A stretch of 64,000 nt of DNA, from the NCBI GenBank assembly GCA_038049695.1, contig CP142452.1:35080501-35144500 (forward strand), in the 5' to 3' direction. Positions 1 to 64,000 of this stretch are shown piece by piece. The notes under the pieces were generated by a model. It had not been told where the DNA came from. It ran no database searches and saw only the letters and a program-made list of their open reading frames with translations. The stretch's first letter is position 1. Each line of letters begins with the position of its first letter. The stretch comes from Cinnamomum chago (Eukaryota; Streptophyta; Magnoliopsida; Laurales; Lauraceae). A program made the translations under genes and the position numbers.

Positions 1-1900
1 TTATCAAAATGAGACAAAACACACTAACAAGAGGCATAATTAATATGCGTAACAGGCTTAGGAAGTGCTCCCCTTTTTCTTAAAACAAATATTCAAAACG
101 AGCTTGTACATAAACATTCAAAATGGATACACAATGATATTCATTGTATCAAAAACTAAAGTACGAACACAAAGTCTATCCAGCACATGTAAGGACCTTT
201 GATTGGTCTTTGTGTAAACGAAACCCTAAATGTTGGAATTTAAAGAGAATCGGTGCCCCAGAAGTTCAAAGACATCTCAAGTTTCGAGTGCACAATATCA
301 GGCTAAAAGTCACTTAACATGTTCTAGTTTTCATTCTTACAAATAATCTTCAAAATGGGCAATGGTGTCAAATTCAGTCAGCTCGCGGTCAGATGTCAGC
401 TAGCCAAACTAGGATCTGGTGGCTAACCGCCAGCTGAGGAAACCCAGGTCCAAACGCAAAACTCTGGAAAAGAAACCGAACTGACTTCGATTGGCTTGCG
501 GTTTGCCGAAATGGGACCTGGCGGCTAGCCGTAAGTTGACCGTAGGGCTGACCGCTAAACCCTGATGCACATGCCAGCTTCTGGAAAAGGAACCGCCGAG
601 CTCGGTCAACTCGCGGTTAGCCGAAATGGGGATTTCGACTAGTCGCCAGCTGACCAGCGGCTGACCAAAACTGCACGGGAAGTGCACTTCAATTCCGATT
701 TTTACATTTCTTTTTCCCTTCTTCTTGACTCTCATTCAACCTGCACTTCCCTGAGCCTACATGCTCTCCAACAGATAAAACACCCATTTCATAGCACAAA
801 TTAAGACATCACATTCTCATTCTCCAATCTAAAAAAAATCCCCAAATTTTCCATTCAAGACATAGATTTCCAATGAAATGAAGAGAATGAAAAGAAAACA
901 AATCAAATGCACACATGCTAACATCCATCCTAGATTGTTTACTTGCCTTAGTCCAAGATGTCACAAACCTTCTCCAAGCACTTCCACTCAAGCTAATCCA
1001 AAGACTAAAAAACCCATGAAAACCATACAAAACTCACTCAAACTTGAAACCAAGAAACCCATTTTCACAAAAGGGTTTGTAAACATGAAAAACAAGATCT
1101 TTAGGAACCAAAAATGCTCTATTAAAAGATGGTTGGAGATCTTACCTAGAAATGCACAAACAAGAGAGAATGAAGAAAATGGAGATCTTTTCCAACTAGA
1201 AACTTCAAGAAACTTGTATCAATGGAAAGCTTGGGATGAGAGGAAGAAGATGATGGTCTTGGAATTCCATTTGGAGTCTTCTAGCTTGATCATTCAAGAG
1301 AAATGAAGTGGAAAGAAAAAAGGCTTTCTCTCCTTGGCTGCTCCAGGGTTAGGGTTTAAGAGTGAAAGAGGGAAAGAAGGAAAGAGTTGACTTTAAAACA
1401 CTTGCAAATGGAGCCCAATGAACTTGAACCTTGCATTGACAAAAACATGATCTTGTGGGCCTCGAATGAACTCGACGAAGGACAAAATGATCTTCGAAAT
1501 ATCTAGTTTCCAAAAAGTATATTTTTGACATGGTTTTGTGATTTCGAAATTTATGTCCAGATTTGTGTATAAAAGACAAATTTACCCTTTTTGGGCCAGA
1601 ACTTGGGTTTTTGGGCTGAAAAAGAAAGTTGTAACACATAGTAAAATCATTCAAATGAAATCAAAATCACAATTAAAAACGGAAACCGATACGCTCCTCA
1701 CAAACTTACAAGTGCACCCAGGCCTTCCTGAGTGTGTCTGACTAACACTAAACGTCCTCAAAATTCCCAAAGCTATATCCAGGACTAAACTAATTATTTC
1801 TAACCCAACGATAACTAAAACCACTTAGGACTAAACACATACTAATCACACACTAACCGAATTAGTCTGGGTCGGGGTCTAACACTAGGTGACCTAAGCT
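1..1900 (-). repeat. Gypsy-like LTR relic, copy 1
   Basis: This stretch has no convincing gene. Read on the minus strand, about 1380-1900 shares an ordered set of short blocks with 3600-4100 (minus) and 38758-39240 (plus). The blocks include a start resembling AGACCCCG, the words GGGAATTTTGAG and TTTTTGGAAACT, and CTTCGTCGA. Positions 380-670 hold an array of GCTAGCC/CAGCTGACC words. This fits a decayed LTR of a gypsy-type element in minus orientation. The reading frames through it, including 878-1306, have low-complexity Lys/Asn-rich translations and no recognisable domain. The boundaries are approximate. Confidence 0.5.
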
Positions 1901-2329
1901 TAGTGGTGTCATTCAAAACCAAAACCTGAATCGATACAAATCAAATCACAGTAATACATTTCCAAAATCGATAAAAGGAACTACTCCAGACAAGTACATA
2001 CTGACAAATTCGAATGAATTAGATGAGTAGCCTTATCGATGTTTTGAACGTGGCAAACACTCAAATCTATTTCAAAACAATTTGTAGAAAATATACAAAT
2101 CTCCTTAACTTGGAATGAATTAATGTATAGTAGTTTAATGGCTTACCACGGGTCGTCTTGACATACACTTAGACCCTTAATGTCGATAATATATGTGGAG
2201 CTTGGTGTCACTGAAAATCTCCGACAATTAAGGATATAAAGTGTATATTAAGACTTAAATAAATTCCCGGGTAATTCTAACATCAAACAATTCCATCATT
2301 TTTCTCATTTAAATTTCACGATTTAAGGT

Positions 2330-4105
2330 AATTCGATTTAATGTATACATCTCATACTACTATGCTCCAATGGGGTTTAAATGGGCTTCAAATAATGGAG
2401 GAAAAGGGCTGGAAATAGAGTCTGATATGAGCTGGAAAACAGGCCTGAAATGGGCTGGAAAAAACCCTGGAATGGGCCTGATATGGGCTAGAAAACAGTC
2501 CAGAAATTGGGCCTGAAATGGCCTGGAAAACAGCCCAGAAATTGGGCCTGAAACGGGCCTGAAAATTATTCAGATGTGGACTTGAAACAGGCCAGGCCCG
2601 CTCGAGCAATGATGGGTCCACTCAAGCGAGGCCCATCCAGAAGCTGGGCCGCTCGAGCAGCCTGCTGCCAGGCAGAGCCTGGACCGCTCAAGCAGACTGG
2701 GCTCTGCACGCCCAGTTCAGTGCAGGAAACCTACACTGTTTCTTCTCCTCTCTGTTTTAAACCATTTCCCTCCTCCTTCAATCTTATATATTTCCACCAT
2801 TCCAACTACAACTTTCTACACTTCTATCAACATCCAATCAGCCCATTCAACCACCATACAAGTTCATTCCAATGACCATCACAAAACAAAATTCAAACTG
2901 AGATGTGTCTAAAAAAAAAAAAATAGAACTTGGAGAACCCATTTCTTAGCATTGTAAAACAATGATAAATCATGGCTTCATGCACTAAAATAGTCACCAT
3001 TTCCTACATGAAAATCATGGAGAGAACAATCATTCCAAATCTAAGAAAATAATTCAATAAAACTTTGAGAAGAAGACCCATTTTCTTTGCATGCATTCCA
3101 ATCTAGTTTCTTCACTTGCCTCAAATGGAATAGGTCTCAAAAACAGTCCAAAAAACTCCTACACAGCCAAGCTTCAAACCGACACCAAATCCCATAGAAA
3201 AACCTATTTCAAAAACTCCATATTTTGAAAGGAGAAGGAGCTCTCAAAGAGCTTCCTTGCAAGCAAGATTGAGAGTTTCCAAAGGGTGTGAGAAACCCAT
3301 ATCTAAAAGGAGAAAACAAAGCTTTACCTGCAAGTATGAAAACCAGCAAGTAAAGTTTGAAGAAGATGGTTGACCAGTTAGAATCTCTCCAAAAAATAGT
3401 AATAATAGCAAGCTTGGAAGATGAGGAATAGGGTGGTATAATTTGTTTTTTCAATTTGGCTTTGTTTTCTTGACATGCAAGAAGAGAGAAGGCATGAAGA
3501 AGGGAAGTTCACTCCCTGGTTCATTTGCATTAGAGAATGAAGGAGAAGAAGAAGGTACAACATGGGTTTTGATTTTAAATGGGTTTAAGTTGTGAAAAGT
3601 GGGCCCCATGGGCCCCAAATCTTCAAGTGGCTGGATCGATCATTTGTGGGTCCTGAATGAAAACGACGAAGAAGACAAAAATGATCGTTGAAAAATATAG
3701 TTTTCAAAAAGTATATTTTTCTCATGATTTTCAAATTTCAAAATGTATGCACAGATTTGGGTGTGAAAAGACTGTCTTGTCATTTTTTCTCGAAAAACGC
3801 GATTTCTAGGTTTCAAATGCAAACGGAACAAACATGAAAGTTATTGGGATCAAAATAAAAAATTCAAAAATTTCGAAATCCATATTTTTCATAAATCAAA
3901 TAAATCAAATTCTCATACTAACACGTGTCACACGGGCCACCTCGGTCCCAATCAAACCAAACTCAACGAGCTCAAAATTCCCCAAAGCTATCCAGAATCC
4001 TAATCTAACTAAAAATCCAAGCTAATCATCCCCTAATCTCACTTAGAGACTAATCATAGTTAAAATAATAATAATATATACTAAACCTGGGTCGAAGCCT
4101 GCAAA
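2330..4105 (-). repeat. Gypsy-like LTR relic, copy 2, with GGGCCTGAAATGG tandem motif
   Basis: A second diverged copy of the LTR family seen at 1-1900 and 38758. The shared blocks are the phrase around CAAAATTCCCCAAAGCTAT (3975-3995) and the CGACGAAG...AAAAATGATCGTTG block near 3663-3690. Positions 2395-2575 carry about seven degenerate copies of a 25-30 bp unit resembling GGGCCTGAAATGGGCTGG. They are followed by CTCGAGC words at 2598-2700. No gene is seen; the frames here are by-products of the repeats. Confidence 0.45.
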
Positions 4106-4777
4106 AGTACAGTAATAAAATATGAGAAAATGCGGATCAAAATATCATGAATCCATTAAGTAGTCCCACCATCATTCTATGCAATCGATAAAATAAATTT
4201 ATCCCAAAAATCCTTCAAATTTGAAACAAATCAATGTTTCTAATTCGGATAATTTGTCTATCAAAGAGCACAATTTTTCATAATTTATTTAAGGTAAAAA
4301 TCTCATTCACCTAATGAAATTATGAACTTAACTAAATATCACATATTAATCAAAGATAGACTGTCAAAGAATTTCAATCTAAGAATAATCTATTAAGAAA
4401 ACATACATGATTAAAGCATTGTTCGAATAAAAAATTTGAATAACGTAGGTTGTATGACAGAAGGCAGATTTATTATTATAATCAATATGTAAGAGACAAA
4501 AATATCACATAGATTAACGATGAGAAATACTTAACTTCATATGACACTCTAATCCAGGGATCTACTCCTCCATTGCAAAAGATGTGATTTTCATTAAGAA
4601 CTTCATGGCAATTACAATTTTCTCTCACACTTTTCTAAACTAGTTTAGGAACAAGGCTCCAGAAATAACTCTTAAATTCTATTAATTAGGAAAAGAAGAG
4701 AAAGAGGAGAGAGAGTCATAGCGGACGTCCAAGGGAGGGAGAATGTGTCATATGCTTGCTTTGGGTTCCTATTATAA
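4106..4777. other. AT-rich stretch, no feature seen
   Basis: Very AT-rich DNA with no coding frame, terminal repeat or known motif. Confidence 0.5.
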
Positions 4778-5165
4778 CTCAGGTTATCTTACAGATAGAT
4801 TGAATCTGGACACCTTCTCTGCAGATTTGATTTATCTTCATTGAAAAGGTATATCTCTTATCCTTTTTTAATTTGAGTGAGGTGGAAGATTCTAAAAACC
4901 TCTGGATGGCTTGGCTAATCTTCAGATGGGGTCCCACAAGAGATGTGCAGCAATTGATTATGAACGGTGTGGATTTAATTGCAATCCCGTCTAAAAATGA
5001 ACATGAAAATTTCGAGGCCCATAACTTTTTCAATATAGCTCTGATTTGCACATTCTTGAGCTTCACGAATATCTACTCTGAATAAGCTTTTCAACGGTAG
5101 GTAATTTTCATCGATCCGATGGTTGGACTGAAAGTTATGGCCATTTGAAGATGAGATAACCTGAG
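4778..5165. mobile_element. Candidate MITE with 12-bp inverted ends
   Basis: CTCAGGTTATCT at 4778-4789 is matched by its exact reverse complement AGATAACCTGAG at 5154-5165, bounding about 388 bp without coding capacity. No clear target duplication was found, so the family is undetermined. It could instead be a fragment of a larger repeat. Confidence 0.4.
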
Positions 5166-6470
5166 AAAAATGAGATTAACTTTTGAAATTTGATTTGCAA
5201 TGGATTTTAATCTCTACACAACTTTCATTTTCGAAAGGAGATCATATGTGGATGCCCTACATTGTTGAATTGAAGCTTGAAAAGAAGTAAATTGAAGAAT
5301 TCACCATGCGGACCCCACACACAAGCCATGTGCAAATCAATCAAAGGAGGGGCCCACTCATCATGTCAATTGAAGAGTCCTAACTACAGTAAAAGACTTC
5401 TCATAGGGCTCACTGTTCAAGGAGATGAAATGTCCCACATGGCAAGGTTCGCAGTAGTTGCAGATCTGAAATTATTAATGGATAATTCAAAGAGTACAAT
5501 TTTGATTGGAATAAAAGAAGAAGAGTTTGAATCATCAAGTGGGCTTCGTAACGGAGGGCTGCAATTCTCATTTTCTGCACATTCTAATTCAACACATTAA
5601 ATACTAAAGAGCCCATATTGAAGCGGGACCCATCCGGACGGAGTTCTACTTCAACTGGGACTCTTTAAAAGAAAAATTGCAAAACATTCTAAGTTAACGT
5701 AGAAAATATATGAAAAGTATGAAAATCCAGGTTCCTACGTGAAAATATATGAAATGATGGAATAAGATGAATAATGATGCAATTCACCTAATTAAACCCC
5801 TCATTCATCCTAAAATGATGCATAAATGTGCAAATTCATGAACTTAACACACCCCCCAACCAGCATTTTGCTAGTCCCTTTGCAAAATTTGCGACCAAAA
5901 AGGTTTGAAGTTCTTTGACCTAATCTAAGACAAAAAAATAAATATGAAAAAAAAATCACTTTCGCTGGTATTCTCGTTGCATTTAGCGTATGCAACAAGC
6001 TCTTAAACCCCTATTGTCAACAGTCTTTCCTAATCTCAGTGTATGGAGCGCTTGCACATGCTCAGTACTCTCTACCGAACACTGGCCTCTGAGCTGTCCT
6101 TTCAGATTAGCAATGGTTTGTGATGAGTGTTAAATACTGCATATTTTACTCATCATTAGTCCGAGTTTTATCATCATCTCATATGCATATCATTTGCTTT
6201 ACACGGAGATTTTATCATTCTATCACATTAACAGATAATCGGATTATCATGCATAAACTGATTATTTATAGCGCATTTTTATGTAATTTCTCTTGTATAG
6301 GTGGACCCTGCGACTACCCCACCTTCCGGCTAGTATCCCAAGGCATCAAAAAGAGATTTCAATAAAAGAAGTTAAATGAAGAGATCTTGGTGAAGAAATC
6401 TTACGAAGAGTTGAAGAATTCCAAAATAAGAGGAAAAGACTTTAAGGATAAAAGAAGTCATTTCTTAACA
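5166..6470. other. Non-coding, AT-rich; no gene seen
   Basis: There is no frame with recognisable homology. Around 5845-5930 the text AACACACCCCCCAACCAGC resembles the C-rich tract often found in gypsy retroelement debris, so part of this is probably old transposon sequence. Confidence 0.4.
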
Positions 6471-6477
6471 CAAAGGA

Positions 6478-6552
6478 GTGGTTGGTGTATTGGTTGGAGC
6501 TTGGGTTGATATGAAATAGGTTGTGGGTTCAAACCCCAATAATAAGTTTGTT
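6478..6552 (+). repeat. tRNA-like SINE head
   Basis: The text contains an A-box-like TGGTGTATTGG near 6485 and, about 40 bp on, a B-box-like GGTTCAAACCCC near 6527. This is the RNA polymerase III promoter arrangement of tRNA-derived SINEs. It does not fold as a complete tRNA gene and has no acceptor-stem partner. Confidence 0.4.
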
Positions 6553-6594
6553 GCAACCAATCAAATTGAAGCAATCCATGTCAAAGCAAATGAG

Positions 6595-8213
6595 TGTTAG
6601 ATTGTGTGGTCTCAATCCATCAGTTGATGTAATAAATTAATTAATTTCTTTATTTATCAATAAAATCATGCTTTCTTTTCATGAGATGAATGGTATTTTA
6701 TTACTTAATGCACATGATCAATACATATGAAATGATGGTTCATGAGATGAACCGGGTCCCATTAGTATATTAGATGTGATATATGTATATGGATGAGATC
6801 CACATACGGGAGACATGTGTCACAAATCTTATACTTAAAAATATCTTCACAACCAGTGATGAGACTGGGGCATCTCATCTGATAAGGTTGTACCACTTTG
6901 ATCACTAAGAGATAGTGTGATTGTTTCGATCATCAGAATGTAAGATTCTGGATCATAGTGCTGGTACATTGGATGTAGATGTAATGAAGGACCATGAGAA
7001 GCATCTTATGAAATATTGTCTCGATTTAAGGATTGCTCTCATAATTTCCTAGCAATAGGCTCTCAATCCTGAGACATTGATGAACTCAAGTTTCTGTCTA
7101 TTCATTTGCTTTGAGTCACCAATGAGTGAGGCCAACTGTAGGTCAACACCTCGGTGTCTTGGGTACGTGGTAGTAGGACTGTGAGAACATACAATGATCA
7201 AGATGGAATCTATCTATATTATCCCCTTGTGCCAATTAATGGATTTATCATTAGTAAGTGCGCACCCATCTCGATTAAGAAATAATTGGATGGTATTGGG
7301 ATTGGATGTGACAGATTTATTCCAATGGATCCATGGATATTGATAGAGGGGCCTACTTGTTGTAATTGGGAAGTTTAGGGTCTTCATTGTAATTTATTCC
7401 TAAGACTAGAGTGCAATTGAATTTATATAGTGGTGTTATTTGCAATTAACTGTGGGCCCGGTTTGCACATGAGATGTGGGGTCGCGTGTCCCAGTTGGAG
7501 CCAGCTTTCTAAGGAATCCCTAGTGGTCCCCACGCTAGCCCAATATATTAGAAAGTTACTAATCTTACTTGAACTATAAAAGGAAGGAATTAGAAAGTTA
7601 CTATTTCTATTTGAAGTGTGACTTCTAATAGTGTTAATAGTAAGCTATTAATTTGTGCGGAAGTGTGACTTCTAATGCAATTAATAAGAGTCTTAAGAGG
7701 AGATTTGAGGGCTATAAATAAGGGAAGAAACCCCTTGGACGTCCCACTCTAGTATTCACGCCCAAGACTCCTCAAGTGCAAGAGTTGCACATCTCTTCTC
7801 TTCCTCTCTCTCTTCTAGTTCTCTTCTAATTTCCTTAGAGTTTCTAATAGGGTTTTCTCTTGGAGATCCCACCCATCTTCTTGAGAAAAGAGATCTGATA
7901 GAGGGTCATAGCATGGAAGACAACAAGGTCTTGGAGATCTCCAATTGCTTTAAGAAGAGTTCTTGATCAAGTTGATTGTCTTCTCCTCCATTAGAGCACT
8001 GCCAGGCTCCAAAGGTATAATCTACTTCTCTATTTATTGTGGATTGTTTTGGGTTCATGTAGTTGCTGATTTCTATTTTTTAGATAGGTTTTATTGCTGT
8101 ACTTGATTCATGAGATAGAGGGATTGTTTATGGCCTTCTGGATAGTTGATCCCTGGGTCAAGTGGGTCAAAAAGCTTTGAAAACCTATCCACGAGGCCCA
8201 CCTATTTCCAACT
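6595..8213 (+). mobile_element. Solo LTR (copia-like family A), with target duplication
   Basis: A 1619-bp LTR starts TGTTAGATTG and ends CCTATTTCCAACT (the expected terminal A is a T). It is flanked by the 5-bp direct repeat ATGAG (6590-6594 and 8214-8218). A TATA box, GCTATAAATAAGG, at 7711 and a downstream CT-rich leader show transcription would run on the plus strand. No internal domain follows, so this is a solo LTR left by LTR-LTR recombination. The same family is seen whole at 58317-60014 (minus) and truncated at 20473-20800 (minus). Confidence 0.85.
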
Positions 8214-8218
8214 ATGAG

Positions 8219-9350
8219 CTAATCAAAAGCCTCTAAGTTTCAACCAATCAAATTGAAACAATCCATGTAAAAGCAAATGAGCCAATCAAATGTATTTGTA
8301 GGAAGAAAGGAATCTTTTGGGAAGTTAGTCTTTTAGCAATTTTATTTTACTTTCTCTATACTTTTAGATCGTAGTTAGGAGCTTAAGTAACCAATCTAGG
8401 GAGAGTGTGTAATTGAAGATCATTGATGAAAATTTGGAGCTCTTGATGTTTAGTGGCTAAATCTCTTGAACTAGGCTCTCCATTTGAAGCTAAGTAATGT
8501 GATTAGTTCAATCACATGCATGTTTTAGTTTAAATTTTCTACTTGTGCCTTGATTGATTAGTAGATTTTAAATTTAAGTATGCTAATCTCTCTAATTTCT
8601 CATGCTCTATCTCTACACTTGATGCTTGAATAATCTCAATTGATGATTTGTAATTTGATTAAGTTCACTCACATAGCATGCTCTTGAGCCCTTATCTTTG
8701 ATCTTTTGTAGCTTGCTTTTGATGAATTATTGTTAGGGTAAGTAGATGATGATCTAGGATCTTGGCTTTTGATTTTCTTTACTTTGATCTTCATTGTTAT
8801 ATCATCCAATCCAATTAGGCAAGAGATTGTTAACTGGGTTGTAGATTTGGGAGTTGAATTAGAACATGCATTGGTTGGATTAATTACATAGTTAGTGGAT
8901 TTTGGATTGCCTAATCTCTTATTTTTATTATTGTTAATTTAAATCTTTGTTTAATTTGTTATTTTCACTTTTAGATTGTTAGATACACATCTCACATAAC
9001 ACGTTTTAAAATCCTAACACATTTCACACTACATCTTCACATTAAATCTTTCATTTCCACTACCATTCATCCACTAGTTTGGTATAGCCTGTTAGATTAG
9101 CTTAGATCTTATTAACTTCATATTTTAGATTGTTAATTAATTGTTTACATTGCATAGTTTAATAATTTAATTGTTCACTTCAAGTGTCTATATTATCTAT
9201 ATGTTAGTTCAATTGTACTTTAATTGGACTCATTGCATGTTCCATCCTCTCTCCGTGGGATCAATAATCCAGGCTCTTTGGTCCTTTACAACCTAGCGAC
9301 ACCGTAATCTTGTGGTAAAGCATTGCACATCTTAGTGTCGATTAAGTTCT
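8219..9350 (+). repeat. Probable LTR relic upstream of a primer-binding site
   Basis: AT-rich DNA without genes. Its 3' part (9235-9345) has the text TCTCTCCGTGGGATCAATAAT and a short tract leading straight into a primer-binding site, the arrangement seen at the U5 end of Athila-type gypsy LTRs. The left edge cannot be defined. Positions 8236-8284 repeat the host sequence at 6549-6594, a short direct repeat that predates the solo LTR insertion. Confidence 0.4.
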
Positions 9351-9368
9351 TGGTGCCGTTTCCGTGGA
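9351..9368 (+). other. Primer-binding site of an Athila-like element
   Basis: TGGTGCCGTTTCCGTGGA resembles the TGGCGCCGTTGCC-type site complementary to the 3' end of tRNA-Asp that is used by plant Athila/Tat gypsy elements. It marks the start of the internal region on the plus strand. Confidence 0.5.
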
Positions 9369-10400
9369 GAGGCATTGGAAAGCTTTGATTTTCCATAGAG
9401 TTGAACTCATTTTTAGCTTAGTGTACCTTTAATCTTTCCTTTATTTTTCTTGCGGATTCTACACATTGTTTGTGTTTCTTTTGTAAGGAATTCCTCACTT
9501 GGAGTGAAGGAACGCGGAAAAGTGCATTGAAGAACTTGAAGATTTTACTTGCTTCCCTAGTTTAGGATTAGTTCAAGACATTTATTTTCTTTCTTTGTTA
9601 GTTGTATTAGGTATTTATTATCAAAGTTGTAATAATTTTGGTCGCGGGTCGGCCCGTGACCCATTTACTTTACATTACGCACTTTACTTGTTTTAAGTAG
9701 TTATCTATTTAGGAGAATTGTAATAAATAGCTTGTAGGGAAGGAAGACGGTTGGACTATACCGTCGCGGCCCCACATTCGTACACAGAAATTGGTGTCCG
9801 TGGTGTGAGTCGACTACAACTAATTCGTCCACTAAAATAAATCGGGAGGTTTGCAATTCCTAACCCCCACAAACCCCTTGCAAGCGGGTTTACTTTGTTG
9901 GTTGTTCCTTGCTTTTTAGTGTAATTTTTCCAAATACAGTTGTAATTTGGTGCACTATTAGTAAATGGCAAATTACCCCAACAAGATAAGGATTCAGATT
10001 TCATCACTGTTTCCTTGCCCTTAGGATTTCATCTTAATTCTTGCTTAGTTTAGAACCAATAAACCATAATAAAATTGAGTAGAAATGTGACCTTAGGTTA
10101 TGAGCTCACTAGGAAAAACCACCGCGGTTGTGCCAATTGTGTGCCTTGGCAGATTTTCTGGTGCCTAAGCAAACCTTGTCCCTTGGCTACCATCTTGCCA
10201 AATAGGGAGACAACTTCGTTGTTCAAGGAGCTGGTTTTTAAGAGGAGCTTTCGTCTAGTGTGTCGTGATCCCACCATCTACCTGGGGGTTAACTGGCCAG
10301 AATTTTTTTTTCATAGGTCTAGGTTGGAGGCCAGAGTGTCCTCTTCACAGTTAGGAGCTACCTATAATTCTTTTAGGAAACCTTAGTTTAGATTAGCTTT
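9369..10400 (+). mobile_element. Decayed leader region of the Athila-like element
   Basis: This sequence lies directly downstream of the primer-binding site at 9351. It has only short broken frames (for example 10075-10386) with no gag or pol motif. It is read as the untranslated leader of a truncated gypsy element. No 3' LTR is identifiable, and 10400-11040 shows nothing further. Confidence 0.35.
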
Positions 10401-11040
10401 TCATTTAGTTTTCAAACTTTTTGTTATGTTGCATTCATTTCATTGAGCGAATCATTGCTTTGTTAGGTTAGTTGCAGTTGTATGCGAGTGTGGATACATG
10501 ATCAAGGCCGATTAGTGAGGATTGATTACTTTGCTTTACCCGCCCCACCCATAGTACCCACAATGGCTGTCCAAAACCCTCAGTAAAGAATGCAGTCTCT
10601 TGTGATTTTCTACAATGTTTGCTAATGGATATTAGTACTTATGAATGGCCCTTACATTCCTTTCCTTATAGCCAGCCATACAGTCGGCTCTTGTGCATTT
10701 GTTCACTCACCCATGAGAGAGCTGCTCCTAAATTGAATAGGTTGAACATTAGATGATATAGGTTTTTCATAGTTAATTAGTTGAATTTTTAACCTAATAT
10801 GGATGTGACAAGGCTAAGTTTTTTTTTTTTAATTATTATGACTGATGTTCTACAAATAGTTATAATTTCTACCTAGATGATGAATGATGTTAAACAAATA
10901 GAGGTCTGTTAATGCTCGTGAGCAGATCTCAATTACAGATATAAGGGAAAAATTGAATTAGACTTGCACTTGGTCATGAGAAATTCAACAGTCATGTACA
11001 CCATTTTTACCCCATTTTTAAAATAATATGCTTTCTTCAA

Positions 11041-11114
11041 AGCCAATATTCTCGCTTGGTTGCTGAAGATTTTATACCATTTCCATGCAAAGGCCAGAGA
11101 GACAAGGATGGCTG
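11041..11114 (+). pseudogene. UGPase fragment, exon a
   Basis: In one frame this encodes SQYSRLVAEDFIPFP followed by CKGQRDKDGW. This matches the part of plant UTP-glucose-1-phosphate uridylyltransferase just before its YPPGHGD motif. That enzyme makes UDP-glucose in the cytosol. The exon ends GGCTG|GTACAC, splitting the Trp codon that exon b completes. The start is uncertain: upstream residues of the family are not recognisable before 11041. It is the first of seven consecutive UGPase exons in the correct order. Confidence 0.8.
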
Positions 11115-11649
11115 GTACACTATTCTCAATCTTTACCTCCTGTGATGCCATCATTATATTAAGTTGTTGCCTGTGGTATGCTCATGTTCTGTTGGAAAGG
11201 GCTGTATTATGGGTTTCTTTTTCATTTTTTTTTTCTTCTACACATTTAATTTTGAGGAAATATCATTTATGTGCCTCTGTCTATGTATGGACTACTATAC
11301 ACATGGAGAACATTCACCTAGAAGTAAATATTTCTCTACACATGAAGAACATTCACTTGGAAGAAACTATTTCTTATGATTGTGAGTGATTTGTCTACTA
11401 CATTACATTAGCTCTAACCGATCACAATAAAAAAATAAAAAAAATAGCTCTACTTCTTTTGGCAATAAACCATCAAATAGAACACCTGGCACTATTATCA
11501 CAAGCATAAAAACCCAGAAGACAAAGCACAAGTATCAGAACATAAATAATTGCTTTTGCAAATTTTATACTTGCTACAAAATAGTTAGAGAATAACAACA
11601 CTAACTGCAATGTTCTGTTCGCCCTCTCATACGTACTGTCCAAATGTGA

Positions 11650-11775
<126 letters not shown>

Positions 11776-11806
11776 TAATGAGTTCATATTGGTTCTACAA
11801 GTATAA

Positions 11807-11920
<114 letters not shown>

Positions 11921-12029
11921 TAAAACATTTGACTTACAGGTGTTGCATGCTTTTGAGATCATCTATTCTCTGTGCATGTCTAAGCGTTGATAGTTTTTTA
12001 TATTAATCCTCCTTGACCAAGTGAATTAG

Positions 12030-12076
12030 AAATCCTCGGTCACTTGCTCCGACACCAGAATGCACACTGTATGGAG
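12030..12076 (+). pseudogene. UGPase fragment, exon d
   Basis: A 47-nt exon between AATTAG and GTACTT. It encodes ILGHLLRHQNAHCME, equivalent to the ILNHL...YCME stretch of UGPase. The residues HQNAH differ from the usual NKNEY, a sign of relaxed constraint. The phase fits exons c and e. Confidence 0.82.
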
Positions 12077-12091
12077 GTACTTAAAACATGA

Positions 12092-12436
<345 letters not shown>

Positions 12437-12944
12437 TAAGCCTGAAGATATTTTGTCAGGATACATACTTATTGATGGTTTCTTAGGACTCAGGACACAT
12501 GCTTATTGGTTCTTTGGCAGACAGTTTTGAATTTCTCTGCATTTCTTGGTAGGAACAGTTCCTTTTTCCCTCTTTGAGGACTGGAAATTTTCTAAATATG
12601 AACGAACAAAAGTTACAAGTACATACAGAAATAGAAAAGATCTTGAAAAGGCTTCATAACAAAACAGCGGTAAAGAAAACTCCTCTGGTTTAGAATGTGA
12701 CAGTTCCTTTATCATTAGGGGAAGTAAATATAACTATACAGCTTTTGGTATGGTGTTTAGGTGTGTAAAGCTGCTTTTATCATTAAGGATATGCTTGGAT
12801 AGTTCTTTGAATGTCTTCAGAATGGGCAAAGGAGTTAGGAGTGGAGGGTCAGGGATGAGTCTGTAGATACATGTATTGCCTTGTCAATTTAATCCTATGA
12901 GGTTCTCCTTCTATGCTTTTGCATGCTTCATGCATTTGATGCAG

Positions 12945-13052
12945 AATCTAGCCCCCCTCCTGTGGATCTGCAGTGAAGACTCCACTCGAGCTCTCTTTGG
13001 TGTTGAATCCGAAGAGACTGTTGCAGACACCAGATCTTCTTCCCTAGATTAA
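12945..13052 (+). pseudogene. Unidentified terminal-exon fragment inside the UGPase intron
   Basis: After GATGCAG, an acceptor-like site, a 36-codon frame begins NLAPLLWICSEDSTRALFG and ends ...RSSSLD at a TAA. It is not UGPase and I do not recognise the protein. Its balanced codon use and clean acceptor suggest the last exon of another gene pasted into this intron. It could still be chance. Confidence 0.35.
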
Positions 13053-14700
13053 ACTCGTACAACTATAATGTAATGGTACATTAAGTACTGTACTTACCCC
13101 CAAAGTGTAGGTAATGAACTAAATATACCATAGGTAAGATGCACAAAATGCAGCTATGTTCTACAGGAAGTTTTAGTTATGGCTGAACCATTGGGAAAAT
13201 TTCCGGTTGTTTTATATAAAAATCTGATTGGGATCCAAAGGAGACTTGGGCCTCCCACCATTCCTATCAGATGTTCTCAGATTTAAGTTCCTGGCTCCAT
13301 GTCAGACCTGGACATATTTGGGCCTAGATGTTGACCCATGTGGCTCCGGTCTGAATCCATCCTTTTGACAGCCTGATTACAAAGGGAACATGAAAGCAGA
13401 TAGGCGGCTGGCTACTTTAGGATTTAAAAGGAGGAGATGGTCCTTGCTACCTCTCATTTTAAATCTTTCTTACAATTGGGAGGAGCGATATGTTTTTGTT
13501 CATATTGTCTGTTATCTTAACAAGCCTTCTACTCATTTTATACTTCTCCTTTGTTGGAAACTATATGCAGTAACTTTGAAAAAAGAATCTCAGTGACTAC
13601 TATATTCCCCAAATTTTAAGCCCTCTGAAAGTCTATGTGGTAACTTATTTTTGTTTATATTGTGGTTCATTCATCGTATTAAGTTATAGCTAGAATGTTC
13701 CATTTGATTTATTGTTTTTTTTTTTTCTATGATTATTGCTGATGACAGTGGAAAGCGTCAGTATTTAAATAGACCCTTTTTGGGTATTATTTTTTGATGT
13801 GATGAAACAATGGTTTTTTTTTTTTTATCAGTAAACAATGGTGATTATTAATTTGTTATTTTTTGGAAGTTAAATTTGTTTATTTAATTATCGCAGTTAT
13901 CATCATCATCATTAGTACTGCTACTGCTGTGTTGCTCTAAGCCAACTCCAAATAGATAGAACAAGACTTCGAAGATGACGACTACTGCTACTACCACTAG
14001 TGCCCTGTGTTGCTACTCCTACCTATTTAGATTTAAGGGGCATTCTTATAATACAGTAGTTAGATTTCCTTTGCTAAATGGAGGTTAATGTAGCACAACA
14101 AAGAAATGACAAGGCGGCATAGTAAATGCAGCTGAGATGCCTATGGATGTGTGCATTAAAACAGAGTAACACAAGCTGGGAACATGAAATCCATTGGCTT
14201 CTTCAGTACAAGAGAAATCAAGTAATGTTGTTTAACATGGTATGGACTTGTACATAGAAGATTGAAACTGCTCCTAGTTGAAGAACTGAAATGCCATCCC
14301 AACAAGCAACAAGAAAGGGAGACTTATGATCAATGCCTATGAATTTTATCAAAATTTGACATGTTAGATTGTGAATTGACAGAGAGCACAGAAACCAGAA
14401 ACGTTTATGTCAAATGTTAGTCAGTGTGGTCCACAGTTGATATACATCTTTAGTTTTTTCTCAATAGATGGAACACTTTCACTGCACAATATTCATGTGA
14501 ACTAGTTTCTCAAGGATTTGCTCTAGGTGAAACACATGTTGTCGCGAGAACTGTGGTTTGCAAATTCAGCTTTATCCGTTTAGCATTTGGATTCAGATGA
14601 AAACTTGATTAATGTTTTAAGGGTCTGAATCAATGTTTCATCTCATTTTCCAATATTATAAATAATTAAATATTGCAAACAAGTTGACATAAATCAACCT
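13053..14700. other. Non-coding stretch with a LINE tail relic
   Basis: No gene is seen. Around 13935-13995 the text GCCAACTCCAAATAGATAG followed by ACAAGACTTCGAAGATGACG resembles the 3' tail of the LINE family found at 15240 and 27850. The rest is AT-rich with short T tracts. Confidence 0.4.
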
Positions 14701-14776
14701 GATTTTTTTTATTAGTGGGGACTCTCACTCATACACCCATGTCCCTTACCAGCTGAGCTACGGCTCGGGGACACCT
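14700..14776 (-). repeat. tRNA-derived SINE fragment
   Basis: On the minus strand, GAGCCGTAGCTCAGCTGGTA contains a perfect A box (TAGCTCAGCTGG), but the downstream B box is degraded (GAGAGTCCCC) and no acceptor stem closes. It is therefore a SINE or tRNA relic rather than a working tRNA gene. Confidence 0.45.
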
Positions 14777-14951
14777 GATGTAGTTTTTATTAATGTACTT
14801 TTAGATTAGATGCGTCTGTTCTGTTCATGAATTGATCGAACAAAATTCATTTAATTTGCTAATTCCAATTGTGTTTGAACAAAGTAGTTTTCTGCACCTT
14901 AGCTGTTGAGTGCTCATTAACTTAATTTGTTCCTCCTATTCTGGACTGCAG

Positions 14952-14984
14952 CTCCTGAAAATTGCACAGGTTCCTGATGAACAT
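14952..14984 (+). pseudogene. UGPase fragment, exon f
   Basis: A 33-nt exon between CTGCAG and GTAAGT encoding LLKIAQVPDEH. This matches the UGPase segment that follows the YEGRVQ of exon e and has the same phase. Confidence 0.88.
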
Positions 14985-15144
14985 GTAAGTCATGATACTA
15001 TATTCTCATTTTCATCTCTTTCTTCTTCTCGACTATAATGATGCTTACTGTGATTGACTCATGGAAGGCAATTATGACTTCTTCCATTTTGTAGAAACGT
15101 GTACTTTGTGACTGATACATGCTGACCACTTTTGTCTTGTTCGG

Positions 15145-15197
15145 GTCAATGAATTCAAATCAATAGAGAAATTCAAGATTTTCAATACCAACAACTT
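15145..15197 (+). pseudogene. UGPase fragment, exon g, acceptor site lost
   Basis: Encodes VNEFKSIEKFKIFNTNN, the next conserved UGPase segment, ending CTT|GTATGTG. The base pair before the exon is GG (TTGTTCGG|GTCAAT) where an AG acceptor is required, so normal splicing is broken. No later UGPase exon (WVNLKAI onwards) is found, so the copy is truncated at both ends. Confidence 0.82.
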
Positions 15198-15239
15198 GTA
15201 TGTGAAGTCAAGCCTATAAATTTGATATTTCCTATAGAT

Positions 15240-15290
15240 AAATGACCCAGCATAGTTGGGACAAGGCTTTGACGATGATGATGATAATGA
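15240..15290 (+). repeat. LINE 3' tail
   Basis: The text GACCCAGCATAGTTGGGACA followed by AGGCTTTGACGATGATGATGA is the typical 3' end of a plant LINE that ends in GATGAT repeats. Related tails lie at 13935 and 27850-28150. Confidence 0.5.
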
Positions 15291-15715
15291 GAGAAGGAAA
15301 AAGGTGACTAGAATAGAAGATTTACCATCGTAGGGGAACTTACTACTTTCCACGTACACATGCACATGGAAAGTAGGTTATTAAGACATACTTATTTTTT
15401 CTTCTCTGGCAGTCTTCTTTATCAGGCCCCTCCCACCCAACAGACAACACCACCCCCACCAAAAAAAGGAAAAAAAGAAAAGAAAATCACATCTGATATC
15501 GATAGAGTTCCTTTTATACATCTGTCTTTTCTTTTATGCACCAATGAAGTTTTACTGCTACCAATGAAAATGGTATTATACTAGTACTCACCTCTAATGA
15601 GAATGCCTTCTGATTATTTAAGTTAAACCATATTTGGTTATCATCTAGCTATGATCATGACTGCATAAACTGCTATTTCCATCATTCGAGTATGTTGTTT
15701 GATGGTGCAGTGCAG

Positions 15716-15877
15716 GTACCTCAGCGACTCTACTCCCTGGATGAGCTGAGGCTGAATGGAATAGATCCATCTTCTCTTCTTTCACCAGTTGACACCACAC
15801 TTGGTTCAATAGAAAGATATCTTCAGTTCACTGCACTTTTAGGAGGACTTTCTGCATTGGTTGCATTTTGGCTTTAG
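15716..15877 (+). pseudogene. Fragment of a plastid M41-like (VIR3-type) protein
   Basis: After GGTGCAGTGCAG a frame encodes VPQRLYSLDELRLNGIDP and continues with LLSPVDTTLGSIERYLQ and a hydrophobic end, stopping at TAG. From memory this resembles the segment before the membrane domain of plant plastid FtsH-like M41 metalloprotease relatives (VIR3-like proteins). The assignment rests on motif recall and is tentative. The frame stops early compared with such proteins, so this is only a fragment. Its 3' part is duplicated in tandem at 15901. Confidence 0.45.
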
Positions 15878-15975
15878 CCAGCTACAAGTTCTAATATTGT
15901 CAGTTCACTGCACTTTTAGGAGGACTTTCTGCATTGGTTGCATTTGGCTTTAGCCAGCTACAAGTTCTAATATTT
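15824..15975 (+). repeat. 77-bp tandem duplication
   Basis: 15824-15900 is repeated almost exactly at 15901-15975, starting CAGTTCACTGCACTTTTAGG. The second copy has one T fewer in the ATTTTGG run. It duplicates the end of the exon fragment and its stop codon. Confidence 0.9.
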
Positions 15976-16159
15976 TCTGTGGGCTTATTGTTTTTGTGGT
16001 CTATTGACTTAAAATATACATGTATTGATATTATCTAGGTTCTCTGATTTACAACATAGGCCAATTGTGGTTTTTTCTTCAAAATGTCAACAATTAAATT
16101 GTTAGCTTTCTCCATTGTCTTCTTCAATTCATCTTCTGACTTTTGATACTTGTCGCAAA

Positions 16160-16261
16160 AAGATGCAATATGGATCAACCTGCAAATACCACCATCCAAA
16201 AGAGAGGCATGTGCCACTCGCTACTGGCACTCTCAGCTCACAAGGACTTCCTCTTAGACCG
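16160..16261 (+). pseudogene. CCCH zinc-finger protein exon fragment
   Basis: One frame reads [16 protein letters not shown] and then ...SSQGLPLRP, ending CCG|GTAAAT. The GSTCKYHHP core followed by GLPLRP matches the inter-finger segment of plant ZFN-type CCCH (C3H) zinc-finger proteins, which bind nucleic acid. The first cysteine spacing is disturbed and neighbouring fingers are absent, so it is a captured or decayed fragment. It has the same orientation as the UGPase pieces. Confidence 0.65.
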
Positions 16262-16269
16262 GTAAATTT

Positions 16270-17340
16270 GATACTCATCCTTTTTCTATTCCCTGTCCAC
16301 TTGATGTGCTTATCTATAGTCTTCATAGACACTTTTGAATGTTCCCAAATCCCACGATGTTTGAATATTCGGGCAAACCAGCGGTGCCCAAGCAGTTTGA
16401 CGGAGCATGATGTACTTTTTTTATTTTTCAGTTACATCCTTATGTATATTATCACTCATATGGATCAAAACGCACTAGAATGAATCCAGAAACCCATGAT
16501 CCCTGAGATATCCACAATTTTGTTTCTAATAGATGATTAAGGGACTTAAAAAAAAAGGTTCAATCATTTAGAAAGAATCAGTGACTATGGCTTAGTTTCT
16601 ATAGAAGACTATTCTACAAACAATTATAGAAAAGGCTATGTAGTGTAAAAGATGTATATGTATGACAAAATACTTGGCAATCATTGCAGTTGGACTTCAA
16701 AGGTATGATTCTTCTGTAAAGTTCTTTAATGTATTTGCTATTGACCCTTAGTTGCATGATGATGATGCACAATTATGAGAGCACATATATTATATAGTTT
16801 GGGATTGACCAGAAAGTGGAGACACCAAAAAAGTTACTTTGGCTACGAACTTCTAAATTCCTTTGATTGATGATTTAATGTTGTGATTATTTTGTCTGAA
16901 TTCAGGTGTTATAGCACCTATTTGTGAGTACATGCACGTACCACTTCATTCAAGGATCAAAAGAACTTGAGTGATGTAGATGGGATGACTGGAAATCTAT
17001 CTAGGGCTTTAGTGGCAGCACCAAGGATCCCAGTGGGTACGTTCAGTTTCATTCACAAATATTCATAATTTAATTAGTAACATATACTGCTTTTAACTTT
17101 TTATATGATTGAGACTGAATGAGGTCATATATCACGAGATAGTCTTTCGTGTTTTCAAAATTCGTCTTTTATACTATAATAGACATGGTGTGAGATCAAA
17201 TCTGGGTGTGGAAGAAGCCTTCATTAGGCCATCTTTCACATTAATGGAAGGAAATTAACAGCACAAATTCAATATCCTATGGCTGCCTTTTTCCTACATT
17301 TAAACCAGGCCTGTCTCCGTTTTGATTTTCGTCCTAGTTG
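16270..17340. other. Non-coding stretch, no feature seen
   Basis: AT-rich DNA without recognisable exons or repeats. There is some exon-like text at 16905-17040, but it has stop codons in every frame. Confidence 0.4.
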
Positions 17341-17346
17341 CTTTAC

Positions 17347-19390
17347 GCTCGAAAATGGCCCGCCGGGGGTCCGGAATGGGCAACGGCTCCCGAAAAAATC
17401 GAAAACCGACACGAGCACTTCACTCGAAGGTAGAGTAACTTGTAGGAATTGACGGTTCGCAAATAGGACTCCCGGTTAGAGAATTAGAAGCGAAAACATC
17501 GGGTTTTCCAACACTTAAGCTCGAAAACGGCCCGCCGGGGTCCGGAACGGGAAACAGCCCCCGAAAAAATCGAAAATCGGTACGAACACGTCGCTCAAGG
17601 GTAAAGTAACTTGTAGGAACTAACGGTTCCAAATAGGACTCCTGGTTAGAGAATTAGAAGCGAAAACATAGGATTTTCCAACACTTTGGCTCGAAAACGG
17701 CCCGTCGGGGGTCTGGAACGGGAAACGGCCCCCGAAAAAATCGGAAACTAGCACGAACACTTCGCTCGAGGGTAGAGTAACTTGTATGAACTAACGGTTC
17801 ATAAATAGGACTCCCGGTTAGAGAATTAGAAGCGAAAACATAGGATTTTCCAACACTTAGGCTCAAAAACGGCCCGCCGAGGCTCCGGAACGGGAAACGG
17901 CCCTTGGAAAAATAAAAAACCGACACAAGCACTTCGTTCGAGGGTGGAGTAACTTCTAGGAACTAACGGTTCGTAAATAGGACTCCCGGTTAGAGAATTA
18001 GAAGCAAAAATTGACAATTTTCCAACACTTGGGCTCGAAAACGGCCCACTAGGGGTCTGGAATGCGAAATGGCCCCCGGAAAAATCGAAAACCGGCGGCA
18101 CGAGCACCTCGCTTGAGGGTAGAGTAACTTGCAGGAACTGACGGTTCGCAAACAAAACTCCCAGTTAGAGAATTAGAAGCGAAAACATTGGATTTTCCAA
18201 CACTTACGCTCGAAAACGGCCCGTCGGGAGTCCGGAATGGGAAACGGCCCCCGGAAAAATTGAAAACCGGCACGAGCACTTCGCTCGAGGGTAGAGTAAC
18301 TTGTAGGAACTGACGGTTCGCAAATAGGACTCCCGGTTAGAGAATTAGAAGCGAAATATCGGATTTTCCAACACTTAGGCTCGAAAACGGCCCGCCGGGG
18401 GTCTGGAACGTGAAACGGCCCCCGGAAAAATCGAAAACGGTGACGAACACATCGCTTGAGGGTAGAGTAACTGGTATGAACTGACGGTTCGCAAATAGAA
18501 CTCCTGGTTAGAGAATTAGAAGCGAAAACATAGGATTTTCCAACACTTATGATCGAAAACGGCCCTCAGAAAAATAAAAAACCAGCACGAGCACTTTGCT
18601 CGAGGGTAGAGTAACTTGTAGGAACTGACGGTTCGCAAATAAGACTCTCGGTTAGAGAATTAGAAGCGAAAACATTGGATTTTCCAACACTTAGACTCGA
18701 AAACAGCCGGCTGGGAGTCCGGAATGGGAAACAGCCCCCAGAAAAATTGGAAACCGGCACAAGCACTTCGCTTGAGGGTAGAGTAACTTGTAGGATCTGC
18801 CGGTTCGCAAATAGGACTCCCAGTTAGAGAATTAGAAGCGAAAACATCGGATTTTCCAACACTTGAGCTCGAAAACGGCCGCCGAGGGTCCGGAACGAGA
18901 AATGGCCCTCGGAAAAATCAAAAACCGGCACGAGCGCCTCGCTCGAGGGTAGAGTAGCTTATAGGAACTGACGGTTCGCAAATAAGACTCCCAGTTAGAG
19001 AATTAGAAGCGAAAACATAGGATTTTCCAACACTTCGACTCAAAATCAGACCGCCGAGGGTCCGGAAAGGGAAATGGCCCCGGGAAAAATCGGAAACCGA
19101 CACGAACACCTCGCTCGAGGCGAAATTATCTTGCAGGAACTGACAACTCGTAAATCGGACTCCCGATTAACGAATTAGACCTAAAAACATTGAATTAGTC
19201 TCGAAAATAGGCCGTCGGAGGTCGAAAACGGGAAACGGCCATCGGACGGCCCAGAAACCAGCACAGGTACCTCGTTCAAGGCCAAAGTAACTTGTAAGAA
19301 TTGACGGTTAGTGAATCGGACTTTCGGTTAACGAATTAAACGCAAAAACCGCCTGAATCTCAACACTTAAGGCTGGAAAATAGGCCGCAG
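17347..19390. repeat. 171-bp tandem array (about 12 units)
   Basis: A GC-richer satellite-like array. Each unit starts near GCTCGAAAACGGCCCGCCG and contains GTAGAGTAACTTG, GACGGTTCGCAAATAGGACT, TTAGAGAATTAGAAGCG and TTTTCCAACACTT. The spacing of successive unit starts (17347, 17519, 17689, ...) is 170-172 bp. The unit near 18550 is shortened, and the last two units (from about 19130) are strongly diverged. The open frames on the minus strand here (for example 17826-18155) come from the period being a multiple of three. Confidence 0.92.
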
Positions 19391-19769
19391 AAAAACTTAG
19401 GAAAAGATTTATATATATGTTTATCTTTTCTTTATAATTTAATTCATTGAAAAGATTTTAATGTTGTTTTTGTCATTGCAGATTGATGGACGCTTTGGGT
19501 TCGGTTGCAAACTAGCTAAATGTGTTTTATTCTTTTTAGTTTATTTGTATATGCATATTGGACATTTATATGGGACTATATCAATATTGATTGTAATATT
19601 TGTTTAATGAGATGAATGATATGATGAAAAATGACGATGGTTGTTTGCATGCATTTTTGATATTGAATATAGGTACATGAACAGGTTTATCTTTTTATAC
19701 AGGTACATAAACGGGTTTACAGAAAAATTATATTGAAAAATAAATATATATTTTTTTTTAAATAAAATA

Positions 19770-20472
19770 CTTTTACCGACGAAAAAAAACGTCGGTAAAA
19801 GTATTTTTATTTTTATTTTTCTTTTGCCGACGAAACTAAAACATCGGTAAAAATATTTTTTATTTTTATTTATTTTTCTTTTTCTTTTGCCGACGAAAAT
19901 AAAACATCGGTAAAAGTATTATTTATTTTTATTTATTTTCCTTTTTCTTTTGCAGACGAAAATAAAACGTCGGTAAAAGTGTTATTATTTTTTATTTCTT
20001 TTTCTTTTTCTTTTACCGACAAAAATAAAACGTCGGTAAAATTATTTTTATTTTTCTTTTTCTTTTGCCGAAGAAAATGAAACGTCGGTAAAATTATTTT
20101 TATTTTTTATTTATTTTGCATTTCATTTTGCCGACGAAAAAAAAAACGTCGGTAAAATTATTTTTATTTTTTATTTATTTTGCATTTCATTTTGCCGACG
20201 AAAAAAAACGTCGGTAAAAGTTTTTTATTTTTTATTTATTTTTCTTTTTATTTGACCGACAAAAATAAAACGTCGGTAAAAGTCAAATAATCGTCGGTTA
20301 AAATCCAATTTTTGCCGACGAAAAAATATTTCGTCAGTAAAAGGTTTTGTCCACGACTTGTTACCAACGTCTGGCCGACGAAAATATTTTCGTCGGTAAA
20401 GGGTTTTACTGACGTTTTAGTGACTTTTGGCGACGAAAAATTTCGTCGCTAAAAGTGAAGTTTCTTGTAGTG
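19770..20472. mobile_element. Terminal and subterminal repeats of a CACTA-type transposon (element A, right end)
   Basis: Nine or more short inverted units, each with CCGACGAAA and its partner CGTCGGTAAAA separated by A/T runs, lead to the terminus CTTCACTTTTAGCGACG (read inward on minus) and CTTGTAGTG at 20472. CACTACAAGAAA-type ends and dense subterminal palindromes are diagnostic of plant CACTA (En/Spm) elements. The other end is not in the window. The next base begins a fragment of LTR family A, so the element inserted into that LTR. The exon fragments and the 171-bp array to the left may lie inside it. Confidence 0.75.
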
Positions 20473-20800
20473 AGACAAATCACACTATTTCATAGTGATC
20501 AAAGTGCTACAACCTTATCAGATGAGATGCCCAATCTCATCACTGGTTGTGAAAATATTTAACTATAAGATTTGTGATATGTCTCTCGTATGTGGATCTC
20601 ATCCATATACATATATCACATCTAATATATTAATGGGACTCAGTTCATCTCATGAACCATCATGTCATATGTATTGGTCATGTGCATTAAGCAATAAAAC
20701 ACCATTCATCTCATGAAAGGAAAGCATGATTTTATTGATAAATAAAGAAATTAATCAATTTATTACATCATCAGATGGATTGAGTCCATACAATCTAACA
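20473..20800 (-). mobile_element. Truncated LTR of family A, interrupted by CACTA element A
   Basis: 328 bp closely matching the U3 end of the solo LTRs at 6595 and 58317 (minus orientation), ending ATCTAACA at 20800. It is cut at 20472 by the CACTA terminus. The missing part of the LTR must lie on the far side of that transposon, which is not in the window. Confidence 0.85.
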
Positions 20801-20844
20801 GAGTGCATGCCGGAGATTTTCTGGATCTTACCGGAGCGAGGGAG

Positions 20845-21014
20845 TGCAGACGAGAGAGGGAGAGTTGCAGATCGATTAGGTTCAGAAATTTGGAAAGGGA
20901 GAAATGAGGGGGAAAAAGAAAGCATGCCTTGGGATTTTTTCTCCCTAAGGGCAAATAAGTCTTTTGGGACGAGTAATTTGCCGCCAGTATGCACCAGACA
21001 CCATTTATACGACC
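20845..21014 (-). promoter_or_regulatory. Candidate promoter and 5' leader of an unidentified minus-strand gene
   Basis: On the minus strand GTATAAATGG (about 21001-21010) is followed by a leader rich in CTCTCCC/CTCTCTC and then CTCCG|GTAAGATCC, a good splice donor near 20844. This looks like a host TATA box and a non-coding first exon. The downstream exons would lie beyond the LTR and CACTA insertion and are not seen. No protein could be named. Confidence 0.35.
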
Positions 21015-21024
21015 TAAGCCGTTA

Positions 21025-22591
21025 ATACTAACAGAATCCGTTCATTTTGCATGTTAATTAGAACTTCAGGTAAGTTTAGTACAAAATACAAAAGTAGAGG
21101 AGATACTCTGTAAAATGACCCAAGTCCATATAGGTATTCAGATGTTTTCCCTATATTATAATATGGGATAATTGTCAAATTGCTTAGTTCAAAACCTATT
21201 GAATGTTTTGGAAATTGCCAAACAACAACAATATTGAAATATTTTAATATTAGAATACCTTATTATGTAATATTTTATTTTTCTAGTAGTTAAATATAGA
21301 AATATTTTATTCTCTACATATCCATCCAAACATTCCGTAAGATCTAAAAGATTATAAGAAAATGCATATTAGATCACCACTTTTCAATTATATAATAGTA
21401 CTATATATTTTTATCCAAACTCATTTACACCATTGCATTTTCAACCCACAAATGCAATAATACAAGTTTGAGTGTTTCCATTGACCAAATCCCAACCTAT
21501 TTACAAGAATGAATTTTTCTTATGTTATAGCCCACACTACGGGTATTTTAGTCCTAAAATGGTGTAATTGTAATTAGGGGGAAATGTTCAAACTTTGGGA
21601 AGGTGAAGAGGGAAAAGTCATCTCTAGAGGTAAGTTATAGGGAAAAACCTCATTTGTAAATGCAAAAGCATGTTTCTCATCCTCACGCCTGCTCTCTAAA
21701 AACTTTGGGTGTGAGTGGTTTTAATGGTATTAATCATATATACTTTTAGGTCATTTCTTTTAGAAATTTCAGTTGTAAACAAGATGTCTTCCATTTTCAC
21801 CTTTTATGGCTATCCTAATGTGTGCCCATTCAGGTCCCCTATATAGATGCCAAGAAATGCTTTGAGTCCTCTAGAACAATCAATGGAGTAACTTACCTGA
21901 CAATCTGAACATTGATTTAGATCCAGAAAAGGGAGAAAAATAGGATTAATAACAGGTGTGTTCCATGGCAATATAAAGAGAAACAAAAAAAAGTTCAAAA
22001 TTTTGATTTTCTTCTCTTCCGGCACTAGCCCACAAGGGCTGAGAAAAGGCTTGACAACCCCAGGCCGGCCCTGCTGTTAGACAGCCCTACCTACATAGCA
22101 GTAACTACTCACCAGTTACTGTATGGGCCACATATAATGTGCAAGCATTTTCTTTTTTCCTCCCTTCAAACTTCATAAAAATATACGGCATCTGACTTTT
22201 TCAGACAATGGGAAATTGCTTAACTAAAAACAAAGAAGTTCCCATCGAGGAATCCACAGTCGCACCAAACATAAGAAACACCGTTTCACAGAAGAGAAAA
22301 AGATTCAAACCAAATTTGGATTTTCAACACACGCGAAAATCAATTATCATGATATCCATTCACCACGGATTTTGATGATCAGGCAATTTAAGTAAATAAA
22401 TAAAGAAGACACAAAGGAGACGAATTCAGAGGATGTATAAATAAGCCTATCACATCTGATGATGATAAAGGCAGTGGGAAATAAGGAAAACCAGTGAAGC
22501 CTTCTCCTTCAGATCCTTCACCCTGTTTAACACAACAATGGGGACAGGAGAAAATTGCAACAAGCAAAGAGAAAACAGACAAAGAAATCAA
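21025..22591. other. Intergenic DNA and DES1 3' flank
   Basis: AT-rich sequence with no recognisable gene. The part nearest 22591 must contain the 3'UTR of DES1, but no clear polyadenylation signal was picked out. Confidence 0.5.
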
Positions 22592-23428
22592 CTAATCAAC
22601 TTTCTTGTTAGCGCCATTTTTTGATGACTTCCTCTTCATCCGGCTGAAAGGCCCCACCGTTCGGTCCATGATATACATGTAAATTACCTGGCTCCATGAC
22701 TTGTATGACTCAAAACCATTGTAGAATTCAGGTGCTATCTCCTTCACCTTGTAGAGCTTGCTCCCTGGGATCCTCGGAAAATCGTGGTGTTCATTGTGGT
22801 ACCCAACGCTCCATGTCAGGAGATTGAGGGGGCCATAATATGAATATGTTTCCTGATCTGGGTGAAAAACATAGTGTTCAGATATGAAATGGCCTGCCAT
22901 TGGATGCATGCCGCCTCCTACAAATGTCGAGAGAATAAGATAAGCAAGTGACTTCAAGCCCCAGAAATAGACCATGGCAGCATCAAGGGATAGCTGGATG
23001 ATCAAGTTGGTGAATTCCCATAGCCCAGGGGGCTTGGGGTTGAGAAAAAGAGGGCGGAGAGCATAAAAGAAGAGTTGGAGGACAACCCATATGGCTTTGG
23101 TGATGATGTTGGTGACCACATGACCTTCAGTGTGGCTGGGGATGTCCATGTCAATGCCATCAACACCTTGGAAGCGATGGTGCTCCAAATGGTACTTTTG
23201 GAAAGTGACCGACATAGGAACACCGACAGGCAGGTTGGCAAAGATTCCTAACCAGCGGTTGTAGACAGGTGTTGAGAATGCAAGGTTGTGGCTGAGTTCA
23301 TGGATGGCGAGGAAGAGGTTGTGGTTGAGGATAGAACCGAAAAAGTAGGCAACAGTTAGAATCTTCAGCCAACCAGCATTGCAGAGGAAAGTTGCAGTCC
23401 ATAGCTGAAGCAAAACAGCTATAGTAAT
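22592..23428 (-). CDS. DES1: Sphingolipid delta-4 desaturase, exon 2
   Basis: Encodes residues 53-330 of a DES1-type desaturase. This endoplasmic-reticulum membrane enzyme introduces the trans delta-4 double bond into the long-chain base of (dihydro)ceramide. The three histidine boxes are present: HELSH (95-99), HLEHH (132-136) and HNEHH (263-267). Hydrophobic segments lie at about 73-94, 163-182 and 193-222. The exon starts after TGCGGTGCAG at 23429-23430 with an Ile codon in phase 0, and stops at TAG 22592-22594. The frame stays open upstream of the acceptor, but those residues are intron translation and not part of the family. The total of 330 residues is close to plant homologues (about 330). 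The tail is Lys-rich (KRKSSKNGANKK). No disabling mutation was seen. Confidence 0.95.
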   Translation of the reverse strand: MTIAVLLQLWTATFLCNAGWLKILTVAYFFGSILNHNLFLAIHELSHNLAFSTPVYNRWLGIFANLPVGVPMSVTFQKYHLEHHRFQGVDGIDMDIPSHTEGHVVTNIITKAIWVVLQLFFYALRPLFLNPKPPGLWEFTNLIIQLSLDAAMVYFWGLKSLAYLILSTFVGGGMHPMAGHFISEHYVFHPDQETYSYYGPLNLLTWSVGYHNEHHDFPRIPGSKLYKVKEIAPEFYNGFESYKSWSQVIYMYIMDRTVGPFSRMKRKSSKNGANKKVD

Positions 23429-24569
23429 CTGCACCGCAGTCCACAAAGGGGGAAGAAGAAGGATCAGTAATAGAATTTGTAGACAAATAGTATGTAACAT
23501 GACCAAACAAGTCACATATCAATACCACTCAGCAAATAATCAAGAACATTTCACGACGACATGTGATCTAAGATCCAGCTTGTGGGGGCTACCTAGATGC
23601 ATGCTTACCAATGGGTAAAGAGAATGGAAAGTTCTCGTCATGGCTAAGGATTAGGAAAAAAATCAGCCTCATCAGACTATCCTAACTTTTATTTGATAGC
23701 CTCAAGGTACTTTTAACTACATTTGTTTGAGGCTCAATATAGTGGAGAATAAAGGTGAGATGAGTGCCAAATTGGACCAGGTACCACTTCACGAGGGGAA
23801 TGTGTGAAGGGTGTAGACAGATCAATGATTTTGTCTACAGAATGGTATGCATTGCCTAATACCACTTGTGCTAATGAAACTTTGCATTAAAAAAATATTA
23901 AGTAACATATACATTAAAAGTAAATGGGGCAATATTCATATGTTATCAAAAAATATATATATATTCATAAAGATTTTTTTAATTTCTTCTAAATTTTTAA
24001 AAATTTTGTATTTATTTTTTATATTATATATTATATTGCCTGTGCTAAGCATGGGCATGTTTTGCTAGTCTTACAGATCTCAGTTGATATGCAAAATGTT
24101 CTCATTATGAAAGAGAAAAAGGGGATAATTAAAGCCTTCTTTCTACAAATAACTAAAATAAGATAAGAGAGGTGAAACTTGTAATCTACATTTGAGATGA
24201 TATATTTGAGGTAACATTAAAACGAATTGAATATCTACTTTTCTACACAAACAACAGGCACAAATCAATTGCTATAGGACTTGAAAAAACATCAAAAGGA
24301 CAGAATTCCTAAACTATTAGAGGAAAAAAAAATGGTGTAAATGTACACATGAAAAGGTCACAAAAAGTATACCAACACGGGAGTAAGAGAAATGCAATCA
24401 TCACAACTGGAGTAAAGAATTAGGTTTGAACAATGGGAAAGATTCAAAATAAATTGAATATGAATCATGGAAGATCCAATAAATAATAATAATAATAAAT
24501 CCATTAAAAAATGAATCATGGCTACAGATTTTTGTAAGTGCAAAATCTTTCTCTTGTATTTATATCTAT

Positions 24570-24800
24570 GATACTTGTACAAGCCCAATGTATCCATATC
24601 GGACCGATACAAAACTTGTGTTAGTACCTGATACTACATCGATACTTCTAGGGAACAAGTTTAACATATTGTACTTACCAAATCCTTTACTTCATGTAGT
24701 TCTTTTAATTTTTCTTCTCACCATAAAAAATGCCAAGAAGAGACGAAAGCAATGATAATTTCATTGATTCAAAAGTGATCTAAAGAAAAAAAAAAAAAAA
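24570..24800. repeat. Direct repeat R1, left copy
   Basis: Shares about 220 bp with 26850-27075, including GAACAAGTTTAACATAT, TTCATGTAGTTCTTTTAAT and CAAAAGTGATCTAAAGAAA, in the same orientation. The family is unidentified. The two copies bracket the MITE cluster in the DES1 intron. Confidence 0.75.
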
Positions 24801-24867
24801 TAGACACTCATATCTGTATCAGTGTCCTAGATTCTCATATCCGTATATCTCCGATCCCCATATCAAT

Positions 24868-25195
24868 TTCGTAAGCTCATGCTTGTGGGGCCCACCTTTG
24901 GTCCATCCAAATGGATCAAACACATGACTTCCCTAAATTACACATGTCCACCAAATCGACTATTTATCAATCCAAATGGACCGACTATGTATCAATCCAA
25001 ATGGACCGTTGACCGTTAAACTTTTGGGCCCATATGGAGATGATAGAAATCGCATTTTGGGCTGATTTTTTGTAGAGATGAAGATCTCAGGGAGTCCTTG
25101 GAATCCCCCCCACCCCCATCCCCATGTGGGTCCCCAGGTGGGCCCCACCACACACTTGAGCTTACCTTATCCTAAGCTTGAGCTTAGGAGAGCTG
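24868..25195. mobile_element. MITE family B, copy 1 (5' truncated)
   Basis: Shares its body with copies 2 and 3: GGGGCCCACC, GGTCCATCCAAATGGA, TTTTTTG.AGAGATGA and CCCCATGTGGG. The right end is CCTAAGCTTGAGCTTAGGAG. The left inverted end is missing. Confidence 0.75.
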
Positions 25196-25208
25196 TATAT
25201 ATATACGG

Positions 25209-25618
25209 GCCAGCTCTCCTAAGCTCAAGCTTAGAATAAAATCTTGTAAGCTCACACTTATGGGGCCCACCCTTGGTCCATCCAAATGGACCAAACACAA
25301 GATCCCCCTGAATTGCACATGTCCACCAACTTTCGGTCAGATCCGAATTTAGTGGACCGTAGGATCGACCGTGTACCGATCCGAATGGTCAGATCCGAAT
25401 TTACTGGACCGTTGGATCGACCATGTACCAATCCGAATGGACTGTTGACCATTAAACTTTTGGGGCCCTGATGGAGATGATAGAAATCATGGTTAAGGCT
25501 GATTTTTTGCAGAGATGAGGGTCCCAGAGAGTCCTCGAAGTCACCCCCATCCCATGTGGGCCCCCCCCACCACACACTTGAGCTTACCTTATCCTAAGCT
25601 TAAGTTTAGGAGAGCCTT
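25209..25618. mobile_element. MITE family B, copy 2 (complete)
   Basis: About 410 bp with inverted ends GCTCTCCTAAGCTCAAGCTTA and its diverged complement near 25595-25615. No coding capacity. It abuts copy 1 with only a short AT tract between. Confidence 0.8.
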
Positions 25619-25625
25619 GCCCATG

Positions 25626-25659
<34 letters not shown>

Positions 25660-25665
25660 CATATA

Positions 25666-25816
25666 GGAGGTGCTCCGGTGAGAGCATCTCTCACCTTGCT
25701 ATGAGAGATAGGGGTGGGGGCCCTCACATTTAAGTTGTTGGCATTGGATATGGATGTAAGAGCCCCCACTTTATCTCTTATAGTAAGGTGAGAGAAGCTC
25801 TCATAGGATCACCTCC
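25666..25816. mobile_element. Short MITE (family C) in a TA-rich site
   Basis: About 150 bp with inverted ends GGAGGTGCTCCGGTGAGAGC and its imperfect complement GCTCTCATAGGATCACCTCC at 25797-25816. It is flanked on both sides by TATA-type microsatellite, consistent with TA target preference. Confidence 0.7.
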
Positions 25817-25834
25817 CCATATATATATATATAT

Positions 25835-25967
25835 GGTAATATTCAAGTGAGGGATTCCTTCACCATAGGGTGAGGGACACTCCCCTTTTTACTTGAAACT
25901 TCCCAAAAAGGGGAGTGTCCCTCACCCTACACCCATATGGTGAGGGAATCCCTCACTTGAATACCCC
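25835..25967. repeat. Long near-perfect palindrome (hairpin-forming)
   Basis: The left arm, with TATTCAAGTGAGGGATTCCT and GGGTGAGGGACACTCCCC, is mirrored by the right arm, with GGGGAGTGTCCCTCACCC and GGGAATCCCTCACTTGAATA, around a loop of about 15 bases. It is flanked by (TA)n. This is the structure of a fold-back MITE, and a transcript of it would form a hairpin of about 60 bp. Confidence 0.9.

Positions 25968-25969
<2 letters not shown>

Positions 25970-26008
<39 letters not shown>
25970..26008. repeat. (TA)n microsatellite
   Basis: About 18 TA dinucleotides between the palindrome and MITE copy 3. Confidence 0.95.
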
Positions 26009-26009
<1 letters not shown>

Positions 26010-26010
<1 letters not shown>

Positions 26011-26369
26011 GCCAGCTCTCCTAAGCTCAAGTGTGTGGTGGGGCCCACCTAGGGACCCACATGGGGATGGGGATAGGGGTGGGGGAGGTTTCAAAGACTC
26101 CCTAGGATATTCCTCTATGCAAAAAAATCAGCCCCAACCGTAATTTCTATCATCTCCATATGGGCCAAAAAGTTTAATGATCAATAGTCCATTCGGATCG
26201 ATACATAGTTGATCCAACGGTCCAGTAAATTCGAATTTGACCAAAAGTTGGAGGACAAGTGCAATTTAGAGGGGTCATGTGTTTGGTCCATTTGGATGGA
26301 CCAAAGGTTGGCCCTACAAGCATGAGCTTACGAGATTTTATCCTAAGCTTGAGCTTAGGAGAGCCTTGC
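26010..26369. mobile_element. MITE family B, copy 3 (inverted relative to copies 1 and 2)
   Basis: Begins GCCAGCTCTCCTAAGCTCAA and ends CTTGAGCTTAGGAGAGCC. Its interior is the reverse complement of copies 1 and 2 (for example GGTCCATTTGGATGGACC near 26285). Copies in opposite orientation could pair in the DES1 pre-mRNA. Confidence 0.8.
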
Positions 26370-26849
26370 TATATATATAACAAGTCAAAATCATGCAACA
26401 GTTCATAAGATTCATATCATCCATTAGGTTTGTTCTCCATTCAAAAGACTAGTTTTTGTTTAAAACTGATTGGAAGGTTGTTTGATTAGTGTGATTCCTC
26501 AGTTATAAGCCACCAATAAGAAGAGAGTGCCCAAATATTTAACATTCAAGATCTGTAAGTATCAATACTTAATCCTTATTTCGTAAATTCTTAATCCTTA
26601 TTCCATTGTTTACAAAAACCATTGTTATCAGTGGAAGGTAACTGTGTTTATAGGAATAGCATTTGTACATGGGATCTGAGTCATTCATAAAGCAACTGAA
26701 CCTCGGACTAGCTAGAGCCAAACAAATGTTATCAAAATAATCGTTTATATCCGACTGGGAGATTTCCAATCTAAGAAACTATGATCAAGACAACTCATCA
26801 TCATGATAATAAAAGAGTATTAACAGTAATAACCTATGATACCTAGATA

Positions 26850-27075
26850 TTTGTATGAGCCTAACATATCTGTATCGGACTGATACGACACTTGTATTGG
26901 TACCTAATGCTGCACCGATACTTCCAAGGAACAAGTTTAACATATCATACTTATAAAGTCCTTTATTTCATATAGTTCTTTTAATATTTTTACTTCTCAC
27001 TATAAAAAATGTAAGAAACGGATGAAAACAATGATAGTTTCATTGGTTCAAAAGTGATCTAAAGAAAAAATCATG
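26850..27075. repeat. Direct repeat R1, right copy
   Basis: Diverged second copy of 24570-24800 in the same orientation, matching at GAACAAGTTTAACATAT and CAAAAGTGATCTAAAGAAA. Confidence 0.75.
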
Positions 27076-27384
27076 ACACCCGAATTCATATCCGTGTCCT
27101 AGATTTTCCAAAGTGAGGAGTCATATTCCCAATCCCCGTATCAATGTCTGTATCCATAACCGTATCTAGGCATCATAGGTAATAACATATAACAATAATC
27201 ATTTATATTATCATCATAATCATTAGTATTGACTTCCATATGGCTTTTCCTCTAGTAATGATTAAGAGAATTACATTAACAAGAGGAAACACGCACTAAT
27301 GTGGATAGAGATTGAAGAAAACCAACAACCTATCTTCATAGATATATGAAAATGACCAAAGTCATGTTAAAACATTGATGTCAA

Positions 27385-27725
27385 AACTCCAACTATGACC
27401 TATGGAGTAGAATGTTTAATGTCTAATTAGGAAACAACACATGCAAAAAATCAGTGTAGCAAAGATGAGAATGTTGGAATAGATGTGTGGTAAAGTAGAA
27501 AATAATCAGAAATGAGCACATTCGAGAACATCTAGGGATAACATCAAGAGATAATAAATTAAGAAAGACTCATTTGAGATTATTTGGACATTTCAATACA
27601 GGCATACAACGGCATCGATGAAGAAAAGCTTTTCTATGTAGGTTGATGGCCCCTCAAGGAAAAGGGGTAAATTAAAGAGGACATGGATGGAAGAAGTAAT
27701 GATAGATCTAAACAAAGGCTATCCA
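27385..27725 (+). pseudogene. LINE reverse-transcriptase C-terminal fragment
   Basis: One frame reads KQHMQKISVAKMRMLE, a stop, then MCGK. A later frame reads KSFSM, a stop, then VDGPSRKRGKLKRTWMEE. These match the conserved end of plant LINE ORF2 (the ...MRMLRWMCG... and ...RGRPKRTW... region). Several stops and frameshifts show it is dead. It runs straight into LINE tail sequence. Confidence 0.75.
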
Positions 27726-28165
27726 AGGATTTTTCCCATGATAAACTGGAATGGCAAAAAAAAAAAAAAAACAAATAAATAAATAAAGTAGCTGACCAAG
27801 GATTTTTCCCATGATAAATGGCAAAAAAAAAAAAATCAAGTAGCTGGCACCAATATAGTTGAGACAAGGCTTTTATAATGATAATGATAATCCAAATCTG
27901 ATTCCCAGGATATACTAGAATAGTGAAACAAAATTCCTATAGATGACCCCAACATAGTAGGGAAAGGGCTTCTATGATGGTGGTGAAATCCAGACTAATA
28001 GCACAAATAAAATTCACGTAGTTGACCCAACAAAGTTGAGACAAGAATTTTATGTTTGTGATGAAATCCATAGAGTGAGATGGCGAAATAATATTCATGT
28101 AGCTGTGACCCCAACATAGCTAGGACAGGGCTTCTATGATGAAGATGAATTCCAGATTCATGGCA
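27726..28165 (+). repeat. Amplified LINE 3' tails
   Basis: At least four imperfect copies of a 60-90 bp tail. Each has a CCATGATAAA- or ATTC(C/A)(T/C)GTAG-like start, then CCAACATAG.TGGGACA and a GGCTTCTATGATG..G end (near 27850, 27945, 28030 and 28105). They follow the LINE fragment on the same strand. Confidence 0.6.
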
Positions 28166-28453
28166 CAAAGTACAATAGAAGCGTCAACTAAAACAATATC
28201 TGCAAAACCAAAAACTAGGTATCTCTAAAGAATTAGAGCAGAAGAGATAAAGCTCAAAAGAAATTTTAGAAAAGACAAACTGTAATCAACGAATATGAGG
28301 AATCTGACAAAAGTGTATTAACAAAAGAAAAGGGAATAGAATCTCACTTAAGGCATGATTCTTCCACAAATTTTTATAGAACAGTAAAACAATCCGCATC
28401 AATTACAACCCACATGGAATTTGAAAATGGCAATGCCTACATTACATTGGTAC

Positions 28454-29264
28454 TGTGTGGGGAGTTTTCTTAAGAGAAGGATTACATGGTCTCGGTAGCA
28501 ATACCAGCTCAGTGTATCCCGATCTCGATATCCAAGTTCGGCCACAACGCCAAGATCCATCTAGCTCGGTAACGGTACCAGCTAGACGTCTCATCTCAAC
28601 TCAGCTAACAGTGCCAGCTTGTACCGAGCTTGAGCCAGTCTCAGTAAGAGTACCAACTGGACTCACCTCGGCAATAGTGTCAGGATGCACCGAACCCGGC
28701 CTCAGTACCATCCTCAGCTCGGTCCGTCCACAGGGATGGGTACTAGGTCATCATTGTACTTCCCTGAAGTGATGGCTTCGTTGCAAAACGTGCTAACAGA
28801 CAAGATAGGCGTCGGATGGTGGTCAGGTGTCGCCTTGATCGATCATATACGCATTAATACCAGGGGTCATCTCTTGATTCGACCTGACAGTATTTCCACA
28901 TACTCCCACTAAGGGTGCGCCGGGTGAAACCTCTACATATAGAGCAATACCAATGACTTCTAAGGTATGGAAAAACAAACTATGAATTAATGAATTCATG
29001 ACTAATGCCATCATACAATGCATAGCGCGTTACAGAACGCCTTGCATAAGAGCATACTGGCCTCTCATCTCCATCCTTTGTTCAGTGACAGCACTAACTC
29101 AGGCATCGGAGAGCCTTCGGCTGACGGCAGCCAGGGCCTCTGATCTCTATTTCTTCTCTCCTTTCAGGTCCTAAGGCGGTCTATCTTCCCTAAAGAAGCT
29201 TACACAGCGAATCACCAGTCTCATACGAACCTAAATCTAGGTCCTGAACTTTTAGGCACCCATA
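28454..29264 (+). repeat. 5' LTR of the Tat-like element
   Basis: 811 bp similar to 34319-35141 along its whole length with scattered substitutions and a few indels, so the insertion is older than the copia at 42245. Both copies contain the words CGGTAGCAATACCAGCTCAG and GGGTCATCTCTTGATTCGAC. Confidence 0.9.
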
Positions 29265-29266
29265 AT

Positions 29267-29284
29267 TGGCACCGTCTGTGGGAA
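29267..29284 (+). other. Primer-binding site of the Tat-like element
   Basis: TGGCACCGTCTGTGGGAA lies two bases after the 5' LTR. It is one change from the TGGCGCCGTCTGTGGGAA site common in plant gypsy elements. Confidence 0.75.
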
Positions 29285-29379
29285 AGGAACGACAAAGCCA
29301 TGCCTCTAGCAGCGACAAAGGATCGACAAAGCCCAGCCACCATCATCGACTACTCCCTGTCGAACCAGTTCCAGGGAAA

Positions 29380-30130
29380 GTCTAATGCATGAAGCGCGGG
29401 ATAACCTGTAGCTCAGACAGGTTCATCAGCAAAGGAGGTGACAACACCTCCTCAACAGAGCGCTCCTCCGCCGGAGCACCCCCAATAGAGTGTTGTCCTG
29501 CTGGAGACTCCCCTACGGAGCGAAAGTTCCAGCAATAGCCGGGTCTCGTCATTTCCTCCACCAAGTGGGTCGCCACAGCGACAATGATGAAGATCCACCC
29601 CTTGTTAATACCAGGGCCCGCAGTTGCGGCCCTTGCATCTTTCGAGCAACCTTCGCTGCCAACCAGCAAGCTTCGAAAGAACCTCCTTCGGATCCCCATA
29701 GTCACTGTGAAAGCACTGATCGACAGGGTGAACCACGGTAAAGCTCGAGCTCAAGCTCACCAGAGCTTCGATCTCTGGCAAGGCCCCTCCCCCCAAAAGA
29801 GAATGGAGGTCACGGAAAAGGTTCCTTGACTCGCCATACCAACCTTCATCCTCAAGTCCCAGTTCGGTGATAGCGCCAGCCACAGTCCGGACAGCTCCAA
29901 TCGCGACAGCTTCAACAATGGCCTCTGCAATATCACCAGCCACGACTCAGGTAGAAGCGCAACCCAGCGGAAGCCTCTGCAGTAACCTCGGCGACAGCAC
30001 CAAACCACTGCTAAGCTCCTTTAGTTGATAGGCTCCAGCAGCGGCCTTGGTGATAGCACTAGCCGCTGCTCGGACAAACCTCGATCTTGGCAGCTCCAGC
30101 AACAGCCTCGATGATGGCACCGGCCACAGC
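29380..30130 (+). repeat. Leader of the Tat-like element, GC-rich degenerate repeats
   Basis: GC-rich sequence with recurring GACAGCACCAGCC and CAGCTCGGACA words. Short frames exist on both strands but have no gag motif, so I do not call a protein. Confidence 0.5.
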
Positions 30131-30780
30131 TCGGACAGTCCCAATCTTTGCAGTTTTGGCATGGCCTCAGTGACAGCACCAGCCTCCGCTACACGGCTCG
30201 GTTACAAAACCAGCTACAAAGCGTCGCAGTTATGGAACTCGACAAAGGTCTCAGCTCGGTGATAGCACTAGCATGGAAGAGACCACAGCTCGGTTACAGA
30301 ACCAGCTGTCAAGCGTCGCAGTTATGGAACTCGACAATGGTCTCAGCTCGGTGACAGCACCAGCATGGAAGAGATCACAGCTCAGTTACAGAACCAGCTG
30401 CAAAGCATCGCAGTTATGGAACTCAACAAAGGTCTCAGCTCGATGACAGCACCAGCATGGAAGAGACCACAGCTCGATTACAGAACCAGCTGCAAAGCGT
30501 CGCAGTTATGGAACTCGACAAAAGTATCAGGTCGGTGACAGCACCAGCATGGAAGAGACTACGCTCGGTTACAGAACCAACTGCCAAGCGTCGCAGTTAT
30601 GAAACTCGATAGAGGTCTCAGCTCGGTGACAGCACTAGCAGAGAGGAGACCACAGCTCAGTTACAGAACCAGCTGCATAGCGTCGCAGTTATGGAACTCG
30701 ACAAAGGCCTCAACTCAATGACAGCACCAGCATGGAAGAGACCACGGCTCGGTTACAGAACCAGCCAACCTGGTCACAGG
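30130..30780 (+). repeat. 91-92 bp tandem array, about seven units
   Basis: Successive units share GCGTCGCAGTTATGGAACTC, TCTCAGCTCGGTGACAGCAC and AGCATGGAAGAGACCACAGC. The spacing between GCGTCGCAG starts is 91-92 bp (30221, 30313, 30404). Internal tandem arrays are common in Tat-lineage elements. Confidence 0.88.
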
Positions 30781-31289
30781 ACCAAGCGAAGCAACACGCC
30801 AAGTTATAGAACTCGGCGGCTATCCTAGTTCGGTTATGGAACCAGCTATGCATTGAAAGGACCTGATCATCTCCTCTGAGGACCTAATTCGGTTGCGGAA
30901 CCAGCTACGAGTTTCCTACTTCCAAAAGTGCAGGTACCTCTCAAAGTTATTTAAACTTCAGTGCAATAAGGATTCTGGTTGTTGAACTGAGTTCGACTAG
31001 CCTAAGTTACTTCTGGTTAAAGAACCAAGGTTACTCTTAATCAATAGTCACTCAGTTCCGGTTACTGAACCGAGCTCAACTACTTGGTCAAGATTCGGGC
31101 GTTCGTACTAAGAGCCCAATTATGGAAACGAAAATCAAGCACACACACATGTTATCAGGAGAGAAAAGAGGCAAGTATGGTTGTGAAAATTTTTCTTCAT
31201 TGATTAAAGAATCATTACAAGGGTTAGCTCTGTACATGAGAAAGAAAAAAGAAAAATACAAAAAGCTTCAAGATTCAGTAGCCTCGACA

Positions 31290-31870
31290 TTGACGTCAAA
31301 AGGCTCGGTCCCGGTGGCTTAGGGACCTCAGGCGGAACGACTTCTGCAGCAGCTTCTGCAGTGGATGCAGTACTCGGCTCAGCTCCGAGGCGAGTGAACT
31401 TTTTTAACAGGATGATCATTCGCGATCCCTGCCTTCTTCAATGCAGCTCGGCACCAAAGCTCGAACAGCTCCGAGCAAATGTTCTCGACTTGGGCCTCAT
31501 ACTCCTTAGTAACCGCAACCACTCCGTCCTGGAAAAATTTCTCGTTCTCGGCATCAAACGAAGCTTGGAGTGCAGCCTTCTCCTTGTGCGCCATTTCGAG
31601 CTTGGCATCCCAATTTGCCAGCTCGGCCTCAAGTTCGAGAATTTTCTTCTACTTGACTGCCGCCACGCCTTTCAACTCGTGGGTCTCGGCCGTCACCCTA
31701 GTAAGCTCCTGAAGCGCAAACTGCATCTCTGCCTCCTGGGTGCTTATTTTCTCCTCCGCCGCCTTCAACTCCCTGCTACTCCCCTCCAAGGCCGCGGCGA
31801 GCTTCTTCTTTTCAGGTTCAAGCTTCTCGGCCTTGGAGCCACTTTCGCAGGCCCTCTCCTGGTCCATGTA
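31290..31870 (-). pseudogene. Antisense gene of the Tat-like element, coiled-coil C-terminal part
   Basis: Minus-strand frames 31649-31867 and 31379-31594 belong to one reading frame interrupted by a single TAG (after GVAAVK). Their translation is rich in Lys, Glu, Ala and Leu with heptad spacing (EKLEPEKKKLAAALE, KAAEEKISTQEAEM, LELEAEL), which predicts a long coiled coil. It lies downstream of the PF04195-like part, as in the antisense proteins of Grande/RIRE2-type elements, where a globular N-terminal domain precedes a coiled coil. The function of these proteins is unknown. Confidence 0.6.
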
Positions 31871-32182
31871 ATAGAGTACTCATACGTTTCCCTAGAGCAC
31901 ATACACAAATTGTATTCGTTTATTGTACGATACGCAATTAATTTAATTAATATAGTATAGTTACTAGTTACCCCGACAGCAACAGAGTACTTTTTAGATG
32001 AAACCTACCCCCCCTTTTTTTTCTTCATATTTTAATGGCCCCATCGAAGAAAAAAAAATCAATAAATAAATGAATTTGTCAGAATAGAATATTCTATCCA
32101 GGACCACCTGAACCCTCTGCGCAGTCTGAGGAAGAAGACGAAGTCAGAAGAAAATTAATAGAAGAAGATGGTACTCAAAGGT

Positions 32183-32770
32183 CTACATCACACTTACCGA
32201 GAGCATCGACTGCAGCGATGCGGACAGTAGTGTCATGTCGTCCGCTCCTCTATGCCTCTGCATATCGAGTGGCAGGGCACACGCTTTGGCAAGAGCAGTC
32301 ACGACCAGCGGACTGCTGTGTAGACGGTCTTCCACCGTCATCGGCCTCCCAGGCCCGAGCTGGAGACTCGGCCTCCATAGAGTCGCCCCCGCAAGCTGAG
32401 GGACCAAGGCCTGGCCAGGGCCTCTTTCCGACGAGCCCTCGCCCCGGTGCCTCTTCTCCTTTGGAGCCTTCTCCTTAGCCCCTTCAGCAGGATGCTGCCG
32501 AGCTCCCAAACCGCTACCCTCAAGTCGCTGCCTCTTTTCGGATCGGCCTCCCTCTCTTTGGGTCTCGGTAGGACGCTGCCGAGCTGCACCAGCAGCAACA
32601 GCAGTTCCAGTAGCGCCGCCGGGAGCAGGAGCAATAGCAACAGCAGCAGTGGCGGGGGCAATAGGTGCACCACTAGCAACAGCAGCAGAACCCTCGGCGC
32701 CACCCGAGACTGCTGAGGAAGAGGGAGTTCGAACTCCCAATATTTTCGCCCCCAAGACTTTCACCTTCAA
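32183..32770 (-). CDS. Antisense gene of the Tat-like element, low-complexity middle part
   Basis: The frame encodes an Ala/Gly/Pro-rich segment, then basic ETQREGGRSEKRQRLEG-like text, then a more ordered end (LWRPSLQLGPGRPMTVEDRL). It directly follows the PF04195-like frame and probably joins it by splicing or as one long exon. It has no known enzyme motif. GC content and codon use match the rest of the antisense gene. Confidence 0.5.
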   Translation of the reverse strand: MKVKVLGAKILGVRTPSSSAVSGGAEGSAAVASGAPIAPATAAVAIAPAPGGATGTAVAAGAARQRPTETQREGGRSEKRQRLEGSGLGARQHPAEGAKEKAPKEKRHRGEGSSERGPGQALVPQLAGATLWRPSLQLGPGRPMTVEDRLHSSPLVVTALAKACALPLDMQRHRGADDMTLLSASLQSMLSVSVM

Positions 32771-33522
32771 AACTGACCTCTTTTCTCCATTTCCTCTCCC
32801 CTCTCTTCTTTACGGTTGGAAGGAGATGAGTAGCTCTTGACGAGCTTGGCCAAATCGATAGCCTCCGAGCTGGTGGGCACGAGCTCCTTCCTCTTGATGT
32901 ATGTGTGGTACCTCGGCTCGTACCCGAGCAAGGACCAGACAGCTCGCCCGTTATGGCCGCGATACTCGCGCAACAGTTTCAGCCAGCCGTCGTTCCGCTC
33001 CCAACCGGCGCGCTCGGGTCGCTGCTTCCTCTTACTGATCTCTGCACGACAGAAGATAGCATCAGCTCGGCAAGACAGACAGAAGGAAAAGACAAACAAC
33101 ATTTTGAGCTCGGTAATTACTTGGAGGAACCCCGAAGTGCCGAGGAATCCTGTGCAATTTCTCCGCCTCGGTCTCGTCCTTGCCGAACTCCCAGTTACCA
33201 GAGACGAACAGACGATCGTCCCCGGCATGCCTTTTGAGTCCTCCAAATCAGGGACGAAGGGCACCATCTTCGGCTTCCCACGGAGAAAATAGCCGTGACC
33301 GTCCCCAGCGGTCTTGCACAGGTCGTATACATCCTCAATGTCATGGACATCGAGGTTTATACCCAATATCCTATTAAGCTCGGCAACACCCATTATGACT
33401 TTGAAGCCATTGGGCATCAGCTGACATGGGCCGAGGTGCCATGTCGCCAAGCAGGCCCTAAGCAGAGGGTGGACGGGGAACCTAACCCCTCCCTCTATTA
33501 TTGAAACTAGCGGGAATGGCAT
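32767..33522 (-). CDS. Antisense protein with putative gypsy-type transposon domain (PF04195-like)
   Basis: N-terminal text MPFPLVSIIEGGVRFPVHPLL, then LATWHLGPCQLMPNGFKVIMG and ELNRILGINLDVHDI, matches the family annotated as putative gypsy type transposon, found on the antisense strand of Tat-lineage elements. An in-frame stretch rich in Phe/Cys (around residues 135-155) is probably an intron: CAAG|GTAATT near 33120 and GTGCAG|AGATC near 33045 are good sites. The later text GLLKLLREYRGH-like and YIKRKELVPTSSEA is typical of the family's second conserved block. The true start may lie further upstream. Its cellular role is unknown. Confidence 0.7.
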   Translation of the reverse strand: MPFPLVSIIEGGVRFPVHPLLRACLATWHLGPCQLMPNGFKVIMGVAELNRILGINLDVHDIEDVYDLCKTAGDGHGYFLRGKPKMVPFVPDLEDSKGMPGTIVCSSLVTGSSARTRPRRRNCTGFLGTSGFLQVITELKMLFVFSFCLSCRADAIFCRAEISKRKQRPERAGWERNDGWLKLLREYRGHNGRAVWSLLGYEPRYHTYIKRKELVPTSSEAIDLAKLVKSYSSPSNRKEERGEEMEKRGQF

Positions 33523-33907
33523 CCATCCATCCCGGAAGGATCGACATTCGTCGGGACGTCCTCGAGGATACCGTACATTTTCCTAAAGCAGGCAGGCCAT
33601 AGTCTCAGGGGTCTCTGCTCAACTCCTATAGGATCCCATTCTTCTACGGGTGGCGATACTAGAAAAAGGGGTGGAAACACAAAAATCCTAAACCCTAGAG
33701 TAAAAAACCCCTAACGAAGAAAGGCGGTATGCAAAGACAGGGGAAAGGAAGGAAAACTCACAGATAGAATGGCGGATTCCAGGCTCCGGCTCGCAAAATC
33801 AGGCTTCTGGCAAGGCTCCAGCAGTATCTCCGACAGAGTTCTCTTCTCTTGTAGCAGAGCTTTCTCTGATGAAATGCCAAAGTGAAAGAAGCAACAAATG
33901 AAAGAGC

Positions 33908-33919
33908 CCTATTTATAGA
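33908..33919 (-). promoter_or_regulatory. TATA box of the antisense gene
   Basis: CTATAAATAGGG on the minus strand is a near-ideal plant TATA box. It is followed by a CT- and AG-rich leader running toward the PF04195-like frame, roughly 390 bp upstream of it. Transcription would run in the same direction as DES1, inside the DES1 intron. Confidence 0.6.
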
Positions 33920-34318
33920 CGATATGGCACCCGTTCCAATTCCTAAAGGCTCGCGTCGCTTCGATTTCGTTGAACGACCGACCAAATGGAGACACGTGGC
34001 ACTACCAGTTAATCTCGCACAAAGATTCAGAAGCAACATTTATTGCCTTAGGAAGGTGAAATATCAGCGTGCAATTTATTGCCTCGGGCTGATAAAGCGT
34101 CACCTACCTAATATTTATCGCCTCGGAAAGACGAAGCGTCATCGGCGTGATATTTATTGTCCCGGAAAGCAGGCAGACTTCATGATAAAGATTAGATGTC
34201 TCTAGCCCAACACCGAGATGAACTCCAAAGTCGATACCTCAAATCCTCTCAACGCAGTACTCAGCTCCCGACCTCAAAAAGTTAGAGAACTCCCAGAAGT
34301 CGCGAGCTAGGGGGCAAT

Positions 34319-35141
34319 TGTGTGGGGAGTTTTCTTAAGAGAAGTATTACATTGGTCTCGGTAGCAATACCAGCTCAGTGCATCCCGATCTCGGTATCCA
34401 AGTTCGGCCACAACGCCAAGATTCATCTAGCTCGGCAACGGTACAGCTAGACGTCTCACGTCTCATCTCAGCTCGGCTAACAGTGTCAGCTTGTACCGAG
34501 CTTGAGCCAGCCTCGGAAAGCCTCGACCTCGGTATAGGGCACCTCGGCAATAGTGTCAGGATGCATCTGAACACGGCCTCAGTACCATCCTCAGCTCGGT
34601 CCGTCCACAGGGATGGGTAGTAGGTCATCATTGTACTTCCATGAAGTTAAGGCTTCGTTGCAGAACGTGCTAACAGACAAGACAGGCGCCGAATGGTGGT
34701 CAGGTGTCGCCTTGATCGATCACATCCGCATTAATACCAGGGGTCATCTCTTGATTCGACCTGACAGTATTTCCACCTACTCCCACTAAGGGTGCGCTGG
34801 GTGAAACCTCTACATATAGAGCAATACCAATGACTTCTAAGGTATGGAAAAACAAACTATGAATTAATGAATTCATGACTAATGTCATCATACAATGCAT
34901 AGCGCATTACAGAACGCCTTGCATAAGAGCATACTGGCCTCTCATCTCCATCCTTTGTTCAGTGACAACACTAACTCAAGCATCGGAGAGCCTTCGGCTA
35001 ACGACAGTCAGGGTCTCTGATTTTTGTTTCTTCTCTCCTTTCAGGTCTTAAAGCGGTCTATCTTCCCCAAAGAAGCTTACACAGCGAATCACCAATCTCA
35101 TACTAACCTAAATCTGGATCCTGAACTTTTAGGCACCCACA
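34319..35141 (+). repeat. 3' LTR of the Tat-like element
   Basis: 823 bp, preceded by the purine-rich tract GAGCTAGGGGGCAAT and ending CACCCACA before the GGTAC target duplication. Confidence 0.9.
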
Positions 35142-35649
35142 GGTACAAACAGAAAACAGATCCAAAATATTCTCTCTCTGAATGGTAAGTGGGTAACTAG
35201 GTCCAAAATATTAAAATTTCAAAATATCACTTTCTTCATACTCACATAGACAGACCAAAAAGCCTGCAAGGGCCCATTTGATTGCTTCATATTGAATTCT
35301 CATTTCTTAGGGATTCATCGTAAAGTGGGGTCTAATGAAGGAGTGCCTAAAATGAATGGAAGGGCTATAATGCCGATATTCATATCAGAACCTCCCTTTC
35401 ATAAGATTTGATTTACTAGGGTGATTAACAGTTAACACCTCACCTTTTGAAAGATGGACTATTTGATAATTGATGGCACCTTTACCCCTTTACTGGCCCT
35501 TATGGGTTGAATTCGCAGGAATTCAAAACTGACCAAACAAATGGGCCCCAAATGAAAATTGAATCAAGGCAAATAAGGAGATCCTATAAGGGTATCAATA
35601 ACAACAATATCCTCCCATAAAAACAATAGTTTGAAACGAGGACAAAAGT

Positions 35650-36500
35650 GAGAAAACACCCAGATTGAAATTGATGTAAAACCATGATAGAGATGCAAGG
35701 GAAATTGACTCTTCTGAAGATTTAAGATAAAGCAGAAGAAATCCATATATGGGACCCACTGCAAACCAAACAGAATAGAACCCAGTCCCAGATGTGAATT
35801 AGAGTTAACACGCATCAAAGATGCAATAAAAATGGATTCTTTCGCAGATATACGGTAAAACAGAAAGGCCGAGATAGAATCTGAATAGGATCTATGAGGT
35901 CAGCCAAAGCAACCCAAATTTGAAATTTGAATTGATGTAAAACGGATCAGAGACCAGTAAACAACCATTCTTCTGCAGAGTTACGGTAACACGGGTGAAA
36001 CCTAGATGTCAATTAAAGTAAAACCAATAAAGCATACAATGAAAATTTACTCTTTATGAAAATTCACGGTATAATAGAAGAAACGCTTATAGAAACTAAC
36101 ACAGAATTAGCGGATCCAGCCGAAAGCAAAACTGATGTAAACCGAATCAGAGATACAATAAAATCCGATTCATTAGCCGATTTAAAGTAAAATGGAAGAA
36201 GCCCAGATGCAAATCTGATGTAAACGAATCGGAAATCAACTAAAATCACCCAGATTCACGAAAATCAAAAGAAACCCAGATAGAATCTAATACAGATTTA
36301 GCGAATTTGCGATCTACACAAAAACAGAAGCAGCCCAGATGTGAATTTCTCGTAAACAGATTAGATATCAACTAAAATCGATTCTCCTGCTAATTAACGG
36401 TAAAACAAAAGAACCCCAGACAAAATGTGATACGAATTTAGTGAATCTGCAGATTTACACAAAAACAGAAGAAAAGAAACCCAGATAGAATCTGATGGGG
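35650..36500. repeat. Degenerate minisatellite in the 5' part of the DES1 intron
   Basis: Six or so imperfect units of about 110-130 bp share CCCAGAT.TGAATT, TGATGTAAAAC.GATCAGAGA and TACGGTAAAACAGAAG words. No coding capacity. The region 35147-35650 between it and the LTR element shows no feature. Confidence 0.55.
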
Positions 36501-36598
36501 AAATGCGAATAGCCCAAAACCACATTCAATAATCCAGACCAACCCCAAAGAACAATGTTGCATTCTTCATCAGAAAAACAAAGAGAGAACTCAATTAC

Positions 36599-36754
36599 CT
36601 TGAGAAACGCCCATGGATCTGGACCAAAGAGCTCTTTGATTTGGGGGTATTGAGAGAGGATCTGACGCCTCCGAGAAGCGTGCGGTTCGTCCGTGTACGA
36701 CCAGAAGAAGTCTGTCGCCATTACACCTTCCTCTCCGTCTTCTCTTCCTCCCAT
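36599..36754 (-). CDS. DES1: Sphingolipid delta-4 desaturase, exon 1
   Basis: 52 codons from ATG (36754-36752). It contains the invariant DES N-terminal domain: VMATDFFWSYTDEPHASRRR (11-30) and KELFGPDPWAFLK (40-52). The exon ends AAG|GTAATT, in phase with exon 2 at 23428. The first ATG of the frame is used because plant homologues begin with a short acidic leader (here MGGREDGEEG) just before VMATDFFW. The longer frame to 37075 is 5'UTR or promoter translation. Exons 1 and 2 together give the complete protein. Confidence 0.93.
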
Positions 36755-36847
36755 TTCTCTCTCTCTCCGTTTGAGTGAAAGAATAAGAGAAGAGAAGACA
36801 AAGGAGAAGGCGAAGAAAACACGAGGGAAAAATAAAAAGAATGTGCA

Positions 36848-37005
36848 GGGTATACAGAATCCTAGACCGTTGATTGTGATCCAACGGCTAGATTTGTATG
36901 GTATGGGAGAACACGAGGAAACGTTTGAAGAATTTGCAGGGAATATACAGAATCTTAGACCGTTGATCCTGATCCAACGGCTAGATTTGTATGGTATTGT
37001 GGCGG
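36848..37005. repeat. Two-copy 97-bp repeat upstream of DES1
   Basis: ATACAGAATCCTAGACCGTTGA...ATCCAACGGCTAGATTTGTA at 36851-36903 recurs at 36948-37000 with few changes. It lies 95-250 bp upstream of the DES1 start codon, in the 5'UTR or proximal promoter. No clear TATA box was found for DES1. Confidence 0.8.
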
Positions 37006-37107
37006 TCGCAGCATCCGAAATCCAGGCCGTGTCTAAGGAGTAGCGACAGAAACGGACGGAGAGAGTCAGCCTCAAATCTGCTGGCTATTTTTGCCCTGCT
37101 GTTCTGC

Positions 37108-38288
37108 TAGGGATGGCAACGGCCGGATCGGGCCGGAATGGGTCCCCCCGGGTACTCCCAATCCCCGCCCCGCCCCTAAATTTGGGGTATGTTAAATACC
37201 CCGTCCCCGCCCCCGACATGGTGCATCAAGAATAAAAGAAACTGTTGTGTGGTAATTTTAAAACATAAAGAAAGTTTGCATCTTCTAACGGAGGTGAAAT
37301 ATACAAAGATTGCTCACAAGTCCATAATAAGAATCAGTTGAAGCACAGATGAAAATATCACACGAGCAAAATCAAAATCCATGCTGCGATTATCAAACTT
37401 GTATGAACAGAGAAATGGCCAACATATGAAAACATGAATGCCACAGACAAACTCATTGTTCTCTGTATCATTCCCTTCAACAACAATACAACATAAAATA
37501 CCACACAACAGCAAAATCAAAATCCATGCTGCGATTAACTGAAACATATATAAACAGAAAAATAAAGTCAAAATAGTAAATAATTCCATAGATGGGCATT
37601 GGCACCGTGTGAGGTGAAAATTAATTTGGGCTCCAAATAACTCACCTTCTATAAATTCGCAAGCACATGAATTCTCCAAACAGAAAATTTCAAGTCTATC
37701 CAAAGGTGAGATGCCTAATGCAAATTCCAGAATCCATGAATTTCCAAATGTCATGTGAGAAATCCTCACCACCAAACAATCATCAACAGTAAATAAAGCC
37801 ACAAAGACCGAAAAACCCAAACAAACCTGGATGACGAGGCGAGAGAGAGAGAGAGAGAGAGAGACGTCTTCTTCGTGCGTCTGAGAGAGAGAGGCCTCGG
37901 CGAGAGATAGAGAGGCAGCCGGCTGGGAGAGTTGAGACTTGAGACTTGAGAGAAAGAGGGTAGAAACTAGAAAGGGTTAGGGTTTGGGAGTCTATGGTGT
38001 GTGACTGGCACATGTAAATTGTAATAAAGCAACTAGACTGAGTTGAAAGATTAGAGCAGAGAGTGACAGATTGTACAAGTGGTCCTTCAGACTTCAGGGG
38101 ACCATCTAAATAGTGGGTCCCAAGGGGTCTGGTTCACCAACCAGCATGGGGCGGGGCAACGGGGCGGGGCAAGAAGCAGACTCATCCCCGCCCCGGACTC
38201 GGGGTATATTTTTTTGCCCCGTCCCCGCCCTATCTAAGAGTTGGGGCGGGGAAAACCGGTACGGGGCGGGTTAAAAATGTCATCCCTA
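37108..38288. mobile_element. hAT-like non-autonomous element upstream of DES1
   Basis: Inverted ends TAGGGATGGCA and TGTCATCCCTA enclose 1181 bp. They are flanked by the direct repeat GTTCTGC (37101-37107 and 38289-38295; 7 of a possible 8 bp), as expected for hAT transposons. Subterminal regions are rich in GGGGCGGGGC and CCCCGCCCC. No transposase frame is present. The interior (37830-38020, minus) resembles a gene leader: a CT-rich, (CT)n-containing 5'UTR-like stretch ending CATCCAG|GTTTGT, a good donor. Confidence 0.8.
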
Positions 38289-38299
38289 GTTCTGCACTT

Positions 38300-38757
38300 T
38301 TTTTTTAGGGCCCAGGTGTGGTGGGACCCACTTTAATCTGTTTTTGTGGGCCGATTATTTTGTATTTTCAGGGCCTTATTGAAATAGGCTGGGTTGGGCT
38401 AGTTTGGAGTTGTCTAATCCAGGCCCAATTATTTATTGCGCTTTTTTTCCTTTTTTGGCGTTGGTTGTACATGGATGGGAGAGAATGGTATAATATCATA
38501 TTCCTAAACTAACTAGAGTAATTTGGTGGAACTGATTTGTTGCCCCCCCTCTTCTATAAGGAGACATTTCCATTTGCCCTCGTCATGTTGACAAACATTC
38601 ACCTAAAAAGGCCTAACAAGCTGATAGCAAATGTGTCACCCTGTGGCCCTCTGTAGAAGGGTGTTGGGTCTAGCAAGCATCTGCCTAAAGAGAGTGCGGT
38701 GATACTTTAAACGACTGGATATATAGTGGGGCATACATCTCATAACTGCAACATGCT
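38300..38757. other. No feature seen
   Basis: Mixed AT-rich sequence without a recognisable gene or repeat boundary. Confidence 0.4.
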
Positions 38758-39530
38758 TGTAAGACCCCGTCCCTAATGACTTCGATTAGTGTTAATTAAG
38801 TCGTGTTTTAGTTCTAAGCGTGTTTAGCGTGTTTTAGTTAAATTGGGATTATAATAGCTTTTGTTATAGTTTTGGGGAATTTTGAGTGCTTTTTTTATTA
38901 GTGTGATCCTTTGGGGGTTCCTTTTATGACGTTGCATTTACCTGGGGGATTATCTAAAATTCTTGTGTTTATTGTTTTAATCTCATTTTATTTATCTCAT
39001 TAATTCCTACAACTTTTATGTTGATTTCGTGCCCATTCAAGACCCTCAAACCCGACCTTTCCTAGCATTGAGGGCAAAATAGTCATTATGCACTAAATCT
39101 GTACCAAAAAAATTGATATCCCTGAAACCCGCGAAATATATATTTTTGGAAACTGGATATTTCGAAAATCGTTTCTCCCTTCTTCGTCGATTTCAACCGA
39201 GGTCCCGAAAGTCATGATTTCAGCCCAACTAGTTTGTTAGGTGGTGGGACCCAACTCCATTCTCTATAAAAGGAGAACTCATTCTTTCTTTCCCCTTCTC
39301 CTTTTCCAGCTCAAGAGTGAAGACCACCTAGGGTTTTCTTTCTCTTCTCCTTCTTCTTGCTCTCCCATCTCTAATGCCTCTATCAATCTTGCACCAATAG
39401 CTAAATGGAGGTCATCTTCTCCTTCCTCTCCTCTAAAACTCTCTTTTGATACCATTTATGGAGAAAACCTCCCATCCCAAGATCCTCATTGAGCTAGTCT
39501 TGCCTTTTTGGAGAACCTACAAGTAAGCCT
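38758..39530 (+). repeat. Gypsy-like LTR relic, copy 3
   Basis: Begins TGTAAGACCCCGTCCCTAAT, a common gypsy LTR start. It shares ordered blocks with the minus-strand relics at 1-1900 and 2330-4105, notably TTTTTGGAAACTGGATATTT and CTTCTTCGTCGATTT. TATA-like TCTATAAAAGG lies near 39262 with a CT-rich leader after it. Its right edge is unclear, and 39530-39940 shows nothing certain. Confidence 0.6.
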
Positions 39531-39944
39531 TTTCTTTTGACATTGTGTTTTCCTAACCTTTGGGAGTGCTCTTTTTCATGATTGAAACTTCTTCTTCTTC
39601 ATTCCTGTTTTGACCCAATTTAGGGTTTGTTTTTTGGGGTTTTTGTGTAGCTTTTGTTCTTGGCTTGGAAGAGTGTGCTTAAAAGCTTGATTCCTTGATT
39701 AGAGACCTAAGGCAAGTGGAGGAAATGTTATTTGAGCATCATATGGTTTTTATGAAGAATGTGGTTGATTTGACATTTCTATTCATATTTATTGACTTGC
39801 ATTGATTTTTGAAATAAATGCTCTTTAATGAACCTTCCTAGCTCATTTAATGCTTTGGAAATATGTTGGTTTATAGTCCATGTTGTCTCTTGGTTATATC
39901 TTGAATGAGTACTTGTGATTTGAATTCTCTTTCCTTTTATGGTT

Positions 39945-40307
39945 GTTGTGGTTAAGAAGGAGATGAGGGTTCGTAAGACCTCTATAAAAGAAATGTATCA
40001 ACTCTCCTCTGCCAATCCCGTCATGTGGGCATTTGATTAATAAGTCATGGAATCTCTCCCAAGTTTCGGAAAACTCTTCTTCGAGTCATCCCCTAAAGTT
40101 CTTGATGGCACTCCTAAACTGCTCAGTTTTGCTCACTGGGAAAAAATTGGACATAAACTTTTTGACAAGCTCGTCCCAGGTGGTAATGGAGTTTGGAGTC
40201 AAGGAATTCAGCCAAGCGACTGCATGATCTTCTAGCGAGAGGGGAAACAACCCAAGCTTCACAGCTTCACTATTTAGATTTTGATTGTTAAACGTGTGAG
40301 GCCCCAC
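39945..40307 (-). pseudogene. Athila/Tat-type gypsy gag fragment
   Basis: The minus-strand frame encodes LGLFPLSLEDHAVAWLNSL, then ITTWDELVKKFMSNFFPVSK, the conserved retrotransposon gag core. After FRG the homology continues in another frame (FSETWERFHDLLIKCPHDG), so a frameshift is present near 40080. The ends are missing. It is a relic adjacent to the LTR start at about 40302. Confidence 0.8.
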
Positions 40308-40378
40308 CCCTTGTGGGCCCTCAATTTGATTTGAATACTATTTAATATTATTTATTAGCTAATTATATTAATTAGGGG
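40302..40378 (+). repeat. Start of gypsy-like LTR interrupted by CACTA element B
   Basis: The text GTGAGGCCCCACCCC begins a sequence that breaks off at the CACTA end and probably resumes at 61202. Confidence 0.45.
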
Positions 40379-40632
40379 CACTACAAGAAAAATTACATTT
40401 AGCGACGGATAAAAACCGCCACTATATGTATGAAAACTGCCACTAATACCTTTTGCGGCGGAAAAATTTCCGCCGCAACTTTTGTCGTAGAAAATCCCAT
40501 CGCTGATTGTATTTGCAGCGGAAATAGGGATTGCTGCAAAAAAATTATCAATAGCGACGGTTATAAACCGCCACTAATTATTACTGTAACTTATAGCAGC
40601 AGATATCACAAACTGCTGCTAAAAATGTGAGA
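40379..40632. repeat. Left terminal and subterminal repeats of CACTA element B
   Basis: Short inverted GC words (TAGCGACGG, GGCGGAAAAATTTCCGCCGC, AGCAGCAGATATCACAAACT) are typical of transposase-binding subterminal regions. 40640-41580 shows no further feature. Confidence 0.7.
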
Positions 40633-41582
40633 TGTTCCCCATTAATTCATCATAACCATTGATTAAAAGGCCTCAAAGTTTGAACATATCTTTTTATCTT
40701 TGTTTCTTTAGATAAGTTGTATCCATTCAACTAAAAGGGCTGGATGGTTAAGGCAGAAAGTAGTCAAGAGAAAATTAAGCCTAAACAATGAATTGCTAGG
40801 ATCTTCCAATCTGAGAGCTTTTTATAATATCCTCAATTGGTATAATCTATTGCAGCAACTGTTGAACATCAAACCATGGGTCCTAGGTGCATGGAAGAAA
40901 GAACCTGTTATTCCTCCATAATACGATGGTTTTTAATCAGTTCAGGTATTCAAATTGTTACCTGTATTCAAAATGGCACCCAGATGATGCAATACTGTCA
41001 TACCTGTCCCAGTACACTAATTTAAATTATGGGTATCCTAGCAGGCAACTGTAATTCAACTGTGGAAAGCAATAGAACTACCACTGGCCACTAAAAACTT
41101 GAAAAAAATATCCATGTCTTTAAGAAAACATTTGATAGAAGACAATCATATGAAGATCTGGTTCCTTCTGTTTTCATGAAGAGAGCGTGAATCCCATCGA
41201 TAAGGATGAGTAGTTAAAAAAAGGAAATGACAGAAAAACCCCAAAAAATCAAAGTATTGATTATGATTGTGTACTGATAGAATTACACTCTCAGAATGCA
41301 AAGCAATTGAACAAAGAGAAAAAGGAAAGGACACTGGTGAAACAAGCATTATTTTGCAAGTCACCCCACCTCAAGAACAGAGTGAGGTCGGCTTGTTTCT
41401 GCACAAATATTCAAAGATCAGGAACTGAGACATCTGGTATCAGACCTATTTACAGGACAAAAATCTATTTGGCACACCTGTAATTAGAAGAAGCCTTTAT
41501 TCAAGCCTTTTTGAAACTAAAAATTTCTGTGACGATATGCTTTGCTGTGTCTCTCTCTGTGAACCAGAGACGATTTTGCGAG

Positions 41583-42244
41583 CTAAATATGTTCAAATGC
41601 AGCCGCAGTTCTTGGAAAATCCTTACCGTATATATGAGACGCTTGCAACTGCTGCTGTTGGGCTGGATTCCATGCGCTTAGTGTACTGTGGATGGTGGCA
41701 AACTGGCTCTCTGATTTTATCTCACCATACTGATTTTGACTCTAACTTTGGATCCCACTGGTCATTTAGAAGGGGTGAGGGAGGAATTCAGACCATTTGA
41801 TGCCTTCTGGCTCACCTTCTAGATTGATTGGAGCTTCTTTATCTGATGTTAAGTCCGATGACTCGACCCCGGCAATCCGTCAATCCCCAAGAGAAGATGC
41901 TGTTCTCAAAAATTGAGCTGTTACCTTGCAATTCAATGCTACTACTGTTTGCACTGCTGCTGCTGTTACTGGAAGTTCCAGCCTCCCAGTACTGGACTCC
42001 ATTGATATCACTAACACGGGCAATGGAAGAGTTTTCAGGTGGTGGGAGACTAAGATAGGCTTGAAAGCCATTGAAGTTCGAAGGACCGAGCTTGGCAGGG
42101 ATGGTATCGCTGATGGTATAGTTTTAGAATTGAACTCAGAATTTATTTCGAAAGGCCGGCAGTTCTGGTTAAACCAGAGAACTGAATTCGTATTAGCCGA
42201 CAGCCCAACAGAGGACATCTCATTACTGCAATTGGAGTTATAAC
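41583..42244 (-). pseudogene. R2R3-MYB pseudogene, C-terminal half of exon 3
   Basis: Continues the MYB reading frame on the far side of the copia insertion. MSSVGLSANTNSVLWFNQN and the following FNSKTIPSAIPSLPSSV match the C-terminal region of MYB61/MYB50/MYB86-type factors. At about 42055 a 1-base loss shifts the frame. Homology then continues as ENSSIARVSDINGVQYWEAG, and after a second disturbance near 41865 as SDKEAPINLEGEPEGIKWSE. It then meets in-frame stops before the family's QQQQLQASHIYGKDF-like end and TAG at 41583-41585. It is therefore a pseudogene independent of the copia. Confidence 0.85.
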
Positions 42245-42569
42245 TGTAAAAGGATCTATAGATCCTTGTGTTAACTTAGAAAGAGGAGAAGAACCAAAGG
42301 GAGGAAGAAATTGTGAATTCTGTCTTACCCAAAGATGGGAATCGACTTGCGTTTATATACACTTCACTAGTATCAATTTACATGATGATGATATCTTTAC
42401 ATCCTATGATTAGGCTATGATTACAAGCAATTATAGAAATGTCTACACAACCTTCCAAGAAGGGATATTTGACCAATCTACAAGATTCCACACGTGAGAT
42501 ATGCTTGGCTATGGGCTTATGGTTATGGATTTTTCAGGTTGGGTCAGTTGACCTGTTTATATCTCTACA
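42245..42569 (-). repeat. 3' LTR of the copia element
   Basis: 325 bp, TG...CA ends on the plus-strand reading (TGTAAAAGG...CTCTACA). Its substitutions against the other LTR are at 42270 (G/A) and about 42339 (G/A). Confidence 0.95.
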
Positions 42570-45500
42570 CTCCCCCTCAAATTGATGCAGTGTGGAACAA
42601 AGCATCAGTTTGGAAATAATATATTCATGTCGATCCCTGGGCAGCCCTTTTGTAAACACATCGGCTAGTTGATCATGTGAAGGAACATAGGGCAGACAAA
42701 GTTTGTCAGAGACATAATGCTGACGAATGAAGTGGCAGTCAATTTCTATGTGCTTAGTGCGCTCATGGAAGATGGCATTCTTGGCAATGCGAATGGCACT
42801 TGTGTTATCTGCATAAAGTGGAGTAGGGCCTTTGAGAAAAACACCAAACTCACGAAGGAGACGACGAAGCCAAACAATCTCACTACTAGCAGAGGACATA
42901 GACCGATATTCAGCTTCAGCAGTTGATTTTGAAAGAGTGCTTTGTTTCTTACTCTTCCATGAGATGAGCGACGTTCCTAAGAACATGCACCAACCGGTTG
43001 TGGATCTACGAGTGTCGGGGCACCCTGCCCAATCTGCATCGGCATAAGCTTGGAGTTGTAGTGAAGAAGTGGTTGGATAAAACAGTCCTCGATCACGGGT
43101 GCCCTTGACGTACCGAAGAATCCGGAAAACAGCATGGAGATGCGATTTACGAGGATCGCTAAGGAACTGACTGACAGTTTGAACGGCATGAGAGATATCT
43201 GGCCTTGTCATAGTCAGATATAGTAGGCTACCAACCAACCGTCGAAATAGCGTTGGGTCTGGAAGAGTTGGCCCACCGTCTTTGCTAAATTTAACATTGA
43301 GTTCAATGGGTGTGGCAAAGGGTTTGGCATCACCAAGTCTTGCCGATTTGACCAAGTCATCAGCATATTTGGTTTGTACTACTCGAATACCATCCTTGTT
43401 CCTTGAGACTTCGAGTCCTAAAAAGTAAGTGAGAGGACCCAGATCTTTCATCTTGAAGTATTTCATGAGATGGTTTTTCAGGTTGGAAATACCTATTGCA
43501 TCGTTGCCACTGATTATCATATCATCAACATAGACCAGGAGAACAGTACAACCATGCGAAGTTCTTCTAATGAAGAGAGAATTATCATTTGGACTTTGAT
43601 GAAAGTTGGTTGTAATGATAGCAGAGCGGAACTTATCGAACCATGCCCGTGGAGCCTGTTTGAGCCCGTATAAAGACTTTTTCAGTCTGCAAACATGTCG
43701 AGGAGGACATGTATATCCTGGCGGAGGACGCATATACACGATTTCCTTGAGATCACCATGTGAAAAGGCATTCTTGACATCCACTTGCCACAAAGGCCAA
43801 TTCCGAGCTGCTGCGACGCCTAGTAGACATCGCACTGTAGTCATTTTAGCGACAGGGGCAAATGTTTCTTCATAATCAATACCATATTCCTGTTTATAAC
43901 CTTGGGCTACCAATCGTGCTTTGTAGCGATCAATACTGCCATCGGATCTGACTTTTAGTGAATAGACCCACTTGCTTCCAATGATAGATGTATTCGACGG
44001 AAGAGGCACAACGTCCTAAGTGTTGTTCATCTCGAGAGCTAACAATTCATCTGTCATAGCATCTTGCCAACATGGGATATTAGCAGCTTGAGAATAAGAA
44101 GTTGGAATAGGAATGGGATCTGAAGAAGTAAATAACGCGGAAAACCCATACCAATCTAGGGGAACTGAAATACGACTAGAGCGTCGCAAAATAGGATTAC
44201 CTTGATTAGGAGTGTCATATCCTTGAGGAGTCGGCATGGTTGGTTGATAGGTAATGAGAGTAGCTGGAGGCAGAGTAGCTGGAGGCAGATGCTTGGTGCG
44301 CCACTTATAAACTTGAGTAATTGCTGGAGAAGAGTCAGATGCTGGAAAGTGAGGAAGGTAAGAAACTTGGATATTAGGAGGAGGAGAGGAGGAATAGAAT
44401 GGAACATGTTCTAAGAAGACAACATTTCGTGAGATACGTAACCGGCGTTCCTTGTGATCATAACAAAGGAAGCCTTTGTGGTCATCACTGTATCCAAGAA
44501 ACATGCAGCGAGCAGCCTGTGGGGACAATTTGTTTCGCTCAAGGGAAGGGAGATGAACAAAGCATAGACAGCCAAATACCCTCAAATGTGAGTAAGAGGG
44601 TGGGGAACCAAATAAGCACTCAAATGGAGAGACTTTCCCAAGGACAGAGCTAGGAAGTCTGTTTATAATATGCATAGTTGTATGCGCTGCTTCACACCAA
44701 AATTTAGGTGGAACTAGGGATTCAACAAGAAGGGTTCTGACAATTTCTAGAAGGTGTCGATTCTTTCGTTCTGCCATCCCATTCTATTGTGGGGTGTGAG
44801 GGCAAGATTTTTGGTGGAGGATCCCTCGATCAGATAAAAAAGAGGTGAATTCTTTGGATGTGTATTCTCCCCCTGAATCTGAGCGAAGGATCTTAATGGT
44901 CTTTTGAAATTGAGTGCTTACCATATTGTAGAATTGGCAGAACATGGAAAAAACTTCAGATTTAGATTTTAGAAAGTATATCCATGTGTACCTACAATGA
45001 TCATCTATGAATGTAACATAATACTTATATCCAAGTCTACTCAATTGAGGAGCAATGCCCCACACATTTGTATGAATAATATCAAATGGAGCAGTGGCAC
45101 GTGAGTGATGAGAAGAAAAAGGCAACACATGACTTTTACTCAAGCAACAAGTTTCACATTTTGATTTTGCAAAAGAAGAAAACATGGTACTAGTAACAGA
45201 TTTTTCCAAACTACCAAGTTTAAACAATGAAAGCAACTTTGCATTATTCAAATGACCAAGGCATTTATGCCAAATGGTCCATAATTTATTTTGAACTCCC
45301 ACAGAAGAAGCAAACAATGAAGGTTGTCCCATGTCCAAGAGAAAGAGCCTGCCATGCTTACTCCCCTTCCCGATCACCCTCCCAGTTTGCCGTTCCTGTA
45401 TAACACAACCAGAGGGAGAAAAATGAACCAGGAATCCACAATCAACAAGTTGACCAATAGAAATTAGATTAGCTGCCAAATTAGGAACAAAATAAACATC

Positions 45501-46757
45501 AGATAATGTAAAGGTCCCCATGGATATGGTTCCCAGACCAGAAATTGGCAATTGTTGACCATTGGCTGTGGTGATTGAATCATGACCCATGTATGGTTTT
45601 GTGTTGTGCAAATTTTGGGCTACAGAGGTCATATGGTTGGATGCACCAGAGTCTAAAAACCATGTTGAGTGTGTGATAGGTGATGAGAGGGAAGTAGATG
45701 AGTGAAATGCAGGAAGAGTTGTAGAGGAAGACAAACCACTAATACCCATGGAGGTAAATGCAGAGGCCACAGAAGAATTTATCATCTCACGGATCTGAGC
45801 AGTGGTCAGAGTGACTGACCCTGTATCTGAGGATGGCAAGTCAAGCGAAGTGCTTTGTTGAACCTGAAGAGCAGTTGGACCACGCTTTGTAAATTGATCG
45901 GGTTTCTTATCAGGCCTTCGTGTACAATTGGAAATGACGTGACCATTTCTCTTGCAATAGTTGCAAAATAGTTTTCTCCGGCAGTCTCGAGCTACATGAC
46001 CATACTTCTTACATTCATAACACTGTGGTTTTTGTCCACGAGTAGTGAACATGGCTGTCTCATCGACTGATGATGGTGCTGGTTGTGTTAGAAGTGCCTT
46101 TGGGTCTGCATTAAGGGAATGAGTAGATAACATGCGAGTTTCTTCCCGGAGAACCTCTTGGATGCACGTATCTAGATCAGGAGAGATTTCTCTATTCATA
46201 AGAGCGGCTCGCACAGGTTCAAATTCCGATCGAAGGTTCATAAGGAATTGACTAACATGTTGTTCTTCCTGTAATTTGAGGGCTTGAGGAAGAAAAGCTG
46301 CCGAAACAGATTGAAGGAGCATTTGATCCCTCTCAGTCCATAGGGCTAGAAAGCCATTATAGTATTCCTGGACAGATTTATCATTCTGGCAATATCTTGC
46401 TAACTCTGTATCAAGGTGAAATCTTCGGGCCTTGTTTTGCTGATGATAAATTTTCTTCATATGGTTCCACATGTCAGAAGCAGTGATAAAGGCTTGAAGT
46501 GCCATTGAAAAGGAGGGATCTACTGAGTTGAGGATCCATGTTATCACTTTTGCATTGCGTTGGTTCCAAGTAGCAATGGTTTTGTCATCTACAGCAGGTG
46601 TGGTAGATGTGGCAATGGTGCCTGCAATGGGTTTAGGAGTTGTCCCATCCAGATATCCTAACATACCTTGCCCTTCAACAAAATTTTTGAGATGGAAGGA
46701 CCAGGATAGGTAGTTAGTTCCATTAAATTTCACTGGAATGATATCAATCTTGTCCAT
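42534..46757 (-). pseudogene. Copia gag-pol polyprotein with two nonsense codons
   Basis: One frame of 1408 codons from ATG at 46757 (MDKIDIIPVKFNGTNYLSW). In order, it holds a UBN2-type gag, two CCHC knuckles (CYECKKYGHVARDC, CNYCKRNGHVISNC), protease (WFLDSGASNHMT), the GAG-pre-integrase His region (WHKCLGHL), an integrase core (FIDDHCRYTW, RSDSGGEY), reverse transcriptase (YKARLVAQGYKQ, VDVKNAFSHGDL, LLVYVDDMI) and RNase H (AYADADWAGC, KSTAEAEYRSM, ADNTSAI). TAG codons at 44784-44786 (Gln expected before NGMAERK) and 44016-44018 (Trp expected before DVVPLP) break integrase and the integrase/RT junction. Both are single transitions with no frameshift. The frame ends inside the 3' LTR. The upstream ATG at 46880 precedes the family's usual start and is less likely. 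Confidence 0.95.
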
Positions 46758-47518
46758 TTGAAACAGATATATGAATTTCCTGAAAAGAAACCAAATGCAA
46801 AGAAAAATAGGCTGCTGGGCGTCCAAAAAAAAATGGAGCAGGAATGGGGATTTCTTGTTGTGTGTTGATTTTTGTTTCAATCAACCTTCCAAGTTAGATT
46901 AATAACCTACTTTCTCAACTTCTGAAGAAGGAATTTCTCAGTTTCGACAGTTGGATGTGAATATGAAGTAACAAGTTGAAAACTTTCTGTGAAAACTGTC
47001 GAACCCAAAAAGTAGGTATAACACTGACCTTTTGAGATGATAAAATTTCAGAAAAATATGAAGAAATCCCAGAGTAAATAGGCGAGCAACTTGGTGCAGA
47101 AGTTGTGACAGATGCACAATCCGAGGTGGCCCAGTTCTTGATCAGACGGTCAGATCAATAGATAGCCAAAACGGAGATTGGCGTCTCTATTGGGCTGATA
47201 AAATGCCAGAAAATTGTGGGGAAATCCAAGAATAATGGGCGAATCTGATGCTGTAGTTTTCTGCAGATTCGACAATCTGGAGGTGGGGTCCACTGCTTGA
47301 TCAGGTATACAGATGGTTGTTGACTGGTTACAGAATATTGCCAGAGATATCTCCTTGCACAGAATGTGGTTCTAGAAGGCTGAGATGATTCTTCTGCTGA
47401 TCAGAAGCACTGTTGAGATGATCTTTCTTTGATTCAGAGAGAGATGAACAGAGAAAATGTCCTCTGTTGATTACTTAGTCGACTGAACAAAAAGATCCAC
47501 AAAGACAGAGTTGTAGTA

Positions 47519-47530
47519 GCTCTGATACCA
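47519..47530 (-). other. Copia primer-binding site
   Basis: TGGTATCAGAGC immediately inside the 5' LTR, the standard initiator-Met tRNA site of plant copia elements. Confidence 0.92.
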
Positions 47531-47855
47531 TGTAAAAGGATCTATAGATCCTTGTATTAACTTAGAAAGAGGAGAAGAACCAAAGGGAGGAAGAAATTGT
47601 GAATTCTGTCTTACCCAAAGATGAGAATCGACTTGCGTTTATATACACTTCACTAGTATCAATTTACATGATGATGATATCTTTACATCCTATGATTAGG
47701 CTATGATTACAAGCAATTATAGAAATGTCTACACAACCTTCCAAGAAGGGATATTTGACCAATCTACAAGATTCCACACGTGAGATATGCTTGGCTATGG
47801 GCTTATGGTTATGGATTTTTCAGGTTGGGTCAGTTGACCTGTTTATATCTCTACA
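47531..47855 (-). repeat. 5' LTR of the copia element
   Basis: 325 bp, identical to the other LTR except for two bases. A TATA-like TATATA lies in the element's sense direction near 47642. Confidence 0.95.
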
Positions 47856-48297
47856 ATAACTCAACTGCTGAAGAGGGAAATAGCCCATGGAATCCGAAGG
47901 CCTGTTGCTGGTTGAGCTTTCATGGCTTGTTAAGAACCTCTCCAGGAGGAATTCCTTGGTGGGCGTAGTTGAATTGCCCACACTAGTGTTGATCTTGGAG
48001 GTGAAACAATCAAATGGATATGGGTCAACTGCCATCAGTGAAGGCTTCTGCTCTGGGACCCCCAGCTTGGAATCCTCTATAGTGGAAGTTGAGGTTAGGA
48101 GTTTCAGTTCCTTGGATCCTGATGCCTTCTCAGTTTTGATAGGTGGCTTATCCTCTCTGTTCTCGACCTCTGATAACGGTTTATGTGTGTTTGGGTCAAT
48201 GCCTCTCTGCCTCAGCTTCTTTTTAATGCATGAATTCCACAGGTTCTTGATTTCATTATCAGTTCTTCCAGGAAGCTGTGTAGCAATCTGAGACCAC
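47856..48297 (-). pseudogene. R2R3-MYB pseudogene, exon 3 5' part (second half of R3)
   Basis: Starts after TTCCTCAG with [20 protein letters not shown] and continues [20 protein letters not shown], the end of repeat R3 and the signature linker of subgroup-13 (MYB61/50/86) factors. It is open to ...[10 protein letters not shown], where the copia interrupts it at the ATAAC duplication. The reading frame resumes at 42244. Normal MYB61-type proteins are nuclear activators of cell-wall and stomatal genes; this copy cannot make one. Confidence 0.9.
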
Positions 48298-48693
48298 CTG
48301 AGGAAGTTAAAACAAAGGGAAAAACCTCAGAAATTTGTAGAAATTCTAATACAACAAAATCTTGTTGACTGCTTTCAGATCATGAGAAAAAGAATTTTCT
48401 TTTTCTGAGAAGCAAATAGAAGGTTCATTGATCAAAACAAAAACATCGAAAATAGGAACAGTCAATCAAGATAAGACCGCAACCTCAAACAAGTAGAGAA
48501 CATGTTACAACTGTACTGTGTTTCCAAATTCCAATCACGGCACCTGATCTAGTCACTGCTGGTTTTGCAAAAGCATCAGCTTCTCATTCCATTCGCCGAG
48601 GGATACATTCAAGGAACAATGGAGACTTAATCTTCAGAAAATAACTTGTAAATATTTTTTTTTCTGGTCATGAGATAGGGAAACAAAGATTAC

Positions 48694-48790
48694 CTGTTGC
48701 CTAAGACTGCATGGAGTTCGATTATCAGGTTCTCTTCTTGTGGTGAAAATGCACCCCTTTTCAAATCAGGCCTCAAGTATAATGTCTGCT
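48694..48790 (-). pseudogene. R2R3-MYB pseudogene, exon 2 (start of R3)
   Basis: Encodes [19 protein letters not shown] and IELHAVLGN, ending AACAG|GTAATC; the split Arg codon is completed by exon 3. The expected CRLRWIN before YLRP is largely missing: only CAGACATTA remains after CTGCAG, a small deletion. Exon 1 (repeat R2) is not found up to the next gene fragment at 49504. The MYB copy is therefore truncated as well as interrupted. Confidence 0.85.
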
Positions 48791-49503
48791 GCAGCAATGG
48801 TAGGGTAATTCCTCTGATATTTTATTAGAGAAGAAACAGCAGGATTTAAACCCATGCTTGCAAGTTGTGAAAGTAATACTGAACATCCAACAAATGGGGA
48901 AAATCTTTCAAATGTTGTGCAAAGATTGTGGGTTAAACCATCTCCATCTATCTACTTCTCTGCATAGTACAAATGGAGAATCAGGTCGGTCATCCATTCT
49001 CCTAGATCATAAGTAGCACATATGGAAGATATATGTCATCAGGTTAAAGCAGTCTGGGATCATTTTGTAAATTAGACTAGTGTCTGCTCAAACTATAACT
49101 GGGTCTTATGATCAATTGAAGATTGAGAGGAATACGGGAGTACATGATCCAATATGAAACCAAGCTTGGAATCATCATCAGACCAGCTCTCAGCTACAGA
49201 ATGGTACCCAGAGTAAGCATTCTATGTGATCTTCCACTTCCAGGATTAAAAAAAAAAAAAAAAAAACCATCATCATCATCTAAGCATATTATCAATCTTG
49301 GGTAGGCAATATTAGGTCTTGGTGGAACAGATAAATACCCCACAAAGACGAGACAGACATATCCATACACTGTCAAGTACCCATCTCTGTTCTGATAAAA
49401 GATCTGAAGATAAGCTTCATAATGGGATGATTCAACATGGGAGGGAAAATAATTTAAACAACAGAATCTTATATAATATTTAAATATGTATTTTTAGGAA
49501 AGT

Positions 49504-49553
49504 GTCCATAGATCATCACAGAGATTTTACCCACGGGAAACAGAAGCTGCAAA
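49504..49553 (-). pseudogene. LIFEGUARD/BI-1-like gene fragment, later exon (truncated)
   Basis: After GATTTTGCAG the frame reads LLFPVGKISVMIYG, the loop and transmembrane start that follows the exon at 49727 in plant LIFEGUARD proteins. Homology stops abruptly after ATGGACAC near 49504, which marks a truncation breakpoint next to the MYB fragment. Confidence 0.75.
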
Positions 49554-49726
49554 ATCACAGACAAATATTGTTTCAAATGGATCCCTTGGGGCTAAAACAC
49601 TGCAAAATATACTAAGCAAGTTTGCAGGATGTCTTTGTACTTTCTCATCTTTTTAATATATTTGGTTACGATTAAAAAGTAAAAAGAAAAAGGGAGGGTG
49701 AATCATCAGCAAAACATCTAATTTAC

Positions 49727-49883
49727 CTGGACCATAACAAAGACTATTAGCACCATGATTCCAGCAAATAAGAATGGCCCAAGGAAGTGAAAATCATGGC
49801 CCTGCCTAGCCGCCTAGAATGTGTAAAGGTGAGGCTTACCACCACCACAGCTGTCAGGATCACAAATTCTAATACAACCTTCC
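49727..49883 (-). pseudogene. LIFEGUARD/BI-1-like gene fragment, transmembrane exon
   Basis: Bounded by AAACAG|GGAAGG and GTCCAG|GTAAAT. It encodes KVVLEFVILTAVVVVSLT, then, after a one-base loss, YTF, a stop, and AARQGHDFHFLGPFLFAGI with MVLIVFVMVQ. This is the LIFEGUARD (BAX-inhibitor-like, TMBIM) family: multi-span membrane proteins that restrain cell death. The family has Trp where TAG stands (TTCTAGGCGG). Frameshift plus stop make it a pseudogene. No upstream exon was found. Confidence 0.82.
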
Positions 49884-49889
49884 CTGTTT

Positions 49890-51579
49890 AGAATTGAAAC
49901 AATGAAAACACAGAATCAGAAAAAGGTAAAATCGACTAGTATATAAAAACCGAACAAAACAAGATTAAATATCATCAAAAACACAAGAACAGAGAGACTA
50001 CCAGAAATCTGTCATAGATTCTACCAAACAAATTTCAAAAAGATGATTGAAACAGGTTTTTTTTTTTAAAAAAAAAAAAACTACAATGACTCCAGCAGCA
50101 TTTAGCTTTGATCATTTTTAATACATTCTCGGCTTCAACCATTTCTAGTAAACTCAATGTGGATGGCTGAGATCAATAAAAGCAACTAATATAGACTGCA
50201 AAGCCAACCACGACTTAGCCGTGACAGAAGTATCAGATTCCTAAGGAAAACAGAGCCAAAACATGATTGGAATGAAATCCTAGAGAAATAAAAAAAGAAC
50301 GGAAACCAAATTGTAGTTGATAGCACAAAAGCAGGAAGTGAAACCAGTGGAGAGGGAGAAGTGGAATATCTGTTATCAACAGTGAGTGGAAAAACAACTT
50401 GGATGTCCTTTACCACTAATTAATTAAGTAGTTTACTACGATATTGCTTATCCACAAAAAAGAAAGCTAGAAAATGACCTGCTTTTCGTGACAATTACTA
50501 CCTCCTTTGTCTGTAGTGTCGCTCCTTATCATGATTTTATACATAAAAAGAAGATAGTTATTGACATGAATAATCAACTCCATTTTAAGATTGAGTAGCT
50601 TTGATCTCCACAGCTGGTTTGGGTCCTAGTCATGAATTTTGATGCACATCAAAACTGGACACATTTGGATAATGAAGGCCACATACAGGATTTTGGGGTT
50701 CTGACTTCTGAAAACTCCAATGCTAAAGTAAGACTAACATACTAATATATCTGCTATTATTTAGCAAAAGTTACTGTTCATAAAAAAAAACGACTTCCAT
50801 ACATGGTCTTTATTGATATCATGGCTAGTAACACCCTAAAACAATTTATAGACATAATCCTTGGGTGTAAAAGATCTAACACCTTTCTCCTCACCCCCAT
50901 AAAATCACTGGTTAATTGTAAATATTATACAAAGAAACTCATAATTTCTAATCATGAATACAAAAAAATAGTACTTGTATACAGCTCATGAAATTCTTGA
51001 GGGTAAAAAGGCCATCCTGTAAATTATGGATACAAAAAAATACAAGATACAGCCGGCCACTACAGTTTCAAGAGGCCAAAAATCAACATCACTTCACACC
51101 CCAACAACTGAGAATAATTTCTTATTACCTCGCATACCCTCCCCGGTTAGAAATGGATGATAATGAGATGTTAGCATTTAGTGATGGTGGTCATAAGATA
51201 AGATCTACAGTTGTCAGTGTTGATACCTGTTTAAGTTTTCAGCAGTTGGTGAATTCCATTATTTTTCTCTGATCCAGTCCTAATCCCATGAGCAGGTTCC
51301 AAAGGTTTCTGTGTACAATTGGTTGTTAGCCATAAATCAGATGTGACCAAACTAGTGTAAAAATTAAGCAATATTAGGTGTGACCAATCTTGATAGTTTC
51401 ACATGACGAATAAATCGCTTAGATTCCTAAAAGATAGGTAACACCATTATCATTCCCTGGCTGAACAAAAAAGAAAGTGTCCCCTCTGAGACCCTTTTAA
51501 CATGAATTATCAAAAGATGTTTTTTTTTTAAATTAATTATCAAAAGCTGTTATGCACATGACTCATACATTGTACTTAC
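49890..51579. other. Non-coding cargo of CACTA element B
   Basis: AT-rich DNA without recognisable exons. The minus-strand text near 51230-51310 might be a further exon of the unidentified gene, but no motif supports it. Confidence 0.35.
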
Positions 51580-51693
51580 CAAAAGCCTATATTGACTGAG
51601 AATGCGCAAGTAGGTTCGGTTACTATTGTTACTTATGGCTTCTTCTATCATATCTTGAAGTTGGCACCTGTGCTTCTCATTTACCGCAATCTC
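51580..51693 (-). pseudogene. Unidentified gene fragment, exon U2
   Basis: 38 codons exactly framed by CTTGTAG|GAG and TTTTG|GTAAGT. It encodes [20 protein letters not shown], then [18 protein letters not shown]. It is in phase with U1 and has no stop. The translation is hydrophilic and helical (coiled-coil-like). I do not recognise the family. Confidence 0.6.
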
Positions 51694-51778
51694 CTACAAG
51701 AAACAGAAGTTAATATCATATGTATAGTCAAAAGAGAGAAAATGTAGATTGGCAACCAAAAAACTAAAACGAATTCAC

Positions 51779-51883
51779 CTTCTGGTAATTGATCCCAGCC
51801 TCATCATTGTCACGGATGTTATCAAGAATAATCTGCCGCCTCGCTCTTAGAGCCTGTACGACTGCTCCATCCTTTTCAATGGC
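51779..51883 (-). pseudogene. Unidentified gene fragment, exon U1
   Basis: 35 codons framed by CTATATAG|GCC and CAGAAG|GTGAAT. It encodes [20 protein letters not shown] and [15 protein letters not shown]. Clean splice sites, matching phase with U2 and non-repetitive codons argue for real exons of a host gene, captured by the CACTA element. The protein is unknown to me; it could be a helical region of a large nuclear or scaffold protein. Confidence 0.6.
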
Positions 51884-52679
51884 CTATATAGAGCAGAGAC
51901 ACCAGTGCTTCATTAGTCTAGTTACTCTAGTAGTCAACTTTGAAACTACTAGCATTCACACCGATATCTAAGACCAGATTTGAGTTAACTGAGATGCATA
52001 ACCAAACACAGGAATGCCTTCTCAATAGTCTGTTTTAAGAGTACTTACTAATTTCCAGAACAATCACTATCCTACAGAACAAGGCAGAAAAGTAGAAGCC
52101 CACTTGCTTTGGATTCTAATTCATGCAAGAACCACAGGCTGTACCCACTGGGGTTGCATCCAATTATAGACATGCATTCCCAAAAGCCCTCCACCCCACC
52201 TTCAATTCAAAAACCCATGGAAGTAGTGCAAAAGGGAAGGCGAAATTAAATTATTAAATTGAAGGCCAGTTTCTACAAATGGACACAAAACATATGCCAT
52301 GAACAATGATGGTATTGGTATCTCATGATAGGGAAATCTTTAACAAGTCCAGGCTGTTTGATTGAAATTTCTTGTATGGTAATTGTTGAGTATGTAGAGC
52401 ATTCTAAGAATCCTAGTACCTACGATGTAAAATCTTCTTCCCTATCATAATTTCAGAAGACAGCTGAAGGCTCATCTAGATATTTCCTAGTTTAGTTGTC
52501 ACCTTCTAGTCGCAAGCAATCAACCTGTGTAATTACCACATGTTAGTCACGCACCAAAATTACATGTATGAACAATACATGTGCCACATAATATGAAATT
52601 TTGTGAGTGAGAGAGCAATGTCTATGACAAGATTAAAAAATAATCAGGGAATCGGTAAATAGGTAGACTATATAAAACA

Positions 52680-53080
52680 TTTTCCTACTAAAGAATTCAT
52701 GGAAAAGTTGAACAATAAGAAAAAATTTACTATTGATTTTGAGTTAAAGAAGACCTCTGATAAAGTGCCAGGGCAGTTAACTCCAAAGGCATTGAAGAAA
52801 AAAGGCATCCTCAATGTTATATTAAATGAATCTACACAAGAATTGCATGGGAAGGTCATGAGTGTACTGGTTTGAGGAGACGGGTGAGTTCTCAATTGAT
52901 GTTAGATGGTGCCAAGTGTCCACTTTAGCCCAATTTGCTTGGTTATGTACAACTTTCCAGGTGATATCCAATTTAAGGTTCCTTGCTATATGTTGTTTAC
53001 TGATAATGTAGTACTAACCGGTCAACTAAGAAAGCAGGTAGATGATACACTGTTGAAGAAAGCCTTTAGAAAATACCCAA
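52680..53080 (+). pseudogene. LINE reverse-transcriptase fragment
   Basis: Shifting frames give SDKVPGQL-like text (cf. YDRVPR in LINE RT), then VPCYMLFTDNVVLTGQ, equivalent to the catalytic FADD block where the aspartates have become TD-N. Stops and frameshifts are frequent. It is a short, old fragment in the opposite orientation to the captured gene pieces. Confidence 0.7.
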
Positions 53081-53099
53081 CAGGTTCTTCCATAAGATT

Positions 53100-54938
53100 G
53101 ACTATTGATTGAAATTGTGATTAATACGATCTTATGCATATCATTGGACACTTTTTTTTATCAAATGTCTAATTAATCATATGGTTGGACTGACTTCAAG
53201 ATACCTAATAAAGAGAGAGATTTTATTTTGATCAACTCACATTTTCAATAGTTAAGTCCACTGTAGGATTACATCCTTTCTAAGAATTGCATTCTATGAA
53301 CTTTTTATCTTGGGTGGTGGGGTGTACAGCTTGTAACCAACCCCTTCTCAAAGTGTTTTTCAGGTAATAGAAGTACTTTTCTTGTTTAGAGGTGCCATTA
53401 GTGTAATGTGACGCATCAATGGAAGAGAACATCCCATCGCTCGACACGTGCAATGAGTGATCACTATCATTGGGGCCCACCCAAGCAACCATTTTGATGC
53501 CTATCTTTTGTTTGCTTCTCTGTCATTGCATGTCTTGCGGGGCAAAGACATAGCAATACATGCGTGAGCCATCAAAGATAATGACATTCTTGAAAACTTC
53601 AATTGTACATGTTTGAGCACTCTCACCAACCAATCCATTAATGCACATGACCAGGGACCATTCAAATGATCAAATGGTCCAATTCACTTTAAACTGTATA
53701 TTTCATTTTGATAGTGAATTGACCAGTCGAGCTCTATGCCAGCTGTGTTACGAGGGCCAAACTATTACTTTGTTACTTAAATTTTGCCAATCAAAGTGAT
53801 CTTTTCTTCAACTTCAGCTTTAGAAAAGATCCAAAAGCTTGAAAGAAGAAAGAAGGAAAAAAAAAAAAAAAGTGGAAGAGAAATGATACAGGGAGAGAGA
53901 TGATACAGGGTGAGAGAGGAACAAGAAGAGGAACGTGGAAATAACTGGTGTTAATTAGGTGCCAACCTTCAGGGCTACAAACAGTACTGTTTTTATAGAA
54001 GAGTGAAAAAGGACTTGGACTTCTCTGACTGGCTCTTTAACCTACTTGGTTCTTTATTTTTTTAAACTGTGTTATTTGTGGTCATGGCATTTTCCTTTAT
54101 TTTGAATGATGTCTTTCCTTCTAACCAAAAGAAAGAAGGGACTAAGCTAAAAGCAACAGTAAGGCACTTCTTGAAGTATGTAACAGATTTAGAAGATAGA
54201 GAAATCCGTCTCTGCATTATAGGAATATGTTCTTATTTTTTAAATATAGTAAGTATCCTTGGGATATTTGACCCAACAGGACCAATCTCCTGGGTGGCCC
54301 CTCTAAACTCACTCAAATGCACATCGGATAAATTTTAGACAGCTTCCAACACAAGAGAGCAAACCCACGCCTTGTGCCCCTCTACCAATTCGTAAGCGGG
54401 TACATAGTAGAAATACGTCAATCCAGTAATCTAATTATTTCAAAACCAAACAGATCTTGGATGTGCCAATTGTGTGCAATTCTACTTTGCGACATCTACT
54501 TTTTTTAGGCTACTATAATAGGTAGAATGTATACTCACCACCCGACTGTATTTTGGAAATTTTAAGGGTTCAAGTTAGCAATCTTTAATTTCCAAGTTGG
54601 GTTAGGGTTCAAAATGTCAGTCTGGTAAAAAGAATTTATCTATAGTTGATTTCAGGTTTATTCTATACATGTTGCCCAGAATATTCAACATGGCTCCAAC
54701 TTGACCTCACCTATTACCATCCCAATTCCTCCGAAATTTGTAGAGTATCAGGTTCTATTTGCTGCGTTTTAGTCTAGATATTCTCTTCCATCATTAACAC
54801 AATTAGTTAATGACAACAGGCAAAGGAAAACTATGTAAAAAAAAAAAAAAAAATCATCGCAAATAGAGTTGAGCATACCAAATTAGTTAAAGAAATAGTA
54901 GGATTTTTTTCCAATCATCAAGAACGTTAAGTGCATAC
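53100..54938. other. Non-coding cargo of CACTA element B
   Basis: No gene recognised. Short frames such as 54069-54338 have no family resemblance. Confidence 0.4.
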
Positions 54939-55100
54939 CTTCATCTCCCAGAAATTGAACTTCCACCCTGGGGTCCTCTGTTCTGAGTCATCCACTTTAA
55001 CTCTAAATCCTGTTGTTTTCAGTATCTTCTCCACAGATGGTACAGCATTCAGAACTCCTGTTTTTTCATCAGCAGTCTTCCAAATTGGCACAATTACCAC
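54939..55100 (-). pseudogene. Prolyl-tRNA synthetase fragment, exon B
   Basis: 54 codons between TATCAG and GTATGC. They encode VVIVPIWKTADEKTGVLNA, then VKVDDSEQRTPGWKFNFWEM, the anticodon-binding-side region that follows the class II catalytic core of plant ProRS. The enzyme charges tRNA-Pro. There is no stop, but the flanking exons (GVPLRIE onward) are absent, so this is an isolated piece with exon A. Confidence 0.88.
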
Positions 55101-55888
55101 CTGATAATGAGAGAATGACATATCACACCTACGCCATATCATGTTAATGAACAAAATACATGGGTGAGTTTTTAGAAAGACCACATAAAATACATATGTT
55201 CAATCATATCACTCTAGTGAATAAGAAGCACAGGACAGCAATTTTTGTCTGCAGGTAGATTGGCTTAAATGCAAAGACAGACTTTTACCCACATGTATGA
55301 TGCACAAATTAATAGGTATATTAAGCTGATATTTGTTCTTTACAATAAATAAATAAATAACAATTAAACACATTAGTTGCTCAATTTAAATGCTGAGCAA
55401 GCTTATGATCATATTTTAGAAAACGCTACAAACTCCATACATCAAAGCCATACTTTGATAAAAGGTTAGCTCTTCACTTTCATAAATACGCCAATATGCA
55501 TGATAAATTCTGTTATAGAAAGATAGTAACCCTAAAAAAATCACACAATAGGGATAAGTTTGTCCAGTTCTGAAATGCTTACTAATTACATCTGTACTTC
55601 CACATTTCTGGAGCTCCCAAGATGGTAGAACCTCTTAACCAGTTGTGTATAAGATTCCTAAACAAGAAGTCTTGTTCTACACAGACAGGCTTTTCTAACG
55701 CAAAACTATGTGTTACTCATACTAGTTAAAGTAACAGAAATGTCTAAGAAGCAACATAGAAAAGATGTTCATTAAGAGAATGATTCTCAATTAAATATAC
55801 ATCCATTAGGAACCAAGTGATTAACCAACTAATTGTTGACATGTTTAGTAGTAATAGCAGAGTAATGAATAGAATGGAATCAGAACTA

Positions 55889-58311
<2,423 letters not shown>

Positions 58312-58316
58312 CTGGA

Positions 58317-60014
58317 TGTTGGAATATAGGTGGGCCATTCAGATAGGTTTCAAAAACTTTTGACCCACTTGATGCAGGGATCAACTATCTAGAAGGCAAT
58401 AAACCCAATCCAGGATGTAATCCCTCAAACTCATAAACCATGTACAGCAACATAACCTATCTAGAAGATAGAAAATAGCACATAAACATGCAGCCACAAA
58501 ATCCACAACATACAAGGATGTAGATATACCTTTGGAGCTTGGTAGTGCTCTAATGGAGGCTTTGAGTTCTTTCCTTGATGATGAACACCTTCACTAATCA
58601 AATCAGAATCTCCAACACCCTTTGATCTTCCACGCTATGTCCCATATCAGATTCTCTTTTCTCAAGAAGATGGTGGGATCTCCAAGAGAAAAACCCTAAA
58701 GGAAACTAGAAGAGAAACTAGAAGAGAGAGTAGATCCAAGGGCTCTCCTCTTCTCCTTTTATAGCATTGAAGCCACCTCCTCTTACTAATTGAAATAGAA
58801 GTCTTACTTCCACTACAATTAGTTGCTTACTAAGTCACAATTAGAAGTCTCACTTCAAATATGATTAGTAACTTCCTCTTTTACCAATTAAAATAGAAGT
58901 CCTACTTCCATTAATAATTAGTAACTTACTATTACCACTAATAGAAGTCTCACTTCAAATAGAAATAGTAACTTTCTATTTTCTTTTAGAGTTCTACTAT
59001 AATTAGTATCTTTCTAATATATTGGGCTAGCGTGGGGACCACCAGGGATTCCTTAGAAAGCTGGCTCCAACTGGAACACGCGACCCCACATCTCATGTGC
59101 AATCCGGGCCCACAGTTAATTGCAAATAACTCCACTATATAAATGCAATTGCACTCCAATCTTAGGAATATATTTCAATGAAGACCCTAAACTTCCCAAT
59201 TACCACAAGTAGGCCCCTCCATCATTATCCATGGATCAATTGGAATAAATCTGTCTCATCCAATATTAGATCCACATCTTATTATCCTTGAGCCCCAATT
59301 AATTATAGTAATCATTTGGTACCGATCCAATTAACTCTTAATCGGAATGGGTGCGCACTTACCAATGATAAATCCATTAATTGGCACAAGGGGATAATGT
59401 AGATAGATTCCATCTTGATCATTGCATGTTCCCACAGTCCTACTACCACGTACCCAAGACACCGAGGTGTTGACCTACAGTTGGCCTCACTCATTGGTGA
59501 CTCAAAGCAAATGAATAGACAGAAACTTGAGTTCATCAATGTCTCAGGATTGAGAGTCTATTGCTAGGGAATTATGAGAGCATTCCTTAAATCGAGACAG
59601 TATTTCATAAGGTGCTTCTCATGGTCCTTCAATACATCCAATGTACCAGCACCGTGATCCAGAATCTTACATTCTGATGATCGAGACAAATCACACTATC
59701 TCATAGTGATCAAAGTGCTACAACCTTGTCAGATGAGATGCCCAATCTCATCACTGGTTGTGAAGATATTTTAAGTATAAGATTTGTGACACATATCTCC
59801 CGTATGTGGATCTCATCCATATACATATATCACATCTAATATACTAATGGGACCCGGTTCATCTCATGAACCACTATGTCATATATATTGGTCATGTGTA
59901 TTAAGTAATAAATCACCATTCATCTCATGAAAGGAAAGCATGATTATATTGATAAATAAAGAAATTAATCAATCTATTCATCATATACTAGTATTGAGAC
60001 CATAAAATCTAACA
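58317..60014 (-). mobile_element. Solo LTR, family A, with target duplication
   Basis: 1698 bp, read on plus as TGTTGGAATAT...AATCTAACA, flanked by CTGGA at 58312-58316 and 60015-60019. It is the reverse-oriented relative of the solo LTR at 6595-8213. A TATA box (GCTATAAAAGG on minus, near 58753) confirms the orientation. It sits inside CACTA element B. Confidence 0.9.
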
Positions 60015-60309
60015 CTGGAAACATATGGAGAGACGCTAGAAAGCGATTTGTGAGAAGAAAAAAAAAAGGTACTCTGCAGATAGTCGAAGATCGGAAAATA
60101 TGCAGGGAAGTAGGTCTTACCTTCTTCTTCTTCTTCTTTTCAACTGCTGGAAGCTCCAAACAAAGATAAGGGTTTTGGGGAAGAGAGATCTCAAAGATCG
60201 AAGATCGACCGAAAAATGCAGTGAAGTAGGTCGATCAGGTCTTTGGCTTCTGCTTCTTCTTTTCCGATGTCGATCAGGTCTGCAACCTCAAAGCTGCTGG
60301 AAGCTCCAA

Positions 60310-60545
60310 ACAAATCAACCAATGTGTAGATTAGGGTTTTGGGGAAGAGATCTCAGAGATTAGGGTTTTGGGGAAGACGAAGAGAGGTTTTGGGACTGGA
60401 CGACGAGATAAGAGGATGGATTAGGGTTTTGGGGAAGACTGTCGAGGCTTTGGATTAGGGTTTTGGGGAAGACTATCGAGGTTTTGGATTAGGGAGTGAA
60501 GAAGACTATCGAGGTTTTGGATTAGGCAGTGAAGATAGGTTTTGG
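60310..60545 (-). repeat. Tandem GATTAGGGTTTTGGGGAAGA repeats
   Basis: About five imperfect units of 40-55 bp close to the right end of CACTA element B. On the minus strand they read CTTCCCCAAAACCCTAATC, like a repeated gene leader. This is probably a promoter-proximal region of the element. Confidence 0.7.
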
Positions 60546-60559
60546 ATAGGTTTAAACGC

Positions 60560-61198
60560 ATGGAAACGTATAGCATGGGAGTGAAGAGCGCATAGCAGCG
60601 GAATGTACTTTCCGCTGCTATATACGTGTATAACGGTAGTGGCATTTACAGTACAACTGCTAAGATATATAGTGACATACTATATTTACCGCTGCTATAC
60701 GTATGGTTGTAAGTTGTATTTGATGTAGTGACGGAATATACTTTCCGTTGCTATATATATACCTAAATAGTGGATGTAGTGACGGAATATACTTTCTGCT
60801 GCTATATGTAGTAAAAGTGTATTTGAAGTAGTGACGGAATATATGTTCTGCTATTATACGTAAAATAAGTAAAAGTTTGAAATAGTGATGGATGTAGTGA
60901 CAGAATATATTTTTCGTCGCTATAATTAAGTGTTTATAGTGGCATAATACATTTTCCGCTGCTATACATATGTTTTCAATATATACAAATACGTTTATAG
61001 CAGCAAAGTATAATTTCTGCCGCTATATATTAACAAAAACCCTCTTCAATAGCAGCACAATACAATTTCCATTGCAATATGTGCTTATTAGCAGCAAAAT
61101 ACATTTTCCGCCACTGTACTCACCATAATATTAGATGTAGTGATGGACAAATAAACCGCCGCTATGAACCGCCGCTAATTATCAATTTTCTTGTAGTG
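60560..61198. repeat. Right terminal and subterminal repeats of CACTA element B
   Basis: More than ten copies of GTAGTGACGGAATATA and TTTCCGCTGCTATA words in both orientations end in CCGCCGCTAATTATCAATTT and CTTGTAGTG. They match the left subterminal region in composition and sequence. Confidence 0.78.
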
Positions 61199-61201
61199 GG
61201 G

Positions 61202-63980
61202 TTAGTAGGGTAGATGTATTTTTCCTAAGTTTGTGTTAGACTAGTTTGGTTGTATTAGTATTAGGGTTATAGGGGTCTTTTGCAATTTCTAGGTGAGTTA
61301 GTGAGTGAGGCCCTAGCTAGGAATTAGAGTTATCTATAGGGGGGTCTTCCTAAAAACCACTTTTCTAGAACCTTCTCACCTAAAGACCTATTTGCCCCCT
61401 ACCCTAACCCTAATTCCATACAAACCTAAAGGGCATTTCAGTCCTTAGCAAACCCCCAAATCCTATAAATCCAGCACATTTCCCCAAAAACCTAGCTACT
61501 ATTCATCTCTCTCTCATTTATTCTCCTTGCTCTCTCTTCTTCATTTCCCCTCTCTATCCTCTCTCTCAATTCTCCCCTAGAGCTGAGTGCTGGACTGTTC
61601 TTGTGCTGGAAAAGACTCTAGGAGCTGCAATATCATCTTCTTAGCTTGGGCTTTCTCTTCTCTCTCTCTCTACAACCTTCTATTCCAAACAAGGCAAGAT
61701 ACAATATACAGATTTAACATAGAATATGTGTTTTCTATTTGATTCTACATTTTTCAATTCAGTCAATAACATGTGCTAGATTTACCTTAAGCTGAGTTTT
61801 CATGGATAGTTGGCATTGATGGATGGGTTTCACCCCATTTGGAAGATCAATGGTCCATTTTTGTGTTGGATGGAGGTACATTGTAGTATTTTCATGTTTT
61901 CTGTTGATTTGGTAGAGTTTGGGAGAGATTGGAGGTGTTTTGGTGGAAAAACGGGTTGAAAAGATGAAACCCTGAAAACTGGATTTTCCCCAGTTATGCG
62001 TGTGCCCGGTCAACCAGCCTGCAGCTCGGTCGACCGAGCACACTGAAACTGGGAGAAAACTCAGTCTCAGTTATTTTTCTGCAGACTGAAAGTTCAGTGT
62101 GCCTGGTCGACCGAGCCTTGTGCCAGGTCGACCGAGCACACTGTTTTTGCAGAAATCCACTGGGAAATGGTTTTTCCCTCAGATCCAGAAATCCCGTGTG
62201 CCAGGTCAACCGATCCCTGCTCCAGGTCGACCGAGCACACAGGATTTGCAGGGAAAAATGTCTGAGAGATGGGACATCAATTCCCAGGATTCCAGTATGT
62301 CCGGTCGACCGCCCAGGCCAGGAGGTCGACCGAGCACACATGAAACCTCTAAGAATAGACTATGCCTGCCAGGTGCCTGACCTAATCTCTCAGTGCACTT
62401 GAGTTACCGACCTGCAGCCAGGTCGACTGAGCACACTGCACCAGGTCGACCTGGGAGTCAACCCCCAATGTACCCGGTCGACCGAGCCCTGTGCCAGGTC
62501 GACCTAGCACACTGGGAACTGTGATTTTCCAGTTTTCAAACATTCAATAGTTGTGATCATTTGTGGGGCCCATTGACTATCCAAATGAACATTTATTGAT
62601 GTGCCAAGCTCGAGTCAATGGTGTGGCTCAACCTTGACTCGTGGGGACCACCAAGTAGGGTTTTGGTCGCTTAATCTAAGATGATTCGATCCCTAGAAGT
62701 TGTCAATGATGCTCGTAACCTCAGGAGCACCAAACACAGTATCTCTTGGCATCTGAGACTCCATTTAGAGATCAAATTACCTGAGATGGGCCTGGACCTG
62801 AATGTGGTCCATTACCTAGGTTGGACTATTGTATTTCCCCATTGATTCTCGTATTGAAGTTCACACTTCACCTTGTTTATTACTGTCGCTCTTATATCCT
62901 TAGTGTAGTTAATAACTGTTAATTAAATGGAAATTGAGGACCTGAACCTAGGATATCTTAGAGGTGACCCGATAGTGTGATTGGGAAACAATGACCCGTG
63001 TCTGTGGCTAGGCGGGCCCTTTTTGGGCCTAAGTATGGAAATGTGTACCCTTAGAATTGGAGAGGTGGATTTTATTAGTCTTATAACTCAGGATGGATGA
63101 GAATGAGTTGATTTTCAATAGAAATAGATTGATACCTCGTTTGGACTGTTTTAGACCAGGCCATGTGTTTGATGGGCCTTGGTATGGATCCACCGAGTGG
63201 GCTTGGACTTGGATTATAATCCATGGACTGATTTGTTATATGAACCTCTTAGAGACTTGGATTAGGACCTTGTTCACGCAAGGCAAAGCCTAGACAGACA
63301 CAGACCTTTAGAGTTTCCTCGAGTCGGCGTAGACATTCACTCGGTTGATTTAAGCTCAGCCTGTGGACTGATCATCCCCGGTAGGAGCTATTATGAGTAT
63401 TGAGGAGCTATCATGATGAGTTATGGTTTAAACGGACGGTGTGATGCCGGATCCGGTCTTTGAGTGATGAGTGTATGAGATTGTTGAGTGATTTGCGGGG
63501 TTAGTAATCCCCAGCACTGGTGAGATTTCCCCGCCGCAACTGTGTTCAGTATGGGAGGGCCGCGGCATAATATTCCGCGGTATCCAGCTCGTGTGAATGT
63601 GCCACATTGTTTTAGGTTAGATGTTATATTTATTCAGATTATATATGTTTATCTTGCTCAACTACCTAGATCATGTATCTTGATATTCTTTAAATTTTAT
63701 ACATGTTTCTACTCTTTTGATATATATGTCTTATGTTACTTGTACACTGTGACTTGCCAGATCTTTAGATCTGACCCATCTTTGGTGCTTAGGCCTTGAC
63801 CCCGAGTTCGCGGAGGACGCGCTCGCGCTCGTAGAGGCGCCTGTCGTTGGAGATTATGTTTGGGGCCCGGCCGACCCAGATGTCGAGCCGGAGGGTGGAG
63901 AGCCATTACCAGGGCTTTGAGTGTTATCTTTGTTTTGGGCCTTTGAGCGAATTTTGTAGTGAGCCGGGTAGTTATCAATT
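61202..63980 (+). repeat. Continuation of the gypsy-like LTR interrupted by CACTA element B
   Basis: Contains a TATA box (CCTATAAATCCAGC near 61462), a CT-rich leader from 61500 and an array of GGTCGACCGAGC words at 61990-62510. A GC-rich 3' part at 63790-63920 has one frame that reads like DVEPEGGEPLPGL. This organisation fits a long gypsy (Del/Tekay-like) LTR. The true 3' end is probably beyond or near the window edge. No host gene is seen here. Confidence 0.5.
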
Positions 63981-64000
63981 ATGTAATTAACTTTTGTTGT

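Follow-up and report, generated by a model that had tools for sequence, protein, structure and literature searches.

We analysed a 64,000-nucleotide stretch of Cinnamomum chago DNA (the window) and searched an assembly of 1.06 Gb in 14 contigs with parts of it. Positions 40379-61198 of the window hold a single CACTA insertion, 13,501 bp long when a copia retrotransposon and a solo LTR that entered later are left out. The 13-bp terminal inverted repeat CACTACAAGAAAA is present with 13 of 13 bases at the left end (40379-40391, plus strand) and at the right end (61186-61198, minus strand), and the flanks read GGG on either side (40376-40378 and 61199-61201), a 3-bp target site duplication (TSD). 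With at most one mismatch allowed, CACTACAAGAAAA matched the window three times against 0.24 expected, a count reached in 0 of 100 shuffles; genome-wide it has 1190 + 1231 exact sites, against 52 + 50 for a reversed control. The flanks themselves are part of a high-copy repeat. When both were joined with one GGG retained and used as a query, 40 places were scored among 2034 candidates, two of them the element's own two flanks, and all 38 non-self scored matches were contiguous over the join at 81-92% identity. Four of these empty sites were read: L066 and L069 are exact around the join and carry a single GGG, and at L067 and L068 the sequence runs on through the join with minor differences. 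Because the ends are identical, GGG stands on both sides and the other flank matches are uninterrupted, we conclude that 40379-61198 is one insertion. An earlier note, made from the sequence of this DNA, had claimed that matching ends and GGG bound one element and had proposed a genome search for empty sites; the claim holds, and the sites exist.

The element has the traits of the CACTA (En/Spm) superfamily, namely inverted ends that start with CACTA, a 3-bp TSD, subterminal repeats and tnp2-type relatives. Ten copies of a 31-nt subterminal unit lie at the right end (60593-61119) and the left end is like the left ends of other elements, in agreement with the matching subterminal words reported before. 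It also has the trait of Pack-CACTA elements, with host gene pieces between the ends and transposase absent inside: when the retroelement insertions were excluded, no transposase family was found in the minus frames (Pfam, E 0.1) or the plus frames (E 0.01). We take CACTACAAGAAAA to be the end sequence of maize En/Spm, from which the window copy differs in containing no transposase.

The cargo consists of minus-strand, intron-containing pieces of five genes: MYB, LIFEGUARD/BI-1-like, kinesin, prolyl-tRNA synthetase (ProRS) and GILT. The search for parental genes that had been suggested found, for four of the five, host loci in this genome whose DNA is 93-99% identical to the pieces, and ProRS was without a close host. 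These host genes sit on other contigs (C10, C3 and C1). No Pfam family was detected on the plus strand in any of nine frames (E 0.01), which bears out the placing of all pieces on the minus strand of the element. The earlier note had counted four genes, one of them without a name; that one is probably the kinesin, and GILT makes a fifth.

The MYB locus piece (40755-48882, minus strand), previously recognised as such and identified here by Pfam PF00249, is collinear with a host locus at C10:73.63 Mb (L030) when the copia element and a 622-bp internal deletion relative to the host, at 48779/48780, are left out. It holds exon 3, intron 2 (48296-48710) and the end of exon 2, and is 97.3% identical to the host over 2425 aligned positions and 99.0% over 103. 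The LIFEGUARD/BI-1-like piece (49505-51255, minus strand) is 96.2% identical over 1458 positions and 97.8% over 273 to a host at C3:97.58 Mb (L021), which has a paralogue at C2:18.04 Mb (L022); the host match spans 49505-51237, and the final 18 bp are common with the lineage called A below. The piece itself gave no Pfam match, and the name already proposed for it is supported by the host peptide, which matches YetJ (E 2.8e-08). The stretch with the kinesin piece (51252-53071, minus strand) has its host at C1:105.13 Mb (L024/L049), with the match visible to 52498 and identities of 98.4% over 62 and 96.3% over 1189 positions. An 85-bp intron is retained in this piece, which is about 260 bp short at 51310-51314 in comparison with both the host and the related element at C8:59.69 Mb. 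Neither PDB search nor Pfam gave a match to the piece alone; it is named via the collinear host gene, an upstream exon of which matches kinesins (E 7.7e-14), with KIF4 as the best PDB matches. Its class is presumably KIN-8.

Two further host-derived stretches follow, an apparently non-coding one at 53065-53905 (C11:30.13 Mb, 95%) and one at 53916-54834 (C7:61.25 Mb, L032, 96%) that has no domain at the Pfam cut-off; both are missing from the related elements on C8 and C3. The ProRS piece (54868-56423, minus strand; exons 54939-55112 and 55904-56032) scores 20.9 bits for PF03129 against a cut-off of 21, and its identity, as the earlier note had it, is supported by a PDB search (E 9.2e-10). When the whole assembly was searched for a ProRS host gene, element-like copies made up 5 of 6 and 6 of 6 exon matches, and apart from these there was one diverged gene (C12:19679180, 42%). 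The matching copy at C1:114.46 Mb was counted as element-like while not seen bounded by ends; the assembly may be incomplete for the host. The GILT piece (56861-57772, minus strand; domain 57086-57169) scores 22.4 bits for PF03227, equal to the cut-off of 22.4. Its host is probably the locus at C3:10.657 Mb, where stretches that resemble the element at 93% and 96% adjoin a GILT exon. Locus L037 was also considered as GILT host and rejected, because there is an element right end about 5 kb away from it.

The edges of the captured pieces fall inside exons and introns. MYB intron 2 is kept with its GT..AG borders, 404 of 412 bases being the same in the host. Since the retained introns, this one and that of the kinesin piece, match the host, it was DNA that was captured and not spliced RNA, as had been argued from the survival of introns. 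The cargo is broken and probably without protein function; judged from the sequence, read-through into chimeric transcripts is possible.

Two retroelements lie within the element, as previously claimed. The copia retrotransposon (42245-47855, minus strand; TSD ATAAC) has LTRs of 325 bp each (42245-42569 and 47531-47855) that are 99.4% alike, and its reading frame is broken by two in-frame stops. It inserted in the last MYB exon, and relatives uninterrupted by it are L010, L029 and L030. The solo LTR (58317-60014; TSD CTGGA) is absent from relatives that include L012, L017, L020, L023, L025, L026, L033 and L036, and has relatives of its own within the window at 6593-8212 and 20472-20800. The first of these (region 6550-8281) is placed between 45-bp direct repeats, 93% alike, which far exceed the length of an ordinary LTR target duplication.

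Several other features were seen in the window. A tandem array with a unit of about 172 bp occupies 17343-19391, and GTCGG-rich tandem repeats at 19770-20472 end in a CACTA-type right end, CACTACAAGAAAC (20460-20472, minus strand), which cuts an LTR copy; a simple pattern search from 19001 found no left end for it. Large imperfect inverted repeats at 24562-27108 (25196-26379 against itself, 65%) may be a fold-back element. FA_desaturase and Lipid_DES domains at 22595-23518 and 36458-37084, both on the minus strand, probably belong to one gene for a sphingolipid delta-4 desaturase that extends over some 14 kb and whose parts are separated by an LTR-flanked repeat (28454-29262 and 34319-35139, 92%). 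This putative gene has the CACTA element about 3 kb upstream of it.

In order to place the element among its relatives, its interior (47856-58290) was used as a query. Of 322 candidates 39 were scored, and the 77 matches obtained showed hard break points. The left cargo up to 51255 is common to copies on C11, C7, C2 and C12 and at C8:61.57 Mb, and the right cargo from 51252 is common to copies at C8:59.69 Mb and C3:122.38 Mb. The element is thus made up of one lineage, A, over 40379-51255 and another, B, over 51252-61198, which meet at an overlap of AATT (51252-51255) that falls inside the cargo of both. Complete copies of lineage A were found at C11:10137284-10148803 (TSD CCA) and C2:52909943-52918733 (TSD CCT), and complete copies of lineage B at C8:59690874-59700817 (TSD TTT), C5:30174401-30180232 (TSD TGG) and C3:122381697-122391728 (TSD absent). 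For the C11 copy there were two candidate right ends, 10146699 and 10148803, of which the one with a fitting TSD was taken. Overall, a TSD was present in six of the seven elements for which both flanks were read (GGG in the window, TTT, TGG, CCA, CCT and TGT), the C3 copy being the one without. Lineage A carries MYB and LIFEGUARD-like pieces, to which the C11 copy adds START and Clp_N pieces, and lineage B carries kinesin, ProRS and GILT pieces and the right end.

It can be seen in 500-bp bins that the element is 96.4-99.4% identical to the C11 copy over 40379-51255 and is then unlike it until the terminal repeats (71.5%). Against the C8 copy at 59.69 Mb only the left 247 bp align (86.2%) before the joint, and from the joint to the right end identity is 96.8-100% where aligned; 53072-54867 is in neither copy. 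Past the position of the joint the C11 copy still has LIFEGUARD-locus sequence (its positions 5170-5245 equal L022 at 100%), and before it the C8 copy has host-collinear kinesin sequence (its positions 1218-1335 equal L024). Because A runs on in LIFEGUARD and B enters from kinesin, the fusion came after both captures. When 300 bp around the joint (51106-51405) were used as a query, there were 24 matches, of which one, the element's own, crosses; 12 end exactly at 51255, four start exactly at 51252 and seven lie to one side. The fused form is therefore present as one copy in the searched assembly, and both lineages are present as several copies with TSDs. The AATT would be microhomology at the joint, which is suggestive and not proof: overlaps of at least 4 bp occurred in 2.1% of 200,000 random C11/C8 joints, weak statistics for one overlap. 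The lineage B stretches that are missing from the window element gave no families in nine frames.

The two halves come from two lineages and the cargo was therefore not gathered by one element. The earlier view that one element holds all of the cargo is correct in that there was a single insertion, but its halves were fused from lineages A and B. The earlier note had named two ends from different elements as a finding that would speak against it; the ends do differ in descent, yet what lies between them is a single insertion whose empty sites are contiguous.

Both terminal regions, the left terminal and subterminal region (40379-40625, plus strand) and, solo LTR apart, the right terminal region (58018-61198, minus strand), are common to elements with other cargo. 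The outer right 200 bp are 95.4-96.8% identical to the lineage B copies on C8, C3 and C5 and 79.6-79.7% to the lineage A copies on C11 and C2. The outer left 205 bp are 95.1% identical to C11 and 91.5% to C2 (both A), and 88.1-90.7% to C8, C3 and C5 (B), so that the left end separates the lineages weakly (91.5% for C2 of A against 90.7% for C5 of B); because of this a second switch inside the left terminus is possible. With the right end as query, 40 of 227 candidates were scored and yielded 82 matches, and five places, the window element included, were at least 94% alike over nearly the whole right end. Other elements with these termini, which had been proposed as a check, are thus found both as complete A and B copies and as right-end relatives. 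Among other relatives the cargo modules occur in varied combinations.

Taken together, these observations lead us to regard the element as a non-autonomous Pack-CACTA that arose by fusion of two gene-fragment-carrying elements, to which we assign a probability of roughly 0.8. An A element and a B element would have lain near each other in the same orientation, and a deletion would have joined them at AATT. The transposase of an autonomous relative could then have used the outer left end of A and the outer right end of B to move the hybrid to its present site, and the copia and the second LTR element would have entered after the fusion. We infer this order of deletion and transposition. The joint query 51106-51405, the one search made for neighbouring A and B elements, found none.

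The same hybrid could have formed by repair, if a break in a resident B element was filled by copying from an A element elsewhere, with switches at AATT and near the left end. Adjacency of A and B is then not required, template switching at microhomology has been reported for animal Pack-TIR elements in the part of PMC8277862 available to us, relatives share their cargo modules in many combinations, and the MYB and kinesin pieces have internal deletions. However, two switches are required, and the outer left end is nearer to C11 than to any B copy. We therefore consider repair in place possible but the less probable route; deletion between neighbours followed by transposition is favoured over it.

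The shared strand of the pieces, which the earlier note had held to be notable, could mean that pieces in sense with the promoter end are preferentially captured or retained. In right-end relatives the CACTA transposase reads away from the right end; Transposase_21 was found in three members in sense frames and in none antisense, and Transpos_assoc in five sense members and one antisense, exactly placed only in L052. Because these domains lie in sense frames, the right end would be the promoter end, and on the minus strand a putative first exon with a donor site was seen by eye near 60121. The seven genes recognised in lineages A and B, START and Clp_N of C11 among them, are all in sense, as is the relatives' transposase. 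We also scored host families (E 0.001) at 14 further loci that have the right end in common with the element, with Transposase_21, Transpos_assoc, DUF4218, DUF4216, Transposase_24, MULE, DBD_Tnp_Mut, Transposase_mut, SWIM, FAR1 and ZSWIM domains dropped as those of transposable elements. These loci split into four sense (p450, HAUS1, FPP and LRR_14) and four antisense families (K_trans, GH16/XET_C, GH14 and LRR), a count in which the left end lay within the fetched stretch in 5 of 14 loci and some of the families may fall outside elements. Six loci have a KUP-type piece in antisense (by Pfam in one), and the complete element C1:1725209-1733406, with both ends and TSD TGT, carries P450 in sense and XTH antisense. 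A strand rule for the family was rejected on the 4 to 4 split and this mixed element, which contradict a strict rule; such a preference is unlikely, although a looser bias may exist. Shared strand is a feature of lineages A and B, not a family-wide one, and soybean Tgm-Express1 provides a precedent for it. At L056, a right-type CACTA end at oriented position 5553 adjoins the start of likeness to L055 and L057, and is perhaps another element abutting.

It is very improbable that the fused element is ancestral and that A and B are its deletion products. The ends are common to all three and the cargo order is compatible with this, but the extra LIFEGUARD of A past the joint and the extra kinesin of B before it are both host-collinear and would need later gain, the right end of lineage A differs, and matches stop at 51255 or start at 51252 with one copy crossing. 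That two separate elements or unrelated ends flank ordinary host pseudogenes finds some footing in how common CACTACAAGAAAA is, but with the other scored flank matches all contiguous, a single GGG in two of the four read and the host genes on other contigs, it is hardly credible.

Fusion of two gene-carrying elements thus remains the preferred reading, and the element is a well-resolved case of a kind already published. That CACTA elements capture genes and that neighbouring Pack elements fuse has been described in the parts of PMC8903248, PMC1947982, PMC13317346, PMC5105172, PMC8978399 and PMC8277862 available to us. As in Pack-CACTA, non-autonomous CACTA ends surround captured gene pieces, and as in the Pack-TYPE fusion model (Catoni et al., 2019, as cited; Gisby and Catoni, 2022, PMC8903248; review PMC13317346, in the parts available) the outer ends come from two elements and the inner ends are lost, clearly so on the right and less so on the left. 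Section 9 of PMC8903248 describes rice Pack-Mariner 'AB' elements as fusions, with similar CACTA examples. Unlike the published Pack fusions, both partners here were already multi-gene carriers, the joint, which falls within two captured genes, is narrowed down to 4 bp, and no host DNA is retained between the partners.

Tgm-Express1 of soybean is likewise a CACTA element with five host gene fragments and introns kept; in the available part of PMC1947982 the fragments are spliced as exons in transcripts of one promoter and the introns are spliceable in one direction, so the fragments would share one strand. According to the same text it differs in being 5.7 kb long, situated in a gene intron and transcribed, and a two-lineage fusion is not described there. 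The Tpn1 family of Japanese morning glory (Kawasaki and Nitasaka, 2004, cited in PMC5105172) is also En/Spm-type, with a 3-bp TSD, conserved ends and an interior replaced by host genic sequence; the available text of PMC5105172 gives 339 copies and does not mention fusion of two cargo sets. Because the longest of these reaches 40,619 bp, the size of the window element is not unusual.

Whether multi-gene cargo in cut-and-paste elements comes about by tandem fusion or by template switching is still argued. In the present case the hybrid occurs in one genome together with both parental lineages and the host loci of four of the five genes, and because of this the order of events, from capture through fusion in cargo to retroelement insertion, can be read. 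Same-strand pieces in one element need not reflect capture by that element or a strand-biased process. More tentatively, at somewhat less than even odds, the CACTA elements of this genome may form a recombining pool in which multi-gene sets come mainly from shuffling of pieces that elements already contain and not from fresh capture. If so, the window element would be a recent recombinant with both parental lineages still present, and the gene pieces would be modules that elements exchange through fusion and template switching.
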